The notes below the pieces were generated by a model. That model searched no databases and was not told the origin of the DNA. It saw nothing but the letters and a program-made list of their open reading frames with translations. 64,000 nt of DNA, taken from positions 1 through 64,000 of the forward strand of contig JALSSV010000034.1 of NCBI GenBank assembly GCA_026984045.1. Direction: 5' to 3'. Origin of the DNA: Chromatiales bacterium. Its GTDB lineage: Bacteria; Pseudomonadota; Gammaproteobacteria; UBA6429; Thiohalophilaceae. Of this stretch, positions 1 through 64,000 are shown in pieces; positions within the stretch are counted from its first letter, which is position 1, and every line of letters begins with the position of its first letter. Both the position numbers and the translations under genes were made by a program.

Positions 1-1
1 C

Positions 2-1270
2 ACCAACCAGCAGACGCCCGACTCGGCCGGGACCATGACCGCCATGATGACCGGCGTGAAGACCAAGGCCGGCGTCATCGGCGTGGATCAGACCGTGTAT
101 CGCGGGGACTGCGCCTCCAGCCGCGGCAAGGAGCTCGTCACCTTCCTCGAGCAGGCCGAGATGGCCGGCAAGGCCACCGGCGTGGTCACCACCGCCCGGC
201 TCACCCATGCCACGCCCGCAGCGACCTACGCCCACACGCCCGAGCGCAACTGGGAAGACGACCACGATCTGACCGAGGAAGCCAGGGCCAACGGCTGCAA
301 GGACATCGCCCGCCAGCTCATCGAGTTCCCCTACGGGGACGGCATCGAAGTGGCCCTGGGCGGCGGCCGGCGCAGCTTCTGGCCGCGCGATCTGGCCGAT
401 CCGGAGGACGCCGGCAAGCACGGCGAGCGGGACGACGGCCGCAATCTGACCAAGGAATGGGTGCAGCATTTCGATCAGGCCGCCTTCGTCTGGAACAAGG
501 CGCAGTTCGATGCCATCGATCCGCGCGAGGTGCACCACCTGCTCGGCCTGTTCGACCGCTCACACATGAAATATGAAGCCGATCGGGAACAGGACACCGG
601 CGGGGAGCCCTCCCTGGCCGAGATGACCGGCAAGGCCATCGATCTCCTGCAGCGCAACCGCAAGGGCTACTTCCTGATGGTGGAAGCCGGGCGCATCGAC
701 CACGCCCACCACGCGGGCAACGCCTACCGGGCGCTGACCGACACCATCGAGCTGGCCGAAGCGGTGAAGACCGCGCTGGCGAAGGTGGATCGGAAAGAGA
801 CCCTGATCATCGTCACCGCCGATCACAGCCACGTGTTCACCATCGCCGGCTATCCGACCCGTGGCAACCCCATCCTCGGCAAGGTGGTGGGCAACGACAG
901 CCGCGGCGAGCCCAAGGGCGAGTACGAGCGCGCTGCCGACGGCATGCCCTACACCACCCTGAGCTATGCCAATGGCCGCGGCTTCGCCATGCTCGAGCGT
1001 GGCGGCGACACCCGCTACCGGGAACCCGTCGCCGCCGGCCGGGTGGCGGATCTCTCGGCCATCGACACCGAAGACGAAGGCTTTCACCAGGAAGCCCTCG
1101 TGCCACGCGGCTCGGAGACCCACTCGGCGGAAGACGTGGCCATCTACGCCGCGGGCCCCGGTGCCTGGCTGATGCACGGCGTGATGGAGCAGAACGTGAT
1201 CTATCACGTGATGGCCCGGGCCAGCCGCCTCGACGACCGGCGCCATCGCCACGCAAGGGATGATCACTGA
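2..1270 (+). CDS. phoA: Alkaline phosphatase, PhoA family (5' end outside window)
   Basis: Hydrolyses phosphomonoesters, normally in the periplasm, to release phosphate. The reading frame is open from base 2. The catalytic motif DSAGT (codons at 20-34) lies at the very edge, so the true start is upstream and the ATG at 35 is internal. Metal-site motifs of the family follow in order: EAGRIDHAHH (the Glu/Asp/His ligands), TADHSH (the Asp-His pair) and ETHSAEDVAIYA near the C-terminus (the last zinc histidine). The set of metal ligands seen in E. coli PhoA therefore looks complete. An intrinsic terminator follows the stop. The next gene is a porin with a Pho box, so the pair fits a phosphate-starvation module. 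Only the N-terminus and signal peptide are missing from view. Confidence 0.95.
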   Translation, partial: TNQQTPDSAGTMTAMMTGVKTKAGVIGVDQTVYRGDCASSRGKELVTFLEQAEMAGKATGVVTTARLTHATPAATYAHTPERNWEDDHDLTEEARANGCKDIARQLIEFPYGDGIEVALGGGRRSFWPRDLADPEDAGKHGERDDGRNLTKEWVQHFDQAAFVWNKAQFDAIDPREVHHLLGLFDRSHMKYEADREQDTGGEPSLAEMTGKAIDLLQRNRKGYFLMVEAGRIDHAHHAGNAYRALTDTIELAEAVKTALAKVDRKETLIIVTADHSHVFTIAGYPTRGNPILGKVVGNDSRGEPKGEYERAADGMPYTTLSYANGRGFAMLERGGDTRYREPVAAGRVADLSAIDTEDEGFHQEALVPRGSETHSAEDVAIYAAGPGAWLMHGVMEQNVIYHVMARASRLDDRRHRHARDDH

Positions 1271-1325
1271 GACGCAGACGATACACGAAGAAAACCATCG
1301 GCATGGACGCCACCTGAACCCCTGA

Positions 1326-1350
1326 CCCCGCTTCGGCGGGGTTTTTTCTT
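1326..1350 (+). terminator. Rho-independent terminator after phoA
   Basis: Six-base stem CCCCGC (1326-1331) / GCGGGG (1336-1341) with a TTCG tetraloop, followed by a run of six T (1342-1347) and CTT. It sits 55 bases after the phosphatase stop codon. Confidence 0.9.
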
Positions 1351-1430
1351 TCTCGTCGGCAGCTTCGCAATGCACAAGTCGGGCTGACCCGCGCCGGCCC
1401 TTTCTCCATCAGACAATCCCGCCGGCCTCC

Positions 1431-1470
1431 CTGTCACCAAACCGTCATGCTTCCATCAAGTGGGTGTCAC
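1431..1470 (+). promoter_or_regulatory. Pho box: four phased PhoB-type repeats
   Basis: Four 7-mers start exactly 11 bases apart: CTGTCAC (1431), CCGTCAT (1442), CCATCAA (1453) and GTGTCAC (1464). The PhoB consensus is CTGTCAT repeated with 4-base spacers. The first two repeats form the best box and the last two a weaker tandem box. They lie 84-123 bases upstream of the porin ATG. The spacing and sequence are directly visible; PhoB control is inferred. Confidence 0.75.
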
Positions 1471-1553
1471 GTTCAGCAGCGAGAATCCCTCCCGCGTCAA
1501 ACACGCCACGCTTGTGGCTACACAACAACATGTCTCATCAGGGGATTTACGAA

Positions 1554-2621
1554 ATGAAGAAACGTCTGATCGCGCTCGCCGTCGCTTCGTCACTGGCCAC
1601 GCCTTTCGCCGCCAGCGCCGTGCAGGTTGCCGGCGACAAGCTCGAAATCTACGGCAAGCTGCATCTGTCCATCGACAACAGCAACCGGGATGATCCCACC
1701 ATCAGCAACGATGGCCTGAGCATCTCCAGCAACTCCTCCCGCCTGGGCTTCAAGGGCAAGCTGCCGCTGGAGAACGGCATGAAGATCGTCTGGCAGATCG
1801 AACAGGAAGTGGCCATGGACGATCACAACAAGGGTCAGTTCGGCAACCGCAACACCTTCGCCGGCCTGGCCTTCGGCGGGGGCAGCGAATTCGTCGTGGG
1901 CATCCATGACACGCCGTTCAAGACCGTGGCCTCCAAGTGGGGGCTGTTCGGTGACAGCGTCGGCGAGCGCCGTTCCATTCTGGGTGCCGGCTACATCAAC
2001 GGCAACCAGCTCAACGAACGCGTCAAGAACATGCTGATGTACCAGTTCAAGAACAAGTCGCTCAAGGTCCAGGCCATGTATGCCGTGGATCCGGAAAACG
2101 GCACGCCGGGTAATGTGGACGACAACGATACTTCCATGTACGGCTTCGGCCTGTGGTACAAGGTTGGTGGCGTGAAGCTCTCGGGCGGCTACGAGCACTG
2201 GAAGCAGCACAGCCACATCGCCGATGGCTCTGCCTACCGGCTGGCCGCCACCTTCAAGCTGGGCAGCCATCGGCTCGGCGCCATCTACGAAGACATCAAC
2301 TCCGACACCGTCAACCAGTGGAAGCGCTCGGCCTACGGCGTCAACTGGAAGTGGAAATTCGCCGGCAAGACCGACCTGCGGGCACAATATCTGGTGGTGG
2401 GCGATGCCGACAATACCACCGAGACCGGCGCCAGCAAGATCGGCCTGGGGGTCTTCCACAAGCTCGACAAGAAGGCTCAGGTCTATCTGGCCTATGGCGC
2501 CACCGACAACGACACCAACGCCAAGTTCCAGGCCGTGGACGGCGGGCATGGTGACGAGGTCAAAACCGACTACGGCCGCAGCCCCAGCGCCATCTCGCTG
2601 GGCTTCATCTACAAGTTCTGA
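1554..2621 (+). CDS. Outer-membrane porin (Porin_4-like), likely Pho-regulated
   Basis: General trimeric-type porin of 355 aa forming a beta-barrel channel in the outer membrane. The protein opens with a signal peptide (MKKRLIALAVASSLATPFAA, cleaved near ASA-VQV), then the typical first strand LEIYGKLHLSID. Alternating aromatic/hydrophobic strands fill the rest and it ends in LGFIYKF, the terminal-Phe signal recognised by the Bam complex. The start at 1554 is chosen because it begins the signal peptide and follows GGGGA; an upstream in-frame start at 1464 would give an untypical leader and would overlap the Pho box. The Pho box and the neighbouring phosphatase suggest phosphate or anion uptake, but substrate specificity cannot be read from the sequence. 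Confidence 0.9.
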   Translation: MKKRLIALAVASSLATPFAASAVQVAGDKLEIYGKLHLSIDNSNRDDPTISNDGLSISSNSSRLGFKGKLPLENGMKIVWQIEQEVAMDDHNKGQFGNRNTFAGLAFGGGSEFVVGIHDTPFKTVASKWGLFGDSVGERRSILGAGYINGNQLNERVKNMLMYQFKNKSLKVQAMYAVDPENGTPGNVDDNDTSMYGFGLWYKVGGVKLSGGYEHWKQHSHIADGSAYRLAATFKLGSHRLGAIYEDINSDTVNQWKRSAYGVNWKWKFAGKTDLRAQYLVVGDADNTTETGASKIGLGVFHKLDKKAQVYLAYGATDNDTNAKFQAVDGGHGDEVKTDYGRSPSAISLGFIYKF

Positions 2622-2670
2622 TCACGGCCATGCGAACGATAACGTGACAGGATGTCATCGATCGGTTATG

Positions 2671-2695
2671 CCCCGCCATTCGGCGGGGTTTTTTT
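2671..2695 (+). terminator. Rho-independent terminator after porin
   Basis: Stem CCCCGCC (2671-2677) / GGCGGGG (2682-2688) with loop ATTC and a run of seven T (2689-2695), 50 bases after the porin stop. Confidence 0.92.
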
Positions 2696-2704
2696 ATGCT
2701 TTTC

Positions 2705-2980
2705 TCAGCCGAACTGGTAATGCTTGCGCACCGCTTCGTGGATCTCCCAGGTACAGCGCATGCCCTTGGGAAAAATCACCAGGTCTCCCGCGCCGAAGCG
2801 CACCGGCTCGCCGCCCTCGGGCGTGACCGTGACGTCGCCTTCCAGCAGATAGCAGGTCTCCTGCTGATCGTAGCTCCAGGGGAAGGTCGAAACCTCCTTG
2901 GTCCAGATGGGCCAGTCGTAGACGCCCATCACCTCCAGCTTGGCGCCGGAAGGGTTGTGTTCCACCAGGATCTGATCCAT
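2705..2980 (-). CDS. Small cupin-domain protein
   Basis: 91-residue single-domain cupin. The motif stretch ETCYLLEGDVTVTPEGGEPV followed by FGAGDLVIFPKGMRCTWEI matches the two beta-hairpin cupin motifs of the Cupin_3 (EutQ-like) group, which commonly bind sugars or metal-coordinated small ligands. The usual first histidine pair is not obvious (QQETCYLLEG), so metal binding is uncertain. It starts 3 bases after the speA stop on the same strand and is probably co-transcribed and translationally coupled with it. A role in polyamine metabolism is only suggested by position. Confidence 0.85.
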   Translation of the reverse strand: MDQILVEHNPSGAKLEVMGVYDWPIWTKEVSTFPWSYDQQETCYLLEGDVTVTPEGGEPVRFGAGDLVIFPKGMRCTWEIHEAVRKHYQFG

Positions 2981-2983
2981 GGC

Positions 2984-4897
2984 TCACCTCGTTTCGCGTT
3001 GCTTGTCCAGATAGGTATAACCGTACAGGCCCCGCTCGAGCAGGGCCAGGATGTGATCGCGCCGTTCGGCGGGCAGATCCGCTTCCGCCAGACGGCTTCG
3101 ATAGGCCTCGCGCAGGGCATCGGGCTGAAAGTGCACATAGCGCAGCACCGTGTCCACCGTGTCGCCCTGCAGAGGCTGCTCCAGGCGCCAGCCGCCCTCA
3201 CCGTCGAGCACCACGTGTACCGAGTCGGTATCGCCGAACAGGTTGTGGATGTCGCCGAGGATCTCCTGGTAGGCGCCGAGCAGGAAGAAGCCCAGCAGAT
3301 AGGGCTCGCCGGGGCTCAGCGCGTGTACCGGCAGGCTGGCCTCCAGGCCCTCGCCCTCCACGTAGGCATCGATCCGCCCGTCCGAATCGCAGGTGATATC
3401 CTCCAGCACCGCGCGGCGTTCCGGTTCCTCGTCCAGCCGGTGCAGGGGCAGCACCGGGAAGATCTGCTCGATGGCCCACACGTCGGGCATGGACTGGAAC
3501 AGAGAGAAGTTGACGAAATACTTGTCGGCCAGCTTCTCGTCGATGGCCGCCAGCACGTCGGCATCGCGCCGGTGGCCGTGGCGCAGGATGGCCTGCACCT
3601 GGCGGCCAATGGCCACGTGCAGCGCCTCGGCCTGTGCCCGCTGGGACAGGTCGAGCAGGCCGTGGCGGAACTGATCCTGGGCCTCCTGCATGAAGTGGCG
3701 GGCATCGTGCCAGATTTCCACGGCGGCGGCCGGGCCGGGTGCCGTTTCCAGACGCTGGTATTCGGCCCACAGATCGGCCAGCACGCGGGGCGCCTCCGGC
3801 GGCGGCGCGCTCGCCCCGGACGCAGACGGGATCGTCTCGCTGTCGATCACGTCGCTCACCAGCACCGCATGATGGGCGGTGAGGGCACGGCCGGACTCGC
3901 TGACGATGCGGGGATGGGGCAGCCCGGTGTCGGCGCAGATCTCGGCCAGCGCCCGCACGATGTTGTGGGCGTAGCCTTCCACCGAATAGTTCATGGAGCA
4001 GGCATGGCGCGAGCGGGTGCCTTCGTAATCCACTCCCAGGCCGCCGCCCACGTCCACCACCTCGACGGGCGCGCCCAGGGCCCGCAGCTCGGCGTAGAGG
4101 CGCGCACACTCCTGCATGCCCCGCTGGATGTCGCGGATATTCACCAGTTGCGAACCCAGGTGGAAGTGCAGCATGCGCAGGGCATCCAGCCGCCCGGCGG
4201 CGCGCAGGCGCTCGACCGCCTCCAGCACCTGCGCGGCCGAGAGGCCGAACTTGGACTTCTCGCCACCGGTGTTCTGCCACTTTCCGGCCCCTGCCGAGGC
4301 CAGGCGCACCCGCAGGCCCAGGCGCGGCGGCAGGCCCAGCGCGTCGGCCTCTGCCAGCAGATCGTCCAGTTCCGAGCGTTTCTCGATGACGATGAAGACC
4401 TCGTGCCCCAGTTGCCCGCCGAGCAGCGCCAGGCGCAGGTATTGGCGATCCTTGTAGCCGTTGCACACCACCAGGCTGCCCGGCCGGGCAATCCCCAGCA
4501 CCGCCATCAACTCCGGCTTGCTGCCCGCCTCCAGCCCCACCCGCTCACCCCCGTGGCGCACGATCTCCTGCACCACGCTGTGCTGCTGGTTGACCTTGAC
4601 GGGATAGACGGCCGTGTAGCCGCCGCGGTAATCCTGCTCGACCATCGCCGCTTCGAAGGCACCGCACAGGGTGTCGATGCGATCGTGGAGGATGTCGGTG
4701 AAACGCAGCAGCACCGGCAGGCTCAGGTGCATCTGCGGCAGCCGCCGGGCCACCTCGACGAGATCGATGGCCGGCCCGGCAGCGCGACGCGGACGCACGA
4801 TCACGTGGCCGGCCACGTTGATGTCGAAATAGCCTTCGCCCCAGCCGGTGATGTTGTACAGCCGGCGGGCCTGCGCGATGTTCCACTCCCCGTTCAT
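2984..4897 (-). CDS. speA: Biosynthetic arginine decarboxylase
   Basis: Decarboxylates arginine to agmatine, the first step of the agmatine route to putrescine; PLP-dependent, fold III (alanine-racemase-like barrel). 637 aa, close to the usual 630-660. YPVKVNQQ carries the Schiff-base lysine, HLGSQ lies in the barrel, VVDVGGGLGVDYEG binds the PLP phosphate, SRHACSMNY follows as in SpeA proteins, and CDSDGRID is the C-terminal active-site cysteine motif. The start at 4897 gives MNGEWNIAQARRLYNITGWG, a typical SpeA N-terminus; the frame stays open further upstream, but that stretch runs into speE on the other strand. It is divergent from speE, consistent with joint polyamine synthesis. Confidence 0.96.
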   Translation of the reverse strand: MNGEWNIAQARRLYNITGWGEGYFDINVAGHVIVRPRRAAGPAIDLVEVARRLPQMHLSLPVLLRFTDILHDRIDTLCGAFEAAMVEQDYRGGYTAVYPVKVNQQHSVVQEIVRHGGERVGLEAGSKPELMAVLGIARPGSLVVCNGYKDRQYLRLALLGGQLGHEVFIVIEKRSELDDLLAEADALGLPPRLGLRVRLASAGAGKWQNTGGEKSKFGLSAAQVLEAVERLRAAGRLDALRMLHFHLGSQLVNIRDIQRGMQECARLYAELRALGAPVEVVDVGGGLGVDYEGTRSRHACSMNYSVEGYAHNIVRALAEICADTGLPHPRIVSESGRALTAHHAVLVSDVIDSETIPSASGASAPPPEAPRVLADLWAEYQRLETAPGPAAAVEIWHDARHFMQEAQDQFRHGLLDLSQRAQAEALHVAIGRQVQAILRHGHRRDADVLAAIDEKLADKYFVNFSLFQSMPDVWAIEQIFPVLPLHRLDEEPERRAVLEDITCDSDGRIDAYVEGEGLEASLPVHALSPGEPYLLGFFLLGAYQEILGDIHNLFGDTDSVHVVLDGEGGWRLEQPLQGDTVDTVLRYVHFQPDALREAYRSRLAEADLPAERRDHILALLERGLYGYTYLDKQRETR

Positions 4898-4904
4898 GGA
4901 GGGC

Positions 4905-4976
4905 AAGATACAGGATACGAGAGAAAAGGTACAAGGCGGCCGCGGCTTCCCCCGGCCACCCTGAATCCTGTATCTT
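4905..4976. repeat. Inverted repeat between speA and speE
   Basis: AAGATACAGGAT (4905-4916) is repeated in exact inverse orientation as ATCCTGTATCTT (4965-4976). The arms lie 8 bases upstream of the speA ATG and 36 bases upstream of the speE ATG. The arms may be paired operator half-sites or repeated promoter elements serving the two divergent genes; the function is not known. Confidence 0.6.
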
Positions 4977-5011
4977 TGCCGGCACGACGAACCGCCCTGG
5001 GTAACGGAAAC

Positions 5012-5869
5012 ATGCTCGACCGCAACTGGTTTACCGAACTGTGCGAGGAGGCCGGCTCGGCCTTCTCGCTGAAGATCCGCGGCAAGCTGCACGAGGAGCA
5101 GACGCCGTTCCAGAAGATCGAAATCTACGAGACCACCGATTTCGGCAACCTGATGGTGATCGACGGCTTCATCATGCTCTCGAGCCGCGACAACTTTCTC
5201 TACCATGAGATGATGAGCCACCCGGTGCTGTTCACCCACCCGGCGCCGAAGCGGGTGCTGATCGTCGGCGGCGGCGACTGCGGCACCCTGCGCGAGGTGC
5301 TGCGCCATCCCGACGTGGAATGCGTGGAACAGGTGGACATCGACGAGCGCGTGACGCGCCTTTCAGAGATTCACTTTCCCGAACTGTGCGAGGCCAACGA
5401 CGATCCCCGCGCCCGCCTGCACTTCGCCGACGGCATCCAGTGGGTGGCCGATGCCCCGGACGACTCCCTCGACGTGATCATCGTCGACAGCACCGATCCC
5501 ATCGGCCCCGGCGAAGTGCTGTTCACCGAAGACTTCTACCGCCACTGCCGCCGCGCCCTGGGCGAGAACGGCCTGCTGGTGCAGCAGAGCGAGTCGCCCG
5601 TCTACCATCTCGACCTGCTCACCGACATGCACCGCAAGATGCGCCGCGCCGGCTTCGCCCGCACCCAGATCCTCAACTTCCCCCAACCCGTGTACCCCTC
5701 CGGCTGGTGGAGCGCCACCCTCGCCGGCAACGGCGAACTCAGCGCCTTTCGCGTACGCGACGTGGAAGCGCGGCCCTTCCCCACCCGCTACTACAACCAG
5801 CGCATCCACGAAGCCGCCCTGGCCGTGCCCGAGTTCGTGGAACGGCACCTGCGGGAGGCGCTCTCTTAG
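5012..5869 (+). CDS. speE: Spermidine synthase (polyamine aminopropyltransferase)
   Basis: Transfers the aminopropyl group of decarboxylated S-adenosylmethionine to putrescine. 285 aa, the usual size. Family motifs are all present: QKIEIYET, GNLMVIDGFIMLS, YHEMMSHP, the Rossmann motif VLIVGGGDCGTLREVLRHP (GGGDGG in most homologues, here GGGDCG), VEQVDIDERV, IIVDSTDPIGPGEVLFT with the catalytic aspartate, and QSESP. The ATG at 5012 gives MLDRNWFTELCE, a normal family start. The frame is open for another 2.3 kb upstream, but that is antisense to speA and is not translated sequence. SpeD is not in the window. Confidence 0.97.
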   Translation: MLDRNWFTELCEEAGSAFSLKIRGKLHEEQTPFQKIEIYETTDFGNLMVIDGFIMLSSRDNFLYHEMMSHPVLFTHPAPKRVLIVGGGDCGTLREVLRHPDVECVEQVDIDERVTRLSEIHFPELCEANDDPRARLHFADGIQWVADAPDDSLDVIIVDSTDPIGPGEVLFTEDFYRHCRRALGENGLLVQQSESPVYHLDLLTDMHRKMRRAGFARTQILNFPQPVYPSGWWSATLAGNGELSAFRVRDVEARPFPTRYYNQRIHEAALAVPEFVERHLREALS

Positions 5870-6078
5870 GCAGCATCGATTGAAATGCTGCAAACAACGC
5901 AGAGGGCGCAGAGACGCATGGGTCGCGGAGATTTTCGGTGAGTTGGCAGGGTGCACCCGCACAGCAGCGCACCATTTTCATGATGGCACTCACCCGCCAA
6001 ATGAAAGTCCCAAAAACCAGACCACGGTTCATTGTGTGCGCTGAGCCCTCTGTCCTCCGTGTCTCCTTCCACCCCCTA
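5870..6078. repeat. Intergenic repeat remnants between speE and fetB
   Basis: No gene is seen here. A stem-loop GCAGCAT (5870-5876) / ATGCTGC (5885-5891) follows the speE stop but lacks a T-run. From 5894 there is a purine-rich AACGCAGAGGGCGCAGAGAC stretch, and from about 6040 a facing pyrimidine-rich stretch containing CCTCTGTCCTCCGTGTCTCC. These facing arms resemble a degenerate copy of the AACGC-AGAG/AAAG intergenic repeat seen in better shape at 25031-25283. Confidence 0.5.
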
Positions 6079-6867
6079 TTATCGAAGGCGATCCAGCCGC
6101 AGCCGCCAGCGTTCGTCGAACAGGCGGCGGGCGCCGATCCAGCTGGCCAGGAGGGTCGCGAAGCCGGTGCCGGCGGCGATCAGGAACATGATCAGAATCT
6201 GGTACTTGACCGCCTCGATGGGCGAGGTGCCGGAGAGGATCTGGCCGGTCATCATCCCCGGCAGGCTCACGATGCCCGCTGCGGCCATGGCGTTGATGAT
6301 GGGGATCATGCCCACCCGGGCGCTCTCGCGGCTGATGTCGCCAATCGCGGTGCGCCAGTCGTGGCCGAGGCTCAGATGGGCCTCGATCACGCCGCGCTGC
6401 TGCCAGGCGCCGGTGGTGAGCCGATCGAGGGCCAGGGCCACGCCATTCATGGTATTGCCGAGCAGCATGCCCAGCAGCGGAATGGCGTACTGGGGCGCGT
6501 ACCAGGGCTGGTTGCCGATGATCACCAGCAGCGCGAAGAGGGTGGTGGTGAAAGCCGAGACGAACATGGTCAGCGTCCCCAGCGCATAGCCCCACCCGCC
6601 GCCGAAACGCCGTTTCTGCCGGGCCATCACCTCGCGCCCGGCCACCGCCAGCATGACGAGGGCCATCAGCGCGATCCAGGGCAGCCGGGCGCTGGCGAAC
6701 AGGGCTTCCAGCACCAGCCCCACCAGCAGCAGCTGCACGGTGGTACGCAACGCCGCGATCAGCAGCCGCGGCGCCACGTCCAGCCGCGCCCATACCGAGA
6801 GCCAGGCCAGCCCCAGCACCAGCGCCGCGGCCAGCGCCAGATCCAGCGCGCTCAGATGGATGATCAT
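6079..6867 (-). CDS. fetB: FetB-like ABC transporter permease (UPF0014/YbbM)
   Basis: Integral membrane subunit of the FetAB exporter, which in E. coli is linked to iron export and oxidative-stress resistance. 262 aa with about seven hydrophobic segments. Family signatures: RLLIAALRTTVQLLLVGLVL near the N-terminus, MLLGNTMNGVALALDRL in the middle, and IINAMAAAGIVSLPGMMTGQ followed by IEAVKYQILIMF. The start at 6867 (MIIHLSALDLAL) is chosen because it places the first membrane helix at the N-terminus; a longer frame to 6942 would overlap the ATPase gene. It lies 43 bases downstream of fetA, same strand, so one operon. Iron as substrate is inferred from the family. Confidence 0.88.
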   Translation of the reverse strand: MIIHLSALDLALAAALVLGLAWLSVWARLDVAPRLLIAALRTTVQLLLVGLVLEALFASARLPWIALMALVMLAVAGREVMARQKRRFGGGWGYALGTLTMFVSAFTTTLFALLVIIGNQPWYAPQYAIPLLGMLLGNTMNGVALALDRLTTGAWQQRGVIEAHLSLGHDWRTAIGDISRESARVGMIPIINAMAAAGIVSLPGMMTGQILSGTSPIEAVKYQILIMFLIAAGTGFATLLASWIGARRLFDERWRLRLDRLR

Positions 6868-6910
6868 GATGCCGTCGTGCTCTCCATGTTCCTTCCAACG
6901 AACCCGACAC

Positions 6911-7510
6911 TCATGCCGCCGCCTCCACCAGCCGGCCGCCATCGAGGTGCAGCACCCGGTGGGCGAGGCGGGCGCGCTGGGCGGTATCGTGACTGACCCA
7001 CAGAACCGGCGCCCGGTGCTGTTCGCGGTAGCGACTCAGCAGCGACTCGACCCGCAGCACGTTGTCCGGATCCAGGCTGGCGGTAGGCTCGTCCAGCAGC
7101 AGGGCCCGGGGCCGGTTGGCCAGCAACCGCAGCAGGGCCAGACGCTGGCGCTCGCCGGTGGAGAGGCGACCGATCTCCCAGTCGAGCACCTCGGAACCGA
7201 AACCGAGCGCGTCGAATTCGACCGCGGCCGGATCGGCGAAGTGATCGCCCACCCGGTCCGACCACCAGAAGCTCTCGGCAGGGAGGTAACCCACCTGGCG
7301 GCGCCATTCGGTCGGGGTCATGCGGCTGCACCAGCGATCGTCCAGCCGGGCATCGCCCGCGTGGGGAATGAGATCGGCGATGGCCCGCAACAGGATGCTC
7401 TTGCCCGCTCCCGATGGACCGCTCAGGCACACGCACTCCGCCGCACCGACCGTGAAGGTCAGCGGTTGCAGGTGCAGGGCGTGAATGGCATCGGTGACGA
7501 GAACGGGCAA
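6911..7510 (-). CDS. fetA: FetA-like ABC transporter ATP-binding protein
   Basis: 199-residue ATPase that energises the adjacent FetB permease. Walker A GPSGAGKS (residues 31-38), Q-loop QVGYLPAES, ABC signature LSTGERQ (117-123), Walker B ALLLDEPTASLD (D141, E142) and the H-loop VSHD are all present. The protein is short for an ABC ATPase, as FetA proteins are. A TATAAT hexamer at 7537-7542 on the same strand lies about 27 bases before the start codon. Confidence 0.9.
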   Translation of the reverse strand: MPVLVTDAIHALHLQPLTFTVGAAECVCLSGPSGAGKSILLRAIADLIPHAGDARLDDRWCSRMTPTEWRRQVGYLPAESFWWSDRVGDHFADPAAVEFDALGFGSEVLDWEIGRLSTGERQRLALLRLLANRPRALLLDEPTASLDPDNVLRVESLLSRYREQHRAPVLWVSHDTAQRARLAHRVLHLDGGRLVEAAA

Positions 7511-7536
7511 GGCGCGGATTCCGTTGGGTATGGCGC

Positions 7537-7542
7537 ATTATA
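7537..7542 (-). promoter_or_regulatory. Possible -10 element for fetAB
   Basis: A perfect TATAAT on the minus strand, the only such hexamer in a very GC-rich gap, 27 bases upstream of fetA. No convincing -35 hexamer is found 16-18 bases upstream, so an activator or an alternative architecture would be needed. Confidence 0.35.
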
Positions 7543-7566
7543 CCGGACGCAGCCCAGCCCCATACG

Positions 7567-7594
7567 AAAACGGGCGCCCGAAGGCGCCCGTTTT
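7567..7594 (-). terminator. Rho-independent terminator after amt (bidirectional form)
   Basis: Stem CGGGCGCC (7571-7578) / GGCGCCCG (7583-7590), loop CGAA, flanked by four A (7567-7570) and four T (7591-7594). Read on the minus strand it ends in a short U-run 22 bases after the amt stop. Confidence 0.85.
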
Positions 7595-7616
7595 CCGGTG
7601 ACGCTGACAATCCGTA

Positions 7617-8918
7617 TCAGAGATTGTAGGCCCGCTCGTCGTGCTGGGAGAGATCGAGACCTTCGGTCTCGGCTTCCTCGCTGACGCGCAGTCCAACGAT
7701 GACATCGATGATCTTGAGAATCACGAAGGTCACCACCGCCGTGTAGATGAGGGTGGCGGCAACTCCGTAAAACTGCACACCGAGCTGCTGGCCAATGCTC
7801 TCGATTCCATCACCGAAGCCGGTGCCCCCGAGACTCGGGGCACAGAACACCCCGGTCAGGAGGGCGCCGATGATGCCCCCGATTCCGTGCACGCCGAAGG
7901 CATCCAGCGAATCGTCGATACCCAGGGCCGGCTTGATCTTCACGACGAACAGGAAACAGCCCACCCCGGCCGACAGGCCGATGATCAGGGCGCCGGTGGG
8001 CCCCACGAAACCGGAAGCCGGGGTGATGGCAACCAGGCCGGCCACGGCACCGGAAGCGATACCGAGAACGCTCGGCTTGCCGTGGGTGATCCATTCGCTG
8101 AACATCCAGGCCAGGGCGGCCATGGCCGTGGCAATCTGGGTTACCGCCATGGCCATGCCGGCAGTGCCATCGGCGGCCAGCTCACTACCGGCGTTGAAGC
8201 CGAACCAGCCCACCCACAGCATGCCGGCGCCGACCACGGTGAACATCAGGCTGTGCGGCGGCATGGCCGTGGTGGGAAAACCCTTGCGCTTGCCGATGAC
8301 CAGCGCAGCCACCAGACCGGCGATGCCCGCATTGATGTGCACGACCGTGCCACCGGCGAAGTCCAGGATGCCCTTACCGCCCAGCCAGCCGCCGCTACCC
8401 CAGACCCAGTGGGCGATGGGAGCATAGACCACCAGCAGCCAGACCGCCATGAACAGCAACAGCGCGGAAAACCGCATGCGTTCGGCGAAGGCGCCGACGA
8501 TCAGCGCCGGCGTAATGATGGCAAAGGTCATCTGGAAGGTCATGAAGACCGTGGTGGGAATGGTGCCGCTCAGGGTATCTACCCCGATACCCTTGAGGAA
8601 CATCTGGCCCAGGCCACCCCAGTAGGCTCCTTCGCCGCCAAAGGCGATACTGTAGCCGGCGATCATCCACAATACGGTCATCAGGGCCGTAATGGAAAAG
8701 CACTGCATCATTACCGACAGGCCGTTCTTGGCCCGTACCATGCCGGCATAGAACAGGCTCAGCCCCGGAATGGTCATGAACAGCACCAGTGCGGTGGCGG
8801 TGAGCATCCAGGCGGTGTCGCCGCTGTCCAGTTTGTCCTCGGCATGCGCCAGCAGCGGCATGAGCATGACCGAAACCGCCAGGCTCGCCCGCGTTCCGAT
8901 TGCTTTGATGTTTTTCAT
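7617..8918 (-). CDS. amt: Ammonium transporter, Amt family
   Basis: Inner-membrane ammonium/ammonia channel with 11 predicted helices after a cleavable leader (ends near LLAHA-EDK). 433 aa. Landmark motifs: DTAWMLTATALVLFMTIPGL at the first helix, FAGGTVVHINAG and FGVHGIGG carrying the two pore histidines, and GAMLWVGWFGFNAGSEL-like sequence (here GAGMLWVGW). The C-terminus ends in DLSQHDERAYNL, a GlnK-docking type tail. The start at 8918 gives the leader MKNIKAIGTRASLA; the open frame to 9017 runs into glnK and is rejected. It lies 22 bases after glnK, the conserved glnK-amtB pair. Confidence 0.96.
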   Translation of the reverse strand: MKNIKAIGTRASLAVSVMLMPLLAHAEDKLDSGDTAWMLTATALVLFMTIPGLSLFYAGMVRAKNGLSVMMQCFSITALMTVLWMIAGYSIAFGGEGAYWGGLGQMFLKGIGVDTLSGTIPTTVFMTFQMTFAIITPALIVGAFAERMRFSALLLFMAVWLLVVYAPIAHWVWGSGGWLGGKGILDFAGGTVVHINAGIAGLVAALVIGKRKGFPTTAMPPHSLMFTVVGAGMLWVGWFGFNAGSELAADGTAGMAMAVTQIATAMAALAWMFSEWITHGKPSVLGIASGAVAGLVAITPASGFVGPTGALIIGLSAGVGCFLFVVKIKPALGIDDSLDAFGVHGIGGIIGALLTGVFCAPSLGGTGFGDGIESIGQQLGVQFYGVAATLIYTAVVTFVILKIIDVIVGLRVSEEAETEGLDLSQHDERAYNL

Positions 8919-8940
8919 GGAATGTTCTCCTTCCCGCAGG

Positions 8941-9354
<414 letters not shown>

Positions 9355-10029
9355 TTACAGGTCGAACGACTTGGACCAGGAGACGCTGAAGCGATAGTCA
9401 TCACTTCCAGATCCCCAGACAGCCACATCGGTATCGTTTTTATCGAAGGCCAAAGTAAAGTCACTCTTGCTCAGGTAGAGGCGCACATGATTGTAGTCTG
9501 CGGAACTTCCACCTTTGAAGTCATAGCGGCCTACCGTGAAACCGTATCCAAGACCGTTGCTGGCTTCGAAATCACCGCTGACATACAGATACACGTCACC
9601 AGTATCCAAGGAACTATCTTCCTTGTTGGTGCTGTAGGCCAGCCCACCGGTCAGCCATTGCCAGCTCACGTTGACGTAGGCCTCCCCGAAATCATCCTGA
9701 CCTGTGCCAACCGGGTAGGAATAGAAGATGTAACCGACATCCAAACCTACGGGTCCAGCCTCAAAGCCATAGCCCAGATACCAGTCCTGCTCATAACCAG
9801 GAGTGGCTGTCCAGGTAACATTGGAAATCCAGGTACCGGCATAGAAACCGTTGTCGTTCTCGTAGTCCACCCCGCCCTGGATCGCGGACTGATCGCCCGT
9901 CTGGGTCACGCCACGCCAGATATAGTTGCTGGTGACACCGATGTTGGCGGAAAACGGCCCGGCGACGGCGGTGCCGGCCAGGGAAGAGGCCGCCAGAATG
10001 GCACCCCCGATGATCATTTTGGTTTTCAT
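9355..10029 (-). CDS. TorF-family putative porin, nitrogen-regulated copy
   Basis: 224 aa with signal peptide (MKTKMIIGGAILAASSLAGT, cleaved after AVA). This family (TIGR02001 / Gcw_chp, TorF) forms small outer-membrane barrels. The N-terminal family motif NIGVTSNYIWRG is followed by GDQSAIQGGVDYE, then regular amphipathic strands and a C-terminal SWSKSFDL. It is the first gene of the likely operon TorF-glnK-amt. A sigma-54 type promoter and two NtrC-like sites lie upstream, so it should rise under nitrogen limitation. A role in passing ammonium or small nitrogen compounds across the outer membrane is inference. Its base composition is lower in GC than its neighbours. Confidence 0.85.
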   Translation of the reverse strand: MKTKMIIGGAILAASSLAGTAVAGPFSANIGVTSNYIWRGVTQTGDQSAIQGGVDYENDNGFYAGTWISNVTWTATPGYEQDWYLGYGFEAGPVGLDVGYIFYSYPVGTGQDDFGEAYVNVSWQWLTGGLAYSTNKEDSSLDTGDVYLYVSGDFEASNGLGYGFTVGRYDFKGGSSADYNHVRLYLSKSDFTLAFDKNDTDVAVWGSGSDDYRFSVSWSKSFDL

Positions 10030-10089
10030 GCTTGTTATCCCCGTTTGTTCAGGTTGTTGCGGATTTGAAGTTAACACGTCGTTCCTGTT

Positions 10090-10105
10090 TGCACGGGGCG
10101 TGCCA
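10090..10105 (-). promoter_or_regulatory. Sigma-54 (RpoN) promoter for TorF-glnK-amt
   Basis: Minus strand reads TGGCACG-CCCC-GTGCA, against the consensus TGGCACG-N4-TTGCA. The invariant GG and GC pairs are correctly spaced and only one core base differs. A start of transcription near 10079 would give a leader of about 50 bases before the ATG at 10029. Confidence 0.8.
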
Positions 10106-10155
10106 AAATTTTATCTCTTTCAATAACAAACACTTGCAGAATACTCGAAGAGAAA

Positions 10156-10172
10156 TGCACCGATTCGATGCA
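10156..10172. promoter_or_regulatory. NtrC-like enhancer site 1
   Basis: TGCACCGATTCGATGCA, a 17-base dyad matching the NtrC pattern TGCACC-N5-GGTGCA with one mismatch. It lies about 60 bases upstream of the sigma-54 promoter. Confidence 0.65.
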
Positions 10173-10198
10173 CCACCAGGCATCGCGGGCAAAAGGGG

Positions 10199-10215
10199 TG
10201 CACCAATCTGGTGCG
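10199..10215. promoter_or_regulatory. NtrC-like enhancer site 2
   Basis: TGCACCAATCTGGTGCG, an almost perfect NtrC dyad (TGCACC-N5-GGTGCA). Its centre is 43 bases, about four helical turns, from the centre of site 1, so both would face the same side of the DNA. Confidence 0.75.
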
Positions 10216-10225
10216 CGCACGAACG

Positions 10226-10254
10226 AAAAACCCGCCGATGAGGCGGGTCTTTTC
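10226..10254 (-). terminator. Rho-independent terminator after the upstream TorF paralogue
   Basis: Stem CCCGCC / GGCGGG around GATGA (10231-10247) with five A (10226-10230) on the plus strand, which is a U-run on the coding strand. It insulates the upstream paralogue from the sigma-54 unit. Confidence 0.82.
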
Positions 10255-10274
10255 GCCAGCCGTGGTCAGGCGGG

Positions 10275-10943
10275 TTACAACAGATCGAATCCCTTGCTGT
10301 ACGCGATCCAGAAACGGTAGTCGCCCTCGGGGCCGTCGAGGGTGTTCTTGGCGAAGCGGAAGGCGAACTCGTTCTTGCGCAGGAACAGTTCGATGTAACT
10401 GTAGTTGTCGAACCCGCTGCGCCCCCGACTGTAGTTGCCGAAGGTGGCGCCGAGATCCAGGCCGTTGACGTTCCAGGTGCCGCCAACGTAGAAGAACAGA
10501 TCTCCGCTGTCGGCAGGATTGTTGGCGTCGTCGTCGGCGTTCAGGGTCAGGGCGATGCCGCCATTGAGCATGCGCCAGGTCACATTGGCATAGAGTTCGC
10601 CGAAATCGAGATTGTCCTGTACGGGATAGGTATAGAGGATGTAGCCCACGTCCCAGACCACTTCATCGGTCCTGAATCCATAGCCACCATAGAGATCCTG
10701 CTCGTAGCCGCCCGTAACGTTGGACAACCAGGTGCCAAGATAAACGCCATTGTCCATCTGCCAGTCGATGCCCCCCTGAATGGCCGCCTGATCTCCGGAC
10801 AGGCTTTGGCCCCGCCACATGTAGTTGGAACTCAATCCCAGATTGCCCGTCAGTTCCTTCCCATCCTCGGCGGCCAGGGCCCCCTGGCCCAGGATCAGGC
10901 CACCACACAGCAGGCTTGCGGCAAGCAGTGTTTTTTTCTGCAT
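10275..10943 (-). CDS. TorF-family putative porin, second copy
   Basis: 222 aa, paralogue of the neighbouring TorF protein. The shared framework is NLGLSSNYMWRG, GDQAAIQGGIDW, NGVYLGTWLSNV, VGYILYTYPV and the terminal AYSKGFDLL. The signal peptide MQKKTLLAASLLCGGLILGQ is cleaved near ALA-AED, and the ribosome-binding site AGGGGAG lies 5 bases from the ATG. Unlike the other copy it has GC-rich codon use, its own terminator and no sigma-54 or NtrC site in its upstream 175 bases. It is therefore probably expressed independently, perhaps constitutively. Substrate unknown. Confidence 0.85.
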   Translation of the reverse strand: MQKKTLLAASLLCGGLILGQGALAAEDGKELTGNLGLSSNYMWRGQSLSGDQAAIQGGIDWQMDNGVYLGTWLSNVTGGYEQDLYGGYGFRTDEVVWDVGYILYTYPVQDNLDFGELYANVTWRMLNGGIALTLNADDDANNPADSGDLFFYVGGTWNVNGLDLGATFGNYSRGRSGFDNYSYIELFLRKNEFAFRFAKNTLDGPEGDYRFWIAYSKGFDLL

Positions 10944-11118
10944 TTTTCTCCCCTTCTGGTTGTCGTCGGTTCACGAAAGTGATCCGCTCGCGGCGTCCGC
11001 GGCGAACAGGATAGTCCATTCTATAAGAAGGAAGCGGCCACGGGCTTCACATTTCACCCGAAATCAGACGAATTACCGACCCTGGCATCCCGCCCCCCGA
11101 CCGGCGTATCATGCCCCC

Positions 11119-11391
11119 ATGGAAGACAAGCGTCCCCCCAATATCGACGAATTGGTTTCGCGGGTCATATCGGCCCTGCCCGAAGGTTTTCGCGAACTGC
11201 GCGGCGAGGCCGATCGCCACCTTCGCGCCGCCCTGCACAGCGCCTTCAGCCGCCTGGATCTGGTCACCCGCGAGGAGTTCGACATCCAGCGCGAAGTCCT
11301 GGCCCGCACCCGCGCCCGCCTGGAGGCGCTGGAAGAGCAGGTGCTGAAACTCGAAAACGAAATTCTGGACAAGGAACAACCCTCTACGTAA
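11119..11391 (+). CDS. ubiK: Ubiquinone biosynthesis accessory factor UbiK (YqiC/BMFP)
   Basis: 90-residue membrane-fusogenic, trimeric coiled-coil protein that assists the Ubi complex under aerobic ubiquinone synthesis. Sequence features: DELVSRVISALPEGF near the start, then an amphipathic helix and the C-terminal coiled coil RLEALEEQVLKLENEI, the BMFP signature. ATG at 11119, with weak upstream sequence. It is monocistronic or precedes yifB by 132 bases. Confidence 0.9.
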   Translation: MEDKRPPNIDELVSRVISALPEGFRELRGEADRHLRAALHSAFSRLDLVTREEFDIQREVLARTRARLEALEEQVLKLENEILDKEQPST

Positions 11392-11523
11392 CCCCGTCCG
11401 GCCTCCCGGTTGCATGCAGGCTCCGGCCAGCGCACAATAATCCCCACCGGAACGAAGGACCGATCCGCCTCGCCACTCGGCCCTCGTCCCTCGGCCCTGT
11501 TCCTGCTGGAAAGGATTCCGCCC

Positions 11524-13047
11524 ATGACCCTCGCCCTCGTCTACAGCCGCGCCCGCACCGGGATCGACGCCCCCCTGGTCTCGGTGGAGACCCATCTGGC
11601 CAACGGCCTGCCGGCCCTGTCCATCGTTGGCCTGCCGGAGACGGCGGTGAAGGAGAGCAAGGATCGGGTCCGGGCCGCCCTGCAGAATGCCAACTTCGAA
11701 TTTCCCGCCCGCCGGATCACCATCAACCTGGCCCCCGCCGATCTGCCCAAGGAAGGCGGGCGTTTCGACCTGCCGGTGGCCATGGGGCTGCTGGCGGCCT
11801 CGGATCAGTTGCGCCGCGAGGCACTCGGGGGCTGCGAGTTCCTCGGCGAGCTGGCCCTCTCGGGCGAGCTGCGTCCCGTCAGCGGCGTGTTGCCCGCGGC
11901 GCTGGCGGCGGCGCGCGAGGGCCGCGCCCTGATCGTGCCCCGCCAGAACGCCGACGAGGCCGCGCTGGTGGGCGGAGCGGACATCCGGCCGGCCGGCCAT
12001 CTTCTTGAAGTGTGCGCTCACATCAATGGCGAGCGCGAACTGCCGAGACATGCCGCGCCTTCCCTGCCCGAAGCGGAACCGATACCGGATCTGGCCGACG
12101 TGCGCGGCCAGCCCCTGGCCCGCCGGGCCCTGGAGATCGCCGCCGCCGGCGGCCACAGCCTGCTGCTGATCGGGCCGCCCGGCACCGGCAAGACCATGCT
12201 GGCCTCCCGCCTGCCCGGGATCCTGCCCCCCATGAGCGAGGCCGAGGCGCTGGAGACCGCCGCCGTATACTCGGTGGCTCAGGGAGGGTTCGACCACGAA
12301 CACTGGCAGCGGCGCCCGTTCCGCATGCCCCATCACACGGCCTCCGGCGTGGCGCTGGTGGGCGGGGGCGGTGATCCGCGGCCCGGCGAGATCTCGCTGG
12401 CCCACAATGGCATCCTGTTCCTCGACGAGCTTCCCGAGTTCAGCCGCCACGTGCTGGAAGTGCTGCGCGAGCCGCTGGAATCGGGACGGATCCACATCAC
12501 CCGCGCAGCACGCCAGGCCGAGTTTCCCGCCCGCTTCCAGCTCGTGGCGGCCATGAACCCCTGTCCCTGCGGCTACCACGGTGATCCGGGCGGCCGCTGC
12601 CACTGCACCCCCGATCAGGTGCAACGCTACCGGCAACGGATCTCGGGGCCGCTGCTGGATCGAATCGACATGCACGTGGAGGTGCCCAGCCTGCCCTTCG
12701 CCGAACTGCGGAGCGAATCCGCCACGCCCGGGGAAACCAGCGCCAGCGTGCGGGAGCGGGTCTGCCGCGCCCGCGAACGCCAGCAGGCCCGCCAGGGCCG
12801 GGCCAACGCCCGCCTGCATGGCGCGGAACTCGATGCCGTCTGCCGCCTGAATGCCGCCGGCGCGGCCCTGCTGGAGCAGGCCGTCGAACGGCTGGGCCTG
12901 TCGGCCCGCGCCGGCCACCGGGTGCTGCGCCTGGCCCGCACCATCGCCGATCTGGCCGGGGACGACGCGATCCGGCCGGCCCATGTGGGCGAGGCCATCG
13001 GCTACCGGCGGCTGGATCGACGGCCCACGGCGCGGATCGCCTGCTGA
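11524..13047 (+). CDS. yifB: YifB/ComM family Mg-chelatase-like AAA+ ATPase
   Basis: 507 aa, exactly the family size. ComM, a member of this family, is a hexameric helicase promoting branch migration in natural transformation. Domains: ChlI-like N-terminal domain (LSIVGLPETAVKESKDRVRA), Mg-chelatase AAA+ core with Walker A GPPGTGKT (217-224), Walker B GILFLDELPEF, and a zinc-finger-like CPCGYHGDP...CHC segment typical of YifB. The C-terminal domain has RAGHRVLRLARTIADLAG. The ubiK-yifB order is conserved in many gammaproteobacteria. Confidence 0.95.
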   Translation: MTLALVYSRARTGIDAPLVSVETHLANGLPALSIVGLPETAVKESKDRVRAALQNANFEFPARRITINLAPADLPKEGGRFDLPVAMGLLAASDQLRREALGGCEFLGELALSGELRPVSGVLPAALAAAREGRALIVPRQNADEAALVGGADIRPAGHLLEVCAHINGERELPRHAAPSLPEAEPIPDLADVRGQPLARRALEIAAAGGHSLLLIGPPGTGKTMLASRLPGILPPMSEAEALETAAVYSVAQGGFDHEHWQRRPFRMPHHTASGVALVGGGGDPRPGEISLAHNGILFLDELPEFSRHVLEVLREPLESGRIHITRAARQAEFPARFQLVAAMNPCPCGYHGDPGGRCHCTPDQVQRYRQRISGPLLDRIDMHVEVPSLPFAELRSESATPGETSASVRERVCRARERQQARQGRANARLHGAELDAVCRLNAAGAALLEQAVERLGLSARAGHRVLRLARTIADLAGDDAIRPAHVGEAIGYRRLDRRPTARIAC

Positions 13048-13117
13048 AAACCCCGGCCTGAGGTATCGAGAGCCATGATATGCTCGAGAGCATGGTCTTC
13101 CCGCCTTCCTTCCGGAG

Positions 13118-15016
13118 ATGAACGCACCGGCCCCCCTTCCCTTTGCCTGGCGCATCGGCGGCCCGCAGGGCAGCGGCGTGCTGCGCATGGCCCTGCTGTT
13201 CGCCCGGGCCTGCGCCCGGGGCGGGCGGGAGATTTACAGCCGCCGGGAATACCATTCCAACATCGTGGGCCGGCACAGCTATTTCGACGTGAGCGTGGCC
13301 GGGCGGCCTCTGTTCTCGCACCGGGAAACGCCCGATCTGCTGGTGAGCTTCGAGGCGGAGACCGTGGCCCGCCATGCGCTGGCCGTCGCTTCCGGCGGCG
13401 TCCTGCTGCATGCGGACGAACCCGGCGTGCCGCTCTCTGCCCTGCGCTTTCTCGACCCGCGCTTGCGGGAACATCTGAGCGCCGAACTGGCCGCCGGAGA
13501 CTTGCCGCCGAGCACCGACGGCCTGCTGGAACTGGCCCGCCGCCGGGGCGTGCACTGTCTGGCGCTGCCTTATGGCGACTGGCTGGCCCGGCTGGCCGCC
13601 GGACATGGCGGCCGCAAGGCGGTGGCGAAAACCGTGAATACCCTGGGCGTGGCCGTCTCGGCCGGGCTGCTGGATCTGCCGCTCGAGGACTTGCTGTGGG
13701 CCGTGGCGCAGACCTTTGCCGGCAAGCCGGCGGTCATCGAAATGAATCAGGACGCCGCCCGGCTGGGCTGGGAAGCCGGCCGTGCTGACCGGCCTGCCGG
13801 CACCGCGAAACTGTCCGCCGCCAAGAGAAAGGAAGGCCGGTTGCTGCTCGGCGGCCATGAGGCGGTGGCCCTGGGCAAGCTGGCTGCCGGCCTGGGCCTG
13901 CAGACCTACTATCCCATCAGCCCCGCCTCCGACGAAAGCGCCTTTCTGGAGGCCCATACCCGCCTCCCCCGCAGCGAGGGCGGCCCGCTCGTTCTGCAGG
14001 TGGAAGACGAGCTGGCGGCGGTGAACATGGCCGCCGGTGGCGCGCTCACCGGCGCCCGCTGCGCCACCGCCACCTCGGGCCCGGGCCTGTCGCTGATGAC
14101 CGAAGGCCTCGGCTGGGCGGGGATGAACGAGGTGCCGCTGGTGATCACCCACTACCAGCGCGGCGGCCCTTCCACCGGCCTGCCCACCCGCACCGATCAG
14201 GGGGACCTGCTGTTCGCCATCCACGCCGGGCACGGTGAGTTCCCGCGCCTGGTGCTCGCCTCGGGCGACGTGAACGACGCCTTCGACGATGCCCTGCGCG
14301 CCTTCGACCATGCCGAGCGCTTCCAGCTCCCCGTGCTGCACCTGCTGGATCGGGCGCTGACCGGCTGCCTGCAGACCGTGCCCCGCTTCCGGCCGGCGCG
14401 ACACCGCATCGAGCGCGGGCGGCTGGCCACGGATGCCGTCGGTGCCGTGCCCCGTTTCGCCTTCACCGCCGACGGCATCTCGCCCCGCCCCCTGCCGGGC
14501 GGGCCCGGCGCGCCCTTCTGGACCACCGGCGTGGAGCACGGCGAAGACGGCCGGGTGAGCGAGGATCCGGTGATCCGGGAGAAGATGATGGAAAAGCGCG
14601 CCCGCAAGCTGGAGACCGCGGCGCGGGCGATCCCCGTCGCGGACAAGCTGGCCGAATTCGGCGATCCGCAAGCCCGGCTGGTGGCGCTCACCTGGGGCTC
14701 GACTACCGGCGCGCTGCGCGAGGCGCTGCATTTCCTGCCCGAGCTGCGGGTGATCCAGATCCGCCTGCTGTGGCCCTTCCCGGCCGCGGAGCTGGAAGCG
14801 CGCCTGCCCGATGACGCCCTGCTGGTGGTGGTGGAGAACAACTACAGCGGCCAGCTCGCCGAACTGCTCGCGGCTCGCACCAGCCGGCGCGCGGCTCACT
14901 GGGTACTCAAGTACAGCGACCGGCCCATCTCCGCCGAGGCGCTGCTGCCGGTGCTCGAAGCCATCCGCGACGGCCGGGGCGAGCCGCGCATGGTATTGCG
15001 CAACCCCCTGGAGTAA
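13118..15016 (+). CDS. korA: 2-oxoacid:ferredoxin oxidoreductase, fused gamma-alpha subunit
   Basis: Large subunit of a CoA-dependent 2-oxoacid:acceptor oxidoreductase, most likely 2-oxoglutarate synthase type. 632 aa: residues 1-190 form the gamma domain (GGPQGSGVLRMALLFARAC, then EYHSNIVGRHSYFDV); from about 240 the alpha domain begins (YYPISPASDES, EDELAAVNMAAGGALTGAR, TSGPGLSLMTEGLGWAGMNE). The 580 region gives the C-terminal core (VVENNYSGQLAELL), characteristic of KorA proteins. Upstream stops in frame leave 13118 as the only ATG start, with GGAG unusually close to it. Three bases separate it from korB. Confidence 0.92.
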   Translation: MNAPAPLPFAWRIGGPQGSGVLRMALLFARACARGGREIYSRREYHSNIVGRHSYFDVSVAGRPLFSHRETPDLLVSFEAETVARHALAVASGGVLLHADEPGVPLSALRFLDPRLREHLSAELAAGDLPPSTDGLLELARRRGVHCLALPYGDWLARLAAGHGGRKAVAKTVNTLGVAVSAGLLDLPLEDLLWAVAQTFAGKPAVIEMNQDAARLGWEAGRADRPAGTAKLSAAKRKEGRLLLGGHEAVALGKLAAGLGLQTYYPISPASDESAFLEAHTRLPRSEGGPLVLQVEDELAAVNMAAGGALTGARCATATSGPGLSLMTEGLGWAGMNEVPLVITHYQRGGPSTGLPTRTDQGDLLFAIHAGHGEFPRLVLASGDVNDAFDDALRAFDHAERFQLPVLHLLDRALTGCLQTVPRFRPARHRIERGRLATDAVGAVPRFAFTADGISPRPLPGGPGAPFWTTGVEHGEDGRVSEDPVIREKMMEKRARKLETAARAIPVADKLAEFGDPQARLVALTWGSTTGALREALHFLPELRVIQIRLLWPFPAAELEARLPDDALLVVVENNYSGQLAELLAARTSRRAAHWVLKYSDRPISAEALLPVLEAIRDGRGEPRMVLRNPLE

Positions 15017-15019
15017 GAC

Positions 15020-15949
15020 ATGACGCAGACTGACCCACACGCGAACTTCGCCGCCCCCGAGACCCCGGACTGGTGCCGGGGTTGCGGCGACTTCGGCATT
15101 CTGCGGGCCCTGGAGAAGGCCCTGAGCGGCCTCGGCCTGCGTCCGCAGGAGGTGGTGGTGTTCGGTGGCATCGGCTGCTCGGGCAAGACGCCCTACTATC
15201 TCGCCGCCAACGGCATCCACACCCTGCACGGACGGGTGCTGCCCTTCGCCACCGGCGCCAAGCTGGCCAATCCGGCGCTGACCGTGATCGCCGCCGGCGG
15301 CGACGGCGACGGGCTCTCCATCGGCGCGGGGCACTTCGTCAACGCCGGCCGGCGCAACCTGGATCTCACCTACCTGTTCTACAACAACGAGGTCTACGGC
15401 CTGACCAAGGGCCAGGCCGCGCCCACCCTGCCGGAAGGGGCGCAGACCCGCGGCATGGCCGCCCCCAACCCCCAGCGGGCCCTCGATCCCATCGCCCTGG
15501 CGCTGGATGCCGGCTATACCTGGATCGGGCGGGGTTACGCCTACGCCGTGGGCGAGCTGAGCGAACTCATCAGCCGCGCCATCCGTCACCCCGGACTGGC
15601 CTTCCTCGAGATCCTGCAGCCCTGCCCCCACTACCATCCCGATCACGACAAGGCCTGGTTCACCCAGCGGCTCTACACGCCGGTCGACCACGATCCGCTT
15701 CTGACCACGAACGATCCCGCCCGGCGAGAGGCCCTGCATGCCGCCGTACAGCGCCTGGCCGGCCAGCGTGACGAACGGATCCCGGTCGGGGTATTTCTCG
15801 AAGACAGGGTCACGCCCCCCTTCACCACGGCCCTGCGCCGCCAGCAGCCGGCCTGGCCGGAAAAGGCCCCGGCCACCACGCCCGTCGCCAATGGCGAGGG
15901 ACAGCCGCTGGCGCGGATCGATGCCCTGCTGGACCGCTTCGCGGTATAG
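15020..15949 (+). CDS. korB: 2-oxoacid:ferredoxin oxidoreductase, beta subunit (TPP-binding)
   Basis: 309 aa thiamine-pyrophosphate-binding subunit partnering the gamma-alpha protein just upstream. DWCRGCGDFGIL holds the first cysteine pair of the single [4Fe-4S] cluster; GIGCSGKTPYYL follows; GGDGDGLSIGAGH with YNNEVYGLTKGQ is the TPP/Mg motif; a further cysteine lies in EILQPCPHY. The enzyme needs ferredoxin and could run oxidatively (TCA cycle) or reductively (2-oxoglutarate from succinyl-CoA). Its product feeds directly into the following glutamate dehydrogenase. Confidence 0.94.
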   Translation: MTQTDPHANFAAPETPDWCRGCGDFGILRALEKALSGLGLRPQEVVVFGGIGCSGKTPYYLAANGIHTLHGRVLPFATGAKLANPALTVIAAGGDGDGLSIGAGHFVNAGRRNLDLTYLFYNNEVYGLTKGQAAPTLPEGAQTRGMAAPNPQRALDPIALALDAGYTWIGRGYAYAVGELSELISRAIRHPGLAFLEILQPCPHYHPDHDKAWFTQRLYTPVDHDPLLTTNDPARREALHAAVQRLAGQRDERIPVGVFLEDRVTPPFTTALRRQQPAWPEKAPATTPVANGEGQPLARIDALLDRFAV

Positions 15950-15976
15950 TCGCAGGGCCACACGGAGAAACCGGTG

Positions 15977-17425
15977 ATGCCCCCCAAGCGCGCACATCAG
16001 GAAAGCATGTCCTTCCTCGAGGGGATCGACCGCATGGTCGATCGGGCCACCCTGGCGATCGGCCTGGATCCGGACACCGCCAAGATCGTCCAGGCCTGCG
16101 ACTCCCTCCTGCAACTGAAGTTTCCCGTGCGCCTCGACGGCAAGCCCGAGATCTTCACCGGCTGGTGGGCGGTGCACAGCACCCATCGCATGCCGGCCAA
16201 GGGCGGGCTGCGTTTCGCCCCGGCCATCGACGCCAACGAGATCGAGGGCCTGGCCGCCTTGATGAGCTACAAGTGCGCCCTGGCCGACGTGCCCTTCGGC
16301 GGTGCCAAGGGCGGGCTGTGCCTGGATCCGACCGATTACGACGAGGACGCCCTGCACGCCATCACCCGCCAGTTCACCATCGAACTGGCGCGCCACGACG
16401 TGATCGGCCCGGCCACCGGCGTGCCGGCGCCCGACCTTGGCACCTCCTCGCGGGAGATGGCCTGGATCGCCGACACCTACAAGACCCTCTATGCCGAAGA
16501 CATCAACCAGGACGCCTGCGTGACCGGCAAGCCCCTGGCCCGCGGCGGTGTGCCGGGACGCACCGAGGCCACCGGCAAGGGCGTGCAGTATGCGCTGCAG
16601 GAATTCTTCCGCCACCACGACGAGGTGGCGGCCGCCGGTCTGAAGGACGGCCTGAAGGGGCAGCGGATCATCGTCGAGGGACTGGGCAAGGTGGGTTATC
16701 ACACCGCCAAGTTCCTCAGCGAGGAAGACGGGGCGAAGATCATCGCCATCATCGAACGCGATGGCGTGATCGCCAACGACGAGGGCCTGGACGTACCGGC
16801 GGTACGCCGCCACCTGGCCGAGACCGGCGGCGTGAAGGGCTTTGCCGGAGGTGAATACAGCGAGCACCGCGATGCGGGGCTGGAACGGGAATGCGACATC
16901 CTGATCCCGGCGGCCGTGCAGTCGGTGATCCACGCCGGCAACGCCATGCGCATCCAGGCCCGGCTCATCGTGGAGGCCGCCAATGGTCCGGTGACCTACA
17001 GCGCCGACGAGATCCTGCGCGAACGGGGGATCCGCATCCTGCCCGACATCTATGTCAACGCCGGCGGCGTGACCGTCTCCTATTTCGAATGGACCCGCAA
17101 CCTCTCCCACATGCGCTTCGGCCGCCTGCAGCGCCGCTACGACGAACTGCGTGGCCAGGCCCTGATCGAGGCCCTGGAGGACCTCACCGGCCACAAGGTG
17201 GAGCCGCCGCTGCGCAAGCGCCTGGTGCGCGGCGCCAGCGAACGGGATCTGCTGCGCTCGGGCCTCGACGACACCATGCGCACCGCCTTCCAGGACATCC
17301 GCACCGCCATCCGCAGCCAGCCCGAACTGGGCGACTACCGCGCCGCGGCCTACGCCATCGCCATCGGCAAGATCGCCCTGTCCTACTACGAGCTGGGCCT
17401 GGCCCGAGCCCCGGCCGGGGAATAG
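15977..17425 (+). CDS. gdhA: Glutamate dehydrogenase (Glu/Leu/Phe/Val family)
   Basis: Interconverts 2-oxoglutarate plus ammonia and glutamate. 482 aa. Motifs: HSTHRMPAKGGLRFAP with substrate lysine, VPFGGAKGG with the catalytic lysine, PAPDLGTSSREMAWI, TGKPLARGGVPGRTEATGKG, and Rossmann motif VEGLGKVGYHTAKFL for NAD(P). The longer C-terminus and general sequence are closer to the NAD-type enzyme than to the E. coli NADP type, but cofactor choice is not certain. GGAG at 15964 fits ATG 15977; a GTG directly before it (15974) is an alternative start. Probably one operon with korAB. Confidence 0.92.
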   Translation: MPPKRAHQESMSFLEGIDRMVDRATLAIGLDPDTAKIVQACDSLLQLKFPVRLDGKPEIFTGWWAVHSTHRMPAKGGLRFAPAIDANEIEGLAALMSYKCALADVPFGGAKGGLCLDPTDYDEDALHAITRQFTIELARHDVIGPATGVPAPDLGTSSREMAWIADTYKTLYAEDINQDACVTGKPLARGGVPGRTEATGKGVQYALQEFFRHHDEVAAAGLKDGLKGQRIIVEGLGKVGYHTAKFLSEEDGAKIIAIIERDGVIANDEGLDVPAVRRHLAETGGVKGFAGGEYSEHRDAGLERECDILIPAAVQSVIHAGNAMRIQARLIVEAANGPVTYSADEILRERGIRILPDIYVNAGGVTVSYFEWTRNLSHMRFGRLQRRYDELRGQALIEALEDLTGHKVEPPLRKRLVRGASERDLLRSGLDDTMRTAFQDIRTAIRSQPELGDYRAAAYAIAIGKIALSYYELGLARAPAGE

Positions 17426-17438
17426 CCCGCTGCCGGCC

Positions 17439-17831
17439 TCAACCGTAACCGCCGACCCGTTCCACGGCCTGATCCTCGTCGCTGAAGAACAGCCACAGCA
17501 GTTGCGCCACCACTTCCGGGGCGATCACCGTATGCCGGTTGCCGCTGGCCTGCAGTGCCTGGCGCAGGCGACTGCGCACCTCGGGATTGCCGGTCAGATC
17601 GAAGATGATGTCGATCCGCTCGCCGAGGCCGGCCACCTCCACCGCATCGGCGAACACCGGCACCCCGTTCTGGGCGAAGCCCAGCGCCACGGGCGAATCG
17701 GGATGGCGATGGGCCACGGCAGCGATCTCCACCGGTCGGCCGCCTTCCTGAATCCGTTCGAGAAACATCTCCGCGAAGTCCTGGCCGACCTCGCCCAGGC
17801 CCAGCAGGGCCACCTGGATCTTGCGAGTCAT
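17439..17831 (-). CDS. Small NAD(P)-binding Rossmann protein
   Basis: 130 aa with an N-terminal dinucleotide-binding motif (VALLGLGEVGQDFAEMFLER), then IDIIFDLTGNPEVRSRLRQA, which resembles the nucleotide-binding half of homoserine dehydrogenase or Gfo/Idh/MocA oxidoreductases. The catalytic half is missing, so it may be a sensor or a stand-alone domain rather than an enzyme. The start at 17831 follows AGGAG; the longer open frame to 18122 overlaps the neighbouring BNR-like gene. An SD-containing hairpin lies just upstream. It converges with gdhA, with a 13-base gap. Confidence 0.75.
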   Translation of the reverse strand: MTRKIQVALLGLGEVGQDFAEMFLERIQEGGRPVEIAAVAHRHPDSPVALGFAQNGVPVFADAVEVAGLGERIDIIFDLTGNPEVRSRLRQALQASGNRHTVIAPEVVAQLLWLFFSDEDQAVERVGGYG

Positions 17832-17836
17832 GATTT

Positions 17837-17857
17837 GCTCCTGTCGTATGTGACAGG
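17837..17857 (-). promoter_or_regulatory. Hairpin carrying the Shine-Dalgarno of the small Rossmann gene
   Basis: On the coding strand CCTGTC-ACATAC-GACAGG is followed by AGC and the ATG 9 bases further on. The right arm GACAGG shares the AGG of the ribosome-binding site AGGAG, so pairing would mask it. It may be an RNA switch or a protein operator. Confidence 0.45.
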
Positions 17858-17929
17858 ATCCTAGCGGCCCGGGCGCGGACATCTTGAGCCGCACCCGCGC
17901 GGGGGTCCGGCGCCTCGAGCGGGCGGCGG

Positions 17930-19120
17930 TCAGGGCGCGTCCGGGACGCGCTGGCGGCTGAGCCACAGGCGGATCCGGCCGCCCCCTTCCTCGCGCCAGA
18001 GCAGGAACAGGGTGCCGTCCCCGTCGCTGGCCAGGGCGGGATGGGTCTGGCGGCCCTCCCCGTCGCCGCCGGGCGGGGTCTCGTCGTCGGACCAGCCATC
18101 GGTCCCGCGTTCGCTGTACCACACGTCGGACGTGCCTTCACGACTGTCGTCCCAGGCGGCCACGATGCGCCCGTCGGGCGCCATGGCCACGCCGGGGTGC
18201 CACTGGGGCGTGTTCTCGCCGAGCGGATCCTGAACCAGCTCATCATGGCCGAAGTGGCGGCCTCCATCCGTGCTCAGTGCGGCATACACGTCATATCCGC
18301 CTTCGAAGTCCCGCTTGTCCAGCCACACCACGCTCACCCGTCCGGCGTCGTCGCCGGCCAGGGCCGGACGCATGGCCCCGGTACCGTTGCCGAAGCGGCG
18401 GATCCGCGAGGGCCGGAAGTCGTTGAGCAGCGACCAGCGACCGAAAGCCGCGCCGGGCGGGGCGAAGGCAGTAAAGATCCGGGTGGCGCCCTGGCGGCGA
18501 TCCTCCCAGGCCACCACGGTGCCATGCCGGGTCACGGCCACGGCCGGATAGAGTTGATCCGCCTCCCCGGCGGTGGCATCCACGATCTGCCGTCCGCGCT
18601 GGCGCAGGCCATCGCCATCGGCAACGAGCCGGGCGCTGACGATCCGATAGTGGCGCCCGGCCCGTTCGGCCCAGACCGCCGCCACCGTCCCGTCCGGCGC
18701 GGAAGCGAGAGTGATCTGGCGAGCCGCCGTCCCGCCCAGAACCCGCACCCGGCCCCTCCCCTCGGGTCCGATTTGCCGACAGTGGATCCGTGCCGTCTCC
18801 TCCCAGCAGGCAACGAAGCCATTCCCCAGAGAGGTCACGGCGGGCTCGAAGGCCGGCGCGGACCCCGACAGCCGCTGCGGGGCACCGAATTCGCCATCCC
18901 CGGTGGCGAAAGCGGCGCGGATGGCCGGGCGACCCTCACGGCTGTCCTCCCAGACCACGGCGATGGCCTGTCCGTTCACCGCCAGCAGCCGACGGCCACT
19001 GCCATCCAGATGCAGAAAGGCCGAAGCGGAGACTTCCGTCACCAGCCGCGGCGGCAGGAATTGCAGCGCCATGACCGGCAAGGCAAACAACAGACCGCCC
19101 GCCACGGCCAGCCATCTCAT
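17930..19120 (-). CDS. Exported BNR/sialidase-type beta-propeller protein
   Basis: 396 aa with signal peptide (MRWLAVAGGLLFALPVMALQ). It contains five or so repeats of the form AVVWEDSREG / VAAVWAER / VVAWEDRRQG / VSVVWLDKRD / VAAWDDSREGTSDVWYS, each about 60-70 residues apart. These are Asp-box-like blades of an exo-sialidase or BNR propeller. Catalytic residues of true sialidases are not evident, so it is better called a propeller binding protein. Its ATG overlaps the stop of the upstream thioredoxin-like gene (ATGA), implying translational coupling and joint function outside the cytoplasm. Confidence 0.75.
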   Translation of the reverse strand: MRWLAVAGGLLFALPVMALQFLPPRLVTEVSASAFLHLDGSGRRLLAVNGQAIAVVWEDSREGRPAIRAAFATGDGEFGAPQRLSGSAPAFEPAVTSLGNGFVACWEETARIHCRQIGPEGRGRVRVLGGTAARQITLASAPDGTVAAVWAERAGRHYRIVSARLVADGDGLRQRGRQIVDATAGEADQLYPAVAVTRHGTVVAWEDRRQGATRIFTAFAPPGAAFGRWSLLNDFRPSRIRRFGNGTGAMRPALAGDDAGRVSVVWLDKRDFEGGYDVYAALSTDGGRHFGHDELVQDPLGENTPQWHPGVAMAPDGRIVAAWDDSREGTSDVWYSERGTDGWSDDETPPGGDGEGRQTHPALASDGDGTLFLLWREEGGGRIRLWLSRQRVPDAP

Positions 19121-19611
19121 CGCCGTTGCTCCAGGAATTCGTTGATGGTCTGCCGGCGCCAAGCCCCGCTCTGGATGAAACGGTCGAAGGCCAGCAGATC
19201 GGCCACGGTCTTGTAGCCGGGCGCCCGGAAAATCGGCGTCCCGTCCGGCTGCAGGTAGAGGAAGACAGGCGTGGAGAACACGTTCAGCCGCGCCCCCAGC
19301 TCGCTCTCGGTGATCCACTCGCCGGAGGGCAAGCGGATGCGGTGCCCGCTCTCCGCATCCAGATAGACCAGCTCGTAGTGGCGGGTATAGACCTCGCGTA
19401 CCTTCGGCGAACTGAAGGTCTCGGCATTCACCTTGCCGCAATACCCGCAACCGTAACGGCCAAAATAGAGAAAGACGGGGCGCCCGCTCGCTGCCGCCCG
19501 CTTCAACCCCTCGTCGTAGTGCACGAAGGGATAGCCGACCGGCGGCTCGGCGTACATGGGCGGCGCCATGAGCAGCAGCAAGGAGCAGAAGAACGCACGG
19601 AAACTGTTCAT
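19117..19611 (-). CDS. Periplasmic thioredoxin-fold protein
   Basis: 164 aa with signal peptide (MNSFRAFFCSLLLLMAPPMY) and thioredoxin-fold sequence FLYFGRYGCGYCGKVNAETF, redox pair C55/C58 (CGYC). The cis-proline region is NVFSTPVFLYLQPDG. It resembles the DUF255/SoxW-like thioredoxins that reduce periplasmic disulfides. It overlaps the upstream hydrolase gene by four bases and the downstream propeller gene by four bases (ATGA both times), which fixes the start at 19611 rather than 19644. Confidence 0.85.
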   Translation of the reverse strand: MNSFRAFFCSLLLLMAPPMYAEPPVGYPFVHYDEGLKRAAASGRPVFLYFGRYGCGYCGKVNAETFSSPKVREVYTRHYELVYLDAESGHRIRLPSGEWITESELGARLNVFSTPVFLYLQPDGTPIFRAPGYKTVADLLAFDRFIQSGAWRRQTINEFLEQRR

Positions 19612-20486
19612 GTCTCGGCCTCGTCGGGAAATCGTGTCAGACACCAGGAATCAATGATGGCACGAACCTCGTCCGGTTTCTCGGTCAATGGCCAATGGTT
19701 GCAATCCACCTCGGCGAAGGTCACATCGGCCAGCCGCGAGAAGAACCGGCGGTTGCGCTGCTTGCTCTCGAAAGACGAACCACCGGCCACGATCACCAGC
19801 ACCGGACAGGGTATCACCGCCGGATCCGGCAGGGGGCGGCTGACCTCGAAGTGATCCTGCAGATAGTTGGCCAGCGGACTGTAGGGAAAGTCGGCCTGGG
19901 GGCGGGTGTAGAGATCGGCGATGGACAGCTCCGGGTGGGCGGCCAGGGTGGCCCGGGTGCGCCGGTCCAGTGCCCACAGATCCCGCGGCGGGAAGTGCCG
20001 CTTGCGCAAGCCCAGGGCATTGGCCAGCCACAGCAGCAGAATCGGCAACCACAGCAGCCAGCGCAGGCGCCGCAACAGGCCCAGCACGCCACGCAGGTTC
20101 TGCGGCACCACCGGATCGACCAGGATCAGTCCCGCACAGTCCGCTGGATGACGCGCGGCCCAGTCCAGGGCGATTTCCGCCCCCAGGCTGTGACCGGCCA
20201 CCACCGCCGGGGCCAGCTCCTCCGCCGCCAGCAGACGGTGCAGATCGGCCACCCAGCGGGGCCGGCTGATCCGGCCCCGATACATCGATTCACCGTGGCC
20301 ACGCAGATCCGGGCGCAGCAGGGCCCAGCGGTCACGCAGCCGGCTATGGGCTACGAACTCCGACCAGCGGGTGTGGTTGGAGGCCAGGCCGTGCAACATC
20401 ACCAGGGTATGCCGGGCTTGCGGCGGCCGGTCCAGCCAGTAGCTGAAGGTGAAGCCGTCAAGCGGCAGGGTCTTTTTCGTCTCCAA
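19608..20486 (-). CDS. Alpha/beta hydrolase
   Basis: 292 aa alpha/beta-hydrolase fold. Oxyanion HG motif VMLHGLASNHTRW, DLRGHGES, nucleophile elbow GHSLG (residues 98-102), the acid-bearing region IPCPVLVIVAGG and the C-terminal histidine near VDCNHWPLTEKPDEV. A hydrophobic cap stretch (LRWLLWLPILLLWLANALGL) suggests interaction with a membrane or lipid substrate. No signal peptide. First gene of a three-gene overlapped operon. Substrate unknown. Confidence 0.88.
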   Translation of the reverse strand: METKKTLPLDGFTFSYWLDRPPQARHTLVMLHGLASNHTRWSEFVAHSRLRDRWALLRPDLRGHGESMYRGRISRPRWVADLHRLLAAEELAPAVVAGHSLGAEIALDWAARHPADCAGLILVDPVVPQNLRGVLGLLRRLRWLLWLPILLLWLANALGLRKRHFPPRDLWALDRRTRATLAAHPELSIADLYTRPQADFPYSPLANYLQDHFEVSRPLPDPAVIPCPVLVIVAGGSSFESKQRNRRFFSRLADVTFAEVDCNHWPLTEKPDEVRAIIDSWCLTRFPDEAET

Positions 20487-20614
20487 GCGGCTTCACACTC
20501 CGGTGGACTGGTCTATATTGAGAATACGGGGATTGTCCCCCGGCGCCAAGGCCACGAAGCGCTGCGTGGCCACACCCGCACGACGCCGAACCAACCGAAG
20601 GGAGGGAGCGCGTC

Positions 20615-21085
20615 ATGACCATCTCACTGACCCTGCTGGAATACCTGGAATGGGAAGGCGTGGACTACGAGCTGCTGCACCACGAGCCGGCCTTCGACAG
20701 CCTGCACACCGCCGAAGCCGCCCACGTGCCCGGCGATCAGCTGGCCAAGTGCGTGGTGCTGGAAGACGAGAAGGGTTACCTGATGGCGGTGATCCCCGCC
20801 ACCCACGAACTGGAACTGGAAGCCCTCAACCGCCAGCTCGGCCGCAGCCTGCAGTTCGCCAACGAGGAGGAAATCGCCGATCTGTTCGAGGACTGCGATC
20901 TCGGCGCCATCCCCCCGCTACCGGAAGCCTATGGCTATGAAACGGTGGTGGACGACGCCCTCACCGACTACGAAGACATCTACCTCGAAGCCGGCGATCA
21001 CACCGAACTGGTGCACATCTCCGGCCGCGACTTCCAGCAACTGACCGGTGAGGCCCCGCACGGCTATTTCAGCCATCACCTGTGA
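20615..21085 (+). CDS. YbaK/EbsC-type aminoacyl-tRNA deacylase
   Basis: 156 aa single-domain protein of the YbaK/ProX editing family, which hydrolyses mischarged aminoacyl-tRNA in trans. Sequence features: LEWEGVDYELLHHEPAFDS, AKCVVLEDEKGYLMAVIPA (the conserved lysine of the deacylase domain), a long acidic middle and HISGRDFQQL. Ribosome-binding site GGGAGG lies upstream. Specificity (Cys-tRNAPro, Ala-tRNAPro or other) cannot be read from the sequence. Confidence 0.8.
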   Translation: MTISLTLLEYLEWEGVDYELLHHEPAFDSLHTAEAAHVPGDQLAKCVVLEDEKGYLMAVIPATHELELEALNRQLGRSLQFANEEEIADLFEDCDLGAIPPLPEAYGYETVVDDALTDYEDIYLEAGDHTELVHISGRDFQQLTGEAPHGYFSHHL

Positions 21086-21104
21086 GGCGGGACGCGGTTG
21101 AACC

Positions 21105-21225
21105 GTAGGCGCGGCGCCCTCGCCGCGACCGGACGGTAGCGGGTAGCCGGGAAATCCTTGCTTTCCCGGCTACCCGCTACTCGCCACTCGCTACCGACTC
21201 ATCGCGGCGAGGGCGCCGCGCCTAC
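21105..21225. repeat. Nested inverted-repeat element, copy 1
   Basis: Outer arms 21105-21128 and 21202-21225 are perfect 24-base inverted copies (core GCGGCGCCCTCGCCGCGA). Inside, a 19-base perfect hairpin starts GTAGCGGGTAGCC and ends GGCTACCCGCTAC around a 7-base loop (from about 21135 to 21180). It lies between convergent YbaK and kamA genes. It is nearly identical over about 110 bases to copy 4 (27625-27744). Confidence 0.9.
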
Positions 21226-21249
21226 AGAGAAAGCGAAGAATCCCCTCCC

Positions 21250-22632
21250 TCAGCCCATCACCCGCGGCGGGATCTCGCCCCGGCACATGGCTTCGTATTC
21301 GTCCTGGAAGAAGAACTTCGCCTCACCGAAGGCGGGCTCGAGCTGATCCAGCCAGCTCGCCTGCTCGTCGTAACGGGCGAAGAAGGGTCGCTGCACCCAG
21401 TCGGGATTGCGGGCCTGGACGAATCGCAGCACGAAGACCTTCTCGCCGCCGATTTCGGTCACGCCCTGCACTTCCACCTTGCCGGGCCCCGCGCTCATCG
21501 ATGGCCCGCGGGCGGTGCGGGCCAGGCCCGAGACCTGCTGCATGGCCTCGCGATATACCTGCCAGGCGCGGGCCAGCGGCACCTCGAAGTATTGGCGGGC
21601 CCCCGTATCGCGCTCCACGAAGAGGTAATAGGGCACGAGTCCCAGGGCCACCTGTTCGCGCCACAGGCGCGCCCACACGGCCGGATCGTTGTTGATGTGA
21701 TTGAGCAGCGGCGCCTGGGTGCGGATCACCACGCCGGCATCGCGCAAACGGCGGATGGCCTCACGCACCACCGGCGTTTCCAGCTCCCGCCAGTGATTGA
21801 CATGGGCCATCAGCGCCACGTGCTTGCCGCCGCGCACCAGCTTCTCGAGCAGGCGCAGCAGATCGTCGGCATCGGCATCGCTCACGTAGCGCTGGGGCCA
21901 GAAGCTCAGCGACTTGGTGCCGATACGCACGGTCTGCACATGGGCGAATTCCGGCGCAAGCAGCGGTTCGAGATAGGCCGCCAGATGGCTGGTCTTCATG
22001 ACCATGGGATCGCCACCGGTCACCAGCAGATCGCTGACAGCCGGATGGGCCTGCAGGTAACGGTGCAGGTGCTCGGCCTCCCTGGCCGAGAAGCGCAGGG
22101 TCTTGTCGCCGATGAACTGGGCCCAGCGGAAACAGAAGGTGCAATAGCTGTGACACACCTGGCCCTGGCTGGGGAAGAACAGCACCGTCTCGCGATACTT
22201 GTGCTGTATGCCGGGCAGCGCCTCGCCGTCGAGCCGGGGCACGTTGAGTTCCTGCTGGCCGGCCGGATGGGGATTGAGGCGCCGGCGCACCTCGGCCACG
22301 GTAGCGGCCAGCCCGGCGGCATCGTCCTTGCGCAGGGCGTCGGCCACGGCGGCGAAATCGGTCTCCGCCAGCATGCCGGCCTGCGGGAAGACCAGCCGGA
22401 AGAGGGGATCGTCGGGCACCGCCGACCAGTCGATCAGCTCGTCGAGCACGTAGCGGTTGACGCGGAACGGCAGCACCTTGGCCACCACCCGCATGGCGAA
22501 CCGATCGGCTTCGGGCAGGCGGGCAATCTGGGGGATCCGCTCGAGATGGCGCTCGGTGAAGACCTGGAAACGGGGCGGCTCGGCGGTGATCTCGGCCACA
22601 GCCTTGCGCTGCAGGGATTGCACGGGTGTCAC
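21250..22632 (-). CDS. KamA-family radical SAM protein (lysine 2,3-aminomutase-like)
   Basis: 460 aa. Radical SAM cysteines C160, C164 and C167 (CHSYCTFC) ligate the [4Fe-4S] cluster; SGAGK-type PLP lysine motif appears as SAGPGKVEV; TGGDPMVMKT, MAHVNHWREL and LLNHINNDPAVW match lysine aminomutase motifs. The N-terminal 120 residues are unlike EpmB or AblA, and it forms a separate KamA group. GTG start with GAGGAG upstream. No ablB-type acetyltransferase or EF-P gene is adjacent, so the substrate (lysine, EF-P lysine or another amino acid) is unresolved. Confidence 0.85.
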   Translation of the reverse strand: MTPVQSLQRKAVAEITAEPPRFQVFTERHLERIPQIARLPEADRFAMRVVAKVLPFRVNRYVLDELIDWSAVPDDPLFRLVFPQAGMLAETDFAAVADALRKDDAAGLAATVAEVRRRLNPHPAGQQELNVPRLDGEALPGIQHKYRETVLFFPSQGQVCHSYCTFCFRWAQFIGDKTLRFSAREAEHLHRYLQAHPAVSDLLVTGGDPMVMKTSHLAAYLEPLLAPEFAHVQTVRIGTKSLSFWPQRYVSDADADDLLRLLEKLVRGGKHVALMAHVNHWRELETPVVREAIRRLRDAGVVIRTQAPLLNHINNDPAVWARLWREQVALGLVPYYLFVERDTGARQYFEVPLARAWQVYREAMQQVSGLARTARGPSMSAGPGKVEVQGVTEIGGEKVFVLRFVQARNPDWVQRPFFARYDEQASWLDQLEPAFGEAKFFFQDEYEAMCRGEIPPRVMG

Positions 22633-22996
22633 GGACGGCTCCTCTCGGTCATGCCTGAACCGGGTTGCACGAGGCCCCGGCCGCCAAATCTACGGCAGTG
22701 CGCTCAGGCACGTTCCGGGAAGAAGCTGAACCGGGCCAACGGGGTTGTTACGGGCATCGACTCGCGATGCGTCGGCCGGCAGCGTTTGGCGCGGCATTGC
22801 TGGTGAAATAATGTGCACAAGTTAACATTTTGCCTCGGGGGTTTCAATGCCGGCGCCCGCATCGAAACGGCGCATTCCTTGCAAAACAATCACTTGCAAA
22901 GGACAGGGAAAAGAGGCACCTCGTGCCGAATGTCAATCTCGACGCCCGCCGGCTCGCCCCCTACAATGGCCGTTCACTTCGATGTCCGGCCATTTC
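22633..22996. other. Divergent intergenic region kamA / rep
   Basis: 364 bases without a convincing gene. The central part (22801-22830) is AT-richer. A plausible promoter for rep lies at 22939-22967. I see no riboswitch, tRNA or repeat element. Confidence 0.5.
22939..22967 (+). promoter_or_regulatory. Possible sigma-70 promoter of rep
   Basis: TCGACG (22939-22944) and TACAAT (22962-22967) with 17-base spacing; 4/6 and 5/6 matches to consensus. Transcription would begin near 22974, supporting the ATG at 22997 over upstream alternatives. Confidence 0.4.
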
Positions 22997-25012
22997 ATGT
23001 CCTCGTCCCTCAATTCCCGCCAGCGCGCCGCGGTGCGCCATCTCGACGGCCCCTGCCTGGTGCTGGCTGGCGCCGGCTCGGGCAAGACCCGGGTGATCAC
23101 CCACAAGATCGCCTGGCTGATCGACGAATGCGGCATCGAGGCCCAGCACATCGCCGCTGTGACCTTCACCAACAAGGCCGCGCGGGAGATGAAGAGCCGG
23201 GTGGCAGCGCTGGTACCGAAGGCAAAGGCCCGCGGCCTGCGGGTGTCCACCTTCCACACCCTGGGCCTCGACATCCTCCGCCAGGAACTCAAGACCCTGG
23301 GCTACAAGCCGGGCTTCTCCATCTACGACAACAGCGACAGCACCGCCCTGCTGCGCGAACTGATGGTCAAGGCTTTCGGCGATCACGGCAACCAGGCCGA
23401 AACCATGCTCTGGCGGATCTCCGGCTGGAAGAACGCCTTCGTCCTGCCGGAACAGGCCCTGGCCGAGGCCGAGGGCGATGCCACCCTGGTGGCCGCCGCG
23501 CGCCTCTACGAGGCCTACAACCACCACCTGAAAACCTACAACGCGGTGGACTTCGACGATCTGATCATGCTCCCGGTGCTGCTGTTTCGCGAGCACCCTG
23601 ACCTTCTCGAGAAATGGCAGAACCGCATCCGCTACCTGCTGGTGGACGAATACCAGGACACCAACGCCACCCAGTACGAACTGGTCCGCCAGCTGGTGGG
23701 GGTGCGCAGCAACCTCACGGTGGTGGGTGACGACGATCAGTCCATCTACGCCTGGCGCGGCGCCCGGCCCGAGAACCTGGCCCTGCTGCAGGAAGACTTT
23801 CCCGATCTCACCGTGATCAAGCTCGAGCAGAACTACCGCTCCAGCGGCCGCATCCTGCGCGCCGCCAACACCCTGATCGCCAACAATCCCCACGTGTTCG
23901 AAAAGAAACTGTGGAGCGAACTGGGCTACGGCGATCCCATCCGCGTGCTGCGCTGCCGCAACGACGAACACGAAGCCGAGCAGATCGTCTCCGAGATCAT
24001 TCACCACCGCTTCACCCACCGCAGCCGCTACAGCGACTACGCCATCCTCTACCGGGGCAACCACCAGTCACGGCTGTTCGAGCGGCTGCTGCGGGAACAC
24101 GACATCCCCTACTACCTCAGCGGCGGCACCTCCTTCTTCGCCTATACCGAAGTCAAGGACATCATGGCCTACCTGCGCCTGCTGGCCAATCCCGACGACG
24201 ACAACGCCTTTCTGCGCATCGTCAACACCCCGCGCCGTGAGCTGGGGCCCGCCACCATGGAAAAACTGGCCGCCTACGCCGCCGAGCGGGGCCACAGCCT
24301 GTTCATCGCCAGCCTGGAACTGGGCCTGGCCGAACGGCTCGGCCCGCGGCCCCGCGAAGCCCTGCAACGCTTCTGCGACTGGATCCTCGACCTGCGCCAT
24401 GCCATGGACAACGGCGAGACGGTGAGCGTGGCCAGGCGGGTGGTGAACGACACCGGCTACGAGACCTGGCTGCTCGACAACAGCCGCGACGAAGCCCAGG
24501 CCAGCCGGCGCATGGACAACGTCAACGAACTCCTCGCCTGGCTGCAACGCATGGCCGAAAACGATCCGGAAGCGGACCTGCCCACCCTGGTGGCCAAGCT
24601 CACCCTCATCGACACCCTGGAGCGCGAGAACGAGGACGAACGCGGCGACCGGGTACACCTGATGACCCTGCACGCGGCCAAGGGCCTGGAATTCCCCCAC
24701 GTGTTCCTGGTGGGCATGGAAGAGGAACTGCTGCCCCACCGCTCCAGCATCGAAGAAGACAACATCGAAGAGGAACGCCGCCTGGCCTACGTGGGCATCA
24801 CCCGCGCCCGCAAGACCCTCACCCTGAGCTTCGCCACCCAGCGCAAGCGCTACGGCGAAAAGGTGGACTGCCAGCCCAGCCGCTTCATCGAGGAATTGCC
24901 CGCCGAGGATCTGCAATGGGCCGGCGAAGGCGTGGAAACCGACCCCGCCGAAAAACAGCAACGCGGCCTCGCCCACCTGGCCAACCTGCGCGCCATGCTG
25001 GCGGAGTCCTGA
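22997..25012 (+). CDS. rep: ATP-dependent DNA helicase Rep
   Basis: 3'-5' superfamily 1A helicase that clears proteins ahead of replication forks. 671 aa (E. coli Rep has 673). Motifs: Q motif LNSRQRAAV, Walker A AGAGSGKT (24-31), VTFTNKAAREMKSRV, STFHTLG, motif II LLVDEYQDTN, motif III VGDDDQSIYAWRGA, LEQNYRSSGRIL, and motif VI VGITRARKTLTLSFA. The characteristic Rep stretch CLVLAGAGSGKTRVIT with AAVTFTNKAAREM distinguishes it from UvrD. An in-frame ATG at 22982 would add five residues. Confidence 0.95.
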   Translation: MSSSLNSRQRAAVRHLDGPCLVLAGAGSGKTRVITHKIAWLIDECGIEAQHIAAVTFTNKAAREMKSRVAALVPKAKARGLRVSTFHTLGLDILRQELKTLGYKPGFSIYDNSDSTALLRELMVKAFGDHGNQAETMLWRISGWKNAFVLPEQALAEAEGDATLVAAARLYEAYNHHLKTYNAVDFDDLIMLPVLLFREHPDLLEKWQNRIRYLLVDEYQDTNATQYELVRQLVGVRSNLTVVGDDDQSIYAWRGARPENLALLQEDFPDLTVIKLEQNYRSSGRILRAANTLIANNPHVFEKKLWSELGYGDPIRVLRCRNDEHEAEQIVSEIIHHRFTHRSRYSDYAILYRGNHQSRLFERLLREHDIPYYLSGGTSFFAYTEVKDIMAYLRLLANPDDDNAFLRIVNTPRRELGPATMEKLAAYAAERGHSLFIASLELGLAERLGPRPREALQRFCDWILDLRHAMDNGETVSVARRVVNDTGYETWLLDNSRDEAQASRRMDNVNELLAWLQRMAENDPEADLPTLVAKLTLIDTLERENEDERGDRVHLMTLHAAKGLEFPHVFLVGMEEELLPHRSSIEEDNIEEERRLAYVGITRARKTLTLSFATQRKRYGEKVDCQPSRFIEELPAEDLQWAGEGVETDPAEKQQRGLAHLANLRAMLAES

Positions 25013-25374
25013 GCCGGGCGGGTGTTTCAACGCAAAGGCGCGAAGGCGCAAAGAACGCAAAGATGATTTTTGAGCCGCAGAGGTTACAGACTCGGGTGTA
25101 GAAGCGGCGCCTCGCCGCGATGATGCGGTAGCTGGGGACGGGTAGCAGGTGGCTGGGAAAAGCATCGACGCATTTCCCAGCTACATGGCCTCAGCTACCA
25201 GCTACCCATTAAGTCGCGGCGAGGCGCCGCTCCTACAACCAAGATAAACCTCTTTGCGTTCTTTGCGCCTTCGCGCCTTTGCGTTGGATTTTCAGGCCAG
25301 GGCAGTGCGATACTCGACCCTATCGCACCCTGCGCCTGCTTGTCCCTTTCCCCTTGTCCCTTTACTCTACCCTC
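25013..25374. other. Intergenic region rep / HD gene, filled by repeats
   Basis: 362 bases with no gene; 25031-25283 is one nested inverted-repeat structure. The remaining 90 bases contain CTTGTCCCTTTCCCCTTGTC, a pyrimidine-rich filler similar to stretches at 11474-11500 and 27957-27985. Confidence 0.7.
25031..25283. repeat. Nested inverted-repeat element, copy 2, with 32-base outer arms
   Basis: Outermost arms 25031-25062 and 25252-25283 are a perfect 32-base inverted repeat of CGCAAAGGCGCGAAGGCGCA followed by AAGAACGCAAAG. Inside are the GTAGAAGCGGCGCCTCGCCG arms (25098-25120 and 25214-25236, one mismatch) and an inner GGCTGGGAAA / TTTCCCAGC hairpin with GTAGC/GCTAC repeats. Total span 253 bases. 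Confidence 0.9.
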
Positions 25375-26736
25375 ATGGATCTCGTCGCCCGTGCCCGCGA
25401 ATACGCCATCGGCGCCCACAAGCGGATCGATCATCGCCGCAAGTACAGCGGCCAGCCCTATGTGGTGCACCTGGCGGCGGTGGCGAAGCTGGTGGCCACC
25501 GTCACCGACGATCCGGCCACCCTGGCGGCGGCCTGGCTGCACGACACGGTGGAGGACACCCCGGCCACCTTCCATGACATCGAACAGGCCTTCGGGCCCG
25601 AAGTGGCCAAGCTGGTGGAGCAGCTCACCGACGTGAGCCGACCCGGCGACGGCAACCGCGCCGCGCGCAAGGCCCTGGATCGGGAACACCTGGCCCAGGC
25701 CGAACCGCGTGCCCAGACCGTCAAGCTGGCCGATCTGATCGAGAATGCCCGCGACATCTGCCGCCACGATCCCCGTTTCGCCCGTGTCTTCCTCGACGAG
25801 ATGGCGGCCCTGCTCGAGGTGCTCGAGCTTGGCGATCCCCGCCTCAGGCAACAGGCCCGCAAGGTGCTCGCAGAGTGCCGGCAGCGCCTGGCCCGGGAAC
25901 ACCCTCAGCCGCCCCCGCCGCCTCCGCCGCCCCGCCAGCCCGAACGCCACGATCACCTCCTGCGCCTGTTCACCGAGGCCTTCACCGCCCAGGACATCGC
26001 CGAGCCGGTGCGCTCCTTCGACGCCGGGCACAACTGCGCCGATCTGCGGCGGGTCATGGACACCCACGGCCTGCCCCTCGTCTGCCTGCGCGAGGCCGGC
26101 ACCATCACCGGTTACCTGCGGCGCAGCGAGCTGGACGATCGACAGGGCCCGCCACCGTTGCGCCACTTCCGCGCCGGCCAGCGCCTGCCCGCCGAGGCCA
26201 GCCTCAGCGAGCTGATCCACGTGCTCACCATCCACCAGTACGCCTTCATCACCGCCCTGGGCGACGTGATCGGCGTGGTCAGCCGCGAAGAGATGAACAA
26301 GCCGGTGGTGCGCATGTGGCTGTTCGGCATCGTCACCTTCATCGAAATGGAAGTGACGGAGATGATCCGCGAGCGCCATCCCGAGGGTGACTGGACCGAT
26401 CTGCTCTCCGCCGGCCGCCTGGCGAAGGCCCGCGCCCTGCACGACGAACGGCAACGGCGCGGCCACGACTGCGATCTGCTCGACTGCCTGCAGTTCGCCG
26501 ACAAGGGCCAGGTGCTGCTCGCCGATCCCGACACACTGCGTTACCTGGGATTCGCCACCCGCGGCGAGGCCCGCCAGGTGCTCAAGGAGCTCGAATCCCT
26601 GCGCAACCACCTGGCCCACGCCCAGGACATCGTCAGCCACGACTGGGCCCCCATCGTGCGCCTCACCCGCCGCCTGGAAGAATCCCTCTCGCTGCGCCGC
26701 AGCGCCTTTCCGGCGGGCCGCGATTCGGCCGAGTGA
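25375..26736 (+). CDS. HD (RSH/MESH1-type) hydrolase fused to CBS-like pair and HEPN-like domain
   Basis: 453 aa. Residues 1-175 are a RelA/SpoT-type HD domain: H32 (YVVHLAAV), HDTVEDT at 56-62 (the HDxxED signature of (p)ppGpp hydrolases) and D120 (VKLADLIENARDI). The metal-binding set is complete, while no synthetase domain is present. Residues 177-190 are a polyproline linker (PQPPPPPPPP). Residues 196-310 look like two CBS-type modules (AQDIAEPVRSFDAG; ASLSELIHVLTIHQYAFITA; GDVIGVVSREEM). Residues 318-425 are helical and end in RNHLAH (R410-x4-H415), the Rx4-6H motif of HEPN ribonucleases. It may couple alarmone hydrolysis to nucleotide sensing and RNA cleavage; this is inference. Confidence 0.8.
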   Translation: MDLVARAREYAIGAHKRIDHRRKYSGQPYVVHLAAVAKLVATVTDDPATLAAAWLHDTVEDTPATFHDIEQAFGPEVAKLVEQLTDVSRPGDGNRAARKALDREHLAQAEPRAQTVKLADLIENARDICRHDPRFARVFLDEMAALLEVLELGDPRLRQQARKVLAECRQRLAREHPQPPPPPPPPRQPERHDHLLRLFTEAFTAQDIAEPVRSFDAGHNCADLRRVMDTHGLPLVCLREAGTITGYLRRSELDDRQGPPPLRHFRAGQRLPAEASLSELIHVLTIHQYAFITALGDVIGVVSREEMNKPVVRMWLFGIVTFIEMEVTEMIRERHPEGDWTDLLSAGRLAKARALHDERQRRGHDCDLLDCLQFADKGQVLLADPDTLRYLGFATRGEARQVLKELESLRNHLAHAQDIVSHDWAPIVRLTRRLEESLSLRRSAFPAGRDSAE

Positions 26737-26748
26737 AAAAACGGCGCG

Positions 26749-26828
26749 CATCGCGGCTTGCGCCGCTCCTGCCATGCCTGCTTTGGCAGGCGGTTGAAAT
26801 GGCTGCAGGAGCGGCGCAAGCCGCGATG
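26749..26828. repeat. Inverted-repeat element, copy 3
   Basis: Arms 26749-26772 and 26805-26828 are a perfect 24-base inverted repeat with core GCGGCTTGCGCCGCTCCTGC; inside, GCCTGC-TTTG-GCAGGC forms a second hairpin. It could also act as a transcription barrier between the HD gene and the phosphoribosyltransferase gene. Confidence 0.88.
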
Positions 26829-26887
26829 AAAAGTTCGGATCCCCAGCCACGGTTGATCAAGCCCGCCCCGGCCTCCACATCGATCCC

Positions 26888-27595
26888 GTGAACACCCTCC
26901 CCGACAACGTGATCGAGGCACCGGCGCTGCGCGATCGCATCCACGTCTTCCGCGATCGCACCGACGCCGGCGAACGGCTGGCGAGGATGCTCTCGCCCTA
27001 CCGGGAGACGGATGCCCTGATCCTGGCCATCCCCGCCGGCGGCGTGCCGGTGGCGGCGCCCATCGCCCGCGCCCTCAACCTGCCGCTGGACGTGCTGGTG
27101 GCCAGCAAGGTGCTGCTGCCCTGGACCACCGAGGCCGGTTACGGCGCCGTGGCCTTCGACGGCAGCGTATGGATCAACCCCGACTACGTGGCCCACTACG
27201 GCCTGGACGAAGCCACCGTAAAGGCCGGGGTGGCCGCGGCCCAACAAAAGGTGGCGCGCCGCGAACGGCGCTTTCGTGGCGACCGGCCCTTTCCCGATCT
27301 GGCCGGCCGCACCGTGATCCTGGTGGACGACGGCCTGGCCGCCGGCTCCACCCTGCGCGCCGCCCTGGCGGCCCTGAAGAAACGCCAGCCCGCCGCCATC
27401 GTCATCGCCGTGCCCACCGGCCACCTCGAATCGGTCCGCCAACTGGCCCGGGAGGTGGACACACTCGTCTGCCCCAACATCCGCGGCGGCTTCAGCTACG
27501 CCGTGGCCGATGCCTACCGGCACTGGCATGACGAGAGCGAGGAGGAGGTGGAAGCGATCCTGCGAGCGCTGGCCAGCGAAGCGGCAGGAGATTGA
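26888..27595 (+). CDS. Phosphoribosyltransferase-domain protein
   Basis: 235 aa type I phosphoribosyltransferase fold. The PRPP loop VILVDDGLAAGST is at residues 143-155, and the N-terminal loop AIPAGGVPVAAPIARALNLP fits the family of stand-alone PRTases of unknown base specificity. GTG start. It lies 151 bases after the HD-CBS-HEPN gene, from which it is separated by an inverted repeat, so co-transcription is uncertain. The nearby association of an alarmone-type hydrolase and a PRPP-using enzyme hints at nucleotide metabolism. Confidence 0.85.
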   Translation: MNTLPDNVIEAPALRDRIHVFRDRTDAGERLARMLSPYRETDALILAIPAGGVPVAAPIARALNLPLDVLVASKVLLPWTTEAGYGAVAFDGSVWINPDYVAHYGLDEATVKAGVAAAQQKVARRERRFRGDRPFPDLAGRTVILVDDGLAAGSTLRAALAALKKRQPAAIVIAVPTGHLESVRQLAREVDTLVCPNIRGGFSYAVADAYRHWHDESEEEVEAILRALASEAAGD

Positions 27596-27624
27596 GGGCC
27601 GCGCCGGCATCCGACGTAACCACT

Positions 27625-27744
27625 GTAGGCGCGGCGCCCTCGCCGCGACCGAACGGTAGCGGGTAGCTGGAGAATCCTTGCTTTCCCAGCAACCCGCTAC
27701 TCGCCACCAGCTACCGAATCATCGCGGCGAGGGCGCCGCTCCTA
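27625..27744. repeat. Nested inverted-repeat element, copy 4
   Basis: Arms 27625-27648 and 27722-27744, with two mismatches. The inner hairpin GTAGCGGGTAGCT...CAGCAACCCGCTAC keeps the loop ATCCTTGC of copy 1. Relative to copy 1, one stem C-G pair has become T-A. Confidence 0.88.
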
Positions 27745-27768
27745 TGGGTGTATTCCCTGATTGCCGTT

Positions 27769-27940
27769 ATCGCGGCTTGCGCCGCTCCTACACGGGGTTG
27801 CCGTTAGCGGTCCCAATCAACGATCGTGCCTTGCGATCTTCGCGCCTCTGGGTCTTTGCGTTGGTTTTTTTCAGATTGATTCACGGCGCGGGCGCCGCTC
27901 CTGCCTGGGCACGTCCAGTAGGAGCGGCGCAAGCCGCGAT
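27769..27940. repeat. Inverted-repeat element, copy 5
   Basis: ATCGCGGCTTGCGCCGCTCC (27769-27791 arm) is perfectly inverted at 27918-27940 over 23 bases. The core variant matches copy 3 rather than copies 1, 2 and 4. Confidence 0.88.
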
Positions 27941-27985
27941 TGTACGAGAGCCACGGCCTCGCTCCTCGTCCCGCGTCCCTCGCCA

Positions 27986-28903
27986 CTAACTGGGCAGGAA
28001 GTCGATGGGATAGCGGACCGTGACGGTCTCCACGTTACGTTTCTTGAAGCGGAACAGTTTCACCCGTGCCACCAGCTTGCGCTCCAGATCCGGATCATTG
28101 AGTTCGCTGGAGAGGATGCGGACCTTGGTGACCCGGCCGCTGGGGGCGATGGTCAGCTCCAGCACCACCTTGCCCTGGAGGGTGGGATCCTTGCGCAGGG
28201 CCCGCTGGTAGAGGTTGTTGATGGCGCCCTTGTACTTCTGAAAGACCAGCTCGATCTCGTTCTGGTTGCGCACGGGGCCACGGCTACCCTTGCCGCGGGT
28301 CACCTTGCCCCCGCCGCGTCCCTGAGGAAGGTTGCTCTTGACCGCGGTGGTCTTACGGCTGGCCAGCTCCGAACCACCGGTGGCGCGGCTCAGCGCGCGA
28401 GTGTTGATGCCGCCGCTGCCGCGGGCAGCCGTCCTGGCCGAGATGACCCTGCTCTGGCTGACGAGGGGTGTCTTGCCGGTGTTCTTCTGCAGGTTGTTGT
28501 CGGCCAGGGTGCTCATGTCGAAACTCTCGCGCAGATCGGCCAGCTCATCGCTCAGGGCCACCAGGCCGGTGCGCTCGGCCTTCTTGCGTGCCGCCTCGGC
28601 CTTCGGTTTGGGCTTCTTTGCCACCTTCTTCTTCGGCTTGGGCTTCTCGGCGGCCTTTTTCTTCTTGACCTTCGGCTTCGGCGGCGGAGGCGGCGGCGCC
28701 TTCTTCTCCAGGATCAGCCTGGCCAGGCGCGGGGCCACTTCCTGCAGGGACTTCTGCTCGGGCTGGGGAACCGGCAACAGACCGATGACGATCCCGAGCA
28801 GACCGAACACGATGATCGAGATGGTGACGATGCGCTTGAAGCGCCGGTCGTTCTCGCTCTCGACCCAGGGCAGGAAGGGTTCGTTGTAATAGATTTCGCT
28901 CAT
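27986..28903 (-). CDS. AgmX/PglI-type TonB-like energy transducer
   Basis: 305 aa. Residues 1-24 cytoplasmic, one membrane helix at 25-44 (VTISIIVFGLLGIVIGLL), then a Pro/Lys-rich periplasmic spacer (APPPPPPKPKVKKKKAAEKP), and a C-terminal domain from about 215 (NEIELVFQKYKGAINNLYQR, GKVVLELTIAPSGRVTKV) that is the AgmX/PglI C-terminal TonB-like fold. It would transmit motor force from ExbB-ExbD across the periplasm. Its ATG overlaps the preceding exbD stop (ATGA). Last gene of the envelope operon. Confidence 0.85.
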   Translation of the reverse strand: MSEIYYNEPFLPWVESENDRRFKRIVTISIIVFGLLGIVIGLLPVPQPEQKSLQEVAPRLARLILEKKAPPPPPPKPKVKKKKAAEKPKPKKKVAKKPKPKAEAARKKAERTGLVALSDELADLRESFDMSTLADNNLQKNTGKTPLVSQSRVISARTAARGSGGINTRALSRATGGSELASRKTTAVKSNLPQGRGGGKVTRGKGSRGPVRNQNEIELVFQKYKGAINNLYQRALRKDPTLQGKVVLELTIAPSGRVTKVRILSSELNDPDLERKLVARVKLFRFKKRNVETVTVRYPIDFLPS

Positions 28904-29418
28904 CCCGCCGTACCCTCCGGCGACTTGCGGGTGACCGCCAGCGAGATGTTGGTGAGATCCGCCGCGGCACAGGTGACCATCACCTTCTTCAGCAGGGCAT
29001 AGGCGATCTGCCTGTCGCCCATGATGGTCACCCCCTGCTTCTTCGGATCGAAGCGGCCGCGGCTCTGGCGTTTCTTCTGCGCCACTTCACGCCTGAGTTC
29101 CACCAGCAGGCGACGGATCACCGGATTGCGATCCCGCTGCACGTCGGCCACCCGGGCCACCGGCCGCCCCTGCAACAGCAGCGACGCCTGGTTGACCATG
29201 ATCACCAGGTTTTCCTTGGGGGCCTTCTGGGCCGTGGATTCGGGCAGCACCAGGCGTTTGGGGGTGGGCAGCACTTCGGTGTTGGCCGCGCTGACCAGCA
29301 GGAAGAACACCAGGATGGTGAAGATGTCCATCAGCGACACCATGTTCAGCGAGGCGTTGCGATCCTCGCGCCGCTTGTGGTGCCGTTCCATCCGGCGAAT
29401 GCGTCGTGATTCTTTCAT
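28900..29418 (-). CDS. ExbD/TolR-type motor protein, copy 2
   Basis: 172 aa: basic cytoplasmic N-terminus, one helix LNMVSLMDIFTILVFFLLVS containing the proton-path aspartate (MD), and a periplasmic domain (ENLVIMVNQASLLLQGRPVA). It partners the ExbB-like channel. It is longer than typical ExbD because of a KKRQSRGRFDPKK insertion. It is 18 bases after the other exbD. Confidence 0.88.
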   Translation of the reverse strand: MKESRRIRRMERHHKRREDRNASLNMVSLMDIFTILVFFLLVSAANTEVLPTPKRLVLPESTAQKAPKENLVIMVNQASLLLQGRPVARVADVQRDRNPVIRRLLVELRREVAQKKRQSRGRFDPKKQGVTIMGDRQIAYALLKKVMVTCAAADLTNISLAVTRKSPEGTAG

Positions 29419-29436
29419 CGTCGTCTGTGATTCCGT

Positions 29437-29940
29437 CTAGCGCCGCCGCGGCGCGTCGCCGATGGCGATGTCCGGGAACAGTTCGGCCGGCACCAGTTCG
29501 CCGTCCATCATCACCGGATACATGCGCACCGCATCCATCACCTGCACCAGGGTATCGTAGGGGGTGTCCTTCTCGGCCAGGATGGTGGCATTGGTCTTGT
29601 CGGGGAAGCGGGACTTGACCAGTTTCAGGGTTTCGGTGAGCCGGGCGTAATCCGGGCCCTTCGGGGTGTTGGGGATGCGCTTGATCAGGCCGCCCTTGTT
29701 GTCGGAAAGGATCAGGGCATCCTTGCGGATCGTCACCCGCAGCTCGAAGCTCGGCTTGTTCGGCGTATTCTTCGCCTCGTCCAGCCCCGGCAGGTTCAGC
29801 TCCAGGATGGACATGTGCGTGAACACGGCCGTCATCAGCAGAAACGGCACCAGCACCACCATCAGGTTCATGAAGGCGGTGATGTTCAGCTCGACGGCCG
29901 GATGCCGCTTGCGTGTGCGCAGACGCCGTTTGCCTGCCAT
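29437..29940 (-). CDS. ExbD/TolR-type motor protein, copy 1
   Basis: 167 aa. Helix ELNITAFMNLMVVLVPFLLM lies after a basic N-terminus; the usual helix aspartate is replaced by asparagine (FMNLM), so this copy may be structural while the second copy carries protonation. Two different ExbD-type subunits per ExbB, as in Agl (AglQ/AglS), are typical of specialised motors. One base after the exbB stop. Confidence 0.88.
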   Translation of the reverse strand: MAGKRRLRTRKRHPAVELNITAFMNLMVVLVPFLLMTAVFTHMSILELNLPGLDEAKNTPNKPSFELRVTIRKDALILSDNKGGLIKRIPNTPKGPDYARLTETLKLVKSRFPDKTNATILAEKDTPYDTLVQVMDAVRMYPVMMDGELVPAELFPDIAIGDAPRRR

Positions 29941-29941
29941 G

Positions 29942-30583
29942 TCACTGACCGCTGATGTTCTTGCGCTGCATGATCAGGTTGGCGAACTTCACCGTGGCCA
30001 TCTCCAGGCTGTCGACGATTTCGGTGGTCTTGGTCTGCAGCACGGTGTAAATGAAGATCAGCGGAATCGCCACGATCAGGCCGAAGGCGGTGGTATTCAT
30101 GGCCACCGAAATGGAGGTGGAGAGGATCTCCGCCTTCATGGACGGATCCACCTGCGAGACGGCGGTGAAGGCCTTGATCAGGCCGATGATGGTGCCGAGC
30201 AGCCCCAGCAGGGTAGCGATGTTGGCGAACATGGCCAGGTAATGGGTGCGCTTCTCCAGCCGCGGGATGGTCTCCATCATGGACTCTTCCATGGCCATCT
30301 CCACCTCGTCGCGGGAGGTGGCGCTCTTCATGCGCGCCAGGCCCTGGTTCAGCATGTGGCTGACGGCGGTCTTCGACTTGGAGGCTTCCGTGTAGGCGCG
30401 CTGGAAATCGCCCTTTTGCAGGATCGGCATCAGCCTGGCGAGCATCCGGCGGTTGTTGCGGCGGGAGACCGACAGGTACAGCCAGCGCTCGATGGCGATG
30501 GCCACGCCGATGGCCAGTACCAGCAGGATGGGATACATGAACGGCCCACCCTTCTGGAAGAAGTCGATGACGGTTGTGAACAT
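29942..30583 (-). CDS. MotA/TolQ/ExbB-type proton channel protein
   Basis: 213 aa with three helices (FMYPILLVLAIGVAIAIERW; LAMFANIATLLGLLGTIIGL; IAIPLIFIYTVLQTKT), the MotA/TolQ/ExbB topology. TLLGLLGTIIGLIKAF and MNTTAFGLIVAIP are the family signatures. It forms the pentameric stator with the two ExbD subunits. Good ribosome-binding site AGGAG, 10 bases upstream. A 352-base gap upstream may hold its own promoter. Confidence 0.92.
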   Translation of the reverse strand: MFTTVIDFFQKGGPFMYPILLVLAIGVAIAIERWLYLSVSRRNNRRMLARLMPILQKGDFQRAYTEASKSKTAVSHMLNQGLARMKSATSRDEVEMAMEESMMETIPRLEKRTHYLAMFANIATLLGLLGTIIGLIKAFTAVSQVDPSMKAEILSTSISVAMNTTAFGLIVAIPLIFIYTVLQTKTTEIVDSLEMATVKFANLIMQRKNISGQ

Positions 30584-30935
30584 GGTGCTTTTCTCCTGGG
30601 ATGCTACGAATTCATGGCAAGGCGGTCACGCTGGCCGGGGTGGCCGCTGCAGGGGGGATCACAGCATGAGGTGAACCTGCCGACGGCGGCGAGCTCACCC
30701 GCGGGTGAGCCGCCCGGCCCGGTATCTGCGACCAAAAAGCCGTTCCGAAACTCCAGACCCGCTCGGCTGTTTGGTCCGGCATCCGGACCGCCCCTGGGCT
30801 CTCCACTTGTACATGACCGGTTCTGGCATGCGGAACGGCTATTCGAGACAGATGATAGTAACGGTCGTTGCCCGGAATAATTAACACATTTTTCCTGCCG
30901 CAGCGGGTCCGGCCCGCAAAAGTGCCAACCCGTTC
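30584..30935. other. 352-base gap upstream of exbB with two palindromes
   Basis: No gene. It contains an 18-base perfect palindrome GCTCACCCGCGGGTGAGC (30693-30710) and a hairpin GGTCCGG-CAT-CCGGACC (30773-30789), plus CCGTTCCG/CGGAACGG arms about 90 bases apart. I see no reliable promoter hexamers or terminator. Confidence 0.6.
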
Positions 30936-31211
30936 TCATTTTGCCGCGCGCGCCGGGGTCTGCAGGTTTTCGTAATAGCGGATGCGACGCCGGAACTCGC
31001 GCCGGTCGAGCGGCTCCAGCGCCTCGTCAATCAGGCTCTTGAGCGGCGGCTCCGACAGCGCCGGCAGTTTCGAGGGCTTCCAGGGCACGATGTAGAGCAT
31101 GTGCGGCAGCTCCTGGTTGCCGCGCACCTCGGTGCCTTCCAGCTCGATCACGTCTTCGGCGTGAGCCGGGATGGCGGCCAGGAACAGCAGCGCGATCAGG
31201 ATCCGTTTCAT
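30936..31211 (-). CDS. Small exported protein of the envelope operon
   Basis: 91 aa with signal peptide (MKRILIALLFLAAIPAHA). The mature part EDVIELEGTEVRGNQELPHM, LYIVPWKPSKL and a basic C-terminus RREFRRRIRYYENL gives no recognised domain. It overlaps the upstream TPR lipoprotein gene by four bases (ATGA). Similar small proteins accompany TPR/AgmX clusters, but I do not recognise a family with certainty. Confidence 0.7.
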   Translation of the reverse strand: MKRILIALLFLAAIPAHAEDVIELEGTEVRGNQELPHMLYIVPWKPSKLPALSEPPLKSLIDEALEPLDRREFRRRIRYYENLQTPARAAK

Positions 31212-31828
31212 CCCGCTTTCCGCTTCTGCTCGGCCGCGATCCGCCGTTGCAGATCCACGATCCATTTCTTCACCTCGCCATTCTCTTCCCCGGTGAGCTT
31301 CTGGTAACGCTGGTAGGCTTCGAGCGCCTGGGGCAAATCCTGCAGATAAATATCCTGGAGGATCCCCAGGTTCAGCCAGGCATTGGCGTAGTCGGGGCGA
31401 CGTTTCAGGGCCTGCCGGTAGGCGTCCAGGGCCTTGTGAAACCGGCCCTTGCGGCGCAGGGCCACGCCCAGGTGGTTCCAGGCCACCGCATCGTCCGGTG
31501 TGAGCTGCACCGCCCGTTCCAGGGCGGCCAGGGCCGCATCGGTGTTGCCGGCCTTGAGTTCCTGCAGGCCCAGGTTGAGGTGGCCGAGTGCCAGATCCGG
31601 CCATTTCACCGTCATCTGCCGAAACAGATCGATGGCCTCCTGCTCGCGGCCCGCCTCCACCGACCAGCGGGCCCGCTCGAAGGCCGCCTGGGCTGCGGGC
31701 GGCAAGGCGCCTTTCTTCGCCGCGGTGGGCGCCGGTTCCTGCGGGGCGGTGGCGCAGCCGCCCAGCCACAACACGACTACACCGACCAACAGGCCGGACA
31801 ACAGCCTTCTGAACTCAGGGCGAAACAT
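31208..31828 (-). CDS. TPR lipoprotein (GltE/AglT-like by context)
   Basis: 206 aa. Lipobox LGGC with C25, a proline/alanine spacer, then three to four tetratricopeptide repeats (ALGHLNLGLQELKAGNTDAA; AVAWNHLGVALRRKGRFHKA; ANAWLNLGILQDIYLQDLPQ). Lipid-anchored, probably at the inner leaflet of the outer membrane, where TPRs dock periplasmic partners. The start at 31828 overlaps the previous gene by 14 bases. Confidence 0.85.
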   Translation of the reverse strand: MFRPEFRRLLSGLLVGVVVLWLGGCATAPQEPAPTAAKKGALPPAAQAAFERARWSVEAGREQEAIDLFRQMTVKWPDLALGHLNLGLQELKAGNTDAALAALERAVQLTPDDAVAWNHLGVALRRKGRFHKALDAYRQALKRRPDYANAWLNLGILQDIYLQDLPQALEAYQRYQKLTGEENGEVKKWIVDLQRRIAAEQKRKAG

Positions 31829-34646
31829 AGGCTTCGATGACCTCCTGTTTGCCGTAGCGGACGGGCTGGAACTTCGCCAGGGCCGCGAGCGACTTCTGCA
31901 CCCATTCGTCCCAGATTTCGTCACGGGTACGGCGGGCGTTGGCCCGATGGATCTCGATGGCCTTCTCCTCGAACGGATAGGCCTGCTCCTCGAGCAGGAT
32001 GTCGTACTGCTCACGTTCCTCGGCCGACAGCCCCTTCGGCCGCTGCGAGGCCATCAGGGCCCGGGCGAAATCGGCATAGAGCTCGGCGATGCGCCAGGTG
32101 GCCTCGGTGGTCACGGCCGCCACCTTGTACTGCATGGCCCGCTGGTAGGCCTTGAGCACTTTCTGCATGAGCCGTTTCTTCTTCTTCAGGCTCTTCTTCA
32201 GCGGCACGGTGAGCTTCACCCGGGCATAGGCCTGCTGATGGGGACGGGCCAGCAGCAGGGTGGCCTGGGCCGCGAGAAACGCGGTGCGGGCGTTGCGTTC
32301 CCGGCCGCCGCGGGCATCGGCGCGGATGATTTCGTTGAGCCAGTAGCCCCACTGCCTGCCGTCGTTGCGCTTGCGATAGAACTCGGCCAGATAGTGACGG
32401 GCCTCGATGGCCGGCCCCAGCGGCGAGGGATACTTCTTCACGTAGTCCCGGTACACCCGGGCGGCCTTGTCGGGCTGGCCGGCCTTGTCGTACATCTGCG
32501 CCGCCTGCAGCATCACCTCGCGGCGGTAGGCGGGATCGGGCGAACTGGCGGCCAGGGCCAGCATCTCGCCGGCGGCCTTGGCGCCCTGGCCGGTCTCGGT
32601 ATAGGCGACGGCCAGCTTTTCGGTCACGCCCCGCTGCAGCTTGTGGCCGGGAAAGCGCTTGCGGAAGTCTTCCAGCAGCCGGGTGGCCCGCGGCCAGTCG
32701 CCCAGCTTGATGTACATGGTAGCCGCATCGTACTGGGCCACGGCGCGCAGCGCCGAGGCCGGCACCACCTCGCCCACCCGCAGGAAGTGCGCGGCGGCCA
32801 GCTGCCAGGCCCCCTTGTCCCGCTCGGCCTCGCCCTGCTTGTAGATGCTCGCCGCCAGGCGATCGTAGAGCCCGGCATACTGCTTGTCCCTGGGCGACAT
32901 GCCCTTGAGCACCGTACGGTAGGCCTGCTCGGCCTCCGCGTAACGGCCCAGCTCGAACAAGGCATGACCCAGCACCACCAGGCCCACCCGCCGCTGTTTC
33001 GGCTTCCGGGCGATGTCCGGCCTGGCCAGCAGCAGTTTCGCCGTGCTCACTGCCCGGGCATAGTCCCTGGCGGCGAACAGTTCCTCGGCGGTACGGGCCA
33101 GCACCGGGGTGACGCGGGGATCCTCGGGGAAGGTGTTGGCGAAGCGCAGGGCGCTCGCGACGGCCCGCTCCTGCCAGACGCGCGGATCGTAGAGGGTCGC
33201 CTGTTCGGCACCCTGCTTCTGCCGGGCCCGCTGACGCAGGATCTTCTTGATGTCCTCGTAGGCCACCAGGGCGGCATAGCCGGCTTCGGCGCTCTTGGCA
33301 TGGCGCGGATAGTCGTAGGCGGTGGCCTCGTAGGCGTCGATGGCGGTGGCGTACTGCTTCGCATCGTAGTAGGCCTCGGCCATCAGGAAGTGCATCTGCG
33401 CCGCCTCGGCGTCGCCGGGGAAGGCCTGCAGGTAACGCTGATACCAGCCGGCCGCGCGCAGATAGTCCTCGGCCTTGCCGGTTTTCTTCGCCTGGGCATG
33501 GTAATGGGTGGCCAGCTCGCGGATGTGGCGCGCCAGCAGGGGCCGGATCTTCTCGCGGCTGGCCTCGTCCAGGTTTTGCCAGAAACGGGTATCCACGCCG
33601 TAGCGCCGCACGAAGTCTTCCTTGGCCCTGAGCACCAGGTCGGGGAAGCGGCCCTGGGTGTAGGCATCGATGGCATCGGTGTGGAAGGCCGGCGCCAGGG
33701 GACTGTCGGGATTGCCCTCGACGAAGGCCATGAACACGTTGGCCGCATCCAGGATCCGCTCCTGGCGCAGGAACAGTTCGCCCAGCTTGCGATACAGCAG
33801 CGGCCCGTAGTCCCGGTTGCCGGCCCGGGCAAAGTATTGGCCGATGCTCTTCGCCCCGGCCTGGTTGGCGAAGGCCAGGCTGACCGCCCGCAGGGTATCC
33901 TCGATCAGCTCCCGTTCGCCGCGCTTGATGTCCGGCGAGAGACTGCGGGCCTCGAGCGCCCCCTGTTGGTACTTGCGATCCAGCAGCACGATGAATGTGT
34001 CCACCGCCCGCGCATAGTGCTCCAGCTTGAATTCGGACCAGCCGAGTTTGTAGAGGGCCTTCTCGTAGAACAGCGAATCGGGAAAACGCTCCACCACCAC
34101 CCGGTAGGCGGCGGCCGCGCCGGCGTAGTCGCGCAGGGTGAACAGCAGCTCGCCGCGCCGGAACTGGATTTCCTCGAGATAGACGGTGTCGGGAAATTCC
34201 GTCACCAGCCGGTTCATGGTCGAAAGGGCCTGGTCGGGCTCCCCGCCCAGGCTGTAGGCCTTGGCCAGCTGGTAGAGGATGAGATCGTTGTCCTTGCGGT
34301 TCGGGTAGGACTGCAGGTAGGTGATGTAGATCTCGATGGCGGTGGCCAGGGACTGGCGGGCGGCGGCCTCGATGGTCTCCTGGGCGGCGCCGCTGGCCTG
34401 TTCGCCCTGTTCCAGTTCCAGATCGGCCACCCGGCGCATGGCCTCGGGATACAGGGGCCCGCCCTCGGCCGATTCGAGGAACAACTCGTAGCTGTGGATC
34501 ACCTCGTCGCGCTGGATCCGCGACAGGGTCGGCTCTTCGAGCACCAGCGGCTTGTCGGCCTTCAGATCGCCGATGGTGGGGCCGGTGTCGGGACCGGCAC
34601 AGCCGGCCAGGCCAAGGCACAGCAACAGGGACAGACGGCGGTTCAC
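31815..34646 (-). CDS. Large TPR lipoprotein (Glt-type scaffold by context)
   Basis: 943 aa. GTG start whose GTGA overlaps the stop of the upstream gene. Lipobox LAGC with C16. Tetratricopeptide repeats run through most of the chain (DLILYQLAKAYSLGGEPDQA, LEEIQFRRGELLFTLRDYAG, AQMHFLMAEAYYDAKQYATA and others). A lysine-rich segment PLKKSLKKKKRLMQK lies near 840. Probably the major periplasmic scaffold of the envelope motor. Too diverged for a safe family name, but the position between the other TPR gene and the coiled-coil gene is that of Glt scaffolds. Confidence 0.82.
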   Translation of the reverse strand: MNRRLSLLLCLGLAGCAGPDTGPTIGDLKADKPLVLEEPTLSRIQRDEVIHSYELFLESAEGGPLYPEAMRRVADLELEQGEQASGAAQETIEAAARQSLATAIEIYITYLQSYPNRKDNDLILYQLAKAYSLGGEPDQALSTMNRLVTEFPDTVYLEEIQFRRGELLFTLRDYAGAAAAYRVVVERFPDSLFYEKALYKLGWSEFKLEHYARAVDTFIVLLDRKYQQGALEARSLSPDIKRGERELIEDTLRAVSLAFANQAGAKSIGQYFARAGNRDYGPLLYRKLGELFLRQERILDAANVFMAFVEGNPDSPLAPAFHTDAIDAYTQGRFPDLVLRAKEDFVRRYGVDTRFWQNLDEASREKIRPLLARHIRELATHYHAQAKKTGKAEDYLRAAGWYQRYLQAFPGDAEAAQMHFLMAEAYYDAKQYATAIDAYEATAYDYPRHAKSAEAGYAALVAYEDIKKILRQRARQKQGAEQATLYDPRVWQERAVASALRFANTFPEDPRVTPVLARTAEELFAARDYARAVSTAKLLLARPDIARKPKQRRVGLVVLGHALFELGRYAEAEQAYRTVLKGMSPRDKQYAGLYDRLAASIYKQGEAERDKGAWQLAAAHFLRVGEVVPASALRAVAQYDAATMYIKLGDWPRATRLLEDFRKRFPGHKLQRGVTEKLAVAYTETGQGAKAAGEMLALAASSPDPAYRREVMLQAAQMYDKAGQPDKAARVYRDYVKKYPSPLGPAIEARHYLAEFYRKRNDGRQWGYWLNEIIRADARGGRERNARTAFLAAQATLLLARPHQQAYARVKLTVPLKKSLKKKKRLMQKVLKAYQRAMQYKVAAVTTEATWRIAELYADFARALMASQRPKGLSAEEREQYDILLEEQAYPFEEKAIEIHRANARRTRDEIWDEWVQKSLAALAKFQPVRYGKQEVIEAYVSP

Positions 34647-36604
34647 GGCCGCGCCTCCCCGGCCGCCGGGGCGGCCTCGGCGGCCGGCGGCCTGTCCGCC
34701 GCGCGGGGCGCGCCCGGCTGCTCGTCCGGCGGCGCGATCAGATCCGCCGGCGGCGGCTGCATCTTCATGAGCTTGTCGTAGAGCCGGGCCTGGGCGAAAC
34801 GGGCCCGTACCAGGTAGCTCTTGAGCCGCGCCTGCTGGCGATCGATTTCCGCCAGGGCCAGGGTCTGCACGGCCTGTTGCTGAGCCTTGAGCGCGGCGTC
34901 CACCTGCCCTTGCAGGGTCTTGATGCGCCGGTACTGGCCACGGATGCGATCGTCGAAACCTTCGAAGGTTCGCGGTGCGATCTTCCAGGCCCGCTGCAAC
35001 GCGGCGTACTGTTTCTCGGTTTCCGCCAGGGCCTGGTCGAGCCGCTGCAGGCCCCGCTTGAGACGCCACAGACGCGGCACGAAATCCGACTCGATGCGCC
35101 AGATCAGGATGCCGTTGAAAAGGCGGTACTTCGCCTGTTCCTCTTCCAGATCCGCACCGCTGCCCAGGCGCTCGAGACGGCGGCGCACGTCGGCCAGCAC
35201 GTCGAGCCATTCGGCCTCGTCCTCGTCGGCCAGGGCACGCAAATCGTGCTCACGCTCCACCCGTTTCACTTCCGCGGCCAGCGCTGCCCGCTGGCGACGG
35301 AAGTCTTCGAGCTGCTCCAGCAACAGATCGCTGGTCACGGCCGGCAGCTTCTTCTCATAGGCAGCGCGCCGCTCCTTGAGCATCAGGGTGAACACGGGCA
35401 GGTAGTGTTCCCAGCGGCCCAGGACGTAACGCAGATACTGCAGATCCTGATGATTGCGCAGGGCGCTGCGGAAGTCGTTGGAAGCCAGCAGGCGATAGAG
35501 GTAGGGCACCGACAGGGCCGCTGGCAGGCGGCCACGGTAGATCGAATCGCCGCTTTCATCGTCCAGATTGCCGGGACGCAGGGCCTGCAACAGCTCGCCC
35601 CGGGCGACCGCCTCGCGCAGCCGTTTCAGCTCGGCGAGCTGCTGTTCGTAACGCACGCTGGCTTCGGTGTAGTGCACCAGAGCCAGCTTGGGCTTCTCCA
35701 GGCGTTCGATCGTATAGGGAATGGCCAGCAGGGATTCCTGCACCGCCGGATCCAGGGGGCTGCGCACCTTCAGCTCCAGCCACGGCACCAGCGATTCCTG
35801 CAGTCGTTCCTGCCGCGCCCGGGCCCAGCCCATGCCCAGCAACGCCTTGTTGGAAAGGGGCCCGTGCAGGCGCACCCGGGCGAAGGCCGCGGCGGCGGCC
35901 TTCGGCCGTTCGGCCCGCAACCAGGCAAAACCCAGGGCGATGTTCGCCTGGTCGCGCAGGGCCTTGAGTTCCGGGGTGGTGGCCTCCATCCGGCCCACTG
36001 CCTCCAGTTGCCGGGCACCTTCTTCCTCGCGACCGGCCTTCACCAGGGCCACCCCCAGGTTGAATCGGGCATAGGCCTTCCAGGCCCCTTCGCCGGCAAA
36101 GTCGGCGAGCACGGCGATGGCCTTGTCGTATGCCTTGCGCCGCAGATGGATGTTGGCCAGCAGGTTCCGGCGTTCGGCCTCCCGCTCGGGTGGCAGGCCC
36201 TCGCCGATCCGCTCGAGGGCTTTCAAGGCCTGATCGTACTGTCCCTGTTCATAGCGCAGGCGGGCCAGGTTGAACCACACCCGGTCGGCCACCGCCGGTG
36301 CCACCTGTTGCTCCAGGATCCGTTCGAACAGTTCGCCCGAGGGTTTCTCCAGCCCGTAGGCCAGGTAGAGGCTGCCCAGCAACAGATCCGCCTCCTCCTG
36401 CTGGCGCGGCAGACGCTGCCGCTGGCGGGCGGCCATCAGATCGGTGATGGCCGAGAAATAACGATCCTGGAAGAAATGGTAAAGCGCCAGCCCATAGGGC
36501 AGATCCTGCACCACGCCCGGCTCCTCGGCGCGGCCGGGAGCCGGCAGGAGGAGGAGGCCTGCCAGCAGCGCCGGCAGCCACCCGCGTAGAGGGTTCAGAG
36601 ACAT
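34643..36604 (-). CDS. Periplasmic TPR/coiled-coil protein of the envelope operon
   Basis: 653 aa with signal peptide (ends near GRA-EEPG). Residues 40-300 are TPR-like (LYHFFQDRYFSAITDLMAAR, VWFNLARLRYEQGQYDQALK, ARFNLGVALVKAGREEEGA); 300-600 are mainly long coiled coils (YEKKLPAVTSDLLLEQLEDF, LQRLDQALAETEKQYAALQR). The C-terminus is Pro/Ala-rich. It follows the 179-aa gene and precedes the lipoprotein scaffold by a four-base overlap. It may span periplasmic distance in the motor. Confidence 0.8.
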   Translation of the reverse strand: MSLNPLRGWLPALLAGLLLLPAPGRAEEPGVVQDLPYGLALYHFFQDRYFSAITDLMAARQRQRLPRQQEEADLLLGSLYLAYGLEKPSGELFERILEQQVAPAVADRVWFNLARLRYEQGQYDQALKALERIGEGLPPEREAERRNLLANIHLRRKAYDKAIAVLADFAGEGAWKAYARFNLGVALVKAGREEEGARQLEAVGRMEATTPELKALRDQANIALGFAWLRAERPKAAAAAFARVRLHGPLSNKALLGMGWARARQERLQESLVPWLELKVRSPLDPAVQESLLAIPYTIERLEKPKLALVHYTEASVRYEQQLAELKRLREAVARGELLQALRPGNLDDESGDSIYRGRLPAALSVPYLYRLLASNDFRSALRNHQDLQYLRYVLGRWEHYLPVFTLMLKERRAAYEKKLPAVTSDLLLEQLEDFRRQRAALAAEVKRVEREHDLRALADEDEAEWLDVLADVRRRLERLGSGADLEEEQAKYRLFNGILIWRIESDFVPRLWRLKRGLQRLDQALAETEKQYAALQRAWKIAPRTFEGFDDRIRGQYRRIKTLQGQVDAALKAQQQAVQTLALAEIDRQQARLKSYLVRARFAQARLYDKLMKMQPPPADLIAPPDEQPGAPRAADRPPAAEAAPAAGEARP

Positions 36605-36636
36605 GGAATACCTGGCCTGTCCCGCAAATCCCGGGG

Positions 36637-37176
36637 CTATTCCCACACCTTGGCAACGAATTCGGGCTGTTCCTTGGTGGCGTCATCGAGGATCTTCAGC
36701 TCGATGAACTGGGGATCCTCGGTCTTGTCGATGACCACTTTCGTCGCCCGCTTGTAATTCCGATCGTTGGGTCCCTTGCCGGTGAAGAAGGCCACGATTT
36801 CATGCTTGCCCGAGGCCAGGTTGCCCACATACAGACGCTGGACCCCACCCCGATAGAGCGCCGCCGACTCCCGCTCCGTGTACAGATGCGCCGCCACCAG
36901 CTTGTCGTCGATCTTGAGCTTCACCGAATCGAGCTGGAACAGCTTGCCGGCATCCACCGACAGGAACACGCTGAACTGGGTGTTGGCCGGAAACAGCAGA
37001 TCCTCCTCGAGCAGGAACAGATCCCGGTTGAGATCGAGGACGGCCTTCTTCAGATCCTGGATGCGTTCGTTGAGGGCGGCCTGATCACCACCGTCCTCGG
37101 CAGCGCGAAGGGGCGACACGAGGCTGCCGGCGAGGCACAGCACGGCACTCAGCCAGACGAGAGGAACGATTTTCAC
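36637..37176 (-). CDS. Exported protein heading the envelope operon
   Basis: 179 aa with signal peptide (MKIVPLVWLSAVLCLAGSLV...RA-AED). The N-terminus of the mature part is a short coiled coil (LNERIQDLKKAVLDLNRDLF), followed by an immunoglobulin-like or AMIN-like beta domain (VFLSVDAGKLFQLDSVKLKI, KHEIVAFFTGKGPN). First gene of the minus-strand series that runs to 27986. No family assigned with certainty. Confidence 0.72.
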   Translation of the reverse strand: MKIVPLVWLSAVLCLAGSLVSPLRAAEDGGDQAALNERIQDLKKAVLDLNRDLFLLEEDLLFPANTQFSVFLSVDAGKLFQLDSVKLKIDDKLVAAHLYTERESAALYRGGVQRLYVGNLASGKHEIVAFFTGKGPNDRNYKRATKVVIDKTEDPQFIELKILDDATKEQPEFVAKVWE

Positions 37177-37312
37177 ACGACTAACCTGCAGGTTCGGAGT
37201 TGAGACAATATCTTACTGTTTTCATTGGGGAATTTCATGCTGCGGGGGCACGATGGACAATAACAGCAAATGCCCGCGGCGTCATGTTATCCCCGTCACA
37301 AAACACCTTGCC

Positions 37313-38311
37313 TCACGGCGGGGGCGGCCGGGCCCCCGGCCGTTGGGGGGGCATGAGGCCGGAGGAATAGTGTATCTGGCCCTGTGCATCGATGATCACC
37401 GTCTCGATGCCCGGCAGCGATTCGCACAGGGCCAGCGCCCGTTCCGGCCCGAGGACGAAGAACGAGGTGGACAATCCGTCGGTGGTGGTGGCATCGGGGC
37501 CCAGCACGGTCACGCTCATGGTGTGCCGGACCGGCCGGCCGGTGCGCGGACTGAGAATGTGATGGTAGCGCTTTCCGCCCTCGATGAAAAACCGTTCATA
37601 GTCACCGGAGGTGGAGATGGCCGTGTCGCTGAGGGGCAGGACCACGGCGATGCCGTCCCGCTGGCGCGGATTCTTCACGCCCATCATCCACGGCCGGCCG
37701 TGGTGATCGCCGAGGATCCGGCTGTCGCCACCGGCGGTGACCAGCGCCGAGCGGATCCCGCAATCACGCAGAATGGCGATGCCCCGATCCACGGCATGGC
37801 CCTTGGCGATGCCGCCCAGATCGATCCGCATGCCCTTTTGGGGCAGAAAGACCGAGCGGGTCCGGGCATCCAGGCGTACCTTGTGCCAGTCCACCGCCGG
37901 CAGGTGCGCGGCCAGGCTGGCGGCATCGGGATGGCGCGCCTTGCGAAAGTCGTAGAGATAACCGACGCTGGCGAAGGTGATGTCGAAGGCCCCACCGGTC
38001 AGCGCCGAAAAGCGCAGGGCACGGCGGATCAAGCCGAACAGCTCCGCGTCCACTGCCACCGGCGCACGCCCGGCTGCCGCGTTGATCCGGGCCAGCTCGC
38101 TGTCGTCGCGGAACGGACTCATCAGGGCATCGGTGCGGCGCATCTCGTCCATCACCCGGCCGATGCAGCCCCGGGCCGCGGTCTCGTTTTCCGCCCACAG
38201 CGACACCGCCACACGGGTGCCCATGATCGCCTGCTCGTCTGCGAGCCAGCCGGCCTGAGCCCGGAGGCCCGGCAGCAGGCAGAGCATCAGCAGGAACAAT
38301 CGCAAGGGCAT
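37313..38311 (-). CDS. apbE: FAD:protein FMN transferase ApbE
   Basis: 332 aa with signal peptide (MPLRLFLLMLCLLPGLRAQA). Transfers FMN to Ser/Thr of extracytoplasmic proteins. Motifs: MGTRVAVSLWAEN, MSPFRDDSELARIN, IDLGGIAKGHAVDRG (FAD binding) and ALVTAGGDSRILG, followed by DTAISTSGDYERFF, TGRPV and the metal-site ATTTDGLSTSFFVLG. No acceptor protein with a clear [DN]xx[ST]GA[TS] flavinylation motif is evident nearby. DUF4266, DUF3570 and TlpA genes, frequent ApbE companions, lie 10 kb away on the plus strand. Confidence 0.93.
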   Translation of the reverse strand: MPLRLFLLMLCLLPGLRAQAGWLADEQAIMGTRVAVSLWAENETAARGCIGRVMDEMRRTDALMSPFRDDSELARINAAAGRAPVAVDAELFGLIRRALRFSALTGGAFDITFASVGYLYDFRKARHPDAASLAAHLPAVDWHKVRLDARTRSVFLPQKGMRIDLGGIAKGHAVDRGIAILRDCGIRSALVTAGGDSRILGDHHGRPWMMGVKNPRQRDGIAVVLPLSDTAISTSGDYERFFIEGGKRYHHILSPRTGRPVRHTMSVTVLGPDATTTDGLSTSFFVLGPERALALCESLPGIETVIIDAQGQIHYSSGLMPPQRPGARPPPP

Positions 38312-38410
38312 GGAGCGGTTTCGATTCGGCGTGACGACGAAAACACCAAGCTGCCGGGCGCCGAAATCCGCCTGGCGGGAGGGATTGCAGCGCCCCACGC
38401 CCGAATCGTG

Positions 38411-39994
38411 TCAGGCTGGCGGGGCGATGGCAACCAGATTGTTGATGTTACCGAGTCCGTGGTTGGGGAAGAGAATTTCGAACTGGCCGGTCATGCCGTT
38501 GAGCGCCATGTAGTTCAGGATCACCGTGTTCACCAGCAGGTTGACGTTGTTGGCCGCCGGACTGGAAGAGGTGATCACCGAACCATCGGCCGTGAATGCG
38601 CCGATCTGCCGGCCCTGGATGGTGGGCTGCGGCTTGCCGTTGGGATGGTAGGCCAGGAAGAAGGACGCGGCGGTAGAGGAATTGTCACCCGTCCAGACGC
38701 CCTTGCCTCGTCCCTCCGGTGAGTTGTCGACCGTGCCGTTGCTCGACAGGGAACCATCGGAGAAGACATAGAGCATCAGCGGCTTGCCCTTGCGTGCCGC
38801 ATATTCGAGGCAGGCACCCATGCACAGGCCGGCGAGAAAATCGCGCTGTTCACCGGTGCTTCGGTCACCGGTGTGATAGTCGTAACCGCCCATGGCCACC
38901 GTACCGGCGCCGGCATAGCTGACGCCATCGGCACCGCCATCGATCACCATCTTCATCACCGAGGCGGTCTTGCGCAATTCGCGGGCCGTGCGATCGTTGC
39001 CATTGGGATCGACACCGGCGTTGGTGAAGATGGCCAGGATGTCCGGATCGTCGAGCGGATCGATGCTGCCGGCGCCGCCGAACTGCTCGGCGATATTGGC
39101 GGCGCCCACGTAGCCGCAGCGCACCAGGTTCTTGATGTCCTGATCGTTGGGCAGGCCGGTGTCGATGGAGGGTCGGGTCAGCTTCTGGTCGGAGATCCGG
39201 GTTATGGATTCCATCACCCGTACCACGTCGTCATTGGGCAGCACCGGGTTCTGGCTGCCGGTGTCCACCATGCCGGTCACGTCCGAGGGCCGGTCCACCT
39301 TGGTGGGACGCAGTTCCGGATCCATGAGCATGGCCGGGGCGATGGAGTTGCCGCCCGAATCGGTATTGCGCGAGCCGATCAGGGTCACCACCTTGCCCAC
39401 GGCCCCGGCCTTGGCGATGCCATACATGGGATTGTGGGGGTTGGTGTTGGTGTCGTTGCCGGAACGGGCCGGAATCACGATCCCGTCCACGTTGCCGGAG
39501 AATGTCGGCGTGCCGGTGTCGGTTCCCGTGGACGCGGTCTTGATGCCGCGCAGGAAGGCGCTGTCCGAGTGGAACAGCAAGCCGAGCGTGGTATCGATGA
39601 AGGCCGGATCGGCGGAGGGCAGCATGTTGTCGGGCAGCCCCATCTTGCGGTAACCCGCGGCGTTGAGAAAGTCGGCCTGTCCGCCCATGCCGCCCACCAG
39701 AACGTTGGAGCCGGCAATGTTGGCCCCGCCGGCCAGATCGAAACAGATGAAGGGAATGGTGCCGCCCGTGCTGCCCAGATCACAACCGGCCGCATTGGCC
39801 ATCTCGACGATGTCCTGACTCAGGGCCCGCGCCCGGGGCGAATGCAGCAGGCCGCCCAGCAGGCTGCCGGTCATCACCACTCCCGAACCGCTGATGAGTC
39901 CCTGACGAAGGAAGTCGCGCCGGGTGATCGGGCGGGCATGATCCGGATGCAGCAGCGGCGCATCGACGGGCAGTGCTTTGGTTTTCCTGGCCAT
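38411..39994 (-). CDS. Tat-exported protein, DUF1501-like
   Basis: 527 aa. A twin-arginine signal ITRRDFLRQGLISGSG (R25-R26) predicts folded export. The mature part begins with IPFICFDLAGGANIAGSNVL, which in spirit resembles DUF1501 proteins (export by Tat, a metal-dependent phosphatase/sulfatase-like fold); LMLYVFSDGSLSS and GYDYHTGDRSTGEQRDFL are possible active-site stretches. No haem motif. It is last of three minus-strand genes with two CxxCH-bearing partners, so it probably works in the same extracytoplasmic process. Family assignment tentative. Confidence 0.7.
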   Translation of the reverse strand: MARKTKALPVDAPLLHPDHARPITRRDFLRQGLISGSGVVMTGSLLGGLLHSPRARALSQDIVEMANAAGCDLGSTGGTIPFICFDLAGGANIAGSNVLVGGMGGQADFLNAAGYRKMGLPDNMLPSADPAFIDTTLGLLFHSDSAFLRGIKTASTGTDTGTPTFSGNVDGIVIPARSGNDTNTNPHNPMYGIAKAGAVGKVVTLIGSRNTDSGGNSIAPAMLMDPELRPTKVDRPSDVTGMVDTGSQNPVLPNDDVVRVMESITRISDQKLTRPSIDTGLPNDQDIKNLVRCGYVGAANIAEQFGGAGSIDPLDDPDILAIFTNAGVDPNGNDRTARELRKTASVMKMVIDGGADGVSYAGAGTVAMGGYDYHTGDRSTGEQRDFLAGLCMGACLEYAARKGKPLMLYVFSDGSLSSNGTVDNSPEGRGKGVWTGDNSSTAASFFLAYHPNGKPQPTIQGRQIGAFTADGSVITSSSPAANNVNLLVNTVILNYMALNGMTGQFEILFPNHGLGNINNLVAIAPPA

Positions 39995-40033
39995 GATTGC
40001 GTTTACCTCAGGCTTGTCTGGTCGTTCGCCGGT

Positions 40034-42613
40034 TCACTGAACCAGCAGGGTGGCGCTGCCGAGCATGGTGGCGCAGGCGGCCGTGGCGGCTTCCCGGGTA
40101 CGTGCCCCCGTGGTGCACGTACTGCTGTCGGTACCGCACATCTTCGACATCAGGCTGTCCAGCTCACCGCCCACGTTCGTCGCCGGCGGCTGGCTGGTCA
40201 CTTCCACGTTGCCGGCGACGTTGAGCATCTTCGTGAGCAGGGGATCGATGATCCCCTGGCGGCTGCCTTCCGCAGGCAGCGCCGCATTGAAACCGAACCC
40301 GCCGAAGAAAGCGCTGCGCAGGGAGGCATCGTTCACCAGCGCGTCACAGTAGGCCAGGGCCAGCTGGGTCACGGCCATCTGGTGGGAGGTGACGAAGGCC
40401 TCGATGGTCTCCACCGAAGGCAACTGCTGACGGTAGGTGTCGTAGACGCTTGCGACCGTTGCCCTGGGCACCCCCGTGAGCTGCGACATGCTCTCGTCGA
40501 TCTCCTCGAAGGTGCGCAGGCCGATGGCGCTGACGGGCGCCGGTTCGGGACGGGCGGGGGCCGGCGGATCGTTCTCCACGTAGGCGGTGCCCACGTTGCC
40601 AATGGTCTCGAAAGCGAGGAAGAACTCGTCTTGGTCCGGGCCGTTCTCCACCGGGATGATGGTGCCGATATCGCTCAGCACCTGTCCGGCGCCGGCCGTG
40701 TAGTTCGCGCTGTCCACCGTGGTATCGAGATAGGCGTAAGCCTGCCCCAGCGGCGCCAGATGGCCATTGATGCCAAGCCGCAGCCCCTTGATCGGTATCC
40801 CCGCGGCAGGCGTCCAGTTGCCATCGAGGTTGATGAACACCGGCCGGTAGAAACGGTAGGCGTAGTCGTCGAGCTGACTGACCTCCATCAGGATGAAGCT
40901 GTTGTCGGGCACCCCGTCCAGATTGCCCACGGAGAACAGCAGGTAGCGTTTCTCGGCAATGCCGGCATCGAAGTTCTTGGTGATCTGGGCCGGGGTCATC
41001 ACCCGGTTGCGAATGGCGAGGAAGCGCATCACGCCCTGCCAGGGATGCATCCCGGCGGCCTCGTCGCCCAGCGTCAGCAGGTAGTCGCGGGACCAGCCGC
41101 TCAGAGACTCGCCGGTGGTGTTGTCGGCGTGAACCAACTGGCCGTCCACGTAGATCTCCCGGCCCGCCGAGGAAAAATTCACCACCACGTGCTGCAGATT
41201 GGGTTTCACGGCATCCTGCAGATCCGGATCTGCCGCATCCATGGTCGAGAGGGCCGAGGCGCGGGTGCCGTCCGTGGTGTTGGAACGGTTGAGAACCTCG
41301 TAGTAGGTCGTGTGCTGACCCAGGCCCATGTTGCGGGCCGCATCCCCCGAGGAGTAGCTCAGGAGGTAGGCCTGTTCCTGGGTGACGTTCTCGGGAATCA
41401 CCCAGGCCTCGATGGAATACTGATCGATGCCGGTGCCGCCCGCGGCAGCCGTAATCATGTCATACAGCTTGCCGGCATTGCCGAGGCTCTGGGCATGACC
41501 GCCGAGGAAGCGCACGCCATTGCCGCCCACCCACTCGTAGCGGCCGCTGAGGGTGAGATTGACCGGCGTGCCGACGCCGCTCAGATCCATGACGTCCCGG
41601 CCACTGCCTTCCTTGAATTCCCAGCGGGCGATCACGTTGCTCTCGTCCCGGCCGCTGCCCGAATCGAGCAGTCCCTCGCTCAGCGTCAAGGCCCCGCTGA
41701 CCGTGAGATTGGCCGGATCCAGGCCGGTGGCCTGGATGCCGCTGGCGAAAGCGATGATGGCGTTGCGCATCTCGAGGGCGTCCGCATCGCAGGTGGACCA
41801 GCAATTGTGGAACTCGTCCCGCAGCCGCACCACCAGCCGGGAGGTCGCAACCTTGTCGCTGATGGGCGTACTCGGCGGAATGTCGCCATCACCCAGATCG
41901 ATCTTGGGCTTGACCTCGGCATAGGCCGTGTCCACGTTGGGCGAACCGAAGAAGGGGGACTGTCGGGTCGACGCCGGTGCCGTCTCCGAATGACAGGCGG
42001 AACAGTGTTGTTGCAGCAGCGGATAGACGGTGCTGGCGAAGGCCGACGAATCGGCCGGGAAGGCGCGGGAGCCGCCGGGTTCGCGGTAGGTGGGCGCGCT
42101 CAGGACCAGCCCTCCGCCACTCCCGCCACTGCCGCCGGCACCGCCATTCGCCCAGTTGGCGATCCAGTTGGTCATCATGGTGGCGCACTGGCTGTCGGTG
42201 GCCAGCCAGCAGTTGTGCCCGTTGCCAACCCGGATGACCAGGCGCGACGCCGCCGGATTGTTGAGATCGGCGACGGTGATGGCCGCATTGTAGGCCTGGT
42301 TCACGTCATCGTTGCGGGCGAAATAGGGCTCCTGTTTCGCCGCCGTATCCGGCGCATGACAGTTGCCGCAGTTGTCCTTCAGGTGGGGCCACAGCTCGGC
42401 CTGGAAATTCAGCACGCTCTGATTCTGGGCAGCCGGCCCGGAATACCCCGTGGCACCGCCACCCAGATCGGGATTGGCCTCGGTGGTCGCGCCTCCGCCA
42501 CAACCGGCCAGCAGGCCGGACAGGGCGAGCAAACCGATGCCGAAGGCGACGCCGGCCCTGCGGCGCACGCCGGCGAAACCGGTCACGAACGGATTGATCG
42601 TTGTCTTGTTCAT
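40034..42613 (-). CDS. LamG-domain lipoprotein with two CxxCH motifs
   Basis: 859 aa. Lipobox LLAGC with C38, CGNCH at 82-86 and CSACH at 204-208, each in a cytochrome-like module that also has an NCW motif (GNGHNCWLA; EFHNCWST). From about 330 a LamG/concanavalin-type jelly roll follows (VIARWEFKEGSGRDVMDLSG, YSIEAWVIPENVTQEQAYLL). The C-terminal third is alpha/beta with no clear domain. Surface- or periplasm-facing lipoprotein that probably carries two c-type haems and binds a polymer. It lies 39 bases before the Tat gene and 56 bases after the monohaem gene. Confidence 0.82.
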   Translation of the reverse strand: MNKTTINPFVTGFAGVRRRAGVAFGIGLLALSGLLAGCGGGATTEANPDLGGGATGYSGPAAQNQSVLNFQAELWPHLKDNCGNCHAPDTAAKQEPYFARNDDVNQAYNAAITVADLNNPAASRLVIRVGNGHNCWLATDSQCATMMTNWIANWANGGAGGSGGSGGGLVLSAPTYREPGGSRAFPADSSAFASTVYPLLQQHCSACHSETAPASTRQSPFFGSPNVDTAYAEVKPKIDLGDGDIPPSTPISDKVATSRLVVRLRDEFHNCWSTCDADALEMRNAIIAFASGIQATGLDPANLTVSGALTLSEGLLDSGSGRDESNVIARWEFKEGSGRDVMDLSGVGTPVNLTLSGRYEWVGGNGVRFLGGHAQSLGNAGKLYDMITAAAGGTGIDQYSIEAWVIPENVTQEQAYLLSYSSGDAARNMGLGQHTTYYEVLNRSNTTDGTRASALSTMDAADPDLQDAVKPNLQHVVVNFSSAGREIYVDGQLVHADNTTGESLSGWSRDYLLTLGDEAAGMHPWQGVMRFLAIRNRVMTPAQITKNFDAGIAEKRYLLFSVGNLDGVPDNSFILMEVSQLDDYAYRFYRPVFINLDGNWTPAAGIPIKGLRLGINGHLAPLGQAYAYLDTTVDSANYTAGAGQVLSDIGTIIPVENGPDQDEFFLAFETIGNVGTAYVENDPPAPARPEPAPVSAIGLRTFEEIDESMSQLTGVPRATVASVYDTYRQQLPSVETIEAFVTSHQMAVTQLALAYCDALVNDASLRSAFFGGFGFNAALPAEGSRQGIIDPLLTKMLNVAGNVEVTSQPPATNVGGELDSLMSKMCGTDSSTCTTGARTREAATAACATMLGSATLLVQ

Positions 42614-42669
42614 CGTCTCTTTTTCCCGAAGTCCTGGCGTGCGTTTCCGCGCTTGCTGGTCGTGTTCGT

Positions 42670-43947
42670 TCAGTTGCCCATGCAGTCCACGGCCGCTCTG
42701 GCGAAGACCCGTTTGAGGTGATATCCGCTGCTCTTGAACTCCGCCACCGCGTTGCTCAGCTCGGTATTGCTGGGGGGCCGGAAGCAGACGGTCTTGTACA
42801 CCTTCTCGACCTGGCAGGAGGCGAAGGCCTCGGTGTTGGCCAGCTCCTGACCCAGGCTCTTGGCACCGTTGCCCTCACACAGGCCGTGCGGATGGCTGTC
42901 GGCCAGGCTGCCGTCCGGGCAGGTGGGGCTCCAGCCGAAGCGGTTGCGGTTGGGACCGCGGCGCCAGTAGTTGGTCCAGTGATCGTCGGGGGTGTGATAG
43001 CCCCATTTGAAGTTGTTCTCGTTGATGTGGTACTTGGTCTGGACCCGGGTGTTCTCGCCCGAGGCGCCGTTGATTTCCGGATTGACGTTGAAATCGAGCA
43101 TCCCGGCATCCGGATCCGTCGTGTAGTTCCAGTCGTAGTAGGCATAGGCCTGTACCATCGGATCCATCCCGGCATGACAGCCCAGACAGGCGTTCATGAA
43201 GATGCGACTGTCGCCACCGGGGCTGCGCGTCACGTCGCGGCGGATGCGATCCGAAGGCCGGCTGTTGTCCTTGATGGCGTTGAGATCCAGACACAGATGA
43301 TTGATCAGGGTGAAGTTGAACATGGCCCGGTTGGTGCCGTCGATGAAGTAGGCGCGGGCGGCGGCCCGGGTGGTGAGTACGCCGGCGGTGGCGCTGGCCG
43401 GAAGCCCGGTCACGCTGCTCTGGGTCGTCTGTACCAGCACATTGGTGTCACCGAGGTTCAGGTGGGCGTTCTCGATGGCCTCGTAATGGGCATTGCTGGC
43501 GTTGCTGTAGGCGGGCGTGACATTGTTGCCCACATAGAGGATGTCGCCGCTGAGGATTTGCCGAAAATCGATGTCGTCCCGAATGATGCCGATGACCGTG
43601 GCCGTGTAGTCGTTCAAGGGCGCGAAGACCGTCTGCTCCTCGTTGGTCCAGGGCGTGATGAAATTCTTCAGGGTGACGCTGTAAAAAGCCGGATTCTGCA
43701 TGGCGATATCGGCGGCCGCCTCCGGATTGCCGGCCACGATCGCCGCTTCCATGTCATCGAGCACGGCATTGGTGGGCGGAACACCGGCGATGCGATCATG
43801 GATGCGCTTGGCCTGGCGCCGCTCGAGATCGGCGGCCGTGGCGGCGAGGCTGGTGAACACCAGGCTGACGGCGGTCAGCAGGCAGGCGAGGCGGCGACCA
43901 CGGAAACGGGCGTTCGGATGCTTGGCGATTTGCATGGCTTGGCTCAT
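42670..43947 (-). CDS. Exported protein with one CxxCH (cytochrome-like)
   Basis: 425 aa with signal peptide (RRLACLLTAVSLVFTSLAAT). One haem motif CLGCH at 254-258 in MNACLGCHAGMD. Other cysteines (VDCMGN at the end, SCQVEKVYKTVC) could form disulfides. No known catalytic domain recognised. The ATG at 43947 is preferred over 44178, whose N-terminal extension reads as translated intergenic DNA; 43935 is another possible start. First gene of the minus-strand trio and divergent from the HzsA-like gene. Confidence 0.78.
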   Translation of the reverse strand: MSQAMQIAKHPNARFRGRRLACLLTAVSLVFTSLAATAADLERRQAKRIHDRIAGVPPTNAVLDDMEAAIVAGNPEAAADIAMQNPAFYSVTLKNFITPWTNEEQTVFAPLNDYTATVIGIIRDDIDFRQILSGDILYVGNNVTPAYSNASNAHYEAIENAHLNLGDTNVLVQTTQSSVTGLPASATAGVLTTRAAARAYFIDGTNRAMFNFTLINHLCLDLNAIKDNSRPSDRIRRDVTRSPGGDSRIFMNACLGCHAGMDPMVQAYAYYDWNYTTDPDAGMLDFNVNPEINGASGENTRVQTKYHINENNFKWGYHTPDDHWTNYWRRGPNRNRFGWSPTCPDGSLADSHPHGLCEGNGAKSLGQELANTEAFASCQVEKVYKTVCFRPPSNTELSNAVAEFKSSGYHLKRVFARAAVDCMGN

Positions 43948-44446
43948 GACGATATTGGGAACTATCCCTTGGAAGGACTGTTGCATTCGGTTCGACACCC
44001 CCGCGCGGGCGGAGACGTCATCGTGACCTCGGCAACCGGTTCGGTTGCATGGGTTGGCGACAGGGGAAATTGACCGCTCAATCGTCCCGGGTTCATTCGG
44101 GTTCTGCCTCCGGAGTCGACTCGCAATCCTGTCTCCACTGGAGGACATTGCCCTTTTTGTAATGATTGTAGCGGCCATGTTGCCCGCATCGCCACCTCGA
44201 AGACATGACGGCCTTCACACTTTGGACAATTCGTCACCACCGAATGGAAAAGAATCGTTTAGACTTTCCCCAGCGAAGACGATTACCTGATTTACACGTC
44301 ATGGGATGCTATTACCTAGGTCATAAAACGACGTCTGTAACAAAAAATCAGGAATCCCGGCTGTCCGAGTTTCGAGCCGGTCGCCAGGCCGCGCCGGCTT
44401 GGGGGATTCCTCCTGAGGTCCAACCATCAATCACGTTGCCAGCATC
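43948..44446. other. 499-base divergent intergenic region
   Basis: Separates the monohaem gene from the HzsA-like gene. The stretch 44150-44345 is clearly AT-richer, as expected for divergent promoters, but no hexamer pair stands out. A 9-base inverted repeat AGGAATCCC (44350-44358) / GGGATTCCT (44403-44411) with an inner AGCCGG/CCGGCT stem could form a leader hairpin upstream of the ATG at 44447. Confidence 0.6.
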
Positions 44447-47185
44447 ATGCGCCACCATCCATTCAGTCGTTCCCCCCTCTTTCCCGGCCTCGCCCTCCTG
44501 CTCGCGGTCGTGTCACTCACCGGCTGTGGCGGCGGTTCGGCGACCGAAGGCCCCGATCCGGGCATCATCGACTACCCCATCGCCTACGTGAAACGCCCGG
44601 TGCCCGTCGACAACAACGGCGATCCCCTGCAGGCGGATCTGCGCGATCCTGCCGCCGACGCGGGGATGGGGGGGGATCTCTACATCCGCACCCGCGCCAC
44701 CGCCACCGCTTCGGAAATCAACGTCACCGGGACCGTCACCGGCGGCACGGGCGATGTCCGCGACGTGGACGTGTCCTTCGATGGCACGAAACTGGTGTTC
44801 AGCCTGCGCCTGGCGCCCACCAACGACAATCCCGAACCGACCTGGAATCTCTACGAATACGACATCGCCAGCGGCAGCCTGCGGCCGATCATTTCGACCG
44901 ATGCCGATCGTGAACTCGGAGACGATCTCGCGCCCCACTACCTGCCGGACGGGCGCATCGTCTTCGCCTCCAACCGTCAGACCACCGCCTTCAATCTGCG
45001 TGCCCGTGAAGGCACCCGCAACAGTTCCGGCAAGCCGGCCTTCATCGCCCTCGACGAAGCCCGCCGGGCCAAGGCCTTCACCCTGCACGTGGTCGACAGC
45101 GACGGCAGCAACCTGCACCAGATCACCTTCAACCCGAGCCACGATCTGGATCCGCTGGTTCTCGCCAGCGGGGACATTCTCTACAGCCGCTGGGACAACG
45201 CCAGCGGCAATGACACCGGTTTCAGCCTCTACCGGGTCAGCCCCAGCGGCGGCGACGAGGAAATCGTCTACGGCGCCCACAGCCACGCCACGGGTACCGG
45301 GGGCGCCACCGTCCAGTTCGTCCGTCCCCGTGAACTGCCGGACGGCAGCATCGTCGTCATCGCCCGGCCGCTGACCGGCACCTTCGGCGGCGGCGACATC
45401 TGGCGCATCGACGTCGAGGGCCACGTGGACAACGACCGCGCACTCGGCGGCAGCCGACAAGGCGGTGGCCAACGGCCCCTGAGCACCGGTCTCGTCACCA
45501 CCGATGGCAGTCCCTCGCCCGGCGGCCGCTATCACGACGTCTTCCCCCTGTGGGACGGCAGTGGCCGGTTCCTGATCAGCAAGGGTTTCTGCCAGGTCAC
45601 CCTCGGCGGCCAGGTGGAGCCCTGCACCCCGGGCAATCTCGCCGATCCGACAGCCGTGGAAGCACCACCCGCCTACGCCATCTGGATGTACGATCCATCG
45701 CAGCAGACGGAGAAATTCGTCGTCCCGCCGGAACCCGGCATGATGTACACCGACGTGGTCGCCGTGCAGCCACGCCGCCGACCCAGTGTCGCGGTTGGCC
45801 AGACCCCCGATCCGGTTCTCGCCGGCGACAACTGGGGCCTGTTGCACATCCGCAGCGTGTATGACATGGACGGCGTGTTCTTCGATTACGGCAGCGGCAT
45901 TCCGGATCTGACCACCATGGCCAGCAGCACGACCCCTGCCGCCAGCCGGCCGGCCCGTTTCCTGCGTCTCGTCAAGGCGGTTGCGCTGGGCGATCCCAAT
46001 GCGGGATTTCCCAATCTGAACAACGATGCCTTCGGTCCGCGCCGCAACCTGGGCATGCGGGAAATCCTCGGCTACGCCCCCATCGAGCCGGACGGCTCGG
46101 TGTTGATGAAGGTGCCGGCCAACGTGCCCTTCACCCTCGAGATCCTCGACGCCGCCGGCCGGCGCATCGGCGCCCGGCACCGCCACTGGATCCAGGTCCC
46201 GCCCGGCGAGACCCTCGAATGCAACGGCTGTCACCAGCATCCCAACGACGGCAGCACGCCCCTGCCCCACGGGCGCAAGGGCGCCGGCCCGGCCAGCATC
46301 AACCCCGGCAACTGGAACGCCACCACCCTGGACACCAACCCCAACATCTTCTTCCTGCCGGGAGAAACCATGGCCCAGGCGCGTTACAACCGCTGCATCG
46401 TCGAAAACGGCACCTGTTCGTTCTCCGCCAATCCCACGCCGCGCGTCTATCTCGCCGAGCCCGACTTCGACCTCGACTTCGAGGACTACTGGTTCAACTA
46501 CCTTTCCACCAGTGGCACACCCAATCCCGGGATCCGGCTCGCCTACGCGGATCTGACCACTTCCCCGCCCCTGGTGAGCGACTGCCTCGACGGCAGCGTG
46601 GCGGCCGACAAGCGGCACCTGTGCCGGATCATCATCAACTACCAGCAACACATCGAGCCCATCTGGTCAGCACCACGCACGGACGCCGGCGGCGTCGACC
46701 GCACCTGTACCACCTGCCACAGCACGCGTGATGCCGCCGGCAATCTGCAGGTTCCCGCCGGTCAGCTCAACCTCACCGACGACACCTCCGACTATCCCGG
46801 CGCCTTCGTCGCCAATCCCAATCAGGTCGATTCCTATCGGGAACTGCTGTTCAGCGACAACGAACTGGCCGTCAGCGGTAACGCCCTGATCTATGCCACA
46901 CGCGATGTCCTCGACGCCAATGGCAATCCGATTCTGGACGCCAATGGTCAGCCGCTGCAGGAACCCATCCCCGTGTCCCCCTCCATGTCTGTCAACGGCG
47001 CCCGCGCCAGTTATTTCATGGAGAAGCTGACAAATACCGAATTGAACGCCGGTCGCCCGCTCAGCGGGACCACCGATCACTCCGGCTGGCTCACCGAGGC
47101 AGAGCTGAAACTCATCGCCGAGTGGCTGGACATCGGCGCCCAGTATTACAACAACCCCTTCGATCCCGGCGCGCCCACCAATTGA
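44447..47185 (+). CDS. HzsA-related propeller lipoprotein with two CxxCH motifs
   Basis: 912 aa lipoprotein (TGC, C27). Residues 90-470 are a PD40/TolB-like beta-propeller (DVSFDGTKLVFSLRL, YLPDGRIVFASNRQT, VVDSDGSNLHQITF). Residues 520-640 contain MREILGYAPIEPDGSVLMKV-PANVPF and ECNGCHQHP (haem motif 592-596). Residues 740-900 hold TCTTCH (754-758). This order (propeller, haem domain, second haem domain) is that of hydrazine synthase subunit alpha, which has two c-haems. A general name 'HzsA-related' is safe; hydrazine chemistry is not claimed because HzsB/C partners are absent. It may be a surface multihaem redox enzyme. Confidence 0.8.
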   Translation: MRHHPFSRSPLFPGLALLLAVVSLTGCGGGSATEGPDPGIIDYPIAYVKRPVPVDNNGDPLQADLRDPAADAGMGGDLYIRTRATATASEINVTGTVTGGTGDVRDVDVSFDGTKLVFSLRLAPTNDNPEPTWNLYEYDIASGSLRPIISTDADRELGDDLAPHYLPDGRIVFASNRQTTAFNLRAREGTRNSSGKPAFIALDEARRAKAFTLHVVDSDGSNLHQITFNPSHDLDPLVLASGDILYSRWDNASGNDTGFSLYRVSPSGGDEEIVYGAHSHATGTGGATVQFVRPRELPDGSIVVIARPLTGTFGGGDIWRIDVEGHVDNDRALGGSRQGGGQRPLSTGLVTTDGSPSPGGRYHDVFPLWDGSGRFLISKGFCQVTLGGQVEPCTPGNLADPTAVEAPPAYAIWMYDPSQQTEKFVVPPEPGMMYTDVVAVQPRRRPSVAVGQTPDPVLAGDNWGLLHIRSVYDMDGVFFDYGSGIPDLTTMASSTTPAASRPARFLRLVKAVALGDPNAGFPNLNNDAFGPRRNLGMREILGYAPIEPDGSVLMKVPANVPFTLEILDAAGRRIGARHRHWIQVPPGETLECNGCHQHPNDGSTPLPHGRKGAGPASINPGNWNATTLDTNPNIFFLPGETMAQARYNRCIVENGTCSFSANPTPRVYLAEPDFDLDFEDYWFNYLSTSGTPNPGIRLAYADLTTSPPLVSDCLDGSVAADKRHLCRIIINYQQHIEPIWSAPRTDAGGVDRTCTTCHSTRDAAGNLQVPAGQLNLTDDTSDYPGAFVANPNQVDSYRELLFSDNELAVSGNALIYATRDVLDANGNPILDANGQPLQEPIPVSPSMSVNGARASYFMEKLTNTELNAGRPLSGTTDHSGWLTEAELKLIAEWLDIGAQYYNNPFDPGAPTN

Positions 47186-47342
47186 CCGGCCAGGCGACTG
47201 ATCCACGAACTGCCGCACGCCCCGACCCGCCATTCCCGGTATAATCACCGGGAATCGGGGTCCGGGAAGCTGGCATACCGGGCGGAAACAGACAGCATTG
47301 CGATGAAAGGTCGTTTTGCCGGGGCACCGCGGCAAATACATC

Positions 47343-48095
47343 ATGCGAATCCAATTTCTCTGGTTGGTGATCCTGGCCCTCTGGGTCACAGCGATGCCCC
47401 GGGCCGAGGAAACGGCGCCGGAATACGTGCGCATCGCCGATCCCTACCTCGAACTGCACACCGGTCCCGGCCAGGGCTATCCGGTGTTCTACGTGGCCGA
47501 GCGGGGCGAGGAAATCGCCATCCTGCGGCGGCACACCGACTGGTTCCGGGTGCGCACCCGGCGCGGCAAGGAGGGCTGGGTCCATCGCGATCAACTGGAG
47601 CGGACCCTGAGCCTGGGCGGCGAGAAGGTGAAACTGGCCACCACCACCCTGGAATCCTTCAGCGAACGGCGCTGGGAAATCGGCGCCACCGGCAGCGACT
47701 TCGGCGGCGCGGCCATGCTCGGCCTCTATGGCGGCTATGCCTTCAGCAAGAACCTCTCGGCCGAGCTGGGCCTGGCCCAGTCTTTCGGCAACATCTCCAG
47801 CACCCTGTCGCTCACCGGGCGGCTGGTGGCCCAGCCCTTTCCCGAATGGCGCTATTCGCCGTTCTTCAGCCTCGGGACCGGGTTTATCGAGATCAAGCCC
47901 AAGGCCACCATCATCTACCCGGAGCGCACGACCAACCAGATGAGCTACATTGCCCTCGGGCTGCGCACCTGGCTGACGCGGCGTTTTCTGTTCCGCATCG
48001 AATACGACTATTACACGATTTTCTCGGCCACCAACGACCGGGACGACAACGAGGAACTCAACGGATGGCAAGCCGGTTTCGCAGTCTTCTTCTGA
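47343..48095 (+). CDS. SH3-domain outer-membrane beta-barrel protein
   Basis: 250 aa with signal peptide (ends MPRA-EET). Residues 35-85 are a bacterial SH3 (SH3_3) domain (ELHTGPGQGYPVFYVAERGE, WVHRDQLER). The remainder is a small eight-stranded-type barrel (GGYAFSKNLSAELGLAQSFG, SLGTGFIEIKPKA) ending in F-F. The SH3 part may bind peptidoglycan or a partner peptide. The next gene overlaps it by 31 bases. Confidence 0.78.
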   Translation: MRIQFLWLVILALWVTAMPRAEETAPEYVRIADPYLELHTGPGQGYPVFYVAERGEEIAILRRHTDWFRVRTRRGKEGWVHRDQLERTLSLGGEKVKLATTTLESFSERRWEIGATGSDFGGAAMLGLYGGYAFSKNLSAELGLAQSFGNISSTLSLTGRLVAQPFPEWRYSPFFSLGTGFIEIKPKATIIYPERTTNQMSYIALGLRTWLTRRFLFRIEYDYYTIFSATNDRDDNEELNGWQAGFAVFF

Positions 48096-48736
48096 CGGGT
48101 CTTCTGGCCTGCGGGCTCCTGGCAGGCGGCCTGCCCGCCTCGCGGGCCGCCGAGACGGCGCCCGACGACAAGGAACTCTCGCCCATCATCGAACCCGAAG
48201 TCGCGCGGCGCGAGTTTCACGAGGCCCGTATCGACACCGAGGATTTCGAGGTCACCGCCTTCGCGGGCATCCTGGGCATCGAGGATTTCGGCAGCAGCCC
48301 GGTCTACGGCGCCCGCCTGGCCTATCACATCGCCGAATGGCTGTTCGTGGAGGGCGCATTGGGCATGGCCACCGCCGGCAAGACCAGTTACGAGGCCATC
48401 ACCGGCACCAACAACCTCAGCGACGAAGAACGCAACCTCACCTATTACAACATCGCGGTGGGGTTCAACCTGCTGCCCGGCGAGGTCTATCCTTCCCGCC
48501 ACACCACCTTCAACTCCGATTTCTATCTCATTGGCGGTGTCGGCAGCACCCGCTTCGCCGGCGCCGACCGCTTCACCTTCAATTTCGGTGTCGGCTACCG
48601 GTTGCTGTTCACCGACAGCTTTGCCCTGCGCATCGATTTTCGTGATCACGTCTTCAACATGGACGCGGCCGTTCTCGGTCAGGACAAGACCAGTCAGAAC
48701 CTGGAACTGACCGCCGGCCTTGCCTTCTTCTTCTGA
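48065..48736 (+). CDS. Outer-membrane beta-barrel protein
   Basis: 223 aa. Signal peptide MASRFRSLLLTGLLACGLLA...RA-AET, then strands typical of an eight-stranded barrel (GARLAYHIAEWLFVEGALGM, RFTFNFGVGYRLLFTDSFAL) with terminal aromatic FFF. GAGGA nine bases upstream of its ATG lies inside the previous gene, so the two are translationally coupled. Probably partner of the SH3 barrel. Confidence 0.78.
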   Translation: MASRFRSLLLTGLLACGLLAGGLPASRAAETAPDDKELSPIIEPEVARREFHEARIDTEDFEVTAFAGILGIEDFGSSPVYGARLAYHIAEWLFVEGALGMATAGKTSYEAITGTNNLSDEERNLTYYNIAVGFNLLPGEVYPSRHTTFNSDFYLIGGVGSTRFAGADRFTFNFGVGYRLLFTDSFALRIDFRDHVFNMDAAVLGQDKTSQNLELTAGLAFFF

Positions 48737-48753
48737 ACCACAGGAGTGACATC

Positions 48754-49263
48754 ATGCCAATTCCGTTTGTCCGCCTTTCGCTTCGCCTGCTGCTGACCGT
48801 CCTGCTGCTGACCACCCTGGCAAGCGTGCGCGCCGAGGCCCTCAGCGGCCCGGCCCCCGACTTCACGCTGCGCAGCAACACCGGCAAGAACCTCAAGCTC
48901 AGCGAATTCCGTGGCCAGGTGGTGCTGCTCAACTTCTGGGCTTCCTGGTGTGGCCCCTGCCGCCAGGAGATGCCGGCCCTCGACAAGCTGCACAAGCGCT
49001 ACCGCAAACTCGGTTTCACGGTGCTGGGTGTGAACGTGGAGGAAGACTCCAGGCAGGCCAGGCAACTGCTCAAGGAGGTGAAGGTCAGCTTCCCCATCCT
49101 CTTCGACACCCGGAACCAGGCCAGCCAGCTCTATCACGTGGAGGCCATGCCCACCACCGTGATCATCGATCGTGACGGCAACATGCGCTACCTGCACAAG
49201 GGCTACAAGCCGGGCGAGGAGCGCCTCTACAGGAAATGGGTCAAGCAACTGATCCGGGAGTGA
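48754..49263 (+). CDS. TlpA-type periplasmic thioredoxin
   Basis: 169 aa with signal peptide (ends VRA-EAL). Redox centre WCGPC (W65-C69) within LLNFWASWCGPCRQEMPALD, and the cis-proline MPTTVIIDRDG. Family role: keeps apo-cytochrome or other periplasmic thiols reduced for haem attachment. Here it follows two barrels and precedes DUF4266/DUF3570, within a region of CxxCH proteins. Confidence 0.92.
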   Translation: MPIPFVRLSLRLLLTVLLLTTLASVRAEALSGPAPDFTLRSNTGKNLKLSEFRGQVVLLNFWASWCGPCRQEMPALDKLHKRYRKLGFTVLGVNVEEDSRQARQLLKEVKVSFPILFDTRNQASQLYHVEAMPTTVIIDRDGNMRYLHKGYKPGEERLYRKWVKQLIRE

Positions 49264-49268
49264 AGCCC

Positions 49269-49484
49269 ATGCGTCCCCTGTTCATCATCCTGTCCCTGCT
49301 GTGGCTGGCCGGCTGCAGTATCGAACCCTGGGTCAAACCCTACGAACGGGCCCACCTGGCCGATCCCATCATGAGCTTCAGCCGGGATCCGGTGGCCGAC
49401 AGTTACATCAACCACGTGCATGAGGCACGCGAGGGCGCCCGCGGCGCCGGCGTGGCCTCCGGGGGTGGCTGTGGCTGCAACTAG
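49269..49484 (+). CDS. DUF4266 lipoprotein
   Basis: 71 aa. Lipobox LAGC with C16. The conserved DUF4266 signature KPYERAHLADPIM is followed by the glycine/cysteine-rich tail GVASGGGCGCN. The family is known for neighbourhoods with DUF3570, thioredoxin and ApbE. Start codon 5 bases after the TlpA stop. Confidence 0.88.
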   Translation: MRPLFIILSLLWLAGCSIEPWVKPYERAHLADPIMSFSRDPVADSYINHVHEAREGARGAGVASGGGCGCN

Positions 49485-49491
49485 CCCGGAT

Positions 49492-50670
49492 ATGGTGCCA
49501 AAGCACCGGCCCTGGCGGCTTCTCGCACGGGCCGGCCGCCTTCTGCTGCCGGCACTACTGCTGGGCTGGAGCCTCGGCCTGCGCAGCGCCATCCTGCCTG
49601 CGGATCGGGCCGACGCCCTCTACCACGCCTATGACGGCGGCGGGGTACAGGTCAACGGCCCCTCGATCCTGGTGCGCAAATCCATCGGCACCAGCGTCTC
49701 GGCCTCCTACAATTACTATGTGGACAACGTCTCCAGCGCGTCGGTCGACGTGCTCTCCTATGCCAGCCCCTACACCGAGCAGCGCACGGAACAGTCGGTC
49801 AACGTCGACTACCTGCACGGCAAGAGCACCATGAACCTTTCGTACACCAACAGCGACGAAAGCGACTACGTCTCCGACACCTACAGCTTCACCCTCAGCC
49901 AGGATCTGTTCGGCGATCTGACCACCGTGGCCCTGGGCTACAGCGTCAGCGACAACACCGTGGGGCGCAACAACAGGAAAACCGGCACCACCCAGATCGT
50001 CGGTACCGCCAGGGTCCAGGGGTGGCGACTCAACGTCTCGCAGATCCTCAGCAAGAACAGCCTTCTCGGCTTCACCTTCGACACCATCAGCGACGAAGGC
50101 TACCTCAACAATCCCTACCGCTCGGTGCGCTACCTTGACTCGGGCAGCGGGACGGGCTTCAGCTACCAGACCGAGGTCTATCCCAACACCCGCACCTCCA
50201 ACGCCGGCGCCCTGCGCCTGCGCTACTACCTGCCCTGGCGCGCCGCCGTCAGTGCCGGTTACCGCCTGTTCTCCGACACCTGGGGGATCCGCGCCAGGAC
50301 CTGGGAGCTGGGCTACACGCAGACCTGGCGCGATCGCTGGACCTTCGAGGCGCGCTATCGCCTCTATGATCAGACCAAGGCCGATTTCTACAGTGATCTC
50401 TTCCCCTACCGGGACGCCCAGAACTTCCTGGCCCGCGACAAGGAACTGTCCACCTACACCAGCCGCAACCTGGGCTTGGGGGTGACCTATCATTTCCTCA
50501 AAAACGGCTGGGGCTTCATCGACGATGGCACGGCCAACCTGTTCTACGACATGATCAACTTCGATTACCAGGACTTCCGCAACATCCCGGCCGGAGGTCT
50601 GGCCGGGCAGGAACCGCTCTATTCCTTCGATGCCGGGGTGATTCGGGCCTTCCTCTCCATCTGGTATTGA
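49492..50670 (+). CDS. DUF3570 outer-membrane barrel protein
   Basis: 392 aa; N-terminal hydrophobic leader, then DGGGVQVNGPSILVRKSIGT and a long run of amphipathic strands with aromatic girdles (YLHGKSTMNLSYTNSDESDY, SAGYRLFSDTWGIRARTWEL), ending LSIWY. DUF3570 proteins are large predicted outer-membrane barrels. It follows DUF4266 after 7 bases; the pair with TlpA is a conserved unit. Function unknown. Confidence 0.87.
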   Translation: MVPKHRPWRLLARAGRLLLPALLLGWSLGLRSAILPADRADALYHAYDGGGVQVNGPSILVRKSIGTSVSASYNYYVDNVSSASVDVLSYASPYTEQRTEQSVNVDYLHGKSTMNLSYTNSDESDYVSDTYSFTLSQDLFGDLTTVALGYSVSDNTVGRNNRKTGTTQIVGTARVQGWRLNVSQILSKNSLLGFTFDTISDEGYLNNPYRSVRYLDSGSGTGFSYQTEVYPNTRTSNAGALRLRYYLPWRAAVSAGYRLFSDTWGIRARTWELGYTQTWRDRWTFEARYRLYDQTKADFYSDLFPYRDAQNFLARDKELSTYTSRNLGLGVTYHFLKNGWGFIDDGTANLFYDMINFDYQDFRNIPAGGLAGQEPLYSFDAGVIRAFLSIWY

Positions 50671-50776
50671 ACGGCAGAGGAAAGCAACAAGGTACGCTGA
50701 CGCCGATCGGGTCCCATGCTGGACAGGACCGCCCGCCTTGCCTAGGCTGGAAGGAAAATCCGTTTCCGGGGGAGCC

Positions 50777-53700
50777 ATGTCCGGCAGTCGCACACGCACC
50801 ATCGACGGCAACCAGGCCGCCGCCATGGTCGCCCATCGCCTCAACGAGGTGATCGCCATCTATCCCATCACCCCCGCCTCGCCCATGGGCGAATGGGCCG
50901 ACGAGTGGTCGGCCCGCGGCCAGACCAACCTGTGGGGCACGGTACCCCAGGTGATCGAGATGCAGAGCGAGGGCGGCGCCGCCGGTGCCGTGCACGGCGC
51001 GCTGCAGGCCGGCAGCCTCACCACCACCTTCACCGCCTCCCAGGGGCTGCTGCTGATGCTGCCCAACATGTTCAAGATCGCCGGCGAGCTGACCCCGACG
51101 GTGTTCCACATCGCCGCCCGCTCGCTGGCCTGCCAGGCGCTCTCCATCTTCGGCGATCACTCGGACGTGATGGCCGCCCGCAGCACCGGCTTCGGCATGC
51201 TCTTCGCCAACTCCCCGCAGGAAGTGCTGGACTTCGCGCTCATCAGCCAGGCGGCCAGCCTCGAGGGCCGCATTCCCCTGCTGCACGTCTTCGACGGCTT
51301 TCGCACCTCCCACGAGGTGGCCAAGATCACCGTGTTCGACGATGACGTGATGCAGGCGATGATCGACGACACCTGGATTCACGCCCACCGCGCCCGCGCC
51401 CTGTCGCCCGACCATCCGGTGCTGCGCGGCAGCTCCCAGAACCCCGACGTCTACTTCCAGGCGCGGGAGACGGTCAACCCGTACTACGACCGCATGCCTG
51501 CCATCGTCCAGGGCGCCATGGATCGCTTCGCCGGCCTTACAGGGCGGCAATACCATCTGTTCGACTGGGTGGGCCACCCCGAAGCGGAACGGGTGATGAT
51601 CCTGATGGGCTCCGGCGCCGAAGCGGCCGAGGAGACGGTGCACCATCTGGTGCGCCAGGGCGAGAAGGTGGGGCTGGTGAAGGTGCGCCTGTTCCGGCCC
51701 TTCGACGCCGAGGCGCTGCTTGAGGCACTGCCGGCTTCCGTGCGCCGCATCGCGGTGCTGGACCGCACCAAGGAGCCGGGCGCCGACGGCGAGCCGCTCT
51801 ACAAGGACGTGCTCGGCGCCATCGCCGGCCACCACGCCCGCGGCGGCCGCCGCTTCGACGAACTGCCGCTGATCACCGGCGGTCGCTACGGCCTCTCCTC
51901 CAAGGAGTTCACCCCGGCCATGGTCAAGTCGGTGTTCGACGAGCTGTCCAAACTGCAGCCGAAGCATCCTTTCACCATCGGCATCCACGACGACGTGACC
52001 CACCTGAGCCTCGACTGGGATCCCGCCTGGCGCACCGACGCCCATGCCGACAGCTTCCAGGGGGTGTTCTACGGCCTCGGCTCCGACGGGACGGTGAGCG
52101 CCAACAAGAACAGCATCAAGATCATCGGCGAGGGCACCGATCTCCATGCCCAAGGCTACTTCGTCTACGACTCGAAGAAGTCGGGCGCCATGACTGTCTC
52201 CCACCTGCGCTTCGGGCCCAAACCCATCCACGCCACCTACCTCATCGGCGACGGCGAGGCCGACTTCGTGGCCTGCCACCAGCCGGTGTTCCTCGAGCGC
52301 TATCCCATGCTCGACAAGGCGAAGGCAGGGGCGGTGTTTCTGCTCAACAGCCCCGAGCCGCCGGAGAAAGTGTGGGACAGCCTGCCCCGCCGGCTGCAGG
52401 AACAGGCCATCGAGAAACGGATCCGGATCCACGCCATCGATGCCTACGCCGTCGCACAGGAAGCCGGCATGGGCCGGCGCATCAACACCATCATGCAAAC
52501 CTGCTTCTTCGCCCTGTCGGGGATCCTGCCCCGCGACGAAGCCATCGCCGCCATCAAGCAGGCGGTAGAGCAGACCTATGGCAAGAAAGGCCGACGCATT
52601 GTGGAGATGAACTTCCAGGCCATCGACGCGGCCCTGGCCGGCCTGCACCCGGTGCCGGTACCGGATAAGGTGACCGCCGAGCGCGATCTGGCCCCGCCGG
52701 TGCCGCCCGATGCCCCACGCTTCGTGGTGGAGGTCACCGGCGAGATCATCGCCGGGCGCGGCGACGCCATCCCGGTGAGCAGGCTGCCAGCCGACGGCAC
52801 CTTCCCCCTCGGCACCGCCGCCTGGGAGAAACGCAACCTGGCGCTGGAGATCCCGGTCTGGGACGCCGAGCTGTGCACCCAGTGCGGCAAGTGCCCGCTG
52901 GTCTGCCCGCACAGCGCCATCCGCAGCAAGATCTTCCCCGAGGCATTGCTGAAGGACGCGCCGCCCACCTTCAAGTCTGCCCCCGTGCGCGGCAAGGACT
53001 TCCCGAAGGGGCTGCGCATCGCCTACCAGGTGGCGCCAGAGGACTGCACCGGCTGCACCCTGTGCGTGGACATCTGTCCCATCCACGACAAGTCCAACGT
53101 CAGCCGCAAGGCGCTCAACATGGCGCCCCAGCCGCCGCTGCGGGCGCAGGAACAGGACAACTGGAATTTCTTCCTCATCCTGCCCGAGTACGACCGGCGG
53201 GAAATCAAGATCACCACCATCAAGGGATCCATGCTCATGCAGCCGCTGTTCGAGTTCTCCGGCGCCTGCGTGGGCTGCGGCGAGACCCCCTACGTGCGCC
53301 TGGCCAGCCAGCTCTTTGGCGATCGCATGCTGGTGGCCAACGCCACCGGCTGCTCCTCCATCTACGGCGGCAACCTGCCCACCACCCCCTGGACCGTCAA
53401 CCCCGAAGGCCGCGGCCCGGCCTGGAACAACTCCCTGTTCGAGGACAACGCCGAGTTTGGCTTCGGCATGCGGGTGGCCCTGGACCAGCAGATCGAACAG
53501 GCCTGCGAACTGCTGCTGCGCCTGCGGGATCGACTCGACGCCGATCTGGTGGAAGGTTTGCTGCACGCCGATCAGTCCACCGAGGCGGGACTATATGAAC
53601 AGCGCGAGCGCATCGCCCGGCTCAAGGCGGCCCTGGGTGTCATCGACGAGGCGGACGCCCGCCACCTGCTGGAGCTGGCCGACGTCTTCGCCCGCCGCTC

Positions 53701-54397
53701 GGTCTGGATCATCGGCGGCGACGGCTGGGCCTACGACATCGGCTACGGCGGCCTGGACCACGTACTCGCCGCCGGCCGCGACGTCAACATCCTGGTGCTC
53801 GACACCGAGGTCTACTCCAACACCGGCGGCCAGACCTCCAAGGCCACCCCGCTCGGCGCCGTGGCCAAGTTCTCCGCCGGCGGCAAGCCCACCATGAAGA
53901 AGGACCTGGCCCTGCTGGCCATGGACTACGAAAACGTCTACGTGGCCCACGTGGCCTACGGCGCCAGGGACGTGCAGACCCTGCGCGCCTTCCTCGAGGC
54001 CGAGGCCCATCCGGGCCCCTCGCTGATCATCGCCTACTCGCCCTGCATCGCCCACGGCGTGGATCTCTCCCACAACCACCGCCAACAGAACCTGGCGGTA
54101 AAGAGCGGCCACTGGCCGCTGTTCCGCTTCGATCCCAAACGGATCGCCCGGGGCGACAATCCCCTGCGCCTGGACTCGGGCGAGCCCACCCTTCCCTACA
54201 GGGAATTCATGCAGACCGAGACCCGCTTCAGCATGCTCTGGCACACCCATCCCGAGGCCGCCGAACGCTTTGCCGAACAGGCCCAGCAGGAAGTGCGCCA
54301 CCGGTGGCACTACTACCGGCAGCTCGCCGAGCTGGACTGGGACGAACACACCTCGCCCGCGGCCGAAAAGGCCCGCCTGAAACCGGAGACGCACTGA
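50777..54397 (+). CDS. nifJ: Pyruvate:ferredoxin (flavodoxin) oxidoreductase
   Basis: 1206 aa single-chain enzyme converting pyruvate and CoA to acetyl-CoA, CO2 and reduced ferredoxin/flavodoxin. Domain order: alpha (YPITPASPMGEW), core, gamma (FYGLGSDGTVSANKNSIKII), EKR-type linker, two [4Fe-4S] clusters (CTQCGKCPLVCPHSAI; CTGCTLCVDICP), and the TPP beta domain (ACVGCGETPYVRL; GDGWAYDIGYGGLDHVL; TEVYSNTGGQTSKATPLG). The ATG at 50777 follows GGGGGAG. Oxygen-sensitive cluster architecture fits anaerobic metabolism or nitrogenase electron supply. Confidence 0.97.
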   Translation: MSGSRTRTIDGNQAAAMVAHRLNEVIAIYPITPASPMGEWADEWSARGQTNLWGTVPQVIEMQSEGGAAGAVHGALQAGSLTTTFTASQGLLLMLPNMFKIAGELTPTVFHIAARSLACQALSIFGDHSDVMAARSTGFGMLFANSPQEVLDFALISQAASLEGRIPLLHVFDGFRTSHEVAKITVFDDDVMQAMIDDTWIHAHRARALSPDHPVLRGSSQNPDVYFQARETVNPYYDRMPAIVQGAMDRFAGLTGRQYHLFDWVGHPEAERVMILMGSGAEAAEETVHHLVRQGEKVGLVKVRLFRPFDAEALLEALPASVRRIAVLDRTKEPGADGEPLYKDVLGAIAGHHARGGRRFDELPLITGGRYGLSSKEFTPAMVKSVFDELSKLQPKHPFTIGIHDDVTHLSLDWDPAWRTDAHADSFQGVFYGLGSDGTVSANKNSIKIIGEGTDLHAQGYFVYDSKKSGAMTVSHLRFGPKPIHATYLIGDGEADFVACHQPVFLERYPMLDKAKAGAVFLLNSPEPPEKVWDSLPRRLQEQAIEKRIRIHAIDAYAVAQEAGMGRRINTIMQTCFFALSGILPRDEAIAAIKQAVEQTYGKKGRRIVEMNFQAIDAALAGLHPVPVPDKVTAERDLAPPVPPDAPRFVVEVTGEIIAGRGDAIPVSRLPADGTFPLGTAAWEKRNLALEIPVWDAELCTQCGKCPLVCPHSAIRSKIFPEALLKDAPPTFKSAPVRGKDFPKGLRIAYQVAPEDCTGCTLCVDICPIHDKSNVSRKALNMAPQPPLRAQEQDNWNFFLILPEYDRREIKITTIKGSMLMQPLFEFSGACVGCGETPYVRLASQLFGDRMLVANATGCSSIYGGNLPTTPWTVNPEGRGPAWNNSLFEDNAEFGFGMRVALDQQIEQACELLLRLRDRLDADLVEGLLHADQSTEAGLYEQRERIARLKAALGVIDEADARHLLELADVFARRSVWIIGGDGWAYDIGYGGLDHVLAAGRDVNILVLDTEVYSNTGGQTSKATPLGAVAKFSAGGKPTMKKDLALLAMDYENVYVAHVAYGARDVQTLRAFLEAEAHPGPSLIIAYSPCIAHGVDLSHNHRQQNLAVKSGHWPLFRFDPKRIARGDNPLRLDSGEPTLPYREFMQTETRFSMLWHTHPEAAERFAEQAQQEVRHRWHYYRQLAELDWDEHTSPAAEKARLKPETH

Positions 54398-54398
54398 C

Positions 54399-55412
54399 AT
54401 GGCCGATCTGTCCACCACCTGGCTGGGGCTGGAGCTGGCCAATCCGCTGGTCCCCTCGGCCTCGCCCCTGAGCCGCGACACGGATCACGCCCTGCGCCTG
54501 GAAGACGCCGGTGCCGCCGCCCTGGTGATGTATTCCCTGTTCGAAGAGAAGATCGATCGCGAGGCGGCCCACCTGCAACGTTTCCTGCACGAACAGGAGA
54601 CCGGCTTCGCCGAGGCCACCGGCTTCCATCCCGTCCCCGAGCAGTACAAGACCTGCCAGGAGGAATACCTGGAACAGCTCGCTGCCCTCAAGGCCCGGCT
54701 GGCCATCCCGGTCATCGCCAGCCTCAACGGCGCCTCCCTCGGCGGCTGGATCGAATACGGCCGCATGCTCGAAGAAGCCGGCGCCGACGCCCTGGAACTC
54801 AACACCTACCACCTGGCCGCCAATCCCGACGAGGACTGTGCCACCACCGAACAGCGCTATCTGGATCTGCTGGGCGAGTTGCGCCGTCACGTGCAGCTCC
54901 CCATCAACATGAAGATCTCGCCCTATTTCAGCGCCCTGGCCCACTTCGCCACCCGGCTGGAAACCGCCGGAGCCGACGGTCTGAGCCTGTTCAACCGCTT
55001 CTACCAGCCCGACATCGATCTCGACACCCTGGACGTGGCCCACCGCCTGGAACTGTCCCGCCCCCACGAAGCCCTGCTGCGGATCCGCTGGGCCGGCCTG
55101 CTGCACGGCAAGGTGAACCTCTCCCTCGGCGTCACCGGTGGCTTCCATACCGGCGCCGATGCCCTCAAGGCCCTGCTCGCCGGTGCCGACGTGGTGCACC
55201 TGTGCAGCGTCCTGCTGCAGGAAGGCCCGGACGCCCTCGCCCGAATCCTCACCTTCCTGCAGGACTGGATGACGGAGCGGGAATACACCTCGGTCGAGCA
55301 GCTCCGCGGCAGCCTCAGCCAGTCACACGCCGTGGATCCGACCGCCTACGAACGGGCCAACTACGTGGAAGTGCTCGACAGCTACAGCTCGCCACCGGGC
55401 GTCTGGCGCTGA
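54399..55412 (+). CDS. Dihydroorotate-dehydrogenase-like flavoprotein
   Basis: 337 aa TIM-barrel of the PyrD-like family found beside nifJ in many anaerobes. LELANPLVPSASPLS, IPVIASLNGASLGGWIEYGR, ALELNTYHLAANPD and KVNLSLGVTGGFHTGADALK (FMN phosphate region) are visible. The product is not the true pyrimidine enzyme in known cases. One base separates it from the nifJ stop, so one operon; it may accept or donate electrons with the ferredoxin pool. Confidence 0.88.
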   Translation: MADLSTTWLGLELANPLVPSASPLSRDTDHALRLEDAGAAALVMYSLFEEKIDREAAHLQRFLHEQETGFAEATGFHPVPEQYKTCQEEYLEQLAALKARLAIPVIASLNGASLGGWIEYGRMLEEAGADALELNTYHLAANPDEDCATTEQRYLDLLGELRRHVQLPINMKISPYFSALAHFATRLETAGADGLSLFNRFYQPDIDLDTLDVAHRLELSRPHEALLRIRWAGLLHGKVNLSLGVTGGFHTGADALKALLAGADVVHLCSVLLQEGPDALARILTFLQDWMTEREYTSVEQLRGSLSQSHAVDPTAYERANYVEVLDSYSSPPGVWR

Positions 55413-55443
55413 CGGGCTTGAAACCGGCAAGGAGACCCACCAC

Positions 55444-55965
55444 ATGAGAACCATCCTCACCCTCATTTTGCTGACCTTTCAGGTGACCGCCATGAGCATG
55501 ACCCTCACTTCCCCCGCCTTCGAAGACGGCGACCCCATCCCCGCCCGCTATACCTGTGACGACGCCGACGTCACCCCGCCCCTGCACTGGTCCGGCCTGC
55601 CCGCCGGTACCCGCAGCCTGGCCCTCATCGTCGACGACCCGGACGCCCCCGATCCGGCCGCGCCGAAGATGATCTGGGTCCACTGGGTGCTCTACAACCT
55701 GCCACCCGACACCCCCGGCCTGCCCGAAGCCATCGACCCCGCCGATCTCCCGCCCGGCACCGGCGAAGGCCTCAACGACTGGAACCGCACCGGCTACGGC
55801 GGCCCCTGCCCCCCCATCGGCCGCCACCGCTACTTCTTCAAGCTCTACGCCCTCGACACCGTCCTGCCCGATCTCGGCACCCCCACCAAGGCCGAACTCC
55901 TCCAGGCCATGCAGGGTCACATCCTCGGCGAAGCCGTATTGATGGGAACCTATCAGCGCCGTTGA
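55444..55965 (+). CDS. YbhB/YbcL-type PEBP protein
   Basis: 173 aa, phosphatidylethanolamine-binding/Raf-kinase-inhibitor-like family. A short hydrophobic N-terminus (MRTILTLILLTFQVTAMSMT) may be a signal. Family motifs: SPAFEDGDPIPARYTCDDAD, LALIVDDPDAPDP, WVHWVLYNLP and GYGGPCPPIGRHRYFFKLYA. Ligand unknown. Ribosome-binding site AAGGAGA. Confidence 0.9.
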   Translation: MRTILTLILLTFQVTAMSMTLTSPAFEDGDPIPARYTCDDADVTPPLHWSGLPAGTRSLALIVDDPDAPDPAAPKMIWVHWVLYNLPPDTPGLPEAIDPADLPPGTGEGLNDWNRTGYGGPCPPIGRHRYFFKLYALDTVLPDLGTPTKAELLQAMQGHILGEAVLMGTYQRR

Positions 55966-56095
55966 CCATCTGACAGTTCTCCTGCACTGCATGCCGGATA
56001 TGACTTCCGGGTTATTGGCGTACCCGGCGTTTGAGGGGAAAGTATGACCCGTTCCCTGGGAACGGAATTCACCCGAATGCCTATGGAGGTACCCC

Positions 56096-56941
56096 ATGCC
56101 GATCCGTCCCCACTGGCTGACTCTGCTCAGTCTCGGCTTCTTCGGCCTGCTGCTGAACGCATATGGCCAAACCACCCAGGACGAGAACCACGGAAACAAT
56201 GCCCGAACCATGACCATGCCCAGTGAACAGGCGATCGACGCCCTCAACCATCGCAAGTTTTTCTTCATGCATCATTCGGTCGGGGACAACATCATCAAGG
56301 GCATCGAGATGCTCGCCGACGAACTTCTCACCCCTGTAAATATCATGACCCTGGACGGCGAAGCCACCACACTCGCTATTCCCCACAACGGCCTCGCTCA
56401 TGCCCGGGGTGGAAAGAACAGGTATCCGCAGACCAAGATCGATGCCTTCGCCAGCCAAATGGCGCGCTTCGCCGTGGATTCACGACCACAGATTGCCTTC
56501 ATGAAATTCTGTTTCGTCGACTTCTCCCCTGACACGGATCCACAGGCGCTGTTCCAGGCATACGCAACCGCGCTGAAACGGCTGGAAGTACAGTTCCCCG
56601 ATGTACGCTTTGTCCATTTCACAGCCCCACTCACGCGCAGACCCGACGGCTGGAAGGACCGTATCTATAGAATCATTGGACGTGAAATATGGGAAGATGC
56701 CGCCAATATGCAGCGTGAAAAATACAACCAACTCATCCGAACACATTATCCAAAGTCACAGGTCTTCGACCTGGCATTTTATGAGTCTAACCGGCCAGAC
56801 GGTGGCAGAGAGCGCCAGACGAGTGGAGATTTTACGTTTTACTCACTCGTTCCTGCTTATACTTATGATGGTGGGCATCTGAACGATACCGGCAAGAAAA
56901 GAATCGCTGCCATGCTCATCGATTTTTTATCAAACTTGTAA
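56096..56941 (+). CDS. Exported SGNH/GDSL-like hydrolase
   Basis: 281 aa with signal peptide (PIRPHWLTLLSLGFFGLLLN). The block KFFFMHHSVGDNIIKGIEML has a candidate nucleophile serine (HHSVG, not the canonical GDS), and DGGHLNDTGKKRI gives the Asp-x-x-His pair. This pattern is that of extracytoplasmic SGNH acylhydrolases acting on polysaccharide acyl groups. The GC content falls within this gene, from GC-rich at the 5' end to AT-richer at the 3' end, marking the edge of the exopolysaccharide island. GGAGG ribosome-binding site. Confidence 0.68.
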   Translation: MPIRPHWLTLLSLGFFGLLLNAYGQTTQDENHGNNARTMTMPSEQAIDALNHRKFFFMHHSVGDNIIKGIEMLADELLTPVNIMTLDGEATTLAIPHNGLAHARGGKNRYPQTKIDAFASQMARFAVDSRPQIAFMKFCFVDFSPDTDPQALFQAYATALKRLEVQFPDVRFVHFTAPLTRRPDGWKDRIYRIIGREIWEDAANMQREKYNQLIRTHYPKSQVFDLAFYESNRPDGGRERQTSGDFTFYSLVPAYTYDGGHLNDTGKKRIAAMLIDFLSNL

Positions 56942-56945
56942 AATC

Positions 56946-57533
56946 TCATTGAGTTTTCAGGTTAACCGGCCTGGCCGGCACACCAAAAAGCGTGCTGTTT
57001 GGTGGAAAGCTTCTCACAACCACCGAATTTGCACCGATCACGGTATCGTGACCCACGGTGATGTCGCCCAAAACGCACACTCCTGGCCCAATATCTACCC
57101 GATCCTCGATAACGGGTTTTTTCCACTTTTCTGTCCGGTGAACAACTCCCATTGTTGTGTTGTGTCGAATATGTACATCATCACCAATGGAGACGGCACC
57201 AATGAATATCCCACCATGATGCCATATTCGCACACGTCGACCGACCTTGACGGAATATTCCAGATCAATCCCAAATACCAATTTCATCGAATTGTGCAAT
57301 ATTTTGTAGAGAATACTGAACGGCATGCGAAGTACTCTTGGCCGAATGCTCATTCTCCAGTTCCCAAACCGATGGATAACGAGCGCCCAAAGTCCCGGCA
57401 CAAAAATATCTCGTTCATGGGTCTCAAAATCCTCTGCAATCAGGCGCCAGAAACCAATACCCTCCGGATTCTGATTTCGGTCCCCGGGCGTTGGATTATC
57501 CTGTTCCGCACATTCAGACCGGTATCTGCTCAT
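56946..57533 (-). CDS. Hexapeptide-repeat acetyltransferase (CysE/WcaB-like)
   Basis: 195 aa left-handed beta-helix O-acetyltransferase. Repeats: GRRVRIWHHGGIFIGAVSIG, DDVHIRHNTTMGVV, DRVDIGPGVCVLGDITVGHD, TVIGANSVVVRSFPPNSTLF-GVPA. The 120-residue N-terminal part resembles serine acetyltransferases, but the exopolysaccharide context favours a sugar acetyltransferase. Final gene of a three-gene minus-strand unit. Confidence 0.85.
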   Translation of the reverse strand: MSRYRSECAEQDNPTPGDRNQNPEGIGFWRLIAEDFETHERDIFVPGLWALVIHRFGNWRMSIRPRVLRMPFSILYKILHNSMKLVFGIDLEYSVKVGRRVRIWHHGGIFIGAVSIGDDVHIRHNTTMGVVHRTEKWKKPVIEDRVDIGPGVCVLGDITVGHDTVIGANSVVVRSFPPNSTLFGVPARPVNLKTQ

Positions 57534-57558
57534 AAGACTCTATGACACCTTGTGCTAT

Positions 57559-58542
57559 CTAATTGGATGAGCAAATCTGACGCACCAAGGAATTGGACTG
57601 CAAAAAACCTGACCAATTTCCCAAAAATTCTCCTGTCCGGTGATTTGACTTTCGACGCATTAACGTATTTCTAAGCCCCCCAAGAAACATTCCAAGCGTC
57701 CAACATAGGTTGGCAGCCAACAGCCCTGTGCGACCATAATAGCGAATAAAGTAACGTGATCGAGAAAGATAATAATACAAGGGTGCCCGTTTTTTCTGAT
57801 CATGCTTGCTCGACATTCCCGAGCTACCTCCCAGGAAGTGTACAATTTGCGCAGAGGGCCAGCGCATGATCTCCCACCCATGCGCCCTCACCCTTCGACA
57901 GTAATCAACATCTTCATAATACATGAAAAACCCTTCATCCAGATAACCAACCATTTCAAGGACATCGTGCCGAATCAAAACGCACGCAAATCCTACCCAG
58001 TCGGGGAAGGACGAGGCATTTGAATTGATTTCTTTTGGCCATGGCAACGTGTGATTTGGCATAATTCGATCGAGCACGCCAAGACTGGCTCCTCGCAACA
58101 ACTCAGATATTGGAGAAATATTCCGAAAGGCACTATCGGACGCGTTTCCCTGTTCGTCGAACATCGCAGGCGAAATCAACCCAGCATTCGGATTTGCATG
58201 CATCGCCTTTGCCAATTCAGTGAAAAGGCCATCACGGACAATCGTATCACTATTAAGCAGAATATAAGCATCAGCTCGAGACGAGCGAATTCCCAAATTA
58301 TTTCCTGCAGCAAATCCACCATTACTCTTCGATTCGATCACCGAAGCCCAATTCTGCCAATGATTGTTTTTAATCTCTTTCCTGATACGTTCCGCAGATC
58401 CGTCTCCTGAAGCATTGTCTACGATAATGACTTTAATGTTATTCGTTATTTGTGAAGCCATTGATCGAAGGCAGGCAATCGACAAATCTGGTGTCTTATA
58501 ATTCAGCAAGATAACATTCAAGCGTATTTTTGTAGCATCCAT
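57559..58542 (-). CDS. Glycosyltransferase family 2 (rhamnosyltransferase-like)
   Basis: 327 aa. GT-A fold with VILLNYKTPDLSIACLRSMA, IIVDNASGDGSAERI (nucleotide-sugar binding), SNGGFAAGNNLGIRSSRADA-YILLNSDT (the DXD-equivalent) and the acceptor-side WVGFACVLIRHDVLEMVGYL-DEGFFMYYEDVDYC. The pattern matches bacterial GT2 enzymes acting on dTDP-rhamnose-type donors. ATG at 58542 is preferred; a GTG at 58569 would add nine residues. Confidence 0.9.
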   Translation of the reverse strand: MDATKIRLNVILLNYKTPDLSIACLRSMASQITNNIKVIIVDNASGDGSAERIRKEIKNNHWQNWASVIESKSNGGFAAGNNLGIRSSRADAYILLNSDTIVRDGLFTELAKAMHANPNAGLISPAMFDEQGNASDSAFRNISPISELLRGASLGVLDRIMPNHTLPWPKEINSNASSFPDWVGFACVLIRHDVLEMVGYLDEGFFMYYEDVDYCRRVRAHGWEIMRWPSAQIVHFLGGSSGMSSKHDQKKRAPLYYYLSRSRYFIRYYGRTGLLAANLCWTLGMFLGGLRNTLMRRKSNHRTGEFLGNWSGFLQSNSLVRQICSSN

Positions 58543-58781
58543 TTGCCCAAGACCCTTTATCTTCCACACAGGACAACTCGGTCAAAAGTCCTGAGAGTTG
58601 CAGCCGAAACAAAGACAAATCTTCATAACGATTCACACTGAATGACCTGATTCCCTGATCCCGTGTATCTGAAATTCCCGAACACGCATTGCCTGTTTGC
58701 CTGGCCAGTAGCCAGAATAACTAGCAGCCCGATAAACAACTATTGAAACGTCTTCACTGACATGCGTTGATGATCAGCATT

Positions 58782-60350
58782 TTAGTATGCTTTCTCACTT
58801 TTGAGTGATAATACTGTCATGAACAAAATTCTGATATCCAACCATAAAGACCAGTTGTTGATATATTCAAGATCGCTTTCCACGCGCTTTATCATTTCCG
58901 TCAAATTCTGCGTTTCCCCACGATAACCCCGAACCTGGGCAAGTCCCGTAATCCCCGGTTTGATGCGATGGCGTGCCAGATAGGCCTCGATCCGCTCCGA
59001 ATAGGTCAAGTTGTGACTGACTGCATGCGGCCGTGGCCCCACCAGGGACATGTTACCCAGCAAAACATTGAACAACTGGGGTAACTCATCTATGCTGCTC
59101 CGTCGCAAGAATGCACCAATACGGGTTATACGAGGGTCATCCCGCGTTGCTTGGCGCACGAAACCGTCGCCGGATTCCATGACCTTCATCGTGCGAAATT
59201 TGATGATTCGAAATCGCTTCCCGTCCCAGCCTGTTCGTTCCTGTAAAAAAAAGACTGGACCGGCTGAATCCAGTTTGATGGCAATGGCCGTCAACACCAG
59301 AATTGGAGAAGTCAATATCAGACCAAGGAATGCCAGTATGCGATCTTCCATGGCCTTCACCATCATATTCACACCCACAATCGGTGACTCGGACAGGGTA
59401 ATGATAGGCACTCCTGACAATTCCTTGACACTGTAGTTGACCAGATTCATCCCAAAGATGTTCGGTGCCCAGTGGACATCCACGTTCTTGTCCAACAGAT
59501 TCAAATACAACTTCTCTACGAGCGGAGAACTGTCCAGTGGAACGGCGAAGTATACGACCCTAATCCCCTTTTCTTCTACCAAGCGTAGAACATCCTCCAT
59601 GCTCCCCAAAATCGGCAAAGAGGGACAGGAGGTCCCCACATCAATATCGCTCGTAAGAAATTCAGGATACTCTGTCTCCGCCTTGATCAGCCCGATCACC
59701 TTTTCCGCCAACCAGGGATTGCCATTGATCTTCTGCTGCAGATAACGTGCTAGTTGCCCCGAACCAATCACAAGCGCTTTTTTGGCTTCACGATTCTGAC
59801 TGATCCTTCTGACGAGACGATAACCTGCCCAATGCGCCAAAACTTGCAACCCGTAGCCGACGCCAAACAACAACAAAAGATACCGGCGTGAGAAATACTC
59901 ACTGGTTTTAAACAGAAAACCCAGACTCATTAGAAATCCAAATACGGCACCCCATGCCTTCAACAGGTGTATCGACTTGTCTTGTAACTGCTGAAAGTTT
60001 CGATATACCCCCATGCGGTCGTAAACGATTCCCATTGTCATCAGCAATAGCACTACCAAGGCCAGATACTCGCGAGGAAGCCCGCCAAATTGCAACCAGG
60101 ACATTCCCAACGCAAATCCGCCAACAAGGAAAACATCGATCAGGGACTGAACTGTCGAAAATAGTGAGTTTCTCCGCTGTAAAATCGGACGACGCAGGGG
60201 TTTACTTCGTTCTCTCCGATTACGGCGCTCGACATCCGTTTCAAGCGTCTCGGGAAAAGTGAATGACTTGCGTATGCGGCGATAATAGGGACCGGCTACC
60301 TTCTTGCTGGCATCCTCCTCGACGGTGCGTTTCCTCGGCACGAATGACAT
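58782..60350 (-). CDS. Undecaprenyl-phosphate glucose/hexose phosphotransferase (WcaJ-like)
   Basis: 522 aa initiating enzyme that loads the first hexose-1-phosphate on the lipid carrier. Four to five N-terminal helices, Rossmann-like motif KKALVIGSGQLARYLQQKIN, then the catalytic PglC/WcaJ core: KLDSAGPVFFLQERTGWDGK, FRIIKFRTMKVMESGD, RIGAFLRRSSIDELPQLFNV, LLGNMSLVGPRPHAVSHN. ATG at 60350 (MSFVPRKRTVEED) is preferred over a TTG 66 bases upstream. Divergent from the export genes. Confidence 0.93.
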   Translation of the reverse strand: MSFVPRKRTVEEDASKKVAGPYYRRIRKSFTFPETLETDVERRNRRERSKPLRRPILQRRNSLFSTVQSLIDVFLVGGFALGMSWLQFGGLPREYLALVVLLLMTMGIVYDRMGVYRNFQQLQDKSIHLLKAWGAVFGFLMSLGFLFKTSEYFSRRYLLLLFGVGYGLQVLAHWAGYRLVRRISQNREAKKALVIGSGQLARYLQQKINGNPWLAEKVIGLIKAETEYPEFLTSDIDVGTSCPSLPILGSMEDVLRLVEEKGIRVVYFAVPLDSSPLVEKLYLNLLDKNVDVHWAPNIFGMNLVNYSVKELSGVPIITLSESPIVGVNMMVKAMEDRILAFLGLILTSPILVLTAIAIKLDSAGPVFFLQERTGWDGKRFRIIKFRTMKVMESGDGFVRQATRDDPRITRIGAFLRRSSIDELPQLFNVLLGNMSLVGPRPHAVSHNLTYSERIEAYLARHRIKPGITGLAQVRGYRGETQNLTEMIKRVESDLEYINNWSLWLDIRILFMTVLSLKSEKAY

Positions 60351-60594
60351 AATCTGGAAATCCAATCCATCGCTCAGATGTTGGGAGAGGTATTGTCGGC
60401 TCACGGCCTTTTGCAAACAATACTTACATGGTCATATGGCGACGTGATGACTATAACTTTCGAAAGAATCCATCAAGCCCTCTGTTCTGAATCGTGCAAC
60501 GTTTCCGTATAACATTAATCGTATTCCCCTCTGGTACTTCAATAGGGTAGTATGAAGGGTCCAATACTTGGATATCAGAACATTACACAAGGAC

Positions 60595-60864
60595 ATGCGC
60601 ATGGACGTGAGGACCATACATCATTATCAAAAAATACGCGCCAAACGCTGGAAACAGCGCTTGTACATTTTGTTGCTTCTTTTCGCTGTACTCCTTGTAT
60701 TCGTTCCAGAAACGCCGGTCATCGCCCAGGTCTCCGAGGCTGCTCAGGAAACCACAATGTTGCCTGCTGACAGCCACACAGCCCTTGGCCTTACCGACAT
60801 TCTGTGGCCACTGCTTTTGGCCCTTGGCGGCTTTTTGTTTCTGACTATCAAAAGGTCAGTCTGA
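60595..60864 (+). CDS. Small exported protein with C-terminal membrane anchor
   Basis: 89 aa. N-terminal hydrophobic stretch LYILLLLFAVLLVFVPETPV followed by AQ, a short Ser/Thr/Glu-rich middle (QVSEAAQETTMLPADSHTAL), then a second helix ILWPLLLALGGFLFLTI followed by KRSV. The C-terminal helix plus basic end looks like a sorting or anchor signal similar in layout to PEP-CTERM, although no clear PEP motif precedes it. Ribosome-binding site AAGGA. First gene of the plus-strand exopolysaccharide unit. Confidence 0.62.
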   Translation: MRMDVRTIHHYQKIRAKRWKQRLYILLLLFAVLLVFVPETPVIAQVSEAAQETTMLPADSHTALGLTDILWPLLLALGGFLFLTIKRSV

Positions 60865-60947
60865 TACGCAAAATCGACACTCTTTCCGCAAACCGCATGT
60901 CTCCAGCGAGAAAAGTCGTCGCCCATACCTGCAAACCGGTATATCAG

Positions 60948-61520
60948 ATGTCACTTAATATCTCACGCCAAATCCGATACTTGCTCTCTCTGACCCTCCT
61001 CATCACCGGGTTTGGCCTCAGCTTTGCAGCTTCTGCTGGTGACTACATTCTCAACCCTGGCGATCATCTCCATATCTCGGTCTGGGGCGAAGAAAACCTG
61101 CAACAAGATGTTCTGATTCTGCCTGATGGGACTCTGGCATTTCCCCTGATTGGCACTCTGGAAGCGGCAGGACGCAGCATTTCCGCCTTGCGCAAGGAGA
61201 TTGCCCGGAAACTGCAACCATACGTTCCTGAGGCCACCGTCAGCGTCACCGTCTCCGAAACTTCCGGAAATCTGGTTTACATCATCGGCAAGGTCAACGA
61301 GCCCGGAACTTATGTTCTTGTACGGCCAACCGACGTAATGCAGGCACTGAGCCTGGCGGGCGGGCTGGCCCGATTCGCCAAGGAGGATGAAATCCTCATC
61401 CTGCGTCGGGAAGGTCAGATCCAACGAAGCATTCCCTTTGACTATAGCAAGGTCATAACCGGTCAGGATCTGACCACCAATATCCTCCTCATGAGTGGGG
61501 ATACTGTTGTTGTGCCATGA
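60948..61520 (+). CDS. Polysaccharide export protein (Wza/SLBB family, short)
   Basis: 190 aa with signal peptide (ISRQIRYLLSLTLLITGFGL, then ASA-GDY). The polysaccharide-export domain YILNPGDHLHISVWGEENLQ is followed by LPDGTLAFPLIGTLEAAGRS and one SLBB-type repeat (NLVYIIGKVNEPGTYVLVRP, VMQALSLAGGLARFAKEDEI). It lacks the C-terminal helix of classical Wza, as in shorter export proteins of PEP-CTERM-type exopolysaccharide loci. The start at 60948 is chosen by the signal peptide; upstream in-frame alternatives exist. Confidence 0.9.
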   Translation: MSLNISRQIRYLLSLTLLITGFGLSFAASAGDYILNPGDHLHISVWGEENLQQDVLILPDGTLAFPLIGTLEAAGRSISALRKEIARKLQPYVPEATVSVTVSETSGNLVYIIGKVNEPGTYVLVRPTDVMQALSLAGGLARFAKEDEILILRREGQIQRSIPFDYSKVITGQDLTTNILLMSGDTVVVP

Positions 61521-62680
61521 TTGTTACAGCCAATTCCACGCAGTCAAATCCCTGCTCAAGATCCTGGCTCTGTCTCGTCCCTCTCCTGATGTTCTCTGCG
61601 AGCGATGTTCATGCCATGGAATGGCGACCGGAGTCCACGGTGGGGACCGAAATCGAATATACCGACAATTTATATATGGATAGCGAGAACCCCACAGCCG
61701 AGACGTTCCTTTACGGCAACGCCGTTTTTCGCCTCAGGGGTGAATCAGACACCACCCGTATTCTCCTCAATGCCGACGTCCACGCTCAGCGCCTGCAACG
61801 AACTCGCCGCGCCAATAACGAATTCTACACCGCCGGTGTTGCCTGTTCCCGGTTTTTTGAACAAGGCGAATTCAGTATTGAAACCCAATACAATGAAACT
61901 AGCACCCGCGCCATCGACCTTGAGACCATCGGCGTTACACCCAATTTTATTTTTGGCAAACAGCGTTCTGTTACATTTCACCCGCGGGTGGAATACGACG
62001 CCAATGAAACCAACCGTCTTGCTTTTGCCGTCAGATACGATGACATACGTTACGATCTGCCTAATTACACAGACTATACAAACACGAATGTTCAATTCAA
62101 CTGGTTCCACTCGCTCAATGATCGGATCGAACTGAACACTCAAATGCAGGTTCAACGTTACGACAGCCGCGACAACCTCGTGGATCACGAGTATGGAAGT
62201 CTATTGGCAGTCTTGAACAACGAAGCAACTGATCGCTGGCATTTGCAGATTGGTGCAGGGCTTGGCTATCTGGTGAGAACATTTGGCAACAATTATCGGA
62301 CATTCCTTGGCCGATTCAGTGCCACTCGGTTGAATGAACAAAGCGAATTTGTCATCAGAGCGGAATCCAGTCTGCAGCCAACCTCTTCTGCGCGGCTATC
62401 ACGCCTTTCACGGTTCACTCTTGGCTATCGACTGAGCATCAGTGAACTAAGCAACATCAATTCGGAATTCGGCTTTTCGCGCAGCAACATCATCGACGCC
62501 AGTCCGTCATATGACAATGACCTGCTACGTGTCGGCATTGGTTACCATTCTCGTCTAAATGAGCGTCTGGATTGGAATGCTCGATATGCCTTTATCAACA
62601 ACCTTACATCCAGAGACAATCTCAGCCGCATCTCTAATTCCATATTTCTCTCACTGACGTTGGCTTTCGACCACGAGTAA
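61517..62680 (+). CDS. Outer-membrane beta-barrel protein of the exopolysaccharide locus
   Basis: 387 aa with signal peptide ending near VHA-MEW. The mature part is a continuous series of amphipathic strands (GTEIEYTDNLYMDSENPTAE, FHPRVEYDANETNRLAFAVR, LRVGIGYHSRLNERLDWNAR), terminal LTLAFDHE. It overlaps the export gene by four bases (ATGA). Beta-barrels of this type accompany short export proteins and may be part of an outer-membrane secretion route for polysaccharide. Confidence 0.82.
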   Translation: MIVTANSTQSNPCSRSWLCLVPLLMFSASDVHAMEWRPESTVGTEIEYTDNLYMDSENPTAETFLYGNAVFRLRGESDTTRILLNADVHAQRLQRTRRANNEFYTAGVACSRFFEQGEFSIETQYNETSTRAIDLETIGVTPNFIFGKQRSVTFHPRVEYDANETNRLAFAVRYDDIRYDLPNYTDYTNTNVQFNWFHSLNDRIELNTQMQVQRYDSRDNLVDHEYGSLLAVLNNEATDRWHLQIGAGLGYLVRTFGNNYRTFLGRFSATRLNEQSEFVIRAESSLQPTSSARLSRLSRFTLGYRLSISELSNINSEFGFSRSNIIDASPSYDNDLLRVGIGYHSRLNERLDWNARYAFINNLTSRDNLSRISNSIFLSLTLAFDHE

Positions 62681-62683
62681 CAG

Positions 62684-64000
62684 ATGATGGATCAACAGGG
62701 TAAAACACTGATTGACTACCTTGACATCTTACGCAAGGAATACAAGCTGTTTTTGTTACCTTTCTTTCTGATTTTGTGTCTTGGTGCCATTTTTGCACTT
62801 ACTCTGCCTTCCATCTACCGTTCCGAAGGGACCATTCTTGTCGAATCACAACAGATTCCAGACGAACTCATTCGGTCCACAATTACCAGTTTTGCCGACG
62901 AGCGTATCCAGATTATCCGTCAAATCGTCATGACGCGAGATAATCTCTTGAAGATCATCGATAAATATGATTTGTATGCAAAACTGCGTTCAAGTGGCGC
63001 CAATGATTCCGAACTACTGGAAATGATCAAGAAAAATATCTTCATTGCACTCAAACGCGGTAATGGCCCAATTCGCAATCGACGTCGTAATAGTCTGACA
63101 TTCTCTGTAGCCTTTGAACATCCAGACCCTCATATTGCCCAGCGTGTGGCGAATGAACTGGTTACCCTCTTTCTAAAGAAAAATCTGGAAAACAGGACAC
63201 GTCGCGCCACAGAGACTACTGAATTTCTGTCATCAGAAGCAGAAAAGCTTGAGCGGAAGATCAACATCATCGAACAACAGGTGGCCGAGTACAAACAAAA
63301 ACACGAACACAGCCTCCCAGAAAACCTCGACCTCAACAACCAGATGCTCGAACGTGCTCAAAGAGCATTAAACGAAATTGAACGTGACATCAAGGCACAG
63401 AAAGAACAGGTTTCCTACCTTGAGGTTCAACTTGCCACCCTGCAGTCTACTGTACCCGAAAACGTAGATGGCCCGCTCACACTGCAGCAACAATTGACCC
63501 TTGCCCGAAGTCAATATACAAAACTTTCACAACGTTATGGCCCACAACATCCAGATATCCGCAAACTCAAACGGCAAATTGCGGATCTCGAGGCGCAGTT
63601 GAATTCGTCCGAAAACCATGAAATAACAGCCCCAGACTCTGAAAATCCGGCTGTATTACTTATCATGGCAAAACTTCGGTCAACAAAACAGGCCATCAGC
63701 TCCTTGCACAAGCAGCGCATCACCCTCCATAACCGAATCAAGACCTTACAAAACTACATTCTTCAGACACCACAAGTTGAACGAGGCCTCAAGGCCCTTG
63801 AGCGCGACTATGAGAATCTCAGAAACAAGTATGATGACCTCATGCAAAAAGCAACTGAAGCAAGACTTTCCAAAAGCATGGAGGAACAAAGCAAAGCCGA
63901 ACGATTTACGCTCATTGAGGCTCCGGATTATCCCGAGGAGCCCATACGCCCAAACCGGCTTAAACTACTGATGCTCAGTTTTATTATTTCTATCAGTGCC
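62684..64000 (+). CDS. Chain-length determinant protein (Wzz/GumC-type), 3' end outside window
   Basis: 439 codons open to the end of the window. ATG-ATG start two bases after the barrel gene stop region. Wzz motif: TLIDYLDILRKEYKLFLLPF, with the first helix (LFLLPFFLILCLGAIFALTL), then YRSEGTILVESQQIP, and a long periplasmic coiled coil (SEAEKLERKINIIEQQVAEY, LTLQQQLTLARSQYTKLSQR). The Wzz signature near the second helix is RPNRLKLLMLSFIISIS. A tyrosine-kinase domain (Wzc-type), if present, would lie beyond 64000. Confidence 0.9.
   Translation, partial: MMDQQGKTLIDYLDILRKEYKLFLLPFFLILCLGAIFALTLPSIYRSEGTILVESQQIPDELIRSTITSFADERIQIIRQIVMTRDNLLKIIDKYDLYAKLRSSGANDSELLEMIKKNIFIALKRGNGPIRNRRRNSLTFSVAFEHPDPHIAQRVANELVTLFLKKNLENRTRRATETTEFLSSEAEKLERKINIIEQQVAEYKQKHEHSLPENLDLNNQMLERAQRALNEIERDIKAQKEQVSYLEVQLATLQSTVPENVDGPLTLQQQLTLARSQYTKLSQRYGPQHPDIRKLKRQIADLEAQLNSSENHEITAPDSENPAVLLIMAKLRSTKQAISSLHKQRITLHNRIKTLQNYILQTPQVERGLKALERDYENLRNKYDDLMQKATEARLSKSMEEQSKAERFTLIEAPDYPEEPIRPNRLKLLMLSFIISISA

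Follow-up and report, generated by a model that had tools for sequence, protein, structure and literature searches.

The genes between 37.3 and 50.7 kb of the window (the whole 64,000-nucleotide stretch of DNA that was analysed) are one half of a larger unit. The initial annotation had described this half, which is real, but missed the other, an ExbB/ExbD/TonB/TPR motor core into which the block continues leftward. The haem block and the core are almost certainly a single co-selected system. Together they make up a conserved set of about 19 genes, carried by many marine and soil gammaproteobacteria, in which a proton-driven envelope motor related to that of Myxococcus gliding is combined with exported haem proteins; this suggests a redox role for the motor on the cell surface. 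In the literature searched, mostly open-access papers, we found no description of this combination of motor core and haem module and no paper that treats DUF3570 together with ExbD, or AglRQS together with cytochrome c, which points to novelty only weakly.

The redox block and the motor core

The ten open reading frames of the block, with their strands and order, are as first annotated, as is the divergent layout of four large exported proteins, three of which carry CxxCH (five haem motifs in all). Pfam bears out the ApbE, Laminin_G_3, HZS_alpha, AhpC-TSA/Redoxin, DUF4266 and DUF3570 assignments and two OMP_b-brl barrels. The reverse strand encodes an ApbE flavin transferase (37,313 to 38,287, with a possible start at 38,398; PF02424, 283.8 bits), a Tat-exported protein whose predicted structure has the alkaline phosphatase superfamily fold (38,411 to 39,994; AlphaFold model, fold comparison and conservation), an outer-membrane-type lipoprotein (CGGG) with two CxxCH motifs and a LamG domain (40,034 to 42,613; PF13385, 58.1 bits), and an exported mono-haem protein with one CxxCH (42,670 to 43,947), probably distantly related to PSD2/PSCyt3 (DUF1585/DUF1588). 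An intergenic region (43,948 to 44,446), in which a promoter scan located no sigma-70 consensus, separates this last gene from that of the HzsA-like lipoprotein on the forward strand (44,447 to 47,185). The HzsA-like protein has a β-propeller/HZS_alpha middle domain (PF18582, 57.8 bits, cut-off 26.6) and two CxnCH motifs, which are CxxCH in the window copy. The remaining forward-strand genes encode an SH3 domain with an outer-membrane β-barrel (47,343 to 48,095; PF08239, PF13505), a second outer-membrane barrel of family OMP_myx_plus (48,065 to 48,736; TIGR04565, 151.9 bits, cut-off 60), a TlpA/ResA-like thioredoxin with the motif WCGPC (48,754 to 49,263; PF00578, 107.9 bits), a DUF4266 lipoprotein with a C-terminal CxC (from either 49,260 or 49,269 to 49,484; PF14086, 76.2 bits) and a DUF3570 protein (49,492 to 50,670; PF12094, 115.2 bits).

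The core comprises nine genes at 27.99 to 37.15 kb, all on the reverse strand. A TonB_C protein with an AgmX/PglI C-terminal (GltG/GltJ-like) tail is predicted to couple the motor to the envelope (27,986 to 28,903; PF03544, 30.5 bits; NF033768, 78.2 bits, cut-off 40). Beside it are two AglQ/S-like ExbD/TolR proteins (28,900 to 29,391 and 29,437 to 29,940; PF02472, 60.4 and 58.1 bits) and an AglR-like ExbB/TolQ proton channel (29,942 to 30,583; PF01618, 102.6 bits). Three TPR proteins follow: a weakly GltE-like lipoprotein matching TPR families (31,208 to 31,774), a large lipoprotein with TPR_6 and YfiO-type repeats (31,815 to 34,646) and a periplasmic protein with weak TPR matches (34,643 to 36,604). 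Two small exported proteins, sm91 (30,936 to 31,211) and s36 (36,637 to 37,143), match no Pfam family. The larger two TPR proteins and sm91 are conserved across core clusters; s36 is likewise conserved and serves as the core marker, present in 82 of 369 class genomes. The equivalog level was not reached for GltG (38 bits, cut-off 650) or GltE (NF033758, 42.9 bits, cut-off 225), cut-offs that were presumably set for myxobacterial proteins. One ExbB, two ExbD, TPR proteins and a TonB/AgmX-tail protein in one cluster is nevertheless the make-up of Agl/Glt, and the same proteins are clustered in the Agl/Glt (Nfs) core of gammaproteobacteria and Myxococcus (PMC3169522, PMC3858216). The gammaproteobacterial core complex has been described as a functional unit whose function was unknown (Luciano 2011, PMC3169522). 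Here the core comes with a redox module of haem and thiol proteins; that paper makes no mention of cytochromes, ApbE or thioredoxin. The core stands alone in other genomes (loci L067 to L076) and is therefore a true module.

The initial annotation held that the block would be a coincidental assembly if its four large genes were not found together elsewhere or their haem motifs were not conserved. Of 39 named loci whose flanks were wide, 38 hold the mono-haem, LamG and Tat genes along with the HzsA-like gene, with the CxnCH motifs kept, and the barrels, DUF4266 and DUF3570 are present in all 39. In all 72 cases the mono-haem gene and the HzsA-like gene are divergently oriented. Gene order and strand are kept across many families; in type B loci ApbE through TonB all lie on one strand, as read directly in one of them (L057). 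The return of the same haem motifs and gene order in dozens of genomes that have diverged excludes chance, and this conserved linkage, with the motifs, supports the idea of one extracytoplasmic system of haem proteins and outer-membrane barrels.

The core is not adjacent in every case: it is no more than 10 kb away in 23 of the 39 loci and on a separate contig in two genomes (G205 and G235). Across the 369 class genomes, its marker is present in 51 of the 52 with an HzsA-like gene and in 31 of the 317 without (Fisher p = 1e-39); a second genome sample gave 11 of 11 HzsA-like genes with the marker. Gene distances within the HzsA-like, mono-haem, LamG and Tat set correlate (r 0.76 to 0.90), DUF3570 distances link to both the haem and the core sets, and the LamG-to-s36 correlation is low (0.18), all three results being uncorrected for shared species history. 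Haem triads are also found alone, as satellites.

The haem proteins and the Tat protein

CxxCH, or its CX3CH and CX4CH variants, is kept across orthologues of the haem proteins; judged from these alignments, haem ligation is under selection. The LamG protein retains both CxxCH motifs and its LamG domain in 22 of 22 orthologues and the lipobox cysteine in 23 of 23; the CGGG lipoboxes are kept. All but one of 23 orthologue rows have the mono-haem CxxCH, and the exception is a 31-residue fragment. PSD2 was matched by 13 of these 23 (best E 2.2e-6), though not by the window copy. A fold search with the predicted mono-haem structure gave nothing above Z 2.5, and sequence searches for solved structures gave no convincing relative of either the mono-haem or the Tat protein. 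The planctomycete-type PSCyt/PSD cytochromes, which occur next to uncharacterised partner families (PMC5615132), offer a parallel, in that the mono-haem protein is weakly PSD2/PSCyt3-like and is accompanied by a haem protein that carries LamG and by the gene of an exported partner. Unlike those systems, ours has separate genes rather than fused domains, a Tat partner that matches no Pfam DUF, and an attached motor core.

The name DUF1501, first given to the Tat protein, has to be withdrawn as a sequence match, since the protein matches no Pfam family. DUF1501 was also absent by sequence from all 20 members of the Tat family scanned. The AlphaFold model (pTM 0.79) superimposes on choline sulfatase (VIA-align Z 11.9, rmsd 4.0, 231 residues), and the fold matches listed are sulfatases, phosphatases, phosphodiesterases, mutases and phosphoethanolamine transferases; on this model the protein has the alkaline phosphatase superfamily fold. 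The RR of the Tat signal and D86, D372, H374 and D413 are invariant among orthologues. We place D413-G414 at the Asp-His ligand pair of the fold. The protein reads DG at this position, and with the usual pair absent it may not be an enzyme.

A candidate envelope machine and its alternatives

Our best reading, to which we give even odds, is a trans-envelope machine driven by the proton motive force that carries surface haem proteins and perhaps acts on an extracellular polymer. The ExbB/ExbD/ExbD proton channel, TonB/AgmX-type coupler and TPR lipoproteins would constitute an Agl/Glt-class trans-envelope motor core. The two barrels, DUF3570, the DUF4266 CxC lipoprotein and the TlpA thioredoxin would form an outer-membrane/periplasmic redox platform, possibly loaded with flavin by ApbE. 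The working head would consist of the HzsA-like and LamG haem lipoproteins, the mono-haem protein and the Tat protein. If these parts form a physical complex, the motor would mechanically energise or move its outer-membrane portion. The head may then use LamG, a domain that mediates protein contacts as well, to bind a polymer outside the cell, most likely a glycan, and may oxidise or cleave this polymer; electrons would pass from the few haems to periplasmic carriers. The sequence data establish the gene linkage, what each module consists of, and the conservation of cofactor motifs, lipoboxes and Tat signals; the complex itself, its place on the surface, its use of the proton motive force, the polymer substrate and the direction in which electrons flow are inferred.

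Coupling of the haem module to the motor is very probable, and it is fairly likely that the outer membrane carries a haem enzyme. A polymer substrate is suggested only tentatively, by the LamG domain of all 22 orthologues, by the weakly PSD2/PSCyt3-like mono-haem protein, by the association of such cytochromes in the PVC group with carbohydrate domains (PMC5615132), and by the engagement of polysaccharides by the Agl/Glt and Nfs machines (Wartel 2013, PMC3858216). It is possible, at somewhat less than even odds, that the genes define an envelope machine of a new class, with a proton-driven motor of the Agl/Glt type working outer-membrane haem enzymes and so joining mechanical force and redox catalysis on an extracellular substrate, and that this is the function of the gammaproteobacterial core in carrier species. 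If so, a complex of unknown function since 2011 gains one in species carrying the haem module. Three separate unknowns, namely this core, the DUF3570/DUF4266 module and the non-anammox HzsA-like proteins, now look like components of a single system with a candidate function. Should the haem head and the motor work jointly, gene deletion could also probe how ancestral motor cores relate to gliding motility.

Two other uses of the same parts are each unlikely. One is extracellular electron transfer, in which the haem lipoproteins and barrels would exchange electrons with minerals or humics through a conduit that the motor extends or positions. Barrels, lipoprotein cytochromes and a flavinylation-type module (PMC8238504) do occur together, but the locus holds no multihaem wire, its five haem motifs being spread over three proteins, and each haem lipoprotein has a large non-haem domain (propeller or LamG). 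The other is surface or matrix assembly resembling the Nfs spore-coat machine, in which the motor would move a polymer made by the cell itself, to be oxidised or cross-linked by the haem proteins. Agl-Nfs drives coat polymer deposition (PMC3858216), and lipoprotein haem enzymes and LamG would fit, but the loci read show no regular companion gene for the synthesis or export of polysaccharide. Less probable again is that the modules share only a neighbourhood or regulation and make no single machine. The solitary cores, the satellite haem triads and the low LamG-to-s36 correlation favour this; against it speaks a dependence that runs almost perfectly in one direction, an HzsA-like gene being hardly ever present without the core.

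Of the redox machine first proposed, the haem-protein system and barrels stand, while the flavin part is weakened. ApbE is intact and one of two in the genome, but lies within 10 kb in only 14 of the 39 wide loci. The window DUF3570 reads D-N-V-S-S-A-S (SSAS) at flavin site 1 and S-Y-A-S (SYAS) at site 2, rather than the two canonical [S/T]GA[S/T] motifs (PMC8238504). Site 1 is [S/T]SAS (Gly to Ser) in 89 of 98, a count in which loci partly duplicate each other (L034 and L116, for example, are one contig). With the site altered, flavinylation of DUF3570 is no more than putative. Flavinylation of another operon protein was considered, and none of 13 alignments has a conserved [S/T]GA[S/T]. ApbE, DUF3570, DUF4266 and thioredoxin-like genes occur together in the window; the same four families, including DUF4266 with its C-terminal CxC, cluster in the genomes of Meheust 2021 (PMC8238504), which makes no mention of hydrazine synthase, LamG, ExbB or gliding. 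The present cluster differs in its AhpC-TSA/Redoxin-type thioredoxin, its altered flavin motifs and the unlinked DsbD (the genome has two DsbD_TM matches, both outside the window contig). The CxC tail is kept in all 28 loci and both cysteines of the thioredoxin are invariant. Flavin-dependent iron reduction or assimilation, a role suggested for some DUF3570 clusters, is very unlikely given the altered motifs of most members and a lack of iron transporters among annotated neighbours in the loci read.

The HzsA-like protein gives a profile match to 5c2v chain A (E 1.6e-22), the kinship covering the haem-1 domain and C-terminus, and the HZS_alpha domain, which has its CxxCH in the window protein, is present in 24 of 24 orthologues. 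The whole-length HzsA equivalog (NF052339) was not reached (41.1 bits, cut-off 800). The predicted PD40 repeats fall below cut-off in the window protein and are carried by 12 of 24 orthologues. Hydrazine synthase alpha and its non-anammox homologues (PMC12758564) share the middle domain with haem 1, the propeller, the C-terminal segment and the second haem motif; the window protein differs in being a lipoprotein with other gene neighbours and in lacking Tyr591 and Cys303. In the 5c2v alignment the position of Tyr591, a haem ligand, is never Tyr among 113 HzsA-like proteins, and in the aligned set the zinc ligand Cys303 is replaced by H, N, Q, F or K, although Cys303 is absent from some anammox bacteria too (PMC12758564). 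The proposed absence of HzsB holds in this 99% complete genome (NF052340, no match); for HzsC (NF052341) there was likewise no match, but the controls were silent as well. Hydrazine or other nitrogen chemistry of the anammox type, for which only the domain kinship speaks, is thus extremely improbable, as neither ligand position is kept and neither partner subunit was found. At least 552 relatives of the HzsA-like protein were confirmed, and the best 80 of these include proteins from tubeworm and clam endosymbionts and from named strains such as Aliikangiella coralliicola M105.

Gene content and conserved arrangement

Re-reading of the open reading frames bore out the genes, strands and gene order that the initial annotation had given for 37313-50670, and Pfam and NCBIfam support ApbE, LamG, HZS_alpha, SH3-barrel, TlpA/ResA-type thioredoxin, DUF4266 and DUF3570. 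The second barrel belongs to the OMP_myx_plus family (NCBIfam). No Pfam family matched the Tat protein (38411-39994, minus strand), and DUF1501 was found in 0/20 members scanned. The ten genes of the reported block stand, its extent does not: nine more genes belong, 19 altogether. These nine constitute the core cluster, located on the minus strand from 37143 down to 27986 and encoding, in that order, s36 (a conserved small exported protein, 36637-37143), three proteins with TPR repeats, another small protein, ExbB, two ExbD and a TonB_C protein. The last bears the AgmX/PglI C-terminal tail found in GltG and GltJ too. The cluster has the same composition as the basal transport machinery (PMC3858216) and as the gammaproteobacterial core complex, which PMC3169522 describes as a functional unit that is conserved but whose function is unknown.

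The HzsA-like gene (44447-47185, plus strand) is present in 35 of 96 relatives. The fetched loci have a fixed order of Tat, LamG, mono-haem, divergent HzsA-like, SH3-barrel, barrel, TlpA, DUF4266 and DUF3570 genes, usually adjoined by ApbE and the core. Among the best 80 of at least 552 HzsA-like relatives in the genome collection, 39 loci span more than 20 kb; 38 of these contain the mono-haem (42670-43947 in the window), LamG (40034-42613) and Tat genes, and all 39 both barrels, DUF4266 and DUF3570 (TlpA 35/39, s36 23/39, ApbE 14/39). In 72/72 cases the mono-haem and HzsA-like genes diverge. In L081, ApbE and the core are separated by a protein of 646 residues (13723-15663) whose N-terminus is signal-like and which resembles none of the window proteins.

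In another layout, called type B (L051, L053, L054, L056, L057, L059), none of the three large left-hand genes is found at this position and the HzsA-like protein has three CxxCH motifs. Where genes are listed, a small protein follows the HzsA-like gene, ahead of the SH3-barrel (L053 12482-12796; L057 6372-6827; L054 7725-8249; L059 7315-7857; L051 8228-8695). That of L053 contains CSASGCH (CX4CH), possibly a further haem site. In L057 the genes from ApbE through TonB form an unbroken series on one strand.

Haem, flavin and Tat proteins

The CxxCH motifs noted initially proved to be conserved: both LamG-protein motifs occur in 22/22 orthologues, and the mono-haem motif is kept in every full-length orthologue. 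The HzsA-like haem 1 motif is found in 32/32 aligned copies; the second is mostly CxxCH, with CX3CH in L052 and CX4CH in L039, L046, L048 and L062 (the L060 copy reaches the contig end before it). The HzsA-like and LamG proteins keep a lipobox Cys with a Gly-rich stretch after it, the Arg pair of the Tat protein does not vary, and DUF4266 has a C-terminal CxC in 28/28 loci.

The HzsA-like family profile matches HzsA of 5c2v (E 1.6e-22); the match covers the haem-1 domain, the C-terminus and some of the propeller. Tyr591 of HzsA is a ligand of the haem-1 iron, and zinc is bound by the motif histidine and Cys303 (PMC12758564); in contrast, the family has Tyr at the former position in 0/113 sequences and H, N, Q, F or K in the Cys303 column. 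HzsB gave no match in the source genome (99% complete), nor did HzsC, in a search run without a positive control. Hydrazine synthesis is therefore unlikely and the protein is an HZS_alpha-domain haem protein with another function.

ApbE flavinylates DUF3570 at two [S/T]GA[S/T] sites, and clusters of ApbE, DUF3570, DUF4266 and thioredoxin have been described (PMC8238504). Compared with this target motif, site 1 of the window protein (49720-49760), D-N-V-S-S-A-S, has Ser in place of Gly, a conserved variant: 89 of 98 DUF3570 proteins have D-x-x-[S/T]-S-A-S and only four Gly. Site 2 is usually T-T-A-S or similar in these 98. That the altered site 1, a putative flavin site, is so strongly conserved suggests that it still matters. 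The canonical site is conserved in no other operon protein; outside this locus, the source genome encodes one more ApbE as well as two FMN_bind proteins.

For the Tat protein, the predicted structure (pTM 0.79) aligns with the alkaline phosphatase superfamily (Z 11.9, 231 residues), and all matches listed are enzymes of this superfamily. D86, D372, H374 and D413 are invariant, but Gly follows D413 where, on our assignment of the ligand positions, His is usual, so the protein may not be an active enzyme. A fold search with the mono-haem model (pTM 0.77) gave no convincing solved relative. Orthologues of the mono-haem protein weakly resemble PSD2 and PSCyt3. These domains belong to planctomycete-type cytochromes, which have uncharacterised partner families as neighbours and co-occur with carbohydrate-binding domains, LamG among these (PMC5615132).

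Dependence on the putative motor core

In a class sample of 369 genomes, with the HzsA-like gene called at E < 1e-40, the core marker s36 was present in 51/52 genomes with this gene and in 31/317 without; in a second sample (388 genomes) it was found in all 11 that have the gene. The sole exception, G073, has a truncated HzsA-like gene and retains the mono-haem, LamG and Tat genes (L058 8650-15778); the stretch read contains neither DUF3570 nor any core gene, and a search of the genome did not find the core marker. Core and HzsA-like function were apparently lost jointly. Dependence of the HzsA-like gene on the core is one-way. Pairwise distances among the HzsA-like, mono-haem, LamG and Tat proteins correlate at 0.76 to 0.90, those among the barrels, DUF3570, TlpA, s36 and ApbE are also strongly correlated, shared species history being included in both, and DUF3570 is tied to both sets.

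There is good support for the parts belonging to a single selected system. It is best read as a proton-driven trans-envelope machine whose haem head, made of lipoproteins, sits at the outer membrane. From gene linkage and one-way co-occurrence, we infer that the motor core would energise this head. Most speculatively, the head may act on an extracellular polymer, as LamG, the PSCyt-like partner and the polysaccharide engagement of related motors suggest. The system has only five haem motifs and in this resembles an enzyme more than a wire. Taken singly, the core complex, the DUF3570 cluster, HzsA homologues and PSCyt-type proteins are already known; we found no literature joining them, within limited library coverage. 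As its function is still putative, the system is placed within the Agl/Glt class and not as a new class.

Modularity

Many genomes contain the core (s36, TPR genes, ExbB, ExbD, ExbD, TonB) without adjoining redox genes (L067-L076), and no constant partner genes occur within the roughly 10 kb around the s36 homologue; other cargoes or distant partners are thus likely. Partial sets also occur. L064 and L065 combine the core with barrels, TlpA and DUF3570, the HzsA-like gene being absent from L064 and from the stretch covered of L065; in L066, which has the core and the three left-hand genes, a small protein replaces it. The mono-haem/LamG-type/Tat triad is, in several genomes, also a satellite cassette elsewhere. 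Since the core alone, partial sets and satellite triads all occur, the system is modular. Satellites L164-L169 and L171, found in both type B and other genomes, are not near any motor; in most of them the LamG-type protein is shorter and has a single CxxCH (three in L171).
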